A stretch of 35,068 bases of DNA from a virus. This document shows positions 1-35,068 of this stretch, one piece after another. Under the pieces are notes generated by a model. That model was not told where the DNA came from and made no database searches. It saw nothing but the letters and a program-made list of their open reading frames with translations. The position numbers were made by a program, and so were the translations under genes. The stretch spans positions 1 to 35,068 of IMG/VR virus record IMGVR_UViG_3300044638_008123, one strand, 5' to 3'. The number at the start of each line of letters is the position of its first letter. Position 1 is the first letter of the stretch.

Positions 1-2717
1 ACACCGCAGAATTTAGCTCCGTTATCTTCGCTAGGTAGTGTGAATCTAAATGAAGGATTCAGATCAAGATTACCGCCGTCTGCGATATATCTTGCGCTTA
101 GCAAAGGTGCTGGATCGGTAGCAGATGGTGCAGTAGTAAATCTAGGATCAATAGAGTTTTTAAATTTCTCCATTGAAGGAGCATTAATTAATGCTAGACA
201 TTTTTGTCTATTTTTAGCAAGATTTGCAAGCTGCTGCTTAGAATCTGTTTGTATCTGTCCGTCAAATGTGTCTACAACATATCTAAATGTGATAATGTTT
301 CTATCAGATAAGGTGTTAGCAATATTGGTTTCTGTCAATACGTTTAAGATCTCATCCAATCTATCATCATTACCGTTTGGTTTATGTGTGTTCTTTAATT
401 GGAATCCAGGAAGATATGTAAAGTTAAGATTTGTTACGAATTTGTGAATCGGTCTAAATTTATTAACTCTTTGTCCTGAGTAGATTTTAATAGGTCTATC
501 GGTTGTTACATATACACTGTATGCTCCTGGCCCTGTTGTATTTCTCTTAGATACTATTACTCTAGCCAATCTATTTGAACCTGTGATAGGATCAATATCT
601 TCGGAAACTAAAAGATCTCCAACTGCTAATCCCGACGCGGTAACATTTTCTAATGTCATTTCAACCTGAACGTTCGGAGTAGGAATTGATTCAATTTCTA
701 TAAATTGATTTAAGTTTCCTGCTAAGGATATAATGTTTAGATCATATCCATTTTGGTCTATCGTATCTGCAACGCCAGTTGCATTTGTAAGATAGCTTAA
801 TCCAATTCCAACCACAGTTTCCTGTGTTGTTAAATCTGAATCTACATAAGCCTTTAATTCAAGAACTTCAAATCCATCTCTATCGATAGATTTTTCAAGT
901 TTAATATATTGAAGTAGGGATCCATCATATGTTTTATTTATAACATCTCCGTCGCTAATTAATCCACCATCCCAATCTGTGTAGATTTTAGACTCTGAAT
1001 ATCCGAAATAATTAAAGTTTCCTATCGTTTGATTAGGTATAACTACCGGACTTCCTAAAGAACCTGGGCTAGTTTCAAGAGGATCTACAATATCAAAATA
1101 ATCTGATTTACAGAATTGATATTTTCCGGATGATAAATTCGTCTCATCATAAGGCTCAACCAGATGTGTTGTTGATTTAAATAATGGGTGTGACCATTTA
1201 ATTCTAACCTGAACGTTTCCCGGTGCAACTGTAACTTCCTTAACTTCCTCTACTTTTAGTTTAACTACGTCTCCGTCGGCAAAATATTTTCTAGCCTCTA
1301 CATTTCCAGCTAAAGTTGATGTAACTTTTCCTAAAATAAACTTAGGTCCGATTGAAGTAGATGTTACTGCTAAGAATTCTCTTAATGCAGTTTTTCTGCC
1401 TCCTGCTGTAGCCCCTTGGAAATTAGTTTGTATATAAGGTAATCCAGCATCTGCATTTTGATAATTATAAGCTGCAAAATCTGCCGAATCAACCCCACTA
1501 ACGCCAGGATTTGCTAAAGAATCTTCGTATGTGGTACCAACTTCAAGTAACTGAGCGTTTGGTGAAACTAGATCACTTACAGTTTGACTGTTTACTGAAT
1601 ATGAAAAATCAGCAATTAGTGGTGCACTGTAGCTTAAGAAATCTATATTGTCAATCTGGATAGATCCAGGATCTAATGCTCCTGTCAAGTTGTGACCAAC
1701 CAAATCTATAAATGATGTATTGCTTTCAAGATCATCAAGTGCCTCTTCGTTTACTGCACAAAGAATTCCTGTTTGACCAACTTGATTATTGATAAGTGTT
1801 TTAATGTATTGTGTTATACCGTTTTGATCTGCAAAATCTGGGATTAAACATCCGGTAGTCGTAAGAACAACATTTACCTCGTTTAATGATAGAAAATCAT
1901 CAATTTTTGATTTTATAAATCCTTTAGAAGTAAAGTAGGAAGAATAAATAGGATCCAAAGAAAGATCTGAATAATTAGACCAATTTCCGCTAACTGCAAT
2001 AACGTCTATAAAGTAATCAGAGACGTAATCATTAGGATTCATAAATACCGGAACATTGTTTGACCCGAAGTATTCCTGTGCAGTAATATCGAATCCTTTG
2101 ATAGGGATTTTAGCATCAAGAGATTTCTTGATTATAATACTAATTGGATTTTGGCTAAGGTTAACTAAGCTGAATAATTTGGACTGTTCCGTGGTATCTA
2201 TAGTGGCAAGAAGCATGTTCGGATCAGGAAACCAGAATTTTTCTTTATTATAATAGGAGGAAACTAACTTATCCTGTTTTGGTAAAAGTGCATTGGATCT
2301 TGTGTAATCCGCTGTAGAGTTTGCACCGTTAGCTTCTGCTGTATCAATAGAAAACGCTCTATATCTAGCAACGTCTGATCCATTTGCTACGTCAGGAGTT
2401 CCTGTTTCAGTAACCGTATTATTTAATTTAAGTAGATTCAAAGCGAAAACAGGTCCACTGTTTAAGCACGTGAATATAGATCGATGAAAGAATGATCCTT
2501 TTTTCTCTAAAGCTCTGTCAATGTCACCAAAAACTTTGAGAGCTGTCTGAATGTCAGGTACATAAACCGGGGTGTTAAAAGGTCCTTTAGTTGAAAAACC
2601 AACTACCAATCTAACAGTTTGAGGATTTACTACAATGTTTTCAGAAGCGTCAAATTCTAAGGTGTAAACACCAGAACTTTTAAAAACGGATAGATCCAGA
2701 GTTAACTTCTTTGCCAT
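1..2717 (-). CDS. Contractile tail sheath protein (gp18-like), C-terminus beyond window
   Basis: Tail sheath subunit that would polymerise around the tail tube and contract at infection. Reading the minus strand from the ATG at 2717 gives an uninterrupted frame of about 905 codons running off the left edge. The N-terminus (MAKKLTLDLSVFKSSGVYT, then RLVVGFSTKGPFNTPVYVPD and FGDIDRALEKKGSFFHRS) has the sheath-family layout. Near the edge it reads FTLPSEDNGAKFCGV, like the start of the conserved C-terminal sheath domain. It directly follows the terminase gene, as 17-18 do in T4. It is already longer than T4 gp18 (about 660 aa), so it probably carries inserted domains in the middle. Two GATATATA boxes lie upstream. 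The family call is firm; exact length is unknown. Confidence 0.88.
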   Translation of the reverse strand, partial: MAKKLTLDLSVFKSSGVYTLEFDASENIVVNPQTVRLVVGFSTKGPFNTPVYVPDIQTALKVFGDIDRALEKKGSFFHRSIFTCLNSGPVFALNLLKLNNTVTETGTPDVANGSDVARYRAFSIDTAEANGANSTADYTRSNALLPKQDKLVSSYYNKEKFWFPDPNMLLATIDTTEQSKLFSLVNLSQNPISIIIKKSLDAKIPIKGFDITAQEYFGSNNVPVFMNPNDYVSDYFIDVIAVSGNWSNYSDLSLDPIYSSYFTSKGFIKSKIDDFLSLNEVNVVLTTTGCLIPDFADQNGITQYIKTLINNQVGQTGILCAVNEEALDDLESNTSFIDLVGHNLTGALDPGSIQIDNIDFLSYSAPLIADFSYSVNSQTVSDLVSPNAQLLEVGTTYEDSLANPGVSGVDSADFAAYNYQNADAGLPYIQTNFQGATAGGRKTALREFLAVTSTSIGPKFILGKVTSTLAGNVEARKYFADGDVVKLKVEEVKEVTVAPGNVQVRIKWSHPLFKSTTHLVEPYDETNLSSGKYQFCKSDYFDIVDPLETSPGSLGSPVVIPNQTIGNFNYFGYSESKIYTDWDGGLISDGDVINKTYDGSLLQYIKLEKSIDRDGFEVLELKAYVDSDLTTQETVVGIGLSYLTNATGVADTIDQNGYDLNIISLAGNLNQFIEIESIPTPNVQVEMTLENVTASGLAVGDLLVSEDIDPITGSNRLARVIVSKRNTTGPGAYSVYVTTDRPIKIYSGQRVNKFRPIHKFVTNLNFTYLPGFQLKNTHKPNGNDDRLDEILNVLTETNIANTLSDRNIITFRYVVDTFDGQIQTDSKQQLANLAKNRQKCLALINAPSMEKFKNSIDPRFTTAPSATDPAPLLSARYIADGGNLDLNPSFRFTLPSEDNGAKFCG

Positions 2718-2734
2718 TTTGTATTTTTTACTTG

Positions 2735-2742
2735 TATATATC
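2735..2742 (-). promoter_or_regulatory. Late-promoter-like box GATATATA upstream of sheath gene
   Basis: Minus strand reads AAAAAGATATATACAAG, 17 nt before the sheath ATG. It matches the box seen before several other genes here and resembles the T4 late promoter TATAAATA. Function is inferred. Confidence 0.5.
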
Positions 2743-2752
2743 TTTTTGAGGG

Positions 2753-2782
2753 AGAACTTTAGAGTTGTCTCAAAGTCCTTCT
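2753..2782 (-). other. Hairpin between terminase and sheath genes
   Basis: An imperfect inverted repeat (GAGAA, CTTT and GAG paired with CTC, AAAG and TTCTC) sits between the two GATATATA boxes. It has no strong T-tract right after it, so it could be a processing site or weak terminator. Confidence 0.3.
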
Positions 2783-2789
2783 CTTTAAG

Positions 2790-2797
2790 TATATATC
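2790..2797 (-). promoter_or_regulatory. Second, upstream GATATATA box before sheath gene
   Basis: Minus strand reads TTTGATATATACTTAAAG just after the terminase stop. With the box at 2735 it forms a tandem pair sharing GATATATAC, suggesting two start sites for the highly expressed sheath gene. Confidence 0.4.
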
Positions 2798-2807
2798 AAA
2801 TAATTTG

Positions 2808-4616
2808 TTAAAAGAAGTCCTTGAAAACGTTATATGTTTCCATTTCCCTAGATGCAGGGTCTCCAATATTGCCATTCTCCCCGGATTCACCCATTTTTTT
2901 ATTGATGGCATTTTTATATTTTTCTGGTATACTATCATAAATATCCATCACCAGATAATTAAAATCCTGATATTCAAACACAGAATTGGCAACTACAAGG
3001 GTCATAGCTATATCATCTTTACCAACCTGACTTTGATATATTCCCTTGCTGGTTTCCCCAAAATTACTTAATTCCATTATTGTTGTTTTTTCCGTAGGAA
3101 TTATTCTAGAATTTCTGGTGTTTATTTTTAGATCCTCACAATATTTTTCCTTGGTCTTTGGGGTCATTTTAACACCCATTTTCATTTGCTTCGAGCTCTC
3201 TGTGTGCCTTGTAAATACTAGCATTTCTGAAAAGAATTTCTCACCCAAAAGAAGTTTTTCTATCAAATATTCCCCCCTATAATCAACCTCTACTGCAACT
3301 TTTATCTGTTCGGGATTGAAAACCTCAGTACAAAGCACTTCTAAAAAAACTTTTAGTTCTTCTATCTGGATAGTGTTTGATTTGTAAAGTCCAACTTGTA
3401 AAAGGGAGAAAAAGTCAGACTCATCTTCGAAGAATTTTTTTTCTTCAATAAGAGATATAGGTTTAGGTGATACCTTTAATATATTAACCGCTGTATAATC
3501 ACCTCCCCCGCCTCCTGCGGTATCGACTGAGATTACAAATCTTTTATTTTCTCCATCCTCCCATAAATTAGAAGGATCAAAATTGGGATGCCATTTAAGA
3601 TCTGCATAATCAACAATAGAATTTTGGAAAGGTAGTAATTCTTTGTGTACGAATTCCACCTCGGTCTTTTTTAACTTTTTAAGTGTATATGAATCTAACA
3701 ATAATTTAGAAGAGCTTAAAAATTGATTACCATATTCCTGGTTAAAGTCCTCTTCGGATCCTAAGTTTGCAATTTCTTTTCTTTTCCACTCTTCATCTCT
3801 TCCTGGTACTTGCCACCAGTCTACTCTAATTGGGTTAAATTCATTTTCCCCGTCTATAGCAGATTTGTATATCTCATAGAATTTATTCATCCCGTTAGGG
3901 GTTGAAGTTATAATAATCCTTGATATTTTAGAAGATGAGATGGTAGGATATACAGATTTAAAGAACTGCCCAATAAAGTTTGGATTAATGTGTGCAAACT
4001 CATCCATGTATAGAAAGTGAACAGTAAAACCGATAGAGGACTGTTTAGTTGTCGTCTTAGCCATTATTCTACATCCATTATCAAACTTCATGGTCATGAC
4101 GTTGTACACAAATACACCAGGCTTTAAGAAGAATGGCAGACCCTTCATGATAATCTTAATCTTATCCATCAATTCCGTTGCTGTATCTCCGATGTTCGCA
4201 AGAATCATCGCATTCTTGTCAAAATTAAAAAGAAGATACCACAAAAGAAATATTGAAGAAGTTACCGTCTTACCACTCTGTCTCGGGCTTAAGAATATAT
4301 TAAATCTATGTTCCTGATATTGTGTTAGAATTTGCTCCTGATAATCTCTAAGTGTAATTTTTCTAATTCCCTCATCGGTCATAGCATTACAATACGTGTT
4401 AGCAAAATAAGTGACATCGGAAGCACATCTTTTAAATTCCTCAACTTCCCATTCTGTATACTCGTATAATATTCCTCCCCGTCTTAATTCAGGATCGTTC
4501 TCATGAAATGGATTGTCGACATCTTTAAAGTCTACCCCATTTTCATCAGCATTCTGTATAATTTTATTGACCCTCTCAGTTGTCCAATAATTACTTTGTT
4601 GTTTTTCTTCTACCAT
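2808..4616 (-). CDS. Terminase large subunit (gp17-like packaging ATPase/nuclease)
   Basis: Motor that pumps DNA into the prohead and cuts the concatemer. The 602 aa match the family size (T4 gp17 is 610). The ATPase domain shows Walker A SPRQSGKT (110-117), Walker B FLYMDE (201-206) and coupling motif TSTP (237-240). The C-terminal RNase H-fold nuclease has its acidic residues in VISVDTAGGGGGDYTA (D365), AVEVDYRGEY (about 441-450) and GKDDIAMTL near residue 560. The gene starts 2 nt after the stop of the upstream gene, the probable small terminase, and precedes the sheath gene as in T4. All motifs look intact. Confidence 0.96.
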   Translation of the reverse strand: MVEEKQQSNYWTTERVNKIIQNADENGVDFKDVDNPFHENDPELRRGGILYEYTEWEVEEFKRCASDVTYFANTYCNAMTDEGIRKITLRDYQEQILTQYQEHRFNIFLSPRQSGKTVTSSIFLLWYLLFNFDKNAMILANIGDTATELMDKIKIIMKGLPFFLKPGVFVYNVMTMKFDNGCRIMAKTTTKQSSIGFTVHFLYMDEFAHINPNFIGQFFKSVYPTISSSKISRIIITSTPNGMNKFYEIYKSAIDGENEFNPIRVDWWQVPGRDEEWKRKEIANLGSEEDFNQEYGNQFLSSSKLLLDSYTLKKLKKTEVEFVHKELLPFQNSIVDYADLKWHPNFDPSNLWEDGENKRFVISVDTAGGGGGDYTAVNILKVSPKPISLIEEKKFFEDESDFFSLLQVGLYKSNTIQIEELKVFLEVLCTEVFNPEQIKVAVEVDYRGEYLIEKLLLGEKFFSEMLVFTRHTESSKQMKMGVKMTPKTKEKYCEDLKINTRNSRIIPTEKTTIMELSNFGETSKGIYQSQVGKDDIAMTLVVANSVFEYQDFNYLVMDIYDSIPEKYKNAINKKMGESGENGNIGDPASREMETYNVFKDFF

Positions 4617-4618
4617 AA

Positions 4619-5413
4619 TTAAAATAGATCTTCGTCGAGTTCAATCTTTGTTTCCTCCTCCTTCATTTGTCTTAGCTCATCTTCTGGAGTGATAAGATCT
4701 TTCATCTTGGGATCTATCAAATTTTTATCTGGGCCATCTATTATCTGAGCTCTTTTTACTATAACTTCGGTCTTGATTACATTTTGTAATCCCTCCATTA
4801 AATTCTTATTTCCGCGAACCTTAACAGTTCCACCCTCACCCGATATACCAGGGATGGTAACTGTGTTTCCATCATCATCAGTCATCAGTGGTTTTTGTCT
4901 ATTGTCAGAATTTTTGGATTCGGTGTTTAATGTCTTATATGTTTTTTCCATTTCTGCCAAATATGCCTGGAATTTGGAGGGCATTTGCATTAGCTGATTC
5001 TGCATCTGGGCAAGAACCTCAAAGTTTCTGGCCTGATATTGACCTCCTGCATCTATTTCGTCTAGCATTTTAGTAACAGCGTGTTGGGCTGTTCTTATTT
5101 GAAATGCCATTGTTGATATACTTAAAGCATCTATCTTAGCTCTAAAATGGATATAATCGTTTTCGTCTATAATATCAGTGTCCATATAGAACTTAATCAA
5201 TGAACCTAATATACTTTTGGATTCCGTTTCTACTTCAGTTTTTAAACTGTCGAAATTCATAACGCGTAAAGGCTTCATCGGTGGTATATCCGGTGATCCA
5301 AGTCCGTCTAATGTTTCGTTATTAAAAATAAGATCCTCAAGCTCCTGTTTTTTCTTCAACGCATCTTCTTTACTTAGACTTGTTGATTTAATTTTCGGTG
5401 GTCTTCTCGGCAT
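4619..5413 (-). CDS. Probable terminase small subunit (gp16-like)
   Basis: A 264-aa protein directly before the large terminase gene (2-nt gap), the position of gp16 in T4. It begins basic (MPRRPPKIKSTSLSKEDALK) and has a long helical middle rich in Gln, Met and Leu (about 95-165, including QMQNQLMQMPSKFQAYLAEM) that could form the coiled-coil oligomer core of small terminases. The C-terminal tail is very acidic. The role would be DNA recognition and regulation of the large subunit. No specific motif proves this, so the assignment rests on position, size and predicted helical content. T4 gp16 is shorter (164 aa). Confidence 0.6.
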   Translation of the reverse strand: MPRRPPKIKSTSLSKEDALKKKQELEDLIFNNETLDGLGSPDIPPMKPLRVMNFDSLKTEVETESKSILGSLIKFYMDTDIIDENDYIHFRAKIDALSISTMAFQIRTAQHAVTKMLDEIDAGGQYQARNFEVLAQMQNQLMQMPSKFQAYLAEMEKTYKTLNTESKNSDNRQKPLMTDDDGNTVTIPGISGEGGTVKVRGNKNLMEGLQNVIKTEVIVKRAQIIDGPDKNLIDPKMKDLITPEDELRQMKEEETKIELDEDLF

Positions 5414-5417
5414 AAAT

Positions 5418-7574
5418 TTATCTGTTTTTAGCTATTTTAGGAAGCTTAAGAACTGGTTTAGCATTATCAATAATTATTGCTAATTGGGAATCTCCTACCA
5501 CGTTCTGGTTTAGAATTGCTGATTGCTTTTCTTTTTCAATCATATTTTGAAAAATTCTTAAATTAGTCAAATACAAAGGACTTCCTAGTATTTTATATGA
5601 GTTATTATCACTTTTCCATGTTTCTACCTGGTTACTTTGTTCTATATCTGAAGGAATTTCGTATGTATATTTTTGAGAAATTAATCCTTCTTTAAAATGC
5701 ACTATACCGAGATCTGAAGTTTGTGCATCAGGATTTTCGGGGTCATAAAGCATTTGCCAAACATTCACAGAATATTGTTTAAATATATTTGAGAAATTAA
5801 ATACGAATCCGTACCAATCGTCAAGAGTAGGTATAAAATTCCCTATCGGAGAATTAGTACCAGCACCAAATGGTGATAATATTTCTAAGTTGTTAATTAG
5901 TATTCTAAATGATCCTGTTTGTAAGTATTCAGTACTTGTTGGGGTAAGATTAGATCCTGACCATATCATTTGTATTGATATGCCATTTCCGTCTTTTCTC
6001 CCGTATATTAAATTTCTTGCCTGTGCTTTTTGGAATTTCCAGGTTGCTATCGATCCAGATATGGTAGATCCATTATCTGCAACCCTAAATGAATATTGAT
6101 CAGGGATGCTTAAGATCTTGAATCCACCAGATCTTGCCGAATCCGCAAGTATCGAGACATACCCATCCGCCATAGTTAACTTATGTGGGGTTGATGATGA
6201 ATATGTTATAGTTCCGCTACCCTGAACGTATGAAGATATCGATAATTTTGCTGATGGCCTATTTACAAGTTTGGTTTTGTCGATATAGTTTCTTGTTTTA
6301 AACCAACAGGTAAACGACAATTCATCATTATCACCTAAAATTGGAACTGATTTATATCTAACTGCTTCCCTTTGCTCTTCTGTTTTTGAATTAGATAAAG
6401 GATCATCATAAAGATATCTTTCTAAATCATAATAACTGTTAAATACGATCGTGTAGTTGTTGTTTAAATCAAATTCTATAATAGGTAAATAATGGTCTAT
6501 ATAAGCTCTAGTAGGATCTTCACTTCTTCTCTGTGACGAAATAAAGTATTGTTGTTTCTTTGTTACTTTCTCTATTTCATCTTGTGTCTCTTCGCCGAAT
6601 AGATCTTTTGTATTTACCGTGTAATCGTGTAATTCTTTTTCTGCAACAGGATTGAGAAATTGGGTGTTTTGTTTAACCTCATACTTCATCAATTGGCATT
6701 TAAAAAATACCGGATATAAATTAAAATCCCTATGTAGATATGTTGATTCTATTTGATAAATTCTGTTTGTAAGTGGGAAAAAAATAATATCCCTCTTCCT
6801 TGGTGCTGCTCCTTTTCCGAATATACTTTCAAAATACTTTCTATCAATGTGAATCTCTAATGGCTGTTCAAATTGTATTCCGAACGTGTCATAAATTGGC
6901 TTATTGTCCGGGAAGTTATTCCCCGGAACCATAACTTTAACACATTTCTCTGCAACAACATCAAAAAGACTATATTCCTTTAATATTACATCCTTACCTC
7001 TTCCATTAGGCTGAATTGAGTAATAATTAATTTCGTGGCCAAAAAGTTCGTTTACTGTTCTGCTTAGATCCTGATAAACATTTATTCCCTTATTTACGTC
7101 GTAGGGTTTAAATAATTTATCGGTACAAGTTGGATTGAATATTACGGACTTTGTATAAAGTTCCTTCGAACAAAGAATAGCAGGTTTTGTCGCTAAATCC
7201 CTATAATCTATCTCCCTATAAACTAAATCAACGTCGAAGTTTTCTAGAACTATTGGTGTTTCTAGGTTAGTACCCTCCGGAAAATAAGGACTAGAATCTT
7301 CGTCCGAATTTGCAGTAAACTTAAATTCAACATAAAATTCTTTAGCTGGATCTAGCTCTATCACATCAATATTTTCCTGTAGTAAAGGCATCCACAGAGA
7401 CCAATTGCTGTTATTGGTACTCCATCGGAATTCCTTTAATAGATAACTAGAATTTTCAACCTCTCCCGAGGTTTCTATAATCCACCCTCTAAACCGGTTA
7501 ACGTCTTTGAACGCGGAATTATAGTTAATTATTCTATAGTTACCTATGCTTGAAAAAATAATAGGATCTGTCAT
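5418..7574 (-). CDS. Large virion protein, probable neck protein (gp14-like N-terminal part)
   Basis: A 718-aa protein between the gp15-like and small terminase genes. The segment around residues 260-310 (KRDIIFFPLTNRIYQIEST, then YPVFFKCQLMKYE) resembles the part of T4 gp14 neck protein that reads roughly IYFPLT...FEI...KL..ELFEY. T4 gp14 is only about 256 aa. The extra C-terminal half (about 380-650) is beta-rich with ELSFTCWFKTRNY and DDWYGFVFNFSN, reminiscent of LamG/concanavalin-like domains. It may sit at the head-tail junction with an exposed carbohydrate-binding-like part. The neck assignment is moderate and the lectin-like part is inference. It has a GATATATA box exactly 6 nt before the ATG. 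Confidence 0.5.
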   Translation of the reverse strand: MTDPIIFSSIGNYRIINYNSAFKDVNRFRGWIIETSGEVENSSYLLKEFRWSTNNSNWSLWMPLLQENIDVIELDPAKEFYVEFKFTANSDEDSSPYFPEGTNLETPIVLENFDVDLVYREIDYRDLATKPAILCSKELYTKSVIFNPTCTDKLFKPYDVNKGINVYQDLSRTVNELFGHEINYYSIQPNGRGKDVILKEYSLFDVVAEKCVKVMVPGNNFPDNKPIYDTFGIQFEQPLEIHIDRKYFESIFGKGAAPRKRDIIFFPLTNRIYQIESTYLHRDFNLYPVFFKCQLMKYEVKQNTQFLNPVAEKELHDYTVNTKDLFGEETQDEIEKVTKKQQYFISSQRRSEDPTRAYIDHYLPIIEFDLNNNYTIVFNSYYDLERYLYDDPLSNSKTEEQREAVRYKSVPILGDNDELSFTCWFKTRNYIDKTKLVNRPSAKLSISSYVQGSGTITYSSSTPHKLTMADGYVSILADSARSGGFKILSIPDQYSFRVADNGSTISGSIATWKFQKAQARNLIYGRKDGNGISIQMIWSGSNLTPTSTEYLQTGSFRILINNLEILSPFGAGTNSPIGNFIPTLDDWYGFVFNFSNIFKQYSVNVWQMLYDPENPDAQTSDLGIVHFKEGLISQKYTYEIPSDIEQSNQVETWKSDNNSYKILGSPLYLTNLRIFQNMIEKEKQSAILNQNVVGDSQLAIIIDNAKPVLKLPKIAKNR

Positions 7575-7580
7575 TGTTCC

Positions 7581-7588
7581 TATATATC
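7581..7588 (-). promoter_or_regulatory. GATATATA box 6 nt before the 718-aa gene
   Basis: Minus strand reads GATATATAGGAACA then ATG. If this works like a T4 late box, transcription would start at or next to the start codon, giving a near-leaderless mRNA. Confidence 0.5.
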
Positions 7589-7622
7589 AGCGAAAAAAAT
7601 CACGGTTATTATAAGACCGTAA

Positions 7623-8420
7623 TTATCTGATAGTATTATTGGAAAGAATATCCACGCCCTTTAGTATTGCTGAATTATCTGGCGGGACTACCCCAAGTTC
7701 AGTCTTAACCCTAATCCCACCTTGCATTAAATTACCCCTGAACCTTTCAGTAGACATATCTAATTGAGGTAGGTAGGTTTCAGCATTAACCGATAAACTT
7801 AATGTTATGCCCTCTCCTCTAGTACTTCCATAGCTGAAATTAAATTGATTTGGGCTTTTTTCTGGGACTTGGTCGGGTAAAGAAACCTGTACAGGAACTC
7901 TAAATCCGTTATACTCAAAGTAATAAACAAAGTTTTTAAATAGAACCTCAATTACCCTTGCCTGTATCTTCATAGCATCAGTGTTAGTGTCAACCTTGAT
8001 CTTTAGATTAAATGATGCATCAATCGGAATAGGGGATAGGTACGCAGAATAAGCCTTCATTTCGGATCCCCCAGTATCTTGTACTATCTCCTTTTCATAG
8101 GTTCCTCTTACGTATTTATTTGTGGAAGATGCAGTGTTTATTCTAGAGCTTGCATATTCTAAAATACCCCTAGGTATAACATCATAGTTACCCTCCGCAA
8201 ATGCTGGATTTCCGTCGCAATCTCCATAATTAAGATAGAAATCTTGAAGGAATGACTCATCTCCCGCCAACGAATAAAAAAATGGGATGTATATCTCCTG
8301 AATTCTTCCTCCTGATGTTGTTTGAAAATATGTGATTTTTTCATTCAATGATTTTAGCATTCCTATAATCATTCCCCTGAAAAATATATCATCGCTGTTA
8401 AATTTGTCTAAAAAATTCAT
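7623..8420 (-). CDS. Tail completion/sheath terminator-like protein (gp15-like)
   Basis: A 265-aa protein similar in size to T4 gp15 (272 aa), which caps the tail and joins it to the neck. The layout resembles gp15: an N-terminal helix (FFRGMIIGMLKSLNEKI), a strand with IPRGILEYASSRIN, then SAYLSPIPIDASFNLKIKVD followed by a helix with IQARVIEVLFKNFVYYF, and a C-terminal beta strand set. T4 gp15 has a comparable PRI, then SPIKMIYELSIFT, then IVEQILPYF order. The gene starts 4 nt after the preceding gene and lies in the neck-terminase-sheath block. The match is by eye and the similarity is remote. Confidence 0.5.
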   Translation of the reverse strand: MNFLDKFNSDDIFFRGMIIGMLKSLNEKITYFQTTSGGRIQEIYIPFFYSLAGDESFLQDFYLNYGDCDGNPAFAEGNYDVIPRGILEYASSRINTASSTNKYVRGTYEKEIVQDTGGSEMKAYSAYLSPIPIDASFNLKIKVDTNTDAMKIQARVIEVLFKNFVYYFEYNGFRVPVQVSLPDQVPEKSPNQFNFSYGSTRGEGITLSLSVNAETYLPQLDMSTERFRGNLMQGGIRVKTELGVVPPDNSAILKGVDILSNNTIR

Positions 8421-8424
8421 ATGC

Positions 8425-8745
8425 TTATTTTAGTGTTCTGCTCATTTCCACGCTAACCTCAGTCACGGGCAGTTCCGTGTACTTAAATAATATTGGTAGG
8501 TTTTTTTGGTTTGTATATTTGGGATGAAGGAAAGATTCCTTTTTGTAAAAATCGTCAGACATTGCGTAAACATTAGTAACGTATTCGTCAGTTAGATACG
8601 CTTTCCCTCTTTGCTCTGTTACCGGATTTTCGAATTTATAAACAAAAAATTCACTTAATGATATTCTAGAAAGGGTTCTTTTGTTATTTTTTGTAACAAA
8701 AAAATAGGAATATTTTTCTATATCGTTTCTTGATAGTAATGCCAT
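8425..8745 (-). CDS. Small hypothetical protein in the structural block
   Basis: A 106-aa protein, not recognised. It is rich in aromatic and charged residues (SYFFVTKNNKRTLSRISLSE; FKYTELPVTEVSVEMSRTLK) and looks globular with beta content. There is no signal peptide or membrane segment. It ends 4 nt before the gp15-like gene and has an AATATATA box 5 nt before its ATG, so it probably starts the late unit that runs to the terminase and sheath. A virion or neck-assembly role is likely from context only. Confidence 0.65.
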   Translation of the reverse strand: MALLSRNDIEKYSYFFVTKNNKRTLSRISLSEFFVYKFENPVTEQRGKAYLTDEYVTNVYAMSDDFYKKESFLHPKYTNQKNLPILFKYTELPVTEVSVEMSRTLK

Positions 8746-8766
8746 ATCCCTATATATTGAAAATTA

Positions 8767-10431
8767 TTAAACCTTCTCTACGAGGAGATCCGAGAAGTTA
8801 TTTCTTTTCTGGATCTCAATTTTGTAATCAAAAATCTCTGTCGGCATAGGAGCATGGTTTATAACAAAAACATTTAACCCTAAGTCGTCACATATTTTTC
8901 TAAGTGTGTTTAGAATTGTATAAACCCCGTCAGGGTCAACTGAGCTAAATATCTCATCCAAAAACAAAAGATTTATACTGCTAAATCTAATTTTCATTAA
9001 TTTAATGACAGAAAGCAAAACTGCAAAGTCAACTTTTTTCATTTCACCAGTGCTGAGGGTCGATGTTGATATCTCCTCCCCCATATGGACTACAGATGCA
9101 TTAAAGTCTTCGTCGAACGTGACAGTATAAGGAAGATGTAATGACCCCATTAGTTCTGCTATATTGCCGTTTAATGAGGGAAGAATAGTTCTTAAAGCTA
9201 ATTGCTTAACACCCTTATCCCCTAGTATATCCTCTATTTTCTTTATCCATTCGGATTTTTTCTCCTCCTTTAATCTTTCCTGCGAGAATTCTTGTATACT
9301 TTCCCTTGTATCTTCTGATATTTTCTTTAAAGAGTCTAAACCACGCACTGCTGATACAGATTTTAGTTTTTTAAGCTCCTCTTTAATAGAATTTATGTTA
9401 ACTATGATTTTGTTTCCTTTTTCCGTTATTGAGGTTTTTTCTTTTCTTATTTCTGCTTCTTTTTTTAATGCGCTATCATAGTTTTCTTGGTGTGAATCTA
9501 TAACAGAGTTAAAATCAGATAACTGTTTATTAAGTTCGTCTTTTAATCCTTGGTGAAATGATCCGGAAAGATCCGTGGTGCATGTCGGACATTTATCGTT
9601 TTCGTAAAGTCTAATTTTTTGCTCTATGGTTCTCTTGGATTCTTTTGCCGTTGTTACTGCTCTATATGCGGATTTTACCTGATCAGAAACCTCTGTCTCT
9701 AATGAATTAAACTGTGAGACCTTTTCTTTGTGCATATCAAGAAGGGAAGAAAATTTTGAAATCTTTTCTTCTAAATCCTCGGTTTTACCCTTTGAATCCT
9801 CCTTTATCTTCTCTGAAAGAGATTGTAATTCTTCTTGAGTTCTAGAAAGTGTACGTGTGAGACCATCTATTTCACCACTTAATCTAGCCATATTTTCTTT
9901 GATAGCTTTAGATTCGTCCTTTAAAAGATCCCTCATCTCGTTGATTACATAGAATCCGAATATTTTATCAATAATAGATTTCTTGTCTGCCGGTGACATT
10001 TTAAGAAAACTCTTAAAATCGTTGATTGAAAGAGAAATCGTATTATTAAAAACGTAATTTGGAATCTGAATAATATCGTCGGTTAAATATTCTTGAACTG
10101 ATCTAGATCCTGCTTTATCATAAAGGGTATCGTTAACATAGAGATTAAAAATCGAGGGATCAATACCTCTCTCTACGCTGTATTCCTCACCGTTAGAAAT
10201 AAATGTTATTTTTACCCATGCATTTCCGTTTATTCTGTTTGGTATGTCCTTTAACTTTTTACCATCTAGCTTCCCGTATAATCCATAAGTTATAACATCT
10301 GAGATTGTTGATTTACCTGCCCCATTCTCACCAACAACTAAATATAGACCCGTGTTTTCATCGAATGTTAAAGATTGTATCTTGTTTCCGTAAGATGCAA
10401 AATTTCTCCATTCTATTTTGGTTAATCTCAT
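8767..10431 (-). CDS. Recombination nuclease ATPase subunit, Rad50/SbcC-like (gp46-like)
   Basis: SMC-like ATPase that works with the gp47-like nuclease to process DNA ends for recombination-dependent replication, and in T4 also host DNA degradation. At 554 aa it is close to T4 gp46 (560). Seen: Walker A GENGAGKS (34-41), long coiled-coil arms, zinc hook CPTC (281-284) at their centre, ABC signature STSTLSTGEMKKVD and Walker B INLLFLDE near the C-terminus. Its ATG overlaps the TGA of the gp47-like gene (ATGA), so the two are translationally coupled, in T4 order. Complete and intact. Confidence 0.95.
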   Translation of the reverse strand: MRLTKIEWRNFASYGNKIQSLTFDENTGLYLVVGENGAGKSTISDVITYGLYGKLDGKKLKDIPNRINGNAWVKITFISNGEEYSVERGIDPSIFNLYVNDTLYDKAGSRSVQEYLTDDIIQIPNYVFNNTISLSINDFKSFLKMSPADKKSIIDKIFGFYVINEMRDLLKDESKAIKENMARLSGEIDGLTRTLSRTQEELQSLSEKIKEDSKGKTEDLEEKISKFSSLLDMHKEKVSQFNSLETEVSDQVKSAYRAVTTAKESKRTIEQKIRLYENDKCPTCTTDLSGSFHQGLKDELNKQLSDFNSVIDSHQENYDSALKKEAEIRKEKTSITEKGNKIIVNINSIKEELKKLKSVSAVRGLDSLKKISEDTRESIQEFSQERLKEEKKSEWIKKIEDILGDKGVKQLALRTILPSLNGNIAELMGSLHLPYTVTFDEDFNASVVHMGEEISTSTLSTGEMKKVDFAVLLSVIKLMKIRFSSINLLFLDEIFSSVDPDGVYTILNTLRKICDDLGLNVFVINHAPMPTEIFDYKIEIQKRNNFSDLLVEKV

Positions 10432-11525
10432 GATTCTGATTCTTTATCGGTTGTTCTTTTATATAATACCCTGATTGTTTTTTTCATCTTATCTTTAATC
10501 TCTTCACTTTCATCGAGTGAGTTAATATACTCATCTGAAAAATCAACTATAGAAAAATTCTTACCGTCCAGACTAAAAAGTGCTTCCTCTAAATTTTGGT
10601 TGCTAGCATCTATTTCTTTTATCGGTGTAAAGGTGGTTTTAAGCTGTGTAGCGACCATTTCGGTCAATACCCCTAATGAAGCTTTAACTGCTAATTTTGG
10701 ATCGATTAAAACGTCAACAAAATTGTTTTTAAATAGAATTTCAAGTTCTGCTGGTGTTCTTTCGAGAACTTGATCAAATCCTATTTTTATAAATTTAGGA
10801 GAAAAATCGTTTTCAAATAATGTCTCTTCGTTGGTCTCTAAATCTAAAAGCATAATAGCTTTTTTGTTGTCCATATCAGATCTTGTCAACTGGTACGGTG
10901 ATCCCAACATTCTTACCTTTCCGAAATTTTGTGAATAGTGTATGTGCCCAGAATAGACCCGGTCGAAGTTTTCTAATTTATTGTAACCTATACCATCTTC
11001 TATCTTGGTGAATTTATTAAAACTTAATCCCCTAATATCAGAATGACAGAATAGATAATCATGGTTTTCAGTTTCTGCAAGTAGATCAACAGCAACTTCC
11101 TCATTAGCTCTCCATGGCATCATAAAAGCTTTTCTTTTACCAAAGGTGATAGTTAAAGGATCCTCGAATATATGAATGCCTGGGATCCACTTCAGAGAAG
11201 CTAGTGAATTAATCTCATTTGATTCCTTCGAGTATATGTCATGATTACCAACTATAACATAGGTTCCGTCCTTGAATATTCTGGATAATTCACCAAATAT
11301 CTCAACGCAAAGATTTAGAACCTTTAGATTTATACTTTGTCTGGAATCGTAAACGTCACCAAGGTGCAGTAAAACGTCTCCTGGTTTGTATTCTTTTTTT
11401 ACTGTTGGAATGAACCATTCAAAGAAGTATTTTCTCATTATCTGAATCCATTCCTCTGAACTGTTTCTAATCCCTAAATGGGTATCGGTTATGATCCATA
11501 ACCTCTTTGCTTCTTTTACATTCAT
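10428..11525 (-). CDS. Recombination nuclease subunit, Mre11/SbcD-like (gp47-like)
   Basis: Metal-dependent phosphoesterase nuclease partner of the gp46-like ATPase. All calcineurin-like motifs are visible: ITDTHLGIR (D14, H16), LLHLGDVYDSR (D57), VIVGNHDIYS (N94, H95), FCHSD (about 154) and YSGHIHYSQ (about 194). The 365 aa slightly exceed T4 gp47 (339 aa). The C-terminal 120 residues are the usual less conserved cap and partner-binding region. It overlaps the downstream gp46-like gene by 4 nt and starts one base after the stop of the 152-aa gene, inside the replication operon. Confidence 0.95.
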   Translation of the reverse strand: MNVKEAKRLWIITDTHLGIRNSSEEWIQIMRKYFFEWFIPTVKKEYKPGDVLLHLGDVYDSRQSINLKVLNLCVEIFGELSRIFKDGTYVIVGNHDIYSKESNEINSLASLKWIPGIHIFEDPLTITFGKRKAFMMPWRANEEVAVDLLAETENHDYLFCHSDIRGLSFNKFTKIEDGIGYNKLENFDRVYSGHIHYSQNFGKVRMLGSPYQLTRSDMDNKKAIMLLDLETNEETLFENDFSPKFIKIGFDQVLERTPAELEILFKNNFVDVLIDPKLAVKASLGVLTEMVATQLKTTFTPIKEIDASNQNLEEALFSLDGKNFSIVDFSDEYINSLDESEEIKDKMKKTIRVLYKRTTDKESES

Positions 11526-11526
11526 T

Positions 11527-11985
11527 CTAGAATATTTTCTTGATCTTCTTTCTGGAAACTATTCCAAATTTTTGATCCATTTCGTTAACTATAATTTCTT
11601 TGTATTTCATATGAATTAATTCGTATGCCTTTAAATAACCAACATTCATAAAATCACAAATAGAAACAAATTTTTCTACCATAGTAAATTCTGTTGTTTC
11701 CATTTCTTCCAAAAGATCCTGAAATAGAAATGGTATTAAATCTTTTGGTATTTTTTTATTTGGGCCAAGTGCACACCATCTTGATTTATGGAATATTTCA
11801 TAAACAAGATCGTTCAGTGCTGAAATGTGTAGATAATCCTCATCGTCTTCATCCCTTGATGATTTAAAAGATTTGTAATCCTTTGAGGTATCTTCTACTT
11901 GTAAATATTCCGCATACGAGGGATCTATAGGTATCGCTTCTGTTTCCGGGACTTCTACCTCCTCTATTAGCTTTTTTTGTTTCAT
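11527..11985 (-). CDS. Hypothetical protein between helicase and gp47-like genes
   Basis: A 152-aa protein, not recognised. The first 60 residues are acidic and probably disordered (EEVEVPETEAIPIDPSYAEY, then SRDEDDEDYLH). The rest is helical (LIPFLFQDLLEEMETTEF; VEKFVSICDFMNVGYLKAY) and ends basic (VSRKKIKKIF). Its ATG shares one base with the helicase stop (TAATG), so translation is coupled to the helicase. That makes a replication accessory role, such as helicase loading or regulation, attractive, but nothing in the sequence shows it. Confidence 0.7.
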   Translation of the reverse strand: MKQKKLIEEVEVPETEAIPIDPSYAEYLQVEDTSKDYKSFKSSRDEDDEDYLHISALNDLVYEIFHKSRWCALGPNKKIPKDLIPFLFQDLLEEMETTEFTMVEKFVSICDFMNVGYLKAYELIHMKYKEIIVNEMDQKFGIVSRKKIKKIF

Positions 11986-13289
11986 TAATTTTCATTCATT
12001 ATTTGGGAGTTGGGATCCTCTGCGATCCTCATGTGGCTATAGTCAACCGTAAATTTTTTATATGAGTTTTTATATCCCTCGTCTCTATTGGCTAATACCT
12101 TAAGCTTGTACTCATTATTTGAATACATTAAAGGATCTTGTATAATACCAAACATACCATCAACTGTTGCAACTAGACCCGATGATTCCGATGCTGAATT
12201 CATGGAAAGATCTGTGGCATCAAATTCCGATTGTTTAGTCTGGGTTGCAGTGACAATAGCCCATAAATTTCTTTGCCCCATTGCTCTTAAATCCTCGGCA
12301 ATTTGTTTGATCTTCATGTAGGTATTCTCACTGTTAGGATTTCTCCAGTTCTTCATGATATTGATATAGTCAATAACAACTATCTTAAATTTAATACCTT
12401 TAACCTCTTCTACCTTTCTTAACCATTTTTCAACGTCCAATACAGAAGCCTGGCTAGTTCCAAACTCTTTGATATAAAGCTGTCCAGGAATAGAAAGGTT
12501 GTCGAATGCCATATTTCTAATCTTCTTCTTAATCATCTCCCCATCCTCTGTTGCATTATTGTAATCTGACATCTTAATCCCAAGAAGGTTAGCGCCTACT
12601 CTCTTCATATATTTTCTATCTCCAAGCTCCAGTGTAATAACAGCAACGTTATTGGATGCTCTGATTGCTTGAGCTGCTATGTTTCCTAGCCATAGGGTCT
12701 TACCGACTTTGGGTTGTCCTAGAAATACATATAGATTCTTTGCAGAAAATCCACCTCCAAGTACAAGATCTATAAAATCATATCCGGAAGAAAAAGTACT
12801 CGATCTTGGTTGTTTATGATTATCAGGATCAGTAAAATCCAATCCGAGGTCAAAAGAAAAATCTAAGCTGTTTCTCTCATTAACTATGGTTTTAAATGTG
12901 TTAACGACATCCTTGATATTTTCTGGACTAACCTCTGTGGATTTAATATAGGTGATAGCATCCATTGCGCTTTGCTCTAGATTCTTCCATTCTATCCATG
13001 ATTCGGTATTCTCTCTCAGCCATTCCGGATCATACTCATTTAGTTTTATATCAAAAATAGTATCAACCTGATTTTCTGGTAACTTATCCCCAAGTTTTAA
13101 CATTTTCACTATCTCCTTAACCTGTTGGGTTGAGGGTATCTGTGAATATTTTTTCCAAAAGGATTTTACTATCTTAAATGCCTCTTGATATCTAAGGTCT
13201 TTGAAAAAGGATGGCTTCGCAGACTCAATATAAATTGCGTCAGATACTATGCTACAAAACCAAACATTTTCTAAATGGGAATTTATCAT
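11985..13289 (-). CDS. Replicative DNA helicase, DnaB-like (gp41-like)
   Basis: Hexameric 5'-3' helicase of the replication fork, RecA fold. At 434 aa it is near T4 gp41 (475). Seen: an N-terminal helical domain (1-150), Walker A GQPKVGKT (191-198), VAVITLELGDRKYMKRV (DnaB motif 1a with catalytic Glu), Walker B KIVVIDYINIM (about 305-315) and the C-terminal motif LWAIVTATQTKQSEFD with the sensor Gln. The order UvsX, 96-aa gene, helicase, 152-aa gene, gp47-like, gp46-like forms a compact recombination and replication operon. Confidence 0.93.
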   Translation of the reverse strand: MINSHLENVWFCSIVSDAIYIESAKPSFFKDLRYQEAFKIVKSFWKKYSQIPSTQQVKEIVKMLKLGDKLPENQVDTIFDIKLNEYDPEWLRENTESWIEWKNLEQSAMDAITYIKSTEVSPENIKDVVNTFKTIVNERNSLDFSFDLGLDFTDPDNHKQPRSSTFSSGYDFIDLVLGGGFSAKNLYVFLGQPKVGKTLWLGNIAAQAIRASNNVAVITLELGDRKYMKRVGANLLGIKMSDYNNATEDGEMIKKKIRNMAFDNLSIPGQLYIKEFGTSQASVLDVEKWLRKVEEVKGIKFKIVVIDYINIMKNWRNPNSENTYMKIKQIAEDLRAMGQRNLWAIVTATQTKQSEFDATDLSMNSASESSGLVATVDGMFGIIQDPLMYSNNEYKLKVLANRDEGYKNSYKKFTVDYSHMRIAEDPNSQIMNEN

Positions 13290-13292
13290 TTT

Positions 13293-13583
13293 TTAATAAT
13301 GTGGATTATCTTTGATTCTATAAACTGTTTTATTTCCAGACTTTGATTTTTGTTCGAACGACCCATTTTCTATCATGGATCTTACGATTTCACCGTGTTT
13401 ATTTTTCTCCCAGCCTGTAGGGAAGAAAGAATTAAATGTTTGCTCAGAAAAATCACCCTGAGGTCTACCATCTCTAACTAAATAACTATTTAATTCAAAG
13501 ATAACATCCTCGGGCGTGGGATATGCTGGAAGATCTTTCCATATTCCCATATGATATTTCATTTTTAATTTATTCTTGTCCAT
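13293..13583 (-). CDS. Hypothetical 96-aa protein between UvsX and helicase genes
   Basis: Not recognised. I chose the ATG at 13583 (MDKNKLKMKYHMGIWKD) over the longer frame from 13625 because it follows an AGGAGG stretch about 7 nt upstream and overlaps the uvsX-like stop by only 14 nt. The AGGAGG also encodes the acidic tail of the UvsX-like protein. The protein is basic and compact. The C-terminal part (FFPTGWEKNKHGEIVRSMIE, then KTVYRIKDNPHY) could be a small winged-helix-like fold. The gene ends 4 nt before the helicase gene. DNA binding in replication is a guess from place and charge. Confidence 0.65.
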   Translation of the reverse strand: MDKNKLKMKYHMGIWKDLPAYPTPEDVIFELNSYLVRDGRPQGDFSEQTFNSFFPTGWEKNKHGEIVRSMIENGSFEQKSKSGNKTVYRIKDNPHY

Positions 13584-14754
13584 CTTCTTCCTCCTCGATT
13601 TCTTCTCCGTTAATGACAGCATCAAGTTCTTTCATGTCAAATAAATCTGGTAGTAAGAAATGCGGCTTAATAGCCTTCTCATCAATTTTTCTTAATACAT
13701 CTTCTGTGAAAACCTCAGGGGTAAACAATTGGGAAGAAAAAATAGATTTACCTAAATGAGCAACTGCCCATTTTGTAGAGGAAGCGCTTGGAGTAAATTC
13801 CAATTCCCCAGTCTTTTTGTCAACTTCTAATTTTCCTCTTTCAATTCCACACACATCCCAAGAAATAAATTCCTCCAATCCAACGTATGGATTCATACCA
13901 TTAATGAATGAAATATGGAATTTCGTTGGATAAGGTCTAGTAAATCTTGTCTTTTTTGGGGTAGAGGTAACAATGATTCCTGTTTTCTTATCGTTACTGT
14001 CCTTAAGCTGTGCTTTAGATAACATAATAACATTACTCATAGAGAAAATAGGTCCATCACCACCGGAGGCTTCTTTTGTTGTCATAAAGCTTCCTATACC
14101 AGCAGTTGTTGTGTGGTTAGTACAGATTAAAGGAATTCTAACCCCAGTTAGATCTAATGTGATCTCTCTGAATAATCCTCTCATTTCCTTAGATCTAATA
14201 CCCATATCCATCGCTGTTTTGCCCTTAAGTGCATCAGCAGACTCTTTCATTGTTGTAAGCATACCGAGTGAATCTAGAACTAAAAGAACTTTAGGATCTG
14301 CTCCTTCCTTTCTGATTTTCTTAATTTGATCAACTAGATTAGCAACAAAGATTTTAAAATCTGAAATTGATTTAATTGGTTGATATCTAACAGTATTTGT
14401 GTCAATACCGAATTTTTTAGCCATCGATCTATCAATAGCACCTTCAGTATCGCAATAGATCACGTTATACCCTTGTTTTTGTGATTCCCTTACTATGTTC
14501 ATGCATAAAAAGCTTTTCCCTGTCTGTGGATCTCCTGCGATTCCCATAGACCTATTATTAGCCACACCTCCAAAAAGACTTCCTGAAAGCTGAGCATTTA
14601 AGACATAGTTACCAGTTCCAATCCACTCAGTAACTTCGGAGAATTCGTTTTCTTCCAAAATAGACCCTGCTTCAAATCCTTCGATCTTCGAAAGTTGCTT
14701 ATCAAGGTCTAAAAACGAGAATTCTTTTTTAACAGATGATTTTTCTTTAGCCAT
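13570..14754 (-). CDS. uvsX: RecA-like recombinase (UvsX-like)
   Basis: Strand-exchange ATPase that drives recombination-dependent replication and repair. The 394 aa match T4 UvsX (391). Seen: Walker A GDPQTGKS (74-81), NVIYCDTEGAID (catalytic Glu after strand 2), Walker B LLVLD (157-161), a DNA-binding loop region GLFREITLDLTGVRIPLICTN, and TTKEASGGDGPIFSMSNVIM matching the conserved GG motif of RecA/UvsX. It heads the replication operon. Upstream, 14763-14835 is an AT-rich leader without an obvious GATATATA box, consistent with a different, earlier promoter class. The C-terminal tail is acidic (EEIEEEEDGQE). Confidence 0.93.
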   Translation of the reverse strand: MAKEKSSVKKEFSFLDLDKQLSKIEGFEAGSILEENEFSEVTEWIGTGNYVLNAQLSGSLFGGVANNRSMGIAGDPQTGKSFLCMNIVRESQKQGYNVIYCDTEGAIDRSMAKKFGIDTNTVRYQPIKSISDFKIFVANLVDQIKKIRKEGADPKVLLVLDSLGMLTTMKESADALKGKTAMDMGIRSKEMRGLFREITLDLTGVRIPLICTNHTTTAGIGSFMTTKEASGGDGPIFSMSNVIMLSKAQLKDSNDKKTGIIVTSTPKKTRFTRPYPTKFHISFINGMNPYVGLEEFISWDVCGIERGKLEVDKKTGELEFTPSASSTKWAVAHLGKSIFSSQLFTPEVFTEDVLRKIDEKAIKPHFLLPDLFDMKELDAVINGEEIEEEEDGQE

Positions 14755-14835
14755 AATTTCTTTAATTGTTTGGTTATTATAGACTATAGACTGATTAGAT
14801 TTCCAATTTTATGCAATCATTTTACAGTACCCCAC

Positions 14836-14862
14836 AAAAAAAGCAGGCATAAGCCTGCTTTT
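14836..14862 (-). terminator. Rho-independent terminator after the lipoprotein gene
   Basis: Perfect stem AAGCAGGC/GCCTGCTT with loop TTAT (minus strand), extended by A-T pairs and followed by seven T on the minus strand. It lies 17 nt after the lipoprotein stop and separates it from the uvsX operon. Confidence 0.85.
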
Positions 14863-14878
14863 CAATCTTTTGTTCAGA

Positions 14879-15067
14879 TTATTTTTTTTCCACTGGGCTT
14901 TCCGCTGGGATTTGAGCTGTCGTAGAATCTGTAGCCGTTACTGCAGTGGAATCCAAATTAACAGCAGTTGAGTCTGTTCCTGTAGCTGTTTCTGGGTTCG
15001 CTTTATTTCCGCAAGAAGCTAAAGCAACTATTGCGAAAATTGATAAAATTCCTAATACTTTTTTCAT
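14879..15067 (-). CDS. Small phage-encoded lipoprotein
   Basis: A 62-aa protein. I chose the ATG at 15067 (MKKVLGILSIFAIVALASCG), giving a textbook lipoprotein signal: basic start, hydrophobic stretch and lipobox ALASC with Cys19. An ATG 24 nt upstream is possible but adds a polar, unlikely leader. The mature part is a short Thr/Ser/Asp/Ala-rich repeat-like tail (ATGTDSTAVNLDSTAVTATD) ending in KK. It should be lipid-anchored in the host envelope. Phage lipoproteins of this kind can block receptors (as T5 Llp does), so superinfection exclusion is one idea; there is no direct evidence. It stands alone with its own promoter-like element and terminator. Confidence 0.8.
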   Translation of the reverse strand: MKKVLGILSIFAIVALASCGNKANPETATGTDSTAVNLDSTAVTATDSTTAQIPAESPVEKK

Positions 15068-15091
15068 GTTTTTATTTATTAATTTAGTCAT

Positions 15092-15117
15092 TATATATCT
15101 TTATCGTGGTTTGTTTC
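15092..15117 (-). promoter_or_regulatory. Promoter-like element: GAAACAAACC, 8 nt, GATATATA
   Basis: Minus strand reads GAAACAAACC (15108-15117), 8 nt, then GATATATA (15092-15099), 25 nt before the lipoprotein ATG. The same two parts with the same 8-nt spacing occur at 27077-27102, which supports a two-part promoter. Confidence 0.55.
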
Positions 15118-15577
15118 ATCGACAAAGTTCATTAGCAATACTAATTGCAATAAGGGTTTGGGGTTTTATTGCGTAATTATATCCCATGCTTTCCATATAT
15201 CCTATAGCAGTTTTTACTATCATGTTTGATTTGTGTTTGGGATTTGTGTTATAATCAAGGTCTATTTGGTATATCTCTATTTGACCCTCTATTTTTAGAT
15301 AGCCCGCAATATCTATAGATCTTTGCAATTCACCCCAAAGCTTAGTCCATAGATCTTTAACTTTAGGCACTATTTCTTTTTTATAAATTACATGTGCTCC
15401 CCTATTATGGTATCTAAAAACAACGGTTGTCACGTAAATAGTTTTATTCGCATAACTTTGGCTGTCACACCCAACATAGATCTTAGTTCCTGGTTTTTTC
15501 TCCATCACGGATCTAACATAATCTAAAAGATCCACAGTTTCGTCACTACCTATTTTTTTGAAAATTCTGGAAGACAC
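15116..15577 (-). CDS. YkuK-type (DUF458) RNase H-like fold protein
   Basis: A 153-aa protein. KIYVGCDSQSYANKTIYVTTVVF (33-55) matches the first strands of the YkuK/DUF458 family, a predicted RNase H-like fold with Asp38 as candidate metal ligand. KIEGQIEIYQIDLDYNT (95-111) and the end KPQTLIAISIANELC also fit that family. A nuclease role is plausible but unproven in the family. It starts 4 nt before the stop of the 89-aa gene upstream. Its own stop lies within the promoter-like element of the lipoprotein gene. Confidence 0.7.
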   Translation of the reverse strand: MSSRIFKKIGSDETVDLLDYVRSVMEKKPGTKIYVGCDSQSYANKTIYVTTVVFRYHNRGAHVIYKKEIVPKVKDLWTKLWGELQRSIDIAGYLKIEGQIEIYQIDLDYNTNPKHKSNMIVKTAIGYMESMGYNYAIKPQTLIAISIANELCR

Positions 15578-15581
15578 CTTT

Positions 15582-15851
15582 TTATTTCCTCTTAAATTCG
15601 TTTTGGAATATATGACCTGCTACAAACCATTGTGATTCATCATCGTTTTTGTTTAAAAGGAATGTTGCTTCACTTACCTGGCCTATTAAAGTATATTCTT
15701 CGCCCTCATTTATAAAGATTGCATCAAGGTCAGCCATTTTATATTCCCATTTCCAGATAAACTTTGTTGCATTTCTTTCAAAGTACCCTCTGTAATGTTT
15801 TTGTAGATCTTTCCCTACATTCTTTACCCTTCTAAAATTTCGATCTTTCAT
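15582..15851 (-). CDS. Hypothetical 89-aa protein
   Basis: Not recognised. It has a basic N-terminus (MKDRNFRRVKNVGKDLQKHY) and a beta-rich rest with an acidic middle (DLDAIFINEGEEYTLIGQVS). There is no signal or membrane segment. It ends 4 nt before the YkuK-like gene, so the two are probably cotranscribed. A strong terminator (15879-15906) separates it from the gene upstream, and TATAAT occurs about 20 nt before its ATG. Confidence 0.65.
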   Translation of the reverse strand: MKDRNFRRVKNVGKDLQKHYRGYFERNATKFIWKWEYKMADLDAIFINEGEEYTLIGQVSEATFLLNKNDDESQWFVAGHIFQNEFKRK

Positions 15852-15878
15852 TGGTATTTTTATTTAACTATTATACAA

Positions 15879-15906
15879 TAAAAAAGCCCCGGGGTTTCCG
15901 AGGCTT
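15879..15906 (-). terminator. Rho-independent terminator after the 125-aa gene
   Basis: Minus strand stem AAGCCTCGG/CCGGGGCTT (one G-T pair) with loop AAACC, then six T. It lies 22 nt after the stop of the 125-aa gene. Confidence 0.85.
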
Positions 15907-15927
15907 CTGAATATTAGTTAAATAAAA

Positions 15928-16305
15928 TTAATCCTTATACTTATAATAGTTAAATACCTCCTCAATATCATCTGCTGAAGTTGTAATATGATCTACTGCC
16001 CATTCCTCAACTTTACCCGATGATTGGACCATTCCTATTAGTTGATTAGCATGGTCTGCTATCTTCTTCAAGTTGGTTATTACCATATAAGGTCTGGATC
16101 CGTTACCCTCTACCTCAACAGGAGCAGCTGGGATTTCAGCAGAGAATGTATCGCCCTCTGGTGAATCAAATTCTTCATCTCCCTCTACTTCGTCGTCTGG
16201 TACTTCCATTAGATCCATATCTAATTCTGATTCGTCGCCACCTTCTTGATTTGCTTTGGAGAGCCTATCTTTTTTATAATCCTCCATCTGTTTTAAATTC
16301 TGCAT
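15928..16305 (-). CDS. Acidic hypothetical protein, possibly head-associated
   Basis: A 125-aa protein. The middle (about 20-60) is very acidic and low-complexity (SELDMDLMEVPDDEVEGDEE). The C-terminal 50 residues are helical with GKVEEWAVDHITTSADDIEE. A similar short helical motif (EEW..DHI..A.DDI..V) recurs in T4-like phage proteins that I associate with virion or core proteins, but I cannot confirm that here. An AATATATA box lies 27 nt upstream and a strong terminator follows, making it a single-gene unit. Confidence 0.6.
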   Translation of the reverse strand: MQNLKQMEDYKKDRLSKANQEGGDESELDMDLMEVPDDEVEGDEEFDSPEGDTFSAEIPAAPVEVEGNGSRPYMVITNLKKIADHANQLIGMVQSSGKVEEWAVDHITTSADDIEEVFNYYKYKD

Positions 16306-16332
16306 AAGAATACTTTATATTTCTTTACAGCT

Positions 16333-16340
16333 TATATATT
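16333..16340 (-). promoter_or_regulatory. AATATATA box upstream of the 125-aa gene
   Basis: Minus strand reads CTAGAATATATAAGCTG, 27 nt before the ATG at 16305. It is a one-base variant of the GATATATA box. Confidence 0.35.
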
Positions 16341-16360
16341 CTAGATCACTATAAATTTCT

Positions 16361-16609
16361 TTAAAAATCCAGATATTTGTTTGGATTTTTTAAAATCGAT
16401 GCTATTTTAGCACACTTTTCGTATTCCTCCCTCCCTATAAAATGATCCATCATCTCCTTTATTATCTCTGTAGTACCCTCCATTTTTAAGATTCTTACAG
16501 GATTTCCCTCCGTAAGGCACTTAAAAAGGTCATTAAATGCCATGACTGAAAGATCCTCAAAATCTTCTATAGATTCCAATTCTTCGTTAATTCTATTTAA
16601 ATTATCCAT
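16361..16609 (-). CDS. Hypothetical 82-aa protein
   Basis: Not recognised. A small acidic helical protein (MDNLNRINEELESIEDFEDL; EIIKEMMDHFIGREEYEKCA). The end EEYEKCAKIASILKN resembles a UvrB/UvrC-type helical hairpin motif (YE.AA.I.D.I), a weak similarity only. It lies between the zinc-ribbon protein gene and the acidic 125-aa gene on the same strand. Confidence 0.6.
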   Translation of the reverse strand: MDNLNRINEELESIEDFEDLSVMAFNDLFKCLTEGNPVRILKMEGTTEIIKEMMDHFIGREEYEKCAKIASILKNPNKYLDF

Positions 16610-16668
16610 AATGTTATTTTATGATTCAAATGTAAGTAATTTCCCCGGGTTTAAAAAATGTTTCACAA

Positions 16669-16693
16669 AAAACCAACCTAAGGGGTGGGTCTT
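16669..16693 (-). terminator. Possible terminator after the zinc-ribbon gene
   Basis: Minus strand ACCCACC/GGTTGGT stem with one central mismatch, loop CCTTA, followed by TTTTTT. It lies about 20 nt after the stop at 16714. Weaker than the other terminators here. Confidence 0.45.
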
Positions 16694-16713
16694 TCGTCAC
16701 GAGTTAAAACTAT

Positions 16714-17529
16714 TTAGAATTTATTACCGCAGGTTGGACAGAATTTCCAATCTTGTTTGTTTCTGGTACCGCATTCTGTGCAGTATGATCTGATCTCTTT
16801 AGCCTCTATATTCTTTTGGGCAATAGGGAGGATCTGAAATTCAACCACGTTCGAAGGATAAGAACTGAAATTACCCTGTCCGTTTTGAAAATCTTGATCT
16901 GACTTGGATCCTGCTTCTATCCTTCCAGTCTCTAGCGAATCTGCTCTTTTACTTTTCTTTATTGGAGTAGTATCTAGAGATCCAGCTATAGAAGAATTAG
17001 AGATGCCCGATGTTAATGTAAAACTACCACCGGTCGTATTTAAATCTGAATTATAGAAGGTGTTAGTATTCGTATATGTAATAGGATTTCCGAGAGTAGT
17101 CCAGGTTGTCCCTGTTGATATTGTCCCTGTGTATGTTCTGGGATAAGGAAGACACTCGTCATAAAATTCAATTTTAACTAAACCATTATTGGCAATGGCT
17201 TCTTTAACCTCTTGGGAATTATTTACCTTGTAGGTCGAGAATTTGAATTTCTCTGGGGAATCTAAGAATCTCTCTAAAAAAACCCTTTGTCCTGGATTAA
17301 GAATAATACCTCTTTCAGAGATTCTTTTTCCGTTAATACTGATCTTAGCTAAGACCGGGGATGTTTTTGGATTGAATAATTCGATTTCGAATTCGTCGCC
17401 ATCGTTAAGATATACCTGATCTTTTGTTGATGGATAAACCTTTAGTCGGTTTTTCTTTTTTGTAATTTGGGCAACACAAGGCTTGCTTGTTGTCCACCCA
17501 CTTGTTGAAGTGATGTACATGATTTTCAC
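16714..17529 (-). CDS. Zinc-ribbon-tailed protein, probably virion-associated
   Basis: A 271-aa protein. The N-terminal half is a beta-sandwich-like domain (LNDGDEFEIELFNPKTSPVL, KISINGKRISERGIILNPGQ, RVFLERFLDS, KFKFSTYKV). I recall this pattern (ING..IS..G..L.PGQRV.LERFLD) from other large viruses, where its role is unclear. A Thr/Ser/Gly-rich linker follows (about 130-200). The C-terminus is a zinc ribbon with two pairs, CTEC and CPTC, spaced by about a dozen residues. Such a layout could be a displayed capsid or fibre protein, but a regulatory role is not excluded. An unusually structured leader of about 90 nt precedes the gene. Confidence 0.6.
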   Translation of the reverse strand: MKIMYITSTSGWTTSKPCVAQITKKKNRLKVYPSTKDQVYLNDGDEFEIELFNPKTSPVLAKISINGKRISERGIILNPGQRVFLERFLDSPEKFKFSTYKVNNSQEVKEAIANNGLVKIEFYDECLPYPRTYTGTISTGTTWTTLGNPITYTNTNTFYNSDLNTTGGSFTLTSGISNSSIAGSLDTTPIKKSKRADSLETGRIEAGSKSDQDFQNGQGNFSSYPSNVVEFQILPIAQKNIEAKEIRSYCTECGTRNKQDWKFCPTCGNKF

Positions 17530-17651
17530 TTATATTTAGCAACTTCCTTTGTGTCCCTCGTGAAGACACTCCAAGGCTTGTAGACCCGGAAGCAACTTAG
17601 AGTAAGTCTCTAAATCTAATACTATATATTATAATGAAAAAGGTTTGTTTC
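17530..17651 (-). promoter_or_regulatory. Promoter-like element and structured 5' leader of the zinc-ribbon gene
   Basis: Minus strand: GAAACAAACC (17642-17651), then AATATATA (17623-17630), then a leader of about 90 nt. The leader can form a 5-bp closing stem CTTCC/GGAAG (17588-17592 with 17543-17547) around a hairpin GTGTC/GACAC (17565-17569 with 17551-17555) and a possible GGTCTACAAGCC hairpin. The nested structure suggests a regulatory leader. I do not recognise a known riboswitch class. Confidence 0.4.
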
Positions 17652-17659
17652 AATTAATA

Positions 17660-18076
17660 CTATCGGGCAAAAATTATTTGTTCATGTACCCTAGATAGGG
17701 ATGCAGACAATTTATTATTTATTTTTTTCTCTACCGATCTTTTTCTTGATTCTAAATGATTTAAAAATCTTTTAGATATGTCGTAATTTATCTCTATAGG
17801 GACTGAAATATCATAAGAATATAATCCATTGGTTATTACTATTCTATCGCTTTCTATTCTACATATTACCTCTCTATATTCTATGAAAAATGTACCAGAT
17901 ATAACAGAATGAATCAATTTAGATTCTGGGCTTTGCATTAAATAGTTTGCTATATCAACTATTTTAGATTGATTTTCCTTAAGGCTTTTTGTTGCTTTTC
18001 TTAATTGAGACTTTCTTCTCTTACCGAGATATCTCTTTATCTTGTAAAATATTGCTGTCTTGATTTTCCTCATCAT
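17660..18076 (-). CDS. Basic hypothetical 138-aa protein
   Basis: Not recognised. The N-terminal 40 residues are strongly basic (MMRKIKTAIFYKIKRYLGKR, then RKSQLRKATKSLKENQSK). The middle has beta-rich repeats (GTFFIEYREVICRIESDRIV; YSYDISVPIEINYDI). It overlaps the end of the deoxynucleotidase gene by 56 nt, which is long for this genome. The start is supported by AGGA a few bases before the double ATG (18076/18073). The basic start suggests nucleic acid or membrane-surface binding. Confidence 0.6.
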   Translation of the reverse strand: MMRKIKTAIFYKIKRYLGKRRKSQLRKATKSLKENQSKIVDIANYLMQSPESKLIHSVISGTFFIEYREVICRIESDRIVITNGLYSYDISVPIEINYDISKRFLNHLESRKRSVEKKINNKLSASLSRVHEQIIFAR

Positions 18077-18566
18077 ATTCTTCCTGTGTGGTTAGTAAAT
18101 AGTCTAAAACCTCTTTCCATGTCGGGAATTTTTCTGTTCCGAAATGTATATGTTCACCCTCGAAATCTGCAACACCATTAGCAATCCTATCGTCTATCAG
18201 ATAACTTCCATTTAAAAGACCCTTATTGTGCGAAAGTATTAATTTTTTATTTGCACTTTTTCCAAGAAACTTCTGTACCCATACTCTTTTGTCTGTCCAT
18301 GCTTCTACGTTAGACCACATAGCTGTTGAAAGAATGTACGTGTCATATTTTTCTTGTAAAGCATGCCACGCTTCAATAGCACCCGGAATAGGATCAAGAT
18401 CTTTAAATGCAAGTGTGTGATTAAAAGCCTGAAATTGATTTATTCCCTTAGACATTAGTTTTTCGTGTCTTTTGTCAAAGTCACATAGAACCCCGTCCAT
18501 GTCGATGTAAACAACCGGTTTTCCGGTTTTTAAAGAAGCCCTAAGATAAGCTGGTGTATCACTCAT
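18021..18566 (-). CDS. HAD-family 5'(3')-deoxyribonucleotidase-like protein
   Basis: A 181-aa protein of the HAD phosphatase superfamily, NT5C type. Seen: motif I YIDMDGVLCDF with catalytic D22 and D24, PIPGAIEAWHALQEKYDTYI and LSTAMWSN (motif II region), KKLILSHNKGLL (motif III Lys region) and YLIDDRIANG (motif IV DD). It likely dephosphorylates deoxynucleoside monophosphates and so helps adjust the nucleotide pool. Lying two genes from the thymidylate synthase-like enzyme, it fits a nucleotide-metabolism group. The start overlaps the upstream 82-aa gene by 8 nt. Confidence 0.8.
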   Translation of the reverse strand: MSDTPAYLRASLKTGKPVVYIDMDGVLCDFDKRHEKLMSKGINQFQAFNHTLAFKDLDPIPGAIEAWHALQEKYDTYILSTAMWSNVEAWTDKRVWVQKFLGKSANKKLILSHNKGLLNGSYLIDDRIANGVADFEGEHIHFGTEKFPTWKEVLDYLLTTQEEYDEENQDSNILQDKEISR

Positions 18567-18807
18567 TGTCGTCTATTTTTAATCCTTCATATTTTTCATA
18601 ATCATAAAAAACCGATTCGCCATCACCGTTTTGGTGTATCACAAAAAGCTCATCATTTTCACTTCTTGCTATTCCAACAAATCCGCATCCTTCACAAATA
18701 TGACCCTCAAAAAATCCAGGTTCTAAAGATTCCCATATTTTATAGACATCTATATCGGGTTCAGGAAATCCCATTTCTACTGAACATTTATTGCAAAAAT
18801 CTGCCAT
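18559..18807 (-). CDS. Small protein with two CxxC pairs
   Basis: An 82-aa acidic protein. CNKC (5-8) and CEGC (38-41) probably bind one zinc ion as a treble-clef or ribbon-like knuckle. The rest is beta-rich and acidic (ARSENDELFVIHQNGDGESV). No function recognised. It is cotranscribed with the deoxynucleotidase gene (8-nt overlap) and follows the thymidylate synthase-like gene after 55 nt. Confidence 0.65.
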   Translation of the reverse strand: MADFCNKCSVEMGFPEPDIDVYKIWESLEPGFFEGHICEGCGFVGIARSENDELFVIHQNGDGESVFYDYEKYEGLKIDDNE

Positions 18808-18862
18808 TTTTTATTGTTTAGACGTAAAGATAAAATTATTTAGCGTATTATAAAAACGTAGT

Positions 18863-19648
18863 TTATTTCTTCTTCAATAAAACCTTTTCGTGCTTGAATG
18901 CATGTAGTGATGTTATATGCATCGTATACATCCCAGGCTTAACATCATTCCATGAATCTGGATCTTTCTCTCTCAATTTTTCCAGTGCCCAAATAACCTT
19001 CCTACACGCTAAATAAATGTCATCTCTAAAATGTCTAAAGAAATCACATGATCTAATATAGTAAACTACATGTAGGTAATTATGTCTCCTAATGAAATGA
19101 TATCCTATTGTACAAGGTACTCTTTCTCCATTTGCCCCTCCCGTATCTTCAGGAAACCAAATTGGAAGAAATGCCTGTCTAGTAAATGGCTCCTTGACCA
19201 TTAGATCAATCACATCATCAAAATCTCCATAATTAAATCTTATTCCTTTATGTGAATCCACCCCTACACTTTTATCTGCATATTTAGGCCAGATTCTTTC
19301 CGGATATGTGTGTGAAAATTTAGTGGTCCCTCCGAATTCAGCATTATTCTTCTGAGCAAATGGCCACCAATTATGAGAAGGAGGAGGATTTAGGGGTCTT
19401 CCGCTGACTCTTTCTTCAAAATGGTCATTCGCCCAGGGTAAATTGGGCTTAATCTGATCTACTAGGGTGGGGAGATCCTCTACCATTGTACATGTAAAAG
19501 AGTGGTTAAGTATTTCAATCATTGCAAACCTATCGTCTCCTTTGATATCCTTTCCCTGCCACTTTTCGGTGTGGACCTCATAACAAAAGTCATGCATTTT
19601 CTCTTTAGTCCAGTTAATAGCTGCGTCAAATTTACCGAAAGCCTTCAT
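18863..19648 (-). CDS. Thymidylate synthase/dCMP hydroxymethylase-like enzyme
   Basis: A 261-aa member of the thymidylate synthase fold. Seen: FTRQAFLPIWFPEDTG (155-170), RVPCTIGYHF with candidate nucleophile C179, YYIRSCDFFRHFRDDIYLA (197-214), which aligns with the TS segment RSxDxFLGLPFNIA, and PGMYTMHITSLHAFKHE at the end (TS: D.HIY.NH). In this alignment the dUMP-binding Asn of TS is Asp (D210), the change found in T4 dCMP hydroxymethylase. The GLP triplet is HFR. That points to deoxycytidylate as substrate and possibly modified cytosine in phage DNA. Substrate and product are inference. Divergent from the MoxR gene. Confidence 0.75.
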   Translation of the reverse strand: MKAFGKFDAAINWTKEKMHDFCYEVHTEKWQGKDIKGDDRFAMIEILNHSFTCTMVEDLPTLVDQIKPNLPWANDHFEERVSGRPLNPPPSHNWWPFAQKNNAEFGGTTKFSHTYPERIWPKYADKSVGVDSHKGIRFNYGDFDDVIDLMVKEPFTRQAFLPIWFPEDTGGANGERVPCTIGYHFIRRHNYLHVVYYIRSCDFFRHFRDDIYLACRKVIWALEKLREKDPDSWNDVKPGMYTMHITSLHAFKHEKVLLKKK

Positions 19649-19720
19649 TGTTGTGTGATATTTCTTTATTTCTATCCCTAAACCTTAATAATATTTCATT
19701 ATTGAGCGGTTTTATTTTTC

Positions 19721-19728
19721 GATATATA
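19721..19728 (+). promoter_or_regulatory. GATATATA box 6 nt before the first MoxR gene
   Basis: Reads TTTTTCGATATATAAAAATA then ATG at 19735. The 86-nt divergent gap to the thymidylate synthase-like gene holds this box on the plus strand. Confidence 0.5.
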
Positions 19729-19734
19729 AAAATA

Positions 19735-20985
19735 ATGAATGAATTAGATCCAGTTTGGAAAATTGCACAAAAGACTCAGGACCCCGAAATTGATGATTTT
19801 ACCCCCAAGGAGCTCATAGATGAGCTAGAATATCATTTTAGAAATCCTGAATCAGGAAGACCCCTGCTAATATGGGGAGCACCTGGAATAGGTAAAACCT
19901 CAATAGTAAAATCTTTTGGACTAGAAAATAAAGAAGTTCCTGTGATCGAGGTTATTCTTAGCCTTATGGAACCGACTGATGTTGTAGGACTTCCAGGAAT
20001 ACTTCCAGACGAGAAAATGCCAGATATAAAAAGATCGGTCAATTATCTTCCTAGAATATGGCCTATTGATAATGGAGATAAAGAAATTATCGACAATGCA
20101 GGAAACAAAACCAAGGTTGAGGGGAAGGGCGGAATAATATTCTTGGACGAGATCAATAGAGCACATCCATCGGTTCAAGCAGCAATGCTTAAAGTTATTT
20201 TTGATCGGGAGATAGCAGGAGCAAATTATAAGATCCCAGATAAATGGCTAATAGTTGCCGCAGCAAATAGACAGGAGGATGAACCAGGTGGATCTATAAA
20301 ACCGATGAGTTTTGCTTTGGCAAATAGATTCGCACAAATTAATCTTATCTCCGATCCATCTAGCTGGGTAGAGTGGGCAAGAAACAGAGATCTCGACGAT
20401 GATGTTGTTTCTTTTGTAGAACTCATGCAAGAATATTTTTACATCTCTCCTGAATCCATATCGACACTCGACACGACAATGGGAGTAACGCCAAGATCCT
20501 GGGATTATGCAGCAAGGGAATACTCCGAAAGAAAAAAAATAGCAAAAGATGAAATTCTATCGGAGAAAGAAATCAATAAGATATTTAATAAGCATGTCGG
20601 CAAAAAAGTATCTTCGATTATAACAGATTTTATAGAAACAACCAAAGTTTGGCCAGTTGAAAGAATCTCTAGAATATTTAGCGATCCTAAAAATTCAGAT
20701 CTATCTCTTCCCGTTTTAGATTCCGGAAATTATGATCTTAGAAAGTCGTATGCTGTAATGTATATGACATCCAAATACAAAAATGGAAAAGTTATATCGA
20801 AAGAAGAATTTATAAATTTTGTTGAATATCTGATAAATCTAGATTCCGGCGAAATAGCGATGAGCGGTTTAAATTTAATTAAAAGAACACACCCAGAGGT
20901 TAAGGATTATCTTAGCGACGTAACCCTGGAAAAAAATATTACTCCTTTCGTATCCAAGTATAGAAATTTCATGAGGGAAGTATAA
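19735..20985 (+). CDS. MoxR-type AAA+ ATPase, module A
   Basis: A 416-aa AAA+ ATPase. I chose the ATG at 19735 (MNELDPVWKIAQKTQDP) rather than the frame start at 19648, because the latter overlaps the divergent gene's start codon and the GATATATA box sits between. Seen: Walker A GAPGIGKT (48-55), Walker B GGIIFLDEINRAHPSVQ, sensor 1 WLIVAAANRQ, arginine-finger region FALANRFAQINL and TPRSWDYAARE near sensor 2. MoxR ATPases normally act with a VWA-domain partner to remodel or activate target proteins; that partner is the next gene (10-nt gap). Paralogous to the gene at 27233. Confidence 0.88.
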   Translation: MNELDPVWKIAQKTQDPEIDDFTPKELIDELEYHFRNPESGRPLLIWGAPGIGKTSIVKSFGLENKEVPVIEVILSLMEPTDVVGLPGILPDEKMPDIKRSVNYLPRIWPIDNGDKEIIDNAGNKTKVEGKGGIIFLDEINRAHPSVQAAMLKVIFDREIAGANYKIPDKWLIVAAANRQEDEPGGSIKPMSFALANRFAQINLISDPSSWVEWARNRDLDDDVVSFVELMQEYFYISPESISTLDTTMGVTPRSWDYAAREYSERKKIAKDEILSEKEINKIFNKHVGKKVSSIITDFIETTKVWPVERISRIFSDPKNSDLSLPVLDSGNYDLRKSYAVMYMTSKYKNGKVISKEEFINFVEYLINLDSGEIAMSGLNLIKRTHPEVKDYLSDVTLEKNITPFVSKYRNFMREV

Positions 20986-20995
20986 TAGCCATTAA

Positions 20996-22405
20996 ATGAA
21001 TATATCGGATAAAGAAAACTACGAAAAATCTGTCATCAAGATAAAAAGATGTGTTTCCAAGATTTTAATGAAGGGAGGATTTTTTGGAAATTTTCTTTCT
21101 GAGATCCCTGTAGCTTCGTCCAATGATTGCCAATTTTTTTCGACGGACGGTACAGCTTTTATATTTAACCCTCTAAATTGTTTGGAGATAAGTGACGAAG
21201 AGATAACATGGTCAATAAATCAGGGAATAATACACCTAGCATTACAACATTTTGATAGAAAGAATGATAATCTATTCCACGAGTGGAATCTGGCCTGTGA
21301 TATAATTTCCCATCAATATCTTGATGGAATTTGTAAATCTTTTCTTCCTAAAGAATACCAAGATTCGAGATTTATAAATGGCTCAGCTGAAGAAATATAT
21401 GATGATATACTCAGTGGTAAAATCCAACAAGTAGTAGAATACAGGTCTTATTGTGACGTTTTAAATCCCGGGGAAATAAATGAAAGCTATATCAACGAGG
21501 TTATAATAGGGGATTTATTAAAATCTGAGGGTTCCTTAGAAGAAAATAAAAAACAGAACTTAGATAAAACAACGAACAAAGAAACCGAGGTTTTGGATTC
21601 CGGCGAAGGTAGTTCGGATAAAAAAGGTTCATCGGATAAAGGATGGGATGATTCTGGTGGTAGTCAAAATAAAAAATTATTCCAGCCTCTGAAAGATAAC
21701 ACATTAAAGAAAAGAGAGGTGACTAGAAAAATAAGGGAAATAACAGAAAGATCGTCTAATAAGGGAACGGGTAATGGCGGAACATCCCCAGCTTTAAGAA
21801 AATTTATAGACAATCTGATGAATCCACAAGTAGATTGGAAAAAAACATTACAAAGATACACCTCAGAGATGGACGAGGATTTTTCTGTGTATAAGATACC
21901 AAACAGGAGACACATCTTTCAAGATCTTTACCTTCCTGGGCTTAAAGGAAGAATGGAGGGTCTTGGTACAATAGTAATAGCAATAGATACCTCAGGAAGT
22001 ATAGGGAAAGAGGAGTACAATGCTTTTATAGAGGAATCTAGAAGCATATTAAAGTGTTTTCTCCCAAAAGAAATATATATTATCTATTGTAGCGATGGGA
22101 TAGAGCCACCTTCTGGTGATATTGACAGGTTAAAATCGCCAGGTCAATTGCTGGATTTGGAAAAACAAAAATCCACTGGAGGAAACGAAGAGGGTTTTAA
22201 TCCCCCAATAAAATGGGTGGAAAATAACCTAATTAAAAAAGGCAAAGATCTAGCATGCATGATATATTTCACGGATGGAGGTGCCGAAGATCCTGAAAAA
22301 CCAAATTGGCACAAAAAAATAATATGGGCAATAACTACTGATCGTAGGATTCCTTTCGGTAAACATATAAATGTTCCGATTAATAAATTAAAATTAAAAA
22401 AATGA
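20996..22405 (+). CDS. VWA-domain protein with degenerate metallopeptidase-like N-domain, module A
   Basis: A 469-aa partner of the MoxR ATPase. The N-terminal region (about 50-150) matches the metallopeptidase-like domain found before VWA domains in DUF2201-type proteins, but the zinc motif is lost: NQGIIHLALQHF (75-86) stands where the paralog has LHEIMHCLGDH. A Ser/Lys/Asp-rich linker follows (about 180-260). The C-terminal VWA domain has MIDAS motif DTSGS (331-335) and a later metal-site segment YFTDGGAED. It therefore looks like a non-catalytic adaptor. The stop overlaps the nuclease start (ATGA, 22402-22405), so the nuclease is translationally coupled. Confidence 0.85.
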   Translation: MNISDKENYEKSVIKIKRCVSKILMKGGFFGNFLSEIPVASSNDCQFFSTDGTAFIFNPLNCLEISDEEITWSINQGIIHLALQHFDRKNDNLFHEWNLACDIISHQYLDGICKSFLPKEYQDSRFINGSAEEIYDDILSGKIQQVVEYRSYCDVLNPGEINESYINEVIIGDLLKSEGSLEENKKQNLDKTTNKETEVLDSGEGSSDKKGSSDKGWDDSGGSQNKKLFQPLKDNTLKKREVTRKIREITERSSNKGTGNGGTSPALRKFIDNLMNPQVDWKKTLQRYTSEMDEDFSVYKIPNRRHIFQDLYLPGLKGRMEGLGTIVIAIDTSGSIGKEEYNAFIEESRSILKCFLPKEIYIIYCSDGIEPPSGDIDRLKSPGQLLDLEKQKSTGGNEEGFNPPIKWVENNLIKKGKDLACMIYFTDGGAEDPEKPNWHKKIIWAITTDRRIPFGKHINVPINKLKLKK

Positions 22406-23004
22406 AGAAATTTCTAACGCTATTATTGATTCTTACACTATCAATTGGATTAAAAGCACAGGATACAGTCAGAATAAAAAACCAGGTTTTTGAAGTACTC
22501 TATTCTCAAAAATTAGAGCAACCTTTATGGATTAAATACAGATCTACTAATAGACCAACTAATGTTAATAGAGGATCAATGGATTTTTACGCAGAGAAAA
22601 CAATTAAAACATCCGATAGCGAGGATTATATAAAGAATGTTTATGACAAAGGGCACGGAGCACCTGCAGCTACATTTTCAGATAACATGGAAAATTTAAA
22701 GCAAACATTTTCTTATCTTAATTGTATAATGCAGAATCAATATTTAAATAGGGGTGAATGGAGAATGCTGGAAGAGCAGATTAGAAAATGGGACGACACC
22801 GAAAATTTAACAGTTTTAATTAAAATATTTTTTGATAGCCCAGTAAAAAGAGTTGCTACTAATGCAGCCATTCCTTCATATCTACAAAAACATATTTATT
22901 TTGAATCTCAGAAAAAATGGAGATGCTTTGTTTTTCTAAACGAGAAACCAAAATTTAAGTGGGATCAATTAGAAATGATTTGCAGTCCAAAGGATCATAA
23001 ATAA
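22402..23004 (+). CDS. Exported DNA/RNA non-specific endonuclease (NUC1/NucA-like)
   Basis: A 200-aa secreted nuclease of the beta-beta-alpha metal family. The signal peptide is MKKFLTLLLILTLSIGLKAQ, with likely cleavage near AQ. The catalytic motif is YDKGHGAPAATF (81-92; family DRGH, general base H85). FSYLNCIMQNQYLNRGEWRM (103-122) carries the conserved metal-binding Asn (family N..PQ..N...W..LE). It is short for the family but holds the whole core. It would act in the periplasm or outside, for instance degrading incoming DNA of competing phage or host DNA at lysis. It ends the MoxR-VWA operon, with a bidirectional terminator 30 nt later. Confidence 0.85.
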   Translation: MKKFLTLLLILTLSIGLKAQDTVRIKNQVFEVLYSQKLEQPLWIKYRSTNRPTNVNRGSMDFYAEKTIKTSDSEDYIKNVYDKGHGAPAATFSDNMENLKQTFSYLNCIMQNQYLNRGEWRMLEEQIRKWDDTENLTVLIKIFFDSPVKRVATNAAIPSYLQKHIYFESQKKWRCFVFLNEKPKFKWDQLEMICSPKDHK

Positions 23005-23033
23005 TTCTATTGTAATTTACATATTCCAAAAAT

Positions 23034-23062
23034 AAAACCCAGATCTTTTAGATCTGGGTTTT
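23034..23062. terminator. Bidirectional terminator
   Basis: Perfect 13-bp stem AAAACCCAGATCT/AGATCTGGGTTTT with loop TTT and T-runs on both strands. It ends the plus-strand nuclease operon and the minus-strand RNA transcript. The stem core is nearly the same as in the terminator at 26921. Confidence 0.9.
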
Positions 23063-23176
23063 TAATGCATCCTACTCTTAAACCCCAATATAAGTGAGGG
23101 TGAACATCTAGCATCATACTGCGCATCATATGACTTTTACTACTAGAGGTAGGAGGAGCTGAATCCATGTTCAATG

Positions 23177-23334
23177 CTGGTCAGGAAGGATTCGAACCCC
23201 CATGCGGCAATTCAATAAATGGCACTTATGCTTGCAAGCGTGTGGTCAACCCATTACCATTTATCTATCTCGTTATCCGCACCCTCGAGACAGGAGGGCA
23301 TGTCTGCCGTGCATACGCTTTTCATCACCGACCA
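23177..23334 (-). ncRNA. tRNA-like structured RNA, about 157 nt
   Basis: The minus strand has a 7-bp acceptor-like stem TGGTCGG/CTGACCA and, directly inside its 3' strand, a canonical T-arm (GGGGG TTCGAAT CCTTC). Discriminator G is followed by CA, as in the tRNA genes here. In place of D and anticodon arms lie about 110 nt with nested helices: GGCA/TGCC, CCCTC/GAGGG, TGCGG/CCGCA and GATAAATGG/CCATTTATT. There is no standard anticodon arm. It is not a usual tRNA and not a recognisable tmRNA, since no ALAA tag or conserved tmRNA D-loop is seen. Together with the terminator and a 100-nt stretch with nothing certain, it fills 23005-23378. Confidence 0.55.
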
Positions 23335-23378
23335 GTGTAACTTTTATCTATCGTTTTTTATCAAACCGATTAAACCTT

Positions 23379-23627
23379 CTATTGTATTAAATCTGAAATA
23401 GATTCTTGCAATTTGCCCTCTGAAAAATACTTATTGATGGCTTCTATCTTATCATCAGCATCTACTAACCTCTGTAATGCAATCTCTGCATCTTTTAAAA
23501 AATCGTTTGCTGTATGATCCCCTATTCCAACTGACTTTTCTGTTAGAAGTTCTAAAGACATTAGAGCATGCTCCCTTTCAGCAATTGCACCAGCTAGTAA
23601 GGCTTTAACTACTCTTGATTGTGACAT
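23379..23627 (-). CDS. Conserved-looking hypothetical 82-aa protein
   Basis: A small, almost fully helical protein (SQSRVVKALLAGAIAEREHA; LKDAEIALQRLVDADDKIEA). I recall similar short proteins with RVVK.LLAGAIAERE...L and SVGIG in T4-like phages of other hosts, where the function is unknown. No signal or membrane part. It is placed between tRNA-Gly and the tRNA-like RNA on the same strand. Confidence 0.7.
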   Translation of the reverse strand: MSQSRVVKALLAGAIAEREHALMSLELLTEKSVGIGDHTANDFLKDAEIALQRLVDADDKIEAINKYFSEGKLQESISDLIQ

Positions 23628-23659
23628 TTTATTATATTTTATTTTCGATATTACAGTAA

Positions 23660-23705
23660 CCTAATAAACCTATTTTTGATAAATAAACCGGAATAGTTTA
23701 TTAGG
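23660..23705 (-). repeat. 10-bp inverted repeat in the leader of the 82-aa gene
   Basis: CCTAATAAAC (23660-23669) and GTTTATTAGG (23696-23705) are perfect inverted repeats with a 26-nt loop that contains another AATAAACC copy. It lies between tRNA-Gly and the 82-aa gene and could be a processing hairpin. Confidence 0.4.
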
Positions 23706-23724
23706 CATATTCTGGTTTAGTGTG

Positions 23725-23797
23725 AGCGGGAGACCGGGCTCGAACCGGCCACCTATAGCTTGGAAGGCTATCGCTCTACCAAATGAGCTACTCCCGC
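23725..23797 (-). tRNA. tRNA-Gly (anticodon TCC)
   Basis: Acceptor GCGGGAG/CTCCCGC, D-arm with TTTGGTAGAG, anticodon loop CTTCCAA, T-loop TTCGAGC. Discriminator T followed by CAC; no CCA encoded. Confidence 0.95.
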
Positions 23798-23805
23798 ATT
23801 TTTAT

Positions 23806-25017
23806 TCAGATCAAACCTTTTATCCTTTCAAATTTAAATCCTGTCAATTTTTGGTATAATATTTCGCCTTTAGATAATGGAGGAAGATTATATAACGACG
23901 GATAGATTGTTTTGTAATATTCATAAATATTTCTAACATATTCTTCACCAAAGTTTTTTATAATATACCCTATTACTATTGCCTGAAAAATTTCAGACCA
24001 TTTATAAAAGGAAAGATGAGAAAGACCGTAGAAATTAAAATCGAAGAGTTTTACAATGTCCTCCATCGTGTTAATTCTAGTTATTCTACCGTAATGCTCG
24101 TGATATTCCATTTTCTTTGAATATAATACACCATTAATAAGAATTGTTTCATCTATTTCAGAATCTTTATGTGAATTGTGTATCATAGTGAAGGGAAATT
24201 CTATACTATCTAAGTTGGCTCCAAAATTAGCATCAAGCATGAGAGGTGAATCTTTAAGAATGAATGTTTGTTTCAATCCTACCTCTTCCCTGTATTTTTG
24301 ACTTATTTCCATCAGGTTTAAATGAATCATAAGCTGTTCAATGTAACATTCCCCGTTTTTAGTATTGTCTATTAGATCCTTATTTTTTATATAGTGATCT
24401 AGTGACATTTGTGCTGCCAAATTAAAACTATCATAATCATTAACGATAACTACATTCATATTAGGAATATCCCCTATCCTAATGTTATTTAATTTAAATT
24501 CCGAATGTTCATTAGTTAATTTATTAAATAAATCGAGGTATGTTACCTTGGCAGATTTAAAAAAGGAGTCAGAATCACCCAATGATGGATAATTATTAAA
24601 GATATCAAGTAATTTATCGTCACCATTTTTATGAACTGGTGGTCTAAGATCAGGATGTGAATATACTACTGATGCATTATATTTAGAAAAATCTATTCTA
24701 TCGTATACGAGGGTATCCGTATCTATATGAACAAATGGCTCCTTTATTTCTTTGTATATTCTAAGTTTTGGTATACAGAATAAATCGGATGTAGTGTCCT
24801 GTAATATATCGGTATCAATATTGGTGTAGGGAACACCTATGTCTAATATTTGATTTTTTATTTTGCTATTAGTGTATAATGAAATACCCCCATATTCCCT
24901 ATTAGCAAGTAGAACACTGAGCATTTGAACATACATTAAATCCTTCCAGATTATATCTTTATCATTCTCTTTTTTTAGATCAAACTTATTAGGAACGAAC
25001 GTTTGTATCAGCTTCAT
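23806..25017 (-). CDS. Glycosyltransferase-like protein (resembles DUF6734)
   Basis: A 403-aa protein with a GT-A-like layout. An early KLIQTFVPNKFDL segment precedes GISLYTNSKIKNQIL and PFVHIDTDTLVYDRIDF, whose HIDTDT (97-102) is a DxD-type nucleotide-sugar/metal motif. FTMIHNSHKDSEID later may close the active site. It resembles proteins labelled DUF6734 in Bacteroidota, as I remember them. The substrate is unknown: phage DNA base, virion protein or host surface glycan are all possible. It lies 10 nt after the PhyH-like gene in the same operon. Confidence 0.7.
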   Translation of the reverse strand: MKLIQTFVPNKFDLKKENDKDIIWKDLMYVQMLSVLLANREYGGISLYTNSKIKNQILDIGVPYTNIDTDILQDTTSDLFCIPKLRIYKEIKEPFVHIDTDTLVYDRIDFSKYNASVVYSHPDLRPPVHKNGDDKLLDIFNNYPSLGDSDSFFKSAKVTYLDLFNKLTNEHSEFKLNNIRIGDIPNMNVVIVNDYDSFNLAAQMSLDHYIKNKDLIDNTKNGECYIEQLMIHLNLMEISQKYREEVGLKQTFILKDSPLMLDANFGANLDSIEFPFTMIHNSHKDSEIDETILINGVLYSKKMEYHEHYGRITRINTMEDIVKLFDFNFYGLSHLSFYKWSEIFQAIVIGYIIKNFGEEYVRNIYEYYKTIYPSLYNLPPLSKGEILYQKLTGFKFERIKGLI

Positions 25018-25027
25018 GTAAAATCTA

Positions 25028-25801
25028 TTAGAGTTTTTTTACCTCCCAATATTTTAATTTTAGTTCATAAACGTCGATTGGTTCCCTTTTCATGTGTTCC
25101 CCGCTTCTAAATGGCGATCCCTTTCCAGTATATCCACTCAATATAGATCTTCTGAATCGATTGCTTTTATTCTCATTCGATCCGTGAACTATATGAGAAT
25201 GCAAAAAAATTGCTTGTCCTTTGTTAACATGTGGTGTTATTTTGCTAAAATTATGTCCCTCCGGCATAACACAAGCCTTACCCCTCTCATTCCTCCATCT
25301 GATTGGATTAAGCTTAGATCTTTCTTCATCTATCTCTATAGGTAAAATTGGTAGAAGATGAGAAGCCTCATATACCCAAATACCCCCATTTGCCTCGTCG
25401 GTATCGTCTAGCGATATACTAACATTAGCAGTTTTATTCCATTGTGTTTGAGCATAGAAAGCATCCTGGTGTGCATCCCTACCAAGTTCCCCTGGGGGTT
25501 TAAAATAAGCCCATGTTTGTATTCCTTGAATCTCAGAATTTATTATAAACTCCATGGATTCTAATATTTTAGGATGTCCAAGGATCTTAGACACTAACTC
25601 GGATTCTTTGTGTGGGTGCATGTAAGGGTCATACTCACCGTACTTATCATCTACCGAATTTCTTTTCTTTCTTAAATTATCTAGATTCTCCGATATTAAA
25701 TCGGCTTCTTCTGGCGTGATCAGATCTATAATAGAATATCCTTTATATTTCCAATCGAAGGAAAGCTGTTGGACTTCCTCCTTTGTAAGATATTTAAACA
25801 T
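25028..25801 (-). CDS. Phytanoyl-CoA dioxygenase (PhyH)-type Fe(II)/2-oxoglutarate oxygenase
   Basis: A 257-aa double-stranded beta-helix oxygenase. The iron triad is visible: HQDAFY (H111, D113) and HIVHGSNEN (H206), followed by NRFRRSI with the 2-oxoglutarate-binding Arg (R216 or R218). TWAYFKPPGELGRDAHQD and GGIWVYEASHL are typical PhyH segments. It hydroxylates an unknown small molecule, nucleotide or side chain. Its operon partner is the glycosyltransferase-like gene just downstream, so a hydroxylate-then-glycosylate pair is an attractive inference. ATATATAAAA occurs upstream (25815-25824, minus). Confidence 0.82.
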   Translation of the reverse strand: MFKYLTKEEVQQLSFDWKYKGYSIIDLITPEEADLISENLDNLRKKRNSVDDKYGEYDPYMHPHKESELVSKILGHPKILESMEFIINSEIQGIQTWAYFKPPGELGRDAHQDAFYAQTQWNKTANVSISLDDTDEANGGIWVYEASHLLPILPIEIDEERSKLNPIRWRNERGKACVMPEGHNFSKITPHVNKGQAIFLHSHIVHGSNENKSNRFRRSILSGYTGKGSPFRSGEHMKREPIDVYELKLKYWEVKKL

Positions 25802-25885
25802 TGGGGATTTTATTTTATATATGATAGTTAAAATATTTCATTTTTTCCATCGGTAATGGGCAGGGAAACATGTAGAATTCTACCA

Positions 25886-25893
25886 GATATATA
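25886..25893 (+). promoter_or_regulatory. GATATATA box 6 nt before the 202-aa gene
   Basis: Reads CCAGATATATACAAAAC then ATG at 25900. Same 6-nt spacing as at 7581 and 19721. Confidence 0.5.
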
Positions 25894-25899
25894 CAAAAC

Positions 25900-26508
25900 A
25901 TGAAGCACGTTTCAATATATGAAAATTTCGGGGTTAATTCACCATCTGTAATTGATTTTTTCGATCTCACATTTACGTTGGTTCTTCATAATAGAACCAT
26001 TATAAAAGGACTAATACAGAACGAGGGTGCGGTGAAAGAACTATTCAGTGATAATCAGCAATATAAATTGATTGATAGCTGCTATCCATTCCAAACCAGG
26101 TACACACTAGATGATAGTGAGATTAAAAGAGCGGAGTGTGCTGAAAAAAATATACGAGAGTATATCGGAAATAAACTAGAGGATCTTGAGTGCGAGATCA
26201 TATATTACCGACCTATGTATATTTACAGAAGGATGGCATATGATCCCATTAGAATTTTTGCACCAGGAGCTAGGAGGGATTCAGGAAAAGAATTTAGCAT
26301 GGAAGCAAAATTTTATAGCAAGAATGATGAAGAAGGTATCAAAAAAATGCCAGAGATTATCGCAAAAGCTAAAGAATTTGCTTCTAAATATGGTGTTTCC
26401 CACGTTCTCCCTCATGGGCCAAATTTAGTTAGTAATCCGTTACGCAAAGAATATGATAAGCATTTCACCCCCCTCGAAAATTTTGAATGGGAAAAATATT
26501 ATTGGTAA
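25900..26508 (+). CDS. Hypothetical 202-aa protein
   Basis: Not recognised. It starts MKHVSIYENFGVNSPSVIDF, loosely like the short N-terminal peptides of the module B proteins. The rest is mixed alpha/beta (ECEIIYYRPMYIYRRMAYDP; KKMPEIIAKAKEFASKYGVS) and ends aromatic (FEWEKYYW). No signal peptide or membrane segment. It is a single plus-strand gene between minus-strand genes, with its own promoter-like box, running up to 5 nt before the tRNA-Gln end. Confidence 0.65.
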   Translation: MKHVSIYENFGVNSPSVIDFFDLTFTLVLHNRTIIKGLIQNEGAVKELFSDNQQYKLIDSCYPFQTRYTLDDSEIKRAECAEKNIREYIGNKLEDLECEIIYYRPMYIYRRMAYDPIRIFAPGARRDSGKEFSMEAKFYSKNDEEGIKKMPEIIAKAKEFASKYGVSHVLPHGPNLVSNPLRKEYDKHFTPLENFEWEKYYW

Positions 26509-26513
26509 TTCTG

Positions 26514-26584
26514 ATGCCCGATTAGGATTCGAACCTAAACTAACTCCGTCAAAGGGAGTTGTGCTACCGTTACACCATCGGGCA
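26514..26584 (-). tRNA. tRNA-Gln (anticodon TTG)
   Basis: Acceptor TGCCCGA/TCGGGCA, anticodon loop CTTTGAC in stem ACTCC/GGAGT, T-loop TTCGAAT. Discriminator T followed by CAG. Confidence 0.93.
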
Positions 26585-26591
26585 ATTTTAG

Positions 26592-26673
26592 TGGGAGCAG
26601 CAGGACTCGAACCTGCGAACTCGAAAGAGGAGTGATTTACAGTCACTTGTCATTGCCGCTAGACGATGCTCCC
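26592..26673 (-). tRNA. tRNA-Tyr (anticodon GTA)
   Basis: Acceptor GGGAGCA/TGCTCCC, anticodon loop CTGTAAA, long variable arm (CCTCTTTCGAG, class II), T-loop TTCGAGT, discriminator A followed by CTA. The only tRNA here without C-A or CCA after the discriminator. Confidence 0.93.
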
Positions 26674-26681
26674 AATTTTTG

Positions 26682-26753
26682 TACTCCCAACGGGATTCGA
26701 ACCCGTGCTACATCCGTGAAAGGGATGTGACCTAACCACTAGTCGATAGGAGC
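26682..26753 (-). tRNA. tRNA-Glu (anticodon TTC)
   Basis: Acceptor GCTCCTA/TGGGAGT with two wobble pairs, anticodon loop CTTTCAC in stem CATCC/GGATG, T-loop TTCGAAT. Discriminator A followed by CAA. Confidence 0.93.
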
Positions 26754-26759
26754 ATTTTG

Positions 26760-26831
26760 CGGGGATGGAAGGGTTCGAACCTACGACCTAGTCATTAACA
26801 GTGACCCGCTCTACCACTGAGCTACATCCCC
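26760..26831 (-). tRNA. tRNA-Asn (anticodon GTT)
   Basis: Acceptor GGGGATG/CATCCCC, anticodon loop CTGTTAA in stem GTCA/TGAC, T-loop TTCGAAC. Discriminator G followed by CAA. Confidence 0.94.
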
Positions 26832-26839
26832 AATTTCTG

Positions 26840-26910
26840 AGTCGACTACAGGATTCGAACCTGTGTGAGAGGTTTTGCAGACCCCTACCTATCCTCTCGG
26901 CCAAATCGAC
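26840..26910 (-). tRNA. tRNA-Cys (anticodon GCA)
   Basis: Acceptor GTCGATT/AGTCGAC, anticodon loop CTGCAAA in stem GGGGT/ACCTC, T-loop TTCGAAT. Discriminator T (typical for Cys) followed by CAG. Confidence 0.94.
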
Positions 26911-26920
26911 ATCAAATAAA

Positions 26921-26949
26921 AAACCCAGACCTTATTAAGATCTGGGTTT
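26921..26949 (-). terminator. Terminator after the 28-aa mini-gene
   Basis: Stem AAACCCAGA and AAG paired with CTT and TCTGGGTTT (one internal mismatch), loop of 3 nt, followed by TTTTTT on the minus strand. It lies between the mini-gene and tRNA-Cys and shares the CCCAGA/TCTGGG stem with the terminator at 23034. Confidence 0.8.
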
Positions 26950-26971
26950 AAAAAATATATTTAAAAAAATG

Positions 26972-27058
26972 TTAAACCAGATCCGTGCGCATATAATCCA
27001 TCTCATTGCCTTGTTCAGACATTTGATAGCAATTATTATATGTGCTCTGATTTACCAT
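26972..27058 (-). CDS. 28-aa mini-gene candidate
   Basis: An ATG at 27058 opens a 28-codon frame (begins MVNQSTYNNCYQMSEQ) ending in TAA at 26972. A GATATATA box lies 18 nt upstream and a strong terminator begins about 23 nt downstream, so it looks like a complete single-gene unit. The product is polar, with one Cys and four Met, and has no hydrophobic segment. It could instead be part of a small non-coding RNA. Function unknown. The stretch from here to 27232 otherwise holds only promoter-like boxes. Confidence 0.45.
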   Translation of the reverse strand: MVNQSTYNNCYQMSEQGNEMDYMRTDLV

Positions 27059-27076
27059 TTTTGATTGATTGAATGT

Positions 27077-27102
27077 TATATATCTTTTTTGAGGTTTGTT
27101 TC
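27077..27102 (-). promoter_or_regulatory. Promoter-like element: GAAACAAACC, 8 nt, GATATATA (mini-gene)
   Basis: Minus strand GAAACAAACC (27093-27102) and GATATATA (27077-27084), with the same 8-nt spacing as the element before the lipoprotein gene at 15092-15117. Confidence 0.55.
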
Positions 27103-27206
27103 ATAATCATTATAATTAATTAGCAGGTTAAGACATTGGGTCTTCCTGAATTTTTATGGATTTTTAGATTTTCTCATCTTTTATAAAGATAGGTCGAATT
27201 TACTTA

Positions 27207-27214
27207 GATATATA
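27207..27214 (+). promoter_or_regulatory. GATATATA box before module B operon
   Basis: Reads TTAGATATATAAATCAAAA, 18 nt before the MoxR ATG at 27233. The stretch GATATATAAATCAAAA is identical to the one before the 30-aa mini-gene (34120-34135, minus). Confidence 0.5.
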
Positions 27215-27232
27215 AATCAAAAAAGATAAAAA

Positions 27233-28774
27233 ATGAGAAGAGTTTCCAATTTTGAGACCTTTATCAAAGATAGACAACAGGTAAACAGAAACACTGTTAA
27301 CGAAGGTGTATTTTCTTGGATTAAAGATAACGTCATCGACAAACTAACCGGATGGGCAAAGTCATTCTATGACAAGCTAACAAATGGGGGTATTCCTAAA
27401 ATACCGGCAGGTAAACCATATGCAGGTAAACCATCCGTTATGTTATATTTGCCAGAAATGGGTCCAATCGATAAACAAATAGAAGAAGTTCACGGATCAC
27501 AGGGAATGACAGAAGCTGTTGTACCTTTAGAGTATCCCAACCAAAAGGAAGGAGTGGTAGACGTAAACACTGAAGAACTAAAAACCATGGTTAGGGATCT
27601 TTATATGTTAAAAAATACGGGTGAAATTGCAACCCCTATTTTTATTTACGGAGCACCCGGAATTGGTAAGACCCAAATCGTTGGTGCAGTAGCATATGAA
27701 TTAGGTATTCCTCTAATGGACTTTAAAAATCTTGATGTTCAATTTATGAACCCTGAGGATTTTTCAGGGGTACCAAGTCAACACAATATCGAAGAACCAA
27801 CTTTTCAAGATATGGAAATGGAAGGTCCAGAGGGAAATGCAATAAAGAAAAGAGTAATGACCTCACAAGGAAAGGGATTTACGAGATTCAATCCCCCTGC
27901 AAACCTACCAACAGATAACGGAAAAGAAGGAAAGGGCGGATTTATTTTCCTTGATGAAATGAACAGAGCGGATAAAAACGTCTTAAATAAATTGATGCAA
28001 TTCGTTCAAATGGGTAGACTCCCTGATTATCAGCTTCCTGATAAATGGGTTATTGTAGCAGCAGGTAACAGAGCGATTGAAGCAGATGTTGCAGATTTTG
28101 ATTTTGCATTAGCAAACAGATTCGAGGTAGTTAACTTCGTTCCTAAGGTAGAAGAATGGACCGACTGGGCATCTAAAAACGAAAGGATTTTACCAGAATT
28201 AGTATCTTTCTTAATCGATAATAAACAACTTTTCCATAAATTAGATACTGATAACGAATCCAAAACTTTTCCAACGCCAAGATCATGGACGGGCGGAGCG
28301 GAAAAACTGGCTGGTATAATTAAAATTAGAGGACTTCAAAGCTGGAAAGATATACCAAGTAAAGATATCCTACAAATTTTTAGACTTCGCGTTGGACCAG
28401 AGGCAGCAGGAGCTTTTAATTCATATCTGGATGTTTTAAGAAATATCTCGGAAAGAGATCTTGAGACCATGATGAACAATCCATCCGCAGCAATTAAAAT
28501 ACCAGGAGTGGAAAAAAACAAAAGTGTTTTAAGAGCGGTTAGTGAAATGGCCCTTAAGAAGGTTAAAACGTATGATGCACAAACACTTTATAACATTATG
28601 GAGTATTTTTCACAATACGGACAGGCAGAAATGTTGAGCTGGTTATTAAAATCAATATACAAAAACTTCCCAGAAGCTCAAGCTGGTGTAACTGATAATA
28701 GCAATCCTGATCATCAAATATTAAATAAAATGGCAGAGATAGCTACAAAGTCAGCACATTCTACAATAAGATAA
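27233..28774 (+). CDS. MoxR-type AAA+ ATPase, module B
   Basis: A 513-aa AAA+ ATPase, paralog of the one at 19735 but with about 110 extra N-terminal residues. Seen: Walker A GAPGIGKT (140-147), Walker B GGFIFLDEMNRAD (DE 241-242), sensor 1 WVIVAAGNRA, FALANRFEVVNF and TPRSWTGGAEKL. The N-terminus has NFETFIKD, then NTVNE (20-24), like the starts of the next two genes and like T4 capsid-targeting peptides (F..FI....(V/I)NE). The residues after it (GVFSWIKDNVIDKLTGWAKS) could be an amphipathic helix. It is the first gene of a four-gene plus-strand operon. Confidence 0.88.
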   Translation: MRRVSNFETFIKDRQQVNRNTVNEGVFSWIKDNVIDKLTGWAKSFYDKLTNGGIPKIPAGKPYAGKPSVMLYLPEMGPIDKQIEEVHGSQGMTEAVVPLEYPNQKEGVVDVNTEELKTMVRDLYMLKNTGEIATPIFIYGAPGIGKTQIVGAVAYELGIPLMDFKNLDVQFMNPEDFSGVPSQHNIEEPTFQDMEMEGPEGNAIKKRVMTSQGKGFTRFNPPANLPTDNGKEGKGGFIFLDEMNRADKNVLNKLMQFVQMGRLPDYQLPDKWVIVAAGNRAIEADVADFDFALANRFEVVNFVPKVEEWTDWASKNERILPELVSFLIDNKQLFHKLDTDNESKTFPTPRSWTGGAEKLAGIIKIRGLQSWKDIPSKDILQIFRLRVGPEAAGAFNSYLDVLRNISERDLETMMNNPSAAIKIPGVEKNKSVLRAVSEMALKKVKTYDAQTLYNIMEYFSQYGQAEMLSWLLKSIYKNFPEAQAGVTDNSNPDHQILNKMAEIATKSAHSTIR

Positions 28775-28784
28775 TTAGATAATA

Positions 28785-29693
28785 ATGGGTAAATTTATAA
28801 AATACGGATCTTTTAGGTCTTTTATTAAATCAATAAATGAAAATACAGATTCAGTTGAGGATGATCTTGGGTATAATCCTGTTGAAATTATTAGAAGAAT
28901 AAACAAAGCAATACTTTGGACTAATATTAACGACGTAGGTAGAGATTATGCAGATGGATTAGCAAAGGTTGACATATATGGATCTGATGCAATTAGACCT
29001 AAAACAATGTGTACGGATGGAACTAGAATCATATTTCACCCAGAATTCGTGGCTTCCCAAAGCGATGAAGCGATTAGATTAGTTTTGCTACATGAAATAA
29101 TGCACTGTCTTGGCGATCATATGACAAGAAGACAAGAAAGGAATCCACTAATCTGGAATTGGGCTTGTGATTATGCCATCAACCCTATCTTGGATGGGGA
29201 AAAGGGTCTTGAATGGCCAAAAAATGAGGATGGATCCAGAATGGGTCTTCTAGAACCAAAATATGCGGGGATGAGAGCAGAAGACATCTATGAGATAATC
29301 AAAGATATGCCACCACCAAAGAATGAACAAGATCTTGGAAATGTCGTAGATCACGGATCCCCATTACCTGACCCGGATCCAGGCTTGGAAGTACAGGTAA
29401 CACCAGATGATGAGGAAGATGAATATGATGATACGTCAGATGGATCCGAAGAAGACAATAATGGTGAGAACGGTGAAGATGGTGAAACGGGGGGTGGGGG
29501 ATCTAAAGTTCATCAAGCTCAAGTTGGAGATCTTATTAAAAGTAAGGACGGAAGATATGGAAAGATAACATCCATCAATTCTGACGGAACTCATGATATA
29601 GATGAAATGACAGAAGAAGAAGTAAAGATGGAAAGAGCAGCATCCTCTGGTAGATCTAATCTTTCTGATTTAGCGGATGTTAACGAGATATAA
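28785..29693 (+). CDS. Metallopeptidase-like protein (HEIMH), module B
   Basis: A 302-aa counterpart of the N-terminal half of the 469-aa module A protein, as a separate gene. The zinc motif is intact: LLHEIMHCLGDHM (H103, E104, H107, third ligand perhaps H112), followed by IWNWACDYAINPILDG, which matches WNLACDIISHQYLDG in the paralog. It begins with KYGSFRSFIKSINE (6-19), a short peptide like those of its neighbours. The C-terminal third is acidic and Gly/Asn-rich, then an SH3/KOW-like patch (VGDLIKSKDGRYGKITSINS). The gene starts 10 nt after the MoxR gene. Whether it cleaves anything is unknown. Confidence 0.8.
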   Translation: MGKFIKYGSFRSFIKSINENTDSVEDDLGYNPVEIIRRINKAILWTNINDVGRDYADGLAKVDIYGSDAIRPKTMCTDGTRIIFHPEFVASQSDEAIRLVLLHEIMHCLGDHMTRRQERNPLIWNWACDYAINPILDGEKGLEWPKNEDGSRMGLLEPKYAGMRAEDIYEIIKDMPPPKNEQDLGNVVDHGSPLPDPDPGLEVQVTPDDEEDEYDDTSDGSEEDNNGENGEDGETGGGGSKVHQAQVGDLIKSKDGRYGKITSINSDGTHDIDEMTEEEVKMERAASSGRSNLSDLADVNEI

Positions 29694-29704
29694 TAATCAA
29701 AAGC

Positions 29705-30064
29705 ATGAACAAAATATTTTCATTCGGTGAATTTTCAAAATCAAAAGGAGTAAACGAAAGCACTATGGGTCAAATGTCTTTAAAAAGAAATGAATTTGAT
29801 GTTATAGTAGATCCACAGGGAGGCGGAGAAGGCGGAGGAGGTGAAACTACTACAGGTGTAACCGAAGGTCCTGGGGAAAAGCCATTACCAGGCTTAGGTG
29901 AAAAAAGACCATTACCAGGTTTACCAGGAGAAAAACCAGGAGACGAAGATGGAGATAAAACTCCACCACCTTCATTACCAAACGTTGGTGATAGAGTAAT
30001 ACTATCTGACGGGACAGAAACCACAATCAAAAGAGTACTTCCTAATGGTGACATAGAAGTTTAA
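29705..30064 (+). CDS. Pro/Gly-rich linker protein with SH3-like tail, module B
   Basis: A 119-aa protein. The N-terminus IFSFGEFSKSKGVNEST (4-20) resembles the starts of the two genes before it. The middle is low-complexity Gly/Pro/Glu with repeated PLPGL. The C-terminal 27 residues (PNVGDRVILSDGTETTIKRV) repeat the SH3/KOW-like pattern at the end of the 302-aa protein. It may tether or space the other components. It sits 11 nt after and 16 nt before its neighbours. No homologue recognised. Confidence 0.65.
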   Translation: MNKIFSFGEFSKSKGVNESTMGQMSLKRNEFDVIVDPQGGGEGGGGETTTGVTEGPGEKPLPGLGEKRPLPGLPGEKPGDEDGDKTPPPSLPNVGDRVILSDGTETTIKRVLPNGDIEV

Positions 30065-30080
30065 TACTAAAACACAGAAA

Positions 30081-31037
30081 ATGCTAGTAAAATTAGGACA
30101 ATATACATTAATAGATCCAAATTCCATAACTCAAAATCCACAGGGTAAAGGCGATGCACCAGGTGGCGGCGGAAAATCAAAATTTACGGAGGATCCAACT
30201 CAGATGAGCGACATTCCGATGGTTGGACAAGAAAAACCCGGTATTAGCACACAAAGGAGTGTAACTGACAAAACTGGATCAGTAAAGAATAAAGCAACGG
30301 AATACACTAAGGGTGGTAAGTCTATAATCTATAAAGGAAAAAAAGCACTGCCTGATTGGAAATCTATTGCAGCAAAAGCCATAGGAAATTCTAATAATAG
30401 CAAATTTAAAGAAATGGTAAGAAGGCTAGCCGCCTCTGAACCGCTTGTTAACTGGAAAAGAGAATTAAAGAAATTCTTCGACAGTGCATTTAAGGCTAAG
30501 GATACTGTGTTACCAAATAGAAGATTCGTTGCTGGAGGAAAATATCTATATGGTCAAAAGCCTATAGGTAAAGATACCCTTAGAACAATCGTAGCTGCTA
30601 TTGATACCTCATCCTCTATTTCACAAAAGCAATCTAATACGTTTGTTAAAGAAGTAATGTATCTTTGCAAGCAGTATGATGCTGAGGTAACTTACATCAT
30701 TTATTGTAGTGATGATATTGATAATGTTGATATAGTTAAAAAAGGGAAGACCCCGGATCTTTCAAAATGGGCATCCACTTTCGGTAATGCTAAAGGATTT
30801 ATTCCTCCGTTTGAATTTGTTGATGGCGCTCATAAAAAAAATATTCTAAAGACTAAAATTGATCCTTCAATATTTATTTATTTAACAGATACAGGTGGGG
30901 AAATGCCAGATCCTAGAAAGCATGGTATACCGAAATACGCAAAGAAAACTTTCTGGTTTATCTGCTCACCCCAGATGTATAATAAACCACCTTTTGGAAA
31001 GATCCTGTTTGCACCGATCTCTGCTATTAAAGAGTAA
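30081..31037 (+). CDS. VWA-domain protein, module B
   Basis: A 318-aa protein matching the C-terminal half of the 469-aa module A protein: SEPLVNWKRELKKFF parallels MNPQVDWKKTLQRY, and VLPNRRF parallels KIPNRRH. MIDAS motif DTSSS (175-179), then TYIIYCSDDID and IYLTDTGGEMPDP (later MIDAS Asp). The N-terminal 80 residues are Gly-rich and disordered-looking, with no (V/I)NE peptide. It would bind the MoxR ATPase and a client protein through the metal site. Last gene of the operon; a bidirectional terminator follows after about 40 nt. Confidence 0.85.
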   Translation: MLVKLGQYTLIDPNSITQNPQGKGDAPGGGGKSKFTEDPTQMSDIPMVGQEKPGISTQRSVTDKTGSVKNKATEYTKGGKSIIYKGKKALPDWKSIAAKAIGNSNNSKFKEMVRRLAASEPLVNWKRELKKFFDSAFKAKDTVLPNRRFVAGGKYLYGQKPIGKDTLRTIVAAIDTSSSISQKQSNTFVKEVMYLCKQYDAEVTYIIYCSDDIDNVDIVKKGKTPDLSKWASTFGNAKGFIPPFEFVDGAHKKNILKTKIDPSIFIYLTDTGGEMPDPRKHGIPKYAKKTFWFICSPQMYNKPPFGKILFAPISAIKE

Positions 31038-31078
31038 CATTACCTCATTAAACCGTTCACTACTCCATCCAAATAAAG

Positions 31079-31100
31079 AACCCATAGTAGTATATGGGTT
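31079..31100. terminator. Bidirectional terminator between convergent genes
   Basis: Perfect 8-bp stem AACCCATA/TATGGGTT with a 6-nt loop, between the plus-strand module B operon and the minus-strand membrane protein gene. T-tails are short. Confidence 0.7.
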
Positions 31101-31116
31101 TAAATAATAAGTTCGT

Positions 31117-31428
31117 TTAAGAGATCCAAATGTGCAGATAATAAGCTAATTTATAGCCAGCAAAAGCCCCAAGTGCAGAGGGAATAGGAAACACTATCAT
31201 TTTACCAAGAGAAGTAACATACTTGGGCCTGTTGACTATTTTACCCATGAAAAAATAATAAGCAAGATATCCAGAAAGAACTGCTAAATCCATTCTTGTT
31301 GAAATAAAGACCACTAGGGTTGCACCAAGAAATCCAAAAATAAAATTATCTCTAACTCCCTCGTATACCTCATACTTTGAGGCATCTTTATATTCCTTGA
31401 TTATTTTTTTAAATTTGCCTCTATTCAT
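31117..31428 (-). CDS. Small membrane protein, 103 aa
   Basis: Not recognised. The basic, soluble-looking start (MNRGKFKKIIKEYKDASKYE) is followed by three likely membrane segments: FIFGFLGATLVVFIS (about 29-44), LAVLSGYLAYYFFMG (about 48-62) and MIVFPIPSALGAFAGYKLAY (about 77-96). It could be a holin, a superinfection or envelope protein, or none of these. A holin is possible by size and topology, but no lysis gene is nearby to support it. GATATAAATT lies upstream at 31446-31455 (minus). Confidence 0.6.
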   Translation of the reverse strand: MNRGKFKKIIKEYKDASKYEVYEGVRDNFIFGFLGATLVVFISTRMDLAVLSGYLAYYFFMGKIVNRPKYVTSLGKMIVFPIPSALGAFAGYKLAYYLHIWIS

Positions 31429-31445
31429 TGGTGGGTATTATTCTA

Positions 31446-31455
31446 AATTTATATC
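31446..31455 (-). promoter_or_regulatory. GATATAAATT box before the membrane protein gene
   Basis: Minus strand TTTTTTGATATAAATTTAG, 17 nt before the ATG at 31428. It contains TATAAAT, the closest match here to the T4 late consensus TATAAATA. Confidence 0.45.
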
Positions 31456-31492
31456 AAAAAAATTAAATAAGTTCCCCCAATTCAAATATACT

Positions 31493-32527
31493 TTACTTGA
31501 ATTTAAAGTATGAATGTTGATTAGATCTTATAGAATCAACGCTTTTTTCTATAACATAACGCACAGAACCTAAATAATGAAATTCTACTTTTATCGTTGA
31601 AGATTTTTCAAAATTAAATTTGAAATAATGAAATATCCCATTAGGTATAACTTCTCTTGTGTGATTTAATACCCCATCTAGATATACTTTAACCCCAACA
31701 TTTTCTCCGCTGTTTATAAAGGGGAACACAAGGAAGAATGAATCATTGCTGTGATAATCTCTTACTACATCAACAAGATCAAGAATTAGATTATCATATC
31801 CTGGTAATGCTATATTACCTCCGCTAGAAATCCCGATCCATTCACTAGAAAAAAAATCTCTCGGTCTATTTTTTTCAATGGTTCCATTTCCGGGATATGT
31901 GTTTATTAATTTAAGAAAAAATGATTCTAATGTGCAATTTCCACCTGATGATAGGAAATCCAAATAACCGTCTGTGCTAAATATCTGATCTGTGTTCTTT
32001 GAGAAATATTCTATTCTTCCTGAAAATATTGAGGTAACAGGAAATATCTGATCACCTAGATTATATGTTTCGTTCATGAACCAATAATCAAGATCTAGCA
32101 TTTTATCTGATAAGGCTTCTTCTAATTTTTCGTGGTCTTTTTGATTCAGAAAAGAATCGGATTCAAAATAAATAAAATGGGTAAATCCTTTCTTTTCCAT
32201 TAGCCATAATGAATTTTTGATGTTCATTAATATTGCAAAAGAATGTGCACCGCTGGTGTTACTATAATTACTTCTGAAATAAAAATTCGAACCATTATAA
32301 TAATATCCGGCCATTTGCTCAAACCCTGGATTTAGAATTTGATTCTCATCTGTGTAAATAAAATAATCTACAGATTTTTGAAGCTCGTGGCTAACAGGAG
32401 CATGGGTTGCGAGGCATGTTTTATAGCCTCTTCTTTTTATACCTTCTATTGTTAGAGATAAAAGAGCCGTGTCTAAATGGGTTTTAGTGTACGACCCTAT
32501 TATAGCACATACCCTTTGTTTGTTCAT
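31493..32527 (-). CDS. Glycosyltransferase-like protein, 344 aa
   Basis: I chose the ATG at 32527 (MNKQRVCAIIGSYTKTHLDT). The frame is open further upstream, but that part would be translated from the tRNA-Leu gene. The N-terminal domain looks like a GT-A fold: CAIIGSYTKTHLD, RRGYKTCLATHAPVS, then KKGFTHFIYFESDSFLNQ, whose ESDS (122-125) may replace the usual DxD. The last 90 residues are a separate beta domain (GVKVYLDGVLNHTREVIPNG). I do not recognise the family firmly. Possible jobs are sugar transfer to phage DNA, virion or host glycans. It lies alone, 12 nt downstream of tRNA-Leu(TAG). Confidence 0.6.
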   Translation of the reverse strand: MNKQRVCAIIGSYTKTHLDTALLSLTIEGIKRRGYKTCLATHAPVSHELQKSVDYFIYTDENQILNPGFEQMAGYYYNGSNFYFRSNYSNTSGAHSFAILMNIKNSLWLMEKKGFTHFIYFESDSFLNQKDHEKLEEALSDKMLDLDYWFMNETYNLGDQIFPVTSIFSGRIEYFSKNTDQIFSTDGYLDFLSSGGNCTLESFFLKLINTYPGNGTIEKNRPRDFFSSEWIGISSGGNIALPGYDNLILDLVDVVRDYHSNDSFFLVFPFINSGENVGVKVYLDGVLNHTREVIPNGIFHYFKFNFEKSSTIKVEFHYLGSVRYVIEKSVDSIRSNQHSYFKFK

Positions 32528-32538
32528 AATAAAAGTTG

Positions 32539-32620
32539 TGACCCCCGAGAGACTCGAACTCTCACGTCTTGCGACACCAGATCCTAAGTCTGGCTTGGCT
32601 ACCAATTACAACAGAGGGCC
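32539..32620 (-). tRNA. tRNA-Leu (anticodon TAG)
   Basis: Acceptor GGCCCTC/GGGGGTC, anticodon loop CTTAGGA in stem CCAGA/TCTGG, class II variable arm, T-loop TTCGAGT. Discriminator A followed by CAA. Confidence 0.94.
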
Positions 32621-32628
32621 TAAATTTG

Positions 32629-32702
32629 TGGACCAGCCTGGGCTCGAACCAGGGACCTAATGATTATGAGTCATTTGCTCTAACCAACTGAGCTACAAGT
32701 CC
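32629..32702 (-). tRNA. tRNA-Met (anticodon CAT), elongator or Ile2
   Basis: Acceptor GGACTTG/CTGGTCC with one T-T mismatch, anticodon loop CTCATAA, T-loop TTCGAGC. G1-C72 rules against an initiator tRNA. A lysidine-modified Ile2 tRNA cannot be excluded. Discriminator A followed by CAA. Confidence 0.9.
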
Positions 32703-32743
32703 TTTTTGATGTTACAAATATAGAGTAAAACATCGAAAATAAA

Positions 32744-32807
32744 AAACGAAAAGACCAAAGAGAATGTAGATTTTCACTAACTCGATTTAGCGGTCTCTTT
32801 GATCTTT
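32744..32807 (-). terminator. Long hairpin, probable terminator or processing site between tRNA-Pro and tRNA-Met
   Basis: AAAGACCAAAGAGA (32750-32763) and TCTCTTTGATCTTT (32794-32807) pair over 14 positions with one mismatch around a 30-nt loop. On the minus strand it is followed by TTTTCGTTTTTTATTTT. The loop is long for a standard terminator, so a processing hairpin is possible. Confidence 0.5.
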
Positions 32808-32810
32808 CTG

Positions 32811-32887
32811 TCGGGTAGGCAAGATTCGAACTTGCGAGTTGTCTTGGTCCCAAACCAAGCCGGGTGACCTGACTCCCGAACTACCCG
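32811..32887 (-). tRNA. tRNA-Pro (anticodon TGG)
   Basis: Acceptor CGGGTAG/CTACCCG, anticodon loop TTTGGGA in stem CTTGG/CCAAG, T-loop TTCGAAT. Discriminator A followed by CAG. Confidence 0.94.
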
Positions 32888-32894
32888 AGTAATG

Positions 32895-32967
32895 GTTGAA
32901 CGACCGGGATCGAACCGGCGACATCTAGCGCCACAAGCTAGTGCTCTGCCAACTGAGCTACATCCAA
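32895..32967 (-). tRNA. tRNA-His (anticodon GTG)
   Basis: Acceptor TTGGATG/CGTTCAA, anticodon loop TTGTGGC in stem CTAGC/GCTAG, T-loop TTCGATC, discriminator C as expected for His, followed by CAT. Confidence 0.92.
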
Positions 32968-33111
32968 CATATTTTAAGGAAAGAGAAAGATGGTTCAGTG
33001 GACAATCTCTTTTATAACTGGCATTACTAGTGGTAGTTCAAACTCCGATGATATTAACTTCCCACCTCTACCAGGTATTTCATATCACCATTCCCCAATC
33101 AACCTTAATTG
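32968..33111. other. 144-nt spacer between tRNA-His and tRNA-Arg, unexplained
   Basis: Too long for a plain tRNA spacer. On the minus strand CTGG and GGTGG can pair with CCACT and CCAG over a large loop. On the plus strand there is an ATG at 32990 after AAGGA, but its frame runs into the tRNA-Arg gene. I see no tRNA and no convincing gene. Confidence 0.35.
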
Positions 33112-33185
33112 TGATCCCGGTTGGATTCGAACCAACGACATCCACCTTAGAAGGGTGGCGCTCTATCCAGCTGAGCTACAGAACC
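33112..33185 (-). tRNA. tRNA-Arg (anticodon TCT)
   Basis: Acceptor GGTTCTG/CGGGATC, anticodon loop CTTCTAA in stem CCACC/GGTGG, T-loop TTCGAAT. Discriminator A followed by CAA. Confidence 0.93.
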
Positions 33186-33194
33186 AAATGTAGT

Positions 33195-33236
33195 GATCTG
33201 TCCAGGGTCGCAGCCGGCTCTCCTATTGGACAGATC
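33195..33236 (-). ncRNA. Hairpin RNA with palindromic loop
   Basis: A perfect 9-bp stem GATCTGTCC/GGACAGATC closes a 24-nt loop that contains the self-complementary AGCCGGCT. It lies between tRNA-Arg and tRNA-Leu(TAA). A second weaker stem CCTAA/TTAGG lies next to it (about 33240-33280). It may be a small stable RNA or a processing spacer. Confidence 0.4.
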
Positions 33237-33283
33237 TAACCTAACGAAGTCGCAAAATCCGGCTTGACGCTATCATTAGGATG

Positions 33284-33370
33284 TACCCCAGACGGGAATC
33301 GAACCCGTACGGACCTTTCGGTTCCACAGCATTTTAAGTGCTGCATGTCTACCAGTTTCATCACCGGGGC
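33284..33370 (-). tRNA. tRNA-Leu (anticodon TAA)
   Basis: Acceptor GCCCCGG/CTGGGGT, anticodon loop CTTAAAA in stem CAGCA/TGCTG, class II variable arm with GGAACCGAAAGGTCC, T-loop TTCGATT. Discriminator A followed by CAT. Confidence 0.94.
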
Positions 33371-33377
33371 ATTAAAA

Positions 33378-33500
33378 GGTGCCGGTGGGAGGTCTGGCTA
33401 CCTCCACGGTGTCCATTTCGGATTCACCACCTTTTCTAGAATTACGGGACGTCTAATAATCTCTATTCGAATTCGAGATCATTCATTCCGCCACACCGGC
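33378..33500 (-). ncRNA. tRNA-derived structured RNA, about 120 nt
   Basis: Minus strand: perfect 7-bp acceptor-like stem GCCGGTG/CACCGGC, then TG and GCGGAAT as at the start of a Leu-type tRNA. Its 3' strand is directly preceded by a 5-bp stem GGAGG/CCTCC in T-arm position, but with loop TAGCCAGA instead of TTCGANN. The interior holds a hairpin ATCTC/GAGAT where the D-loop should be and a GGTG...CACC hairpin capped by GAAA. No anticodon arm is evident. It could be a decayed tRNA or a new stable RNA. AAAAGATATAT ends right at its 5' side (33501). Confidence 0.5.
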
Positions 33501-33510
33501 ATATATCTTT

Positions 33511-33600
33511 TGGCAGAGAGAAAGGGATTCGAACCCTTGTTACGATCGCTCGTAAACACGCTTTCCAAGCGTGCTCCATCAGCCTCTCGGACACCTCTCT
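33511..33600 (-). tRNA. tRNA-Ser (anticodon GGA), CCA encoded
   Basis: Acceptor AGAGAGG/TCTCTCT, anticodon loop TTGGAAA in stem CACGC/GCGTG, class II variable arm, T-loop TTCGAAT, discriminator G followed by CCA. The only tRNA gene here with encoded CCA. Confidence 0.93.
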
Positions 33601-33603
33601 AAG

Positions 33604-33701
33604 TATTAGACCCGACCACCATTTCAGCGTTTCCGCGTGCTTTCAGTATGGCATGAACGTTACGTCCATACTGGTGGCGCCAGCCTCTGCGGGGTCTAAT
33701 A
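33604..33701 (-). ncRNA. 98-nt multi-helix RNA candidate between tRNA-Ser and tRNA-Thr
   Basis: Ends form a perfect 10-bp stem TATTAGACCC/GGGTCTAATA. Inside, on the minus strand, CCACC pairs with GGTGG, CAGTATGG with CCATACTG (8 bp, 14-nt loop), and GCG with CGC around a GAAA tetraloop. Several nested helices in under 100 nt is far more than expected for a spacer. It has no T-arm or anticodon arm, so it is not a tRNA. T4 also encodes two stable non-tRNA RNAs in its tRNA cluster. Confidence 0.6.
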
Positions 33702-33704
33702 AGC

Positions 33705-33765
33705 TTGCTACCGAACTTTTGCATTCTAACAGATATTATGTTAGCGTACGTATTTTACGTTAGCG
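33705..33765. other. Short spacer with hairpins before tRNA-Thr 3' end
   Basis: Contains CTAACA/TGTTAG (6-bp stem, loop GATATTA) and an ACGTA/TACGT hairpin with repeated GTTAGCGT. Probably processing structures between RNAs. Confidence 0.3.
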
Positions 33766-33768
33766 TTG

Positions 33769-33841
33769 AGCCTCCTATCGGGATCGAACCAATGACCTAC
33801 GCATTACAAGTGCGTCGCTCTACCAGCTGAGCTAAGGAGGC
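33769..33841 (-). tRNA. tRNA-Thr (anticodon TGT)
   Basis: Acceptor GCCTCCT/AGGAGGC, anticodon loop CTTGTAA in stem ACGCA/TGCGT, T-loop TTCGATC. Discriminator T followed by CAA. Confidence 0.94.
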
Positions 33842-33846
33842 AGTTG

Positions 33847-33931
33847 CGGAGAGTCAGGGATTCGAACCCCGGGACCTTTTACAGTCAACAGTTTTCAAGA
33901 CTGCCGCAATCGACCGCTCTGCCAACTCTCC
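33847..33931 (-). tRNA. tRNA-Ser (anticodon TGA)
   Basis: Acceptor GGAGAGT/ACTCTCC, anticodon loop CTTGAAA in stem GCAGT/ACTGT, class II variable arm, T-loop TTCGAAT. Discriminator G followed by CAA. Confidence 0.93.
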
Positions 33932-33964
33932 TTTTTAATTTAACACCATGTCAAAGAACCCAAC

Positions 33965-34002
33965 AAAAAAGCCTAAATCTTTTTTAAGGATCTAGGCTTT
34001 TT
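33965..34002 (-). terminator. Terminator after the 30-aa mini-gene
   Basis: Minus strand stem AAAAGCCTA and ATC (one mismatch) folding back on GAT and TAGGCTTTT, followed by TTTTTTG. It separates the mini-gene from the tRNA array downstream. Confidence 0.82.
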
Positions 34003-34027
34003 AGATGAAAATGAATTTAAGTTTCTC

Positions 34028-34120
34028 TTAATTACCTAGGATCTTCGCAGGAGTTATCGGTCTTCTTGATGAAGATAATAACGTGCTATGAAGAGGCAAT
34101 ATATTGAAGTTTTTGTTCAT
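34028..34120 (-). CDS. 30-aa mini-gene candidate
   Basis: An ATG at 34120 opens a 30-codon frame (begins MNKNFNILPLHSTLLSSS, ends AKILGN) with TAA at 34028. A GATATATA box lies 7 nt upstream and a strong terminator follows after about 25 nt. The product is basic and Ser-rich with a weakly hydrophobic start. It has the same box-ORF-terminator plan as the unit at 26972-27102 and likewise sits just upstream of a tRNA array. It could be a peptide or an RNA gene. Confidence 0.45.
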   Translation of the reverse strand: MNKNFNILPLHSTLLSSSRRPITPAKILGN

Positions 34121-34127
34121 TTTGATT

Positions 34128-34135
34128 TATATATC
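34128..34135 (-). promoter_or_regulatory. GATATATA box before the 30-aa mini-gene
   Basis: Minus strand AAACGATATATAAATCAAA then ATG. Identical over 16 nt (GATATATAAATCAAAA) to the box before the module B operon. Confidence 0.5.
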
Positions 34136-34192
34136 GTTTAACTATTTAAATTATACCCAAATATAAGAAAAAGTTACAATAAAAATGCATTT

Positions 34193-35068
34193 TTAAATTA
34201 CACATGATCCCATGCCGCTCGTGTATCCGCTAGCTGATACCTCACCATAGATAAGTTGCGAATTTGAATCAACATCTCTTCTCCATGCATGTAATCCCGA
34301 ACCACCATATCCTGTTGTTAATCCAGAATCTGTAAAGAATCTCGTAACTATCGAACTCTGACTCTCTGAAGCATATACAACTTCTGGTAAATATGAAGAA
34401 AAATAACTACATGCTTCGCCCGAACTTGAACCTGCTGGTCCAATTGCATATTCATAGGATTGAGGTGTTGGCGGTGGTGGAGCTGATTCTGAGAATATAG
34501 GTTGTATACTTGCATAAAGCCCGTTATAAACGTTGATAGTTGGATCATAACTGATTGTTGATGTGTTTCCGTCAAAATCTATTGCCTCCCATCTATCAAA
34601 AATTATAGGATAATTTGGAGAGGCATCTAATGTTATATAAGAAACATCTTCGTTAAAACTATAACTCCCATATCCACTAGCTGCTGAAGGATAGCTTGAT
34701 GAAACTGTCCCATTAACGGATGCTGTTAAAGTGATCGTAGCTTGACATGTTCTTTTCGCTGTTAATAAACCTGAGGCATTTACTATAAAATGTTTACCCC
34801 CAGTGGCTAAATATCCTTGGGGAACTGTTCTTGTTTTGTTTTTATCTAAATAAACAGTAGAGGAAGAAAAATTATTACCTGCCGTGATATCTAGATCTGA
34901 AAAGAATTTTAATTTATATTCACTTACAGTATCGTATGTAACGACAATATCGATACTAGTAAATATGAAATCCGTGGTAAGAGTTTTTCTTGACTTATTC
35001 CAAGGCCAACCCTCATACACGTGCTGAAATTGTGGGATAGTTATTGCAAACGGAATTTCAAACCTAAC
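34193..35068 (-). CDS. Probable tail fibre/adhesin, C-terminal part (N-terminus beyond window)
   Basis: The minus-strand frame is open to the right edge, so the start lies outside; the GTG at 35020 need not be the start. At least 291 codons are visible. A beta-rich domain (ATITLTASVNGTVSSSYPSA; SYITLDASPNYPIIFDRWEA; YDPTINVYNGLYASIQPIF) resembles InlB B-repeat-like modules, which are common in surface adhesins. After a Pro linker (SAPPPPTPQS) comes a C-terminal Gly/Ser/Tyr-rich region (SSSGEACSYFSSYLPEVVYA) ending GMGSCVI, perhaps a receptor-binding tip. The structural role is inferred from composition and the phage context. Confidence 0.6.
   Translation of the reverse strand, partial: VRFEIPFAITIPQFQHVYEGWPWNKSRKTLTTDFIFTSIDIVVTYDTVSEYKLKFFSDLDITAGNNFSSSTVYLDKNKTRTVPQGYLATGGKHFIVNASGLLTAKRTCQATITLTASVNGTVSSSYPSAASGYGSYSFNEDVSYITLDASPNYPIIFDRWEAIDFDGNTSTISYDPTINVYNGLYASIQPIFSESAPPPPTPQSYEYAIGPAGSSSGEACSYFSSYLPEVVYASESQSSIVTRFFTDSGLTTGYGGSGLHAWRRDVDSNSQLIYGEVSASGYTSGMGSCVI

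Follow-up and report, generated by a model that had tools for sequence, protein, structure and literature searches.

Two MoxR/VWA modules of a T4-like phage, one with predicted head-targeting leaders and one that has lost both leaders

A 35,068-nucleotide fragment of a T4-like phage (IMG/VR record IMGVR_UViG_3300044638_008123; the whole stretch is termed the window herein) encodes two MoxR/VWA modules, module A at positions 19735 to 22405 and module B at positions 27233 to 31037 (ORFs checked). Two proteins of module B, its MoxR ATPase and one resembling a metallopeptidase, start with leaders that resemble the T4 head address label, so that module B is probably carried in the particle; module A has lost both leaders and would for that reason be expected to act in the host cytoplasm. 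Our favored reading, to which we give somewhat better than an even chance, is that the MoxR and metallopeptidase of module B are targeted to the head and injected and that module A is cytoplasmic. What is new here seems to be the destination of the proteins, as predicted from the leaders, and not the pair itself.

RESULTS

Composition of the modules. Two paralogous modules had been predicted, and the ORFs together with matches to phrog_1297, AAA_5, and DUF2201 confirmed them; all of the motifs said to be shared were found (GAPGIGKT, (I/F)IFLDE(I/M)NRA, FALANRF, TPRSW, W-K-x-x-L, NRR, YIIYCSD, and the MIDAS DxSxS). The ORFs of both modules are located on the plus strand. The module A MoxR has 416 amino acids and no leader (19735 to 20985; phrog_1297, E = 6.7e-55; AAA_5, E = 2.3e-10), and the module B MoxR has 513 amino acids, including a leader (27233 to 28774; phrog_1297, E = 1.1e-47; AAA_5, E = 5.4e-07), and is also assigned by the tree. 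Walker A, Walker B (DE), the sensor 1 Asn, the Arg finger, sensor 2 (TPRSW), and a match to AAA_5/AAA_3 identify them as MoxR AAA+ proteins, with GAPG-GKT, F-DE-NR, A-NR, RF, and PR-W invariant in the MoxR alignment. The subfamily accessory domains LARA and CbbQ_C were absent from the Pfam matches of the window up to an E value of 0.1.

The MoxR-plus-VWA makeup was found as predicted, with the addition of a metallopeptidase-like domain (DUF2201_N) missing from the original prediction; the partners of both modules match DUF2201_N/DUF2201 and phrog_1314. In module A, both halves form one fused, leaderless protein (20996 to 22405; DUF2201_N, E = 1.3e-17; DUF2201, E = 3.8e-09; VWA fold in the PDB), whereas in module B they are split across ORFs. 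The VWA partner predicted for module B is thus present, although not as one gene but as three ORFs: a metallopeptidase-like protein with a leader (28785 to 29693; DUF2201_N, E = 6.6e-21, with further support from an AF2 model and Foldseek), a small Gly/Pro-rich ORF (29705 to 30064), and a separate leaderless VWA protein (30081 to 31037; DUF2201, E = 5.9e-11). The Gly/Pro-rich ORF has no Pfam or PHROG matches; it starts with a leader of its own (MNKIFSFGEFSKSKGVNE/; a slash marks the cleavage point herein), and its C-terminal VGDRVILSDGTETTIKRVLPNGDIEV segment resembles the end of the metallopeptidase ORF of the related contig G003.

The module B protein contains HEIMH (29091 to 29105), predicted to be an intact zinc metallopeptidase motif (HExxH), and its residues H103, E104, and H107 are invariant across an alignment of 18 homologues. 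At the equivalent site, module A has the degenerate QGIIH (21221 to 21235), in which the second His is invariant and the first His and the Glu are replaced, as they are in fused A-type relatives; HxxxH was found in none of the A-type members. The AF2 model of the module B protein (pLDDT of 74) retrieved selecase and jannalysin (minigluzincins) as its top nine Foldseek matches, all of them weak (E values of 5e-3 to 0.12), and a profile match was also weak (E = 0.01). The MIDAS residues of the VWA domain (D331, S333, and S335 of DxSxS, and T426-D427) are invariant, and PDB matches to its fold include integrin I domains and NorD.

Directly after module A lies an ORF for a DNA/RNA nonspecific endonuclease whose N terminus has a hydrophobic, signal-like segment (22402 to 23004; Endonuclease_NS, E = 1.1e-21); it occupies the same place in the relative L004, and a comparable ORF does so in L003.

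Leaders resembling the T4 capsid-targeting sequence. The leader of T4 IPII/IPIII reads MKTYQEFIAE/A; its residues 4 and 7 control targeting, and residues 8 and 10 control processing (PMC9026906). Nearly all MoxR and metallopeptidase proteins of T4-like relatives show the pattern [FY]xx[FY]…NE/ and match the T4 sequence at the mutationally defined residues, i.e., [FY]xxF[I]xE. This core pattern occurs in 13 of the 152 ORFs of G003, compared to a mean of 0.9 and a maximum of 6 in 1,000 shuffles. It was used together with a trained profile in place of a first, loose pattern that was only weakly enriched (22% versus 8%). The profile, trained on leader proteins from outside the modules and applied with a cutoff of P < 0.05, was positive for 35/47 MoxR proteins and 21/26 split metallopeptidases and for none of the 26 split VWA proteins or the 33 outgroup proteins. 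In the window, both module B candidates were positive, namely, the MoxR leader MRRVSNFETFIKDRQQVNRNTVNE/ (27233 to 27304; P = 0.0025; predicted cut after Glu24) and the metallopeptidase leader MGKFIKYGSFRSFIKSINE/ (28785 to 28841; P = 0.0075), which falls within the low-confidence residues 1 to 25 of the AF2 model, while the separate VWA protein of module B (P = 0.22) and both module A proteins (0/2) were negative. The spacing from the aromatic core to NE is longer in the window's own leaders than in T4.

The leaders might instead be another lineage-specific N-terminal address (membrane or replication compartment) or be related to translation, with the modules acting only in the infected cell. 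Many leader proteins indeed have no assigned function or general enzyme domains: in 20 leader-bearing proteins (18 of them from G003, outside the modules), the Pfam search for known head cargo returned no more than adenylate kinase, RNA ligase, and OmpA, along with weak matches to CHAP and nucleotidyltransferase, and an ADP-ribosyltransferase suspected from an LYRG motif was unsupported by Pfam. We nevertheless consider a noncapsid role of the leaders improbable, since they match the mutationally defined T4 residues and since both the NE/ site and the core recur in head proteins. In relatives, a gp21-type protease is joined in one protein to a scaffold-like region, in which as many as 14 to 15 YSEYLAE-type segments occur (shuffles gave 0.15 on average and 2 at most), and gp23-type capsid proteins have the same NE/ site near the N terminus (SLNE/SAGAY). 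Because the window is a fragment without head genes, its protease and scaffold are inferred from these relatives; Peptidase_S77 was absent from G001 to G004, which are fragments, and found in other relatives.

Two deletions removed the leaders of module A. Comparison with L003, L004, L097, and L098 places a deletion junction of ∼1.1 kb at 19728 to 19738, as determined from an alignment gap and a blastn breakpoint. The alignment has a 1,103-column gap after window position 19732, so that the upstream region abuts the ATG at 19735, and blastn puts the breakpoint at 19734 to 19738. This first deletion took an upstream leader-bearing gene, the MoxR leader, and the N-terminal extension of MoxR, and the start codon of the module A MoxR is equivalent to Met92 of its relatives (alignment to L003, L004, and L098). 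A second deletion of ∼45 nt at 20987 to 20996 (31- and 14-column gaps from position 20986) took the leader of the partner, which reads MKRLRNFKEYQLLKE/N in L003. The leaders were therefore lost in two separate deletions, one per protein. Among the phages seen, the loss of both is confined to this phage, for which it is based on one contig.

Module B is a cassette inside a tRNA cluster. A blastn comparison with the close relative L004 (G002) delimits a ∼4.0-kb cassette at 27103 to 31116: window positions 27102 and 31117 adjoin at L004 positions 15758/15772, where the relative has 14 nt and no module B. Direct repeats at the cassette ends are limited to a weak 28-nt pair (79%) at 26930 and 31082. 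We take module B, in which the HExxH motif is intact, to be an accessory cassette.

Head targeting alone fits an assembly role as well as ejection. The leaders could direct MoxR and the metallopeptidase to the core of the prohead, where the two would assist in folding, clearing, or processing head and scaffold proteins, with little or no injection, and the same leader evidence would be explained. Virion assembly and peptidolytic processing have been proposed for such a pair by Iyer et al. (2021) (PMC7824862), the MoxR protein p618 of ATV is assigned to virion tail development (PMC4124505), and an unsealed prohead would have access to ATP. The modules, however, are diverged and multicopy, with as many as three matches to phrog_1297 on one contig, and the cassette is missing at the same site in the close relative, all of which is unusual for an essential assembly factor. 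In addition, no match to phrog_1297 at an E value of ≤1e-8 was found in the related T4-like phages PAU, PTm1, and MaF61. We therefore regard an assembly machine as possible but rather unlikely.

Kinship and distribution of the modules. Modules A and B share 28% (MoxR), 35% (VWA), and 23% (metallopeptidase domain) identity. In a tree of phage MoxR proteins only, both MoxR proteins belong to a single phage clade (SH-aLRT, 100), and the leaderless outgroup is set apart from the leader clade (SH-aLRT, 100). The low MoxR identity might suggest two ordinary cellular-type MoxR-VWA chaperones that were taken separately from bacteria and have no common phage history; the common clade, its separation from leaderless phage MoxRs, and the nearest relatives of each module, which are encoded together with the same partners on contigs of T4-like phages, make this highly improbable and also speak against two unrelated MoxR subfamilies. 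Modules A and B form deep, separate branches, by which a simple recent duplication within the phage was rejected. The predicted paralogy stands, but a recent duplication is not supported, module B being a cassette that a close relative lacks.

MoxR and VWA distances correlate (r = 0.845; 0/2,000 permutations), and by this measure the components of a module evolve as one unit. The phrog_1297/phrog_1314 pair is present in hundreds of phage records, and the expectation that pairing would be conserved in many phages was borne out by the survey. The scan of viral contigs with an alignment query yielded 79 loci; with single proteins as queries, it yielded none for the module B MoxR and two each for the module A MoxR and the module B VWA protein.

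DISCUSSION

Leaders, motifs, deletions, cassette, and co-evolution can be read from the sequences themselves, and they suggest the following course of events. Each module encodes a MoxR AAA+ ring whose partner combines a metallopeptidase-like (zincin-like) domain with a VWA domain that bears a MIDAS; by analogy with known MoxR-VWA systems, the VWA half would dock clients and couple them to the ATPase. The leaders on the MoxR and peptidase-like subunits of module B would bind the prohead scaffold core, whose repeats share the core motif, and a T4 gp21-type protease would cut after NE, leaving the mature proteins inside the head. Module B is thus a probable internal head cargo, and its injection with the DNA into the next host is plausible; the mature proteins would leave the head like T4 IPI and Alt and might act on a host complex ahead of any phage gene expression. 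Module A, in the cytoplasm of the infected cell, would most simply be a chaperone without peptidase activity. Two different clients or stages of infection, as originally suggested, are still plausible, now in the specific form that module B has leaders and an intact HExxH and module A has neither.

Since a leader is absent from every split VWA protein, the complete complex might not be packaged, and a packaged MoxR ring would have to enter whole or be reassembled from monomers. In a bolder version, which we consider doubtful, T4-like phages inject a two-part, ATP-driven unfoldase-peptidase without VWA at time zero and shuffle such modules as cassettes that are readdressed from particle to cytoplasm by leader loss. 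Packaged without its VWA subunit, the machine would lie dormant until synthesis of the leaderless VWA protein in the next host cell, and the split gene would for this reason be an activation switch.

The original prediction also rated the pair as a candidate for an undescribed system, which it is not, because Iyer et al. (2021) reported a jumbo-phage pair with the same partners, a MoxR AAA+ ATPase and a vWA protein with an N-terminal metallopeptidase domain, and proposed a role in virion assembly; the part of that report on which we draw is silent on leaders for head targeting, on split partners, on paralogous modules, and on HExxH loss (PMC7824862). Phage MoxR/metallopeptidase-VWA pairs occur in hundreds of phages, and a leader would put part of the machine in the particle, a testable claim on head maturation or the first minutes of infection. 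If an AAA+ remodeller is injected cargo, the known internal head proteins, which are inhibitors and modifying enzymes, would come to include ATP-driven machines. The leader motif could also be used to compile, from sequence alone, the head cargo predicted for uncultured T4-like phages.

The adjacent gp24 and gp25 genes of phage N4 belong to the same PHROG families (phrog_1297/phrog_1314) and are homologous to the window modules, which are, however, located in a separate leader-bearing clade of a tree that did not include N4 itself; sampled leaderless relatives scored 0/33. T4 internal head proteins and Alt likewise combine a short N-terminal [FY]xxF[I]xE leader, a gp21-type protease, and a destination in the head, but in T4 the cargoes comprise small proteins plus an ADP-ribosyltransferase, whereas the cargo predicted here is an AAA+ ATPase and a metallopeptidase-like protein. 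Ejection proteins of SPN3US and other phiKZ-like phages are packaged in the head and are substrates of a gp21-related protease that cuts behind a Glu motif (PMC10052503); they differ in the cleavage motif (AXE) and in their cargoes, with no MoxR module described. The archaeal virus ATV also has a MoxR-VWA pair (p618/p892), and its MoxR is a major virion component (PMC4124505); the ATV pair differs in lacking a metallopeptidase domain, in its link to extracellular tail development, and in an unrelated virion architecture. The RavA-ViaA, NorQ-NorD, and CbbQ-CbbO systems likewise pair a MoxR AAA+ protein with a VWA protein, and the VWA fold seen here is similar to that of NorD in the NorQD structure 9qhe, but these systems are cellular, their VWA partners lack DUF2201_N, and they have no head leader. 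RaK2 and S-TIM54 sequences lack the leader, and a text search on RaK2 virion proteomics found no mention of the MoxR/VWA ORFs 053/054 as virion proteins; the MoxR of PA5oct, also leaderless, is annotated with the same ESI-MS/MS note that is given for the structural proteins of that phage.

The two MoxR/VWA modules and their parts

The original prediction had placed two plus-strand operons, each pairing a MoxR ATPase with a VWA partner, at 19735-22405 (module A) and 27233-31037 (module B), and both are present in the window. Both ATPases (19735-20985 and 27233-28774) are of the MoxR type (phrog_1297, E = 6.7e-55 and 1.1e-47, with further matches to AAA_5), and every ATPase and VWA motif that it listed was found in both modules. 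Its description of the partner held for the VWA domain (DUF2201) and needs extending by a domain that precedes it, Pfam DUF2201_N ("putative metallopeptidase domain"). The two are fused in the single module A partner (20996-22405) and separate in module B, which consists, after MoxR, of a metallopeptidase-like ORF (DUF2201_N, 28785-29693), a small ORF (29705-30064), and a VWA ORF (DUF2201, 30081-31037). The PHROG label of the partner family phrog_1314 (20996-22405, 28785-29693, and 30081-31037), "HNH endonuclease," looks wrong, as members match the DUF2201 metallopeptidase-VWA.

Module B keeps the HExxH motif as HEIMH, with H, E, and H invariant in 18 homologues. In module A and its relatives the motif has been lost: QGIIH stands in its place or HxxxH is missing altogether, so that module A is unlikely to be a zinc peptidase. 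In the AF2 model of the module B metallopeptidase domain (pLDDT 74), the leader is of low confidence, and the nine best PDB matches of the domain are the minigluzincins selecase and jannalysin, with weak E values (5e-3 to 0.12). PDB matches of the module A model include VWA folds, among them NorD of the NorQD complex. A short segment, VGD...G...I...NGD/H-I, is repeated at the ends of two neighboring ORFs (29705-30064 and 29500-29690) and also ends the metallopeptidase ORF of the related contig G003. Directly after module A lies a nonspecific DNA/RNA endonuclease with a hydrophobic N terminus (22402-23004), and comparable ORFs follow module A in the related loci L003 and L004.

Module proteins carry leaders resembling the T4 capsid-targeting sequence

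Module B N termini in the window read MRRVSNFETFIKDRQQVNRNTVNE|G, MGKFIKYGSFRSFIKSINE|N, and MNKIFSFGEFSKSKGVNE|S, and examples from the 79 related loci collected by MoxR alignment query read MGKRIYNFNEFVNE|S, MKRIQNFKTFSSVNE|A, and MKKLVNYKNFLNE|K, each bar in a leader being a predicted cleavage site. The N terminus of T4 internal proteins II and III is MKTYQEFIAE|A; in the T4 leader, residues 4 and 7 (Y and F) govern targeting and residues 8 and 10 (I and E) processing (PMC9026906).

For a leader profile, the training set comprised nonmodule leader proteins only, and each N terminus was scored against shuffled versions of itself. At P < 0.05, the profile recovered 35/47 MoxR proteins of the T4-like clade, 21/26 split metallopeptidases, and 10/17 fused metallopeptidase-VWA proteins (counts over a redundant locus set, not independent events), and none of 26 split VWA proteins, 18 outgroup MoxR proteins (leaderless phage MoxRs outside the clade), 15 outgroup partners, or the 2 module A proteins of the window. 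For module B of the window, P values were 0.0025 (MoxR), 0.0075 (metallopeptidase), and 0.22 (VWA). The MoxR tree, which covers phage homologues, places the leader clade apart from phage MoxRs without leaders at SH-aLRT 100; the leaderless exceptions inside the clade are window module A and L079/L081, whose partners also lack leaders, and L089, L093, L095, and L100 have variant N termini with an NE or DE site.

A pattern built on the T4 core residues matches 13/152 ORFs of G003 (shuffled mean, 0.9; maximum, 6; 1,000 shuffles). Leader-like N termini also occur outside the modules of this contig (L020-L027), among others on an adenylate kinase, on a T4-type RNA ligase, and on OmpA-domain proteins, all possible further head cargo (for example, L025:12311-12955, L026:18723-19835, and L027:3234-6742).

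Head proteins of relatives share the leader core and its predicted cut site

Head genes were found in related contigs and none within the window: 7/12 related contigs encode a gp21-type protease (Peptidase_S77) together with a gp23-type capsid protein. In the six head clusters read (L139-L144, from G016, G009, G010, G014, G012, and G013), the gp21-type prohead protease and a scaffold-like region form one protein, the latter carrying YSEYLAE-type segments in tandem. Five protease-scaffold proteins contain 14, 15, 7, 3, and 13 such segments; shuffling gives a mean of about 0.14 and maxima of 2 to 4, so that the protein with 3 falls inside the shuffled range. Near their N termini, the relatives' capsid proteins have SLNE|SAGAY, SLNE|ALASG, SLNE|NVAY, or ELYE|NAYN, the bars again marking predicted sites; gp21 removes the first 65 residues of T4 gp23 (PMC9958956). 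The leaders thus combine the scaffold core with an apparent capsid-protein cut site. The protease-scaffold fusion was also seen in the huge phages LR756501, LR756502, and LR745206 and was not seen in the examined regions of Flavobacterium phage MaF61 and Prevotella phage Lak-C1. Judged by terminase and capsid protein, the nearest named phages have Tenacibaculum, Flavobacterium, Prevotella, and Sphingomonas as hosts.

Module A of the window has apparently lost its leaders

In L003, L004, L097, and L098, both module A proteins have leaders, and L003 and L004 have an additional leader-bearing gene upstream. Compared with these relatives, the window has a 1,103-column gap that brings the upstream region right against the ATG at 19735. 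The partner's leader is removed separately, by two gaps of 31 and 14 columns. Two separate events thus appear to have stripped the leaders from both partners, as read from a single contig. The relatives could formally have gained the leaders instead, but leaders are general throughout the clade. L003 7728-9218 has an internal ATG at 8001, a Met codon kept in the relatives precisely at the start of window MoxR A, from which a shorter, leaderless MoxR could be made.

A proposed route through the prohead

Leaders, motifs, deletions, cassette, and co-evolution are features of the sequences themselves. We infer, with good support, that leader proteins would enter the prohead core and be trimmed by the gp21-type protease and, with moderate support, that they would then be ejected into the host, because the modules resemble T4 internal proteins in being accessory, variable, and present in multiple copies. 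MoxR size is no obstacle in principle, since T4 can deliver even beta-galactosidase when it is fused to an internal protein or leader (PMC9026906). The separate VWA subunit, never found with a leader, may travel along with its partner, or its synthesis in the new host may switch the machine on. The main competing reading is that the modules serve head maturation, in line with the virion assembly role that Iyer et al. 2021 (PMC7824862) proposed for the already described jumbo-phage pair of MoxR and metallopeptidase-vWA. The MoxR/metallopeptidase-VWA pair is widespread among phages, with tblastn matching 501 phage records for MoxR B and 611 for MoxR A, N4 gp24-like proteins among them. The archaeal virus ATV has p618, a MoxR with a VWA partner and a major virion component (PMC4124505), and in the PA5oct record MoxR bears an "ESI-MS/MS" note, as do portal, capsid, and tail proteins.

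The module B cassette and variation in module number

In L004, which is about 75 to 80% identical to the window over most shared regions, the counterparts of window positions 27102 and 31117 are separated by 14 nt; on this comparison, module B is a cassette. It is inserted within a dense tRNA cluster (26513-26910 and 32538-33931; 15 tRNAs in the window), the content of which varies among close relatives. MoxR, VWA, and metallopeptidase distances are correlated (r = 0.79 to 0.87; 0/2,000 permutations), indicating that modules evolve as units, a correlation that includes shared phage ancestry and is by itself no proof of physical interaction. Two modules occur in G003, G004, G006, and G007 (types B and C) and in G009 (types A and C), and the G015 group has a tandem pair of MoxR genes. 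Two VWA ORFs stand in tandem in a type C module (L065:4093-8599), and L076:149-4660 and L085:6380-10902 each have two diverged tandem MoxR genes followed by one metallopeptidase-VWA gene, all with leaders.

Follow-up and report, generated by a model that had tools for sequence, protein, structure and literature searches.

The closest described counterpart of the peptides reported here is the capsid-targeting sequence of phage T4, where unrelated cargo proteins (IPI–IPIII and Alt) carry an amino-terminal peptide that ends in an [LIV]xE motif and is cut by the prohead protease gp21. IPII and IPIII begin with MKTYQEFIAEA and IPI with MKTFKEF, which served as our controls. In IPIII the protein is directed to the core by its aromatic residues 4 and 7 and processing is controlled by residues 8 and 10, where an Asp at position 10 stops cutting but still allows targeting (PMC9026906). 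In SPN3US and phiKZ, internal head proteins likewise lose amino-terminal propeptides to a prohead protease cutting after xxE, although these phages belong to another lineage, several of their propeptides exceed 100 residues, and AxE and SxE sites are used (PMC5694885). MoxR–vWA pairs with an N-terminal metallopeptidase are, in turn, known from group 2.2 jumbo phages, and a role in virion assembly has been proposed for them (PMC7824862). In the literature searched, we found no description of capsid tags on phage MoxR–metallopeptidase modules.

We analyzed a viral record of 35,068 nucleotides (termed the window), which encodes a terminase (PF03237), a neck protein weakly matching gp14, 15 tRNA genes and, on inspection of the translations, gp46/gp47-like and UvsX-like proteins, and which is from a T4-type phage. 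For comparison we used G001, a 219 kb IMG/VR contig with a terminase 89% identical to that of the window and a gene order common to both, as well as LR756500, a more distant relative phage of 462 kb that was read in stretches. For gp21 and gp23, whose genes are not in the window, we turned to G001, which encodes an S77 (gp21) protease, so that a close relative of the window provides the type of prohead protease that processes the T4 tags.

Module B of the window comprises four genes on the plus strand, which encode a MoxR AAA+ ATPase (27233..28774, 513 aa; PF07728, 30 bits versus a cut-off of 22; phrog_1297, 1e-47), a DUF2201_N zinc-metallopeptidase-like protein (28785..29693, 302 aa; PF13203, 7e-21), a Pro/Gly-rich protein (29705..30064) and a VWA-like (DUF2201) partner with a DxSxS motif (DTSSS; 30081..31037; PF09967, 6e-11). 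The translations confirm the original prediction that the first three, here regarded as tagged precursors, begin with an aromatic N-terminal peptide ending in (V/I)NE at residues 24, 19 and 18, respectively. With a slash for the predicted cut point, these peptides read MRRVSNFETFIKDRQQVNRNTVNE24/GVF for MoxR (27233..27304), MGKFIKYGSFRSFIKSINE19/NTD for the metallopeptidase (28785..28841) and MNKIFSFGEFSKSKGVNE18/STM for the Pro/Gly-rich protein (29705..29758), where the tag is followed by a low-complexity linker and a small carboxy-terminal VGDxVxLSDG..PNGDIEV domain. The VWA protein starts with MLVKLGQYTLIDPN.. and is devoid of such a peptide. A candidate further cargo protein is encoded upstream of the module (25900..26508, plus strand); it starts with MKHVSIYENFGVN without a clear cleavage site, and its G001 orthologue with MRHLTIYESFYGIS.

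The three peptides share aromatic pairs spaced by two residues (F7/F10 in MoxR, Y7/F10 and F10/F13 in the metallopeptidase, F7/F10 in the Pro/Gly-rich protein) followed by a site of the [LI]xE type, TVNE24, SINE19 and GVNE18, if Val is accepted for Leu or Ile. They thereby match the register of the T4 sequence (YxxF[I]xE), namely an aromatic residue, two further residues, a second aromatic residue and then often [ILV]-x-E, and resemble the T4 tags in their length of 10–24 residues and in being attached to unrelated cargo. They differ from T4 in that the aromatic pair lies about three residues further in and that MoxR contains an additional site around residue 94; where T4 packages small basic inhibitors or an ADP-ribosyltransferase, the cargo here would be a MoxR ATPase and a zinc peptidase. 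In the window MoxR, FETFIKD has an Asp (D13) at the processing position where T4 has a Glu, followed by TVNE24, and orthologues show FVNES..VSE/GLFSW and YVNES..MVNE/GLFSW in the same region. D13 together with this orthologue pattern indicates that TVNE24, and not the immediate T4-like site, is probably used.

To assess how unusual the peptides are, we compared N-termini with internal segments. In the window, an aromatic pair with NE occurred in 3 of 36 N-termini and 5 of 264 internal segments (p=0.03), and patterns pairing aromatic residues with a downstream Glu gave p values from 0.03 to 0.1. The anchored pattern M-x(1-3)-[ILVM]-xx-[FYW]-xx-[FYW] matched 3 of 36 N-termini, compared with 0.8% of internal positions (p=0.003); the matches are the proteins starting at 25900, 27233 and 29705, whereas 28785 misses because of a Phe instead of I/L/V/M at the first position. 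With p values of about 0.003–0.1, the window alone is weak evidence for tags. As the regular expressions were composed after the finding was known, the weight rests on independent genomes, where the anchored pattern was found in 14 of 217 proteins of G001 (p=1e-8), 40 of 556 of LR756500 (p=6e-27) and 5 of 53 of G003 (p=2e-4), against about 0.7–1% at internal positions and 1 of 138 in unrelated control contigs (p=0.7). About 35 proteins of LR756500, its peptidase–VWA protein included, begin with MKYIxEYExF[LI]xE or near it, and its MoxR starts with MSFKNFTQYSEHI. The peptide sits on unrelated proteins in the relatives, among them proteins with CHAP, NTP_transf_2 and PAP2 domains, and of 1004 proteins encoded near gp21 loci, 24 have an N-terminal copy of its strict core, some 22-fold more than expected. 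The tags of the window diverge from this; none of the three fits the strict core, and in MoxR an Asp occupies the processing position of T4.

A de novo motif search of the LR756500 N-termini yielded KYIkEYEeFlnE with a log-likelihood of 409, compared with at most 207 in five shuffles. Since the carboxy-terminal control of this search reached 387 with a different motif, we rely on the anchored counts and not on the de novo motif. The same type of search did not recover the tag motif from the G001 N-termini, and the LR756500 profile was too specific for the window tags (28785, p=0.06; 25900, p=0.0005).

The MoxR orthologues, 43–52% identical to the window protein and starting for example with GKKIYNFDDFVNESYVSEGLFSW and KKRIFNFQDYVNESYMVNEGLFSW, allowed the peptide to be followed residue by residue. 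F10 is conserved in 21 of 26 aligned sequences; position 24 is occupied in 22 of them, with a Glu in 21. Ahead of Walker A, the sole invariant residue is E94 (26 of 26); its P3 position is L, I, V or M in all but one of the sequences (25 of 26), and the next residue is A, G, S, D or E. An AlphaFold2 model of MoxR gave pLDDT values of about 42–62 for residues 1–100 and of at least 84 from 101 to about 160, placing E94 at the border of the AAA+ core with the low-confidence N-terminus; residues 7–20 of the peptide were modelled as a helix, with low confidence. The invariance of E94 and its position at this border point to a propeptide of about 94 residues that would be cut at 24 and 94, its predicted remainder comprising residues 25–94 (27305..27514, plus strand) and ending in GMTE94/AVVPLEYP. 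MoxR is thus probably also cut at 94, with a mature start near A95 rather than G25. Walker A lies no earlier than residue 114 in all 30 tagged MoxR sequences; in the 14 short sequences, none of which is tagged, it lies at residue 83 or before. The MoxR proteins of loci L153, L155–L158, L164 and L166 have a long extension with another N-terminus, often MxKLVxESIxE...LNE/G, possibly a head-targeting peptide of another type.

MoxR retains intact Walker A and B motifs (GAPGIGKT and FLDEMNRA), and the best Foldseek matches of its model were NorQ and CbbQ, at low TM-scores (about 0.3, full-model normalised). NorQ and CbbQ both work with a VWA partner (NorD and CbbO); in contrast to the module proposed as phage cargo, these systems are cellular, unpackaged and lack a metallopeptidase partner. 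The metallopeptidase motif HExxHxxxxH is present in 18 of 18 aligned sequences and reads HEIMHCLGDH in the window. As in the group 2.2 jumbo phage pairs, MoxR adjoins a DUF2201-type metallopeptidase and VWA domains, although in module B peptidase and VWA are separate genes, and of these just the peptidase is tagged. The carboxy-terminus of the Pro/Gly-rich protein resembles that of the metallopeptidase of locus L127, so that it may have arisen from such a part by splitting or duplication, with a tag of its own. The original prediction also counted the VWA protein as a part of the packaged machine, and here it needs amending: separately encoded VWA proteins are never tagged, neither in the window nor in 14 of 14 other orthologues with an intact start, and fused peptidase–VWA proteins are mostly tagged at their common N-terminus. 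The separate VWA protein would therefore either ride along with its partner or be made in the cell.

If the tags are processed like those of T4, the major capsid protein should be cut at a similar motif, as the original prediction had also expected. G001 gp23 and about 43 other distinct N-termini near gp21 homologues share HSLNE/SAGAY, a junction matching the tag motif that falls where T4 gp23 has its propeptide, with the cut site read from the alignment. In G001 (128801–130042, locus L037) and at loci L047–L126, gp21 and a scaffold domain built of 14-residue tandem repeats form one fusion protein. The 62 distinct fusion sequences mostly contain 12–15 repeats of YxEYLAEN[LV]D with the core YxEYLAE, at a density of 19.8 core hits per 1000 residues versus 0.076 elsewhere. 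The huge phages LR745206, LR756504, LR756502 and LR756501 have 11–14 such scaffold cores, and PA5oct has none. Scaffold repeats and tag share the same short core; the full repeat profile did not pick out the window tags (p 0.09–0.6), so that mimicry of the scaffold is just a suggestion from this core. The AlphaFold model of the fusion was unusable (pLDDT 37).

Module A of the window, a second MoxR (MoxR-A, 19735..20985, probable start ATG 19735) and a peptidase–VWA fusion (20996..22405), both on the plus strand, lacks the peptide, as claimed. Window MoxR-A (MNELDPVWK..) aligns with a G001 MoxR that has an extra tagged N-terminus, MKRIKGFQEFNRLNE..SIKE/SDDPSWK, and window peptidase A (MNISDKENYEK..) with the tagged G001 peptidase A, MRKIRNFAEYGILLEN/SSSYGISEQDYERAV. 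Both window proteins begin almost exactly at the predicted cut points of their tagged orthologues, which suggests that the propeptides were lost. The tree places window MoxR-A as sister to the G001 A copy (100/100) within a mostly tagged group, and locus L147, nested within a tagged clade, provides a second paired absence, with neither MoxR nor peptidase tagged. In a neighbouring tagged protein of loci L013 and L015 the tags differ and likeness resumes right after NE (..NKVNE/DAGYGNDYF and ..YTMNE/EAGYGNDYF). The zinc motif of peptidase A is degenerate in the window (HLALQH) and in G001 (HLALDH), while the MoxR-A and VWA-A motifs are kept. Directly behind module A (22402–23004) lies a DNA/RNA non-specific endonuclease (PF01223), 88% identical in G001, whose start resembles a signal peptide.

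Taken together, capsid targeting followed by trimming through a gp21-type protease is the best reading of the tags, and we consider it likely from these comparisons; it is well supported by the T4 register, the conservation among orthologues, the gain and loss of tags as units, the gp23 junction of the relatives and the gp21 of G001. T4-style packaging and trimming, as originally predicted, thus stands by comparison for the MoxR, metallopeptidase and Pro/Gly-rich tags, but the untagged VWA protein and the second MoxR site at 94 depart from it. In AT-rich, Lys/Phe/Asn-rich proteins three short N-termini could resemble each other by chance, which would be compatible with the weak window-only statistics; the independent genomes, the orthologue conservation and the control contigs make this exceedingly improbable. 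The peptides could also be docking helices that join MoxR and the metallopeptidase, or attach them to another phage structure, in the cell. The helix modelled with low confidence for residues 7–20 of MoxR and the observation that both partners are tagged, and can be tagless together, would suit such a role, yet a docking helix is hard to reconcile with a peptide found on dozens of unrelated proteins, ending in a prohead protease motif and missing from the VWA partner, and we judge this explanation very unlikely.

An alternative that retains targeting and trimming has the machine remodel or degrade scaffold or head proteins inside the prohead without being injected. Iyer et al. assigned MoxR–vWA–metallopeptidase pairs to virion assembly and peptidolytic processing (PMC7824862), the tag would place the machine correctly for this task, and trimming could activate it. 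The functional diversity of the tagged proteins (CHAP, NTP_transf_2, PAP2) nevertheless fits cargo better, and the untagged copies of window module A and L147 would not reach the prohead via tags, leaving this role unlikely, though less so than docking. Under the preferred reading of packaging as cargo, the aromatic pair would dock the precursors of the MoxR, metallopeptidase and Pro/Gly-rich proteins in the scaffold core of the prohead, and the gp21-type protease would cut after (V/I/L)xE at head maturation, in MoxR also at [LIVM]xE94. These cuts would release a NorQ/CbbQ-like MoxR ATPase and its zinc-peptidase partner inside the capsid. Both would be carried in the virion and would probably pass into the next host along with the DNA, as a ready-made remodelling and peptidase machine. 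Of these steps, we infer packaging and cleavage of the tagged proteins from sequence; injection and action in the host are tentative, at most evenly balanced. The full scenario, in which large T4-like phages deliver a MoxR–metallopeptidase machine with the DNA by a tag mimicking a scaffold repeat, host targets are remodelled or cleaved ahead of phage gene expression and the untagged copy of the window's phage acts intracellularly, is possible but rather doubtful.

Association of MoxR with virions is on record outside this lineage. The PA5oct MoxR is annotated as detected in virions by ESI-MS/MS although it is tagless, and a MoxR relative was represented by one peptide in a virion sample of Staphylococcus phage DC4, which its authors treated with caution (PMC10638138). 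Virion association as seen in these preparations hence needs no such tag, and the tagless PA5oct MoxR, considered as a virion-absent negative control, failed as such owing to this annotation. The MoxR proteins of three cultured phages, Pseudomonas phage 30-3 (PA5oct type), Vibrio phage phiKT1024 and cyanophage S-TIM54, start 24–35 residues before Walker A and, unlike window module B, have neither tag nor propeptide. PADLOC returned weak AAA-domain matches only, giving no reason to call the module a defence system, and a single-protein scan of viral contigs gave no matches.

In T4-like huge phages, most genes of which are without known function, the peptides offer a sequence-only route to list candidate head-packaged proteins of uncultivated members. 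They place the MoxR–peptidase module, so far proposed as an assembly factor, among proteins likely carried in the virion, and, as tagged and untagged copies occur in pairs, what packaging contributes can be tested directly. Should delivery prove true, the enzymes that phages bring into the cell, such as polymerases and ADP-ribosyltransferases, would come to include AAA+ remodelling machines.

The slot of module B (window 26510–31100) corresponds to G001 60870–64486, where other tagged genes are found (61255, 62492 with a CHAP domain, and 63322), and it appears to be a site where tagged cargo is exchanged. Next to it, on the minus strand (31117–31428), the window encodes a 103 aa protein starting with MNRGKFKKIIKEYKDASKYEVYEGVRDN, 76% identical to G001 60559, with an aromatic-rich start, a VYE/G-like site and apparent hydrophobic segments.
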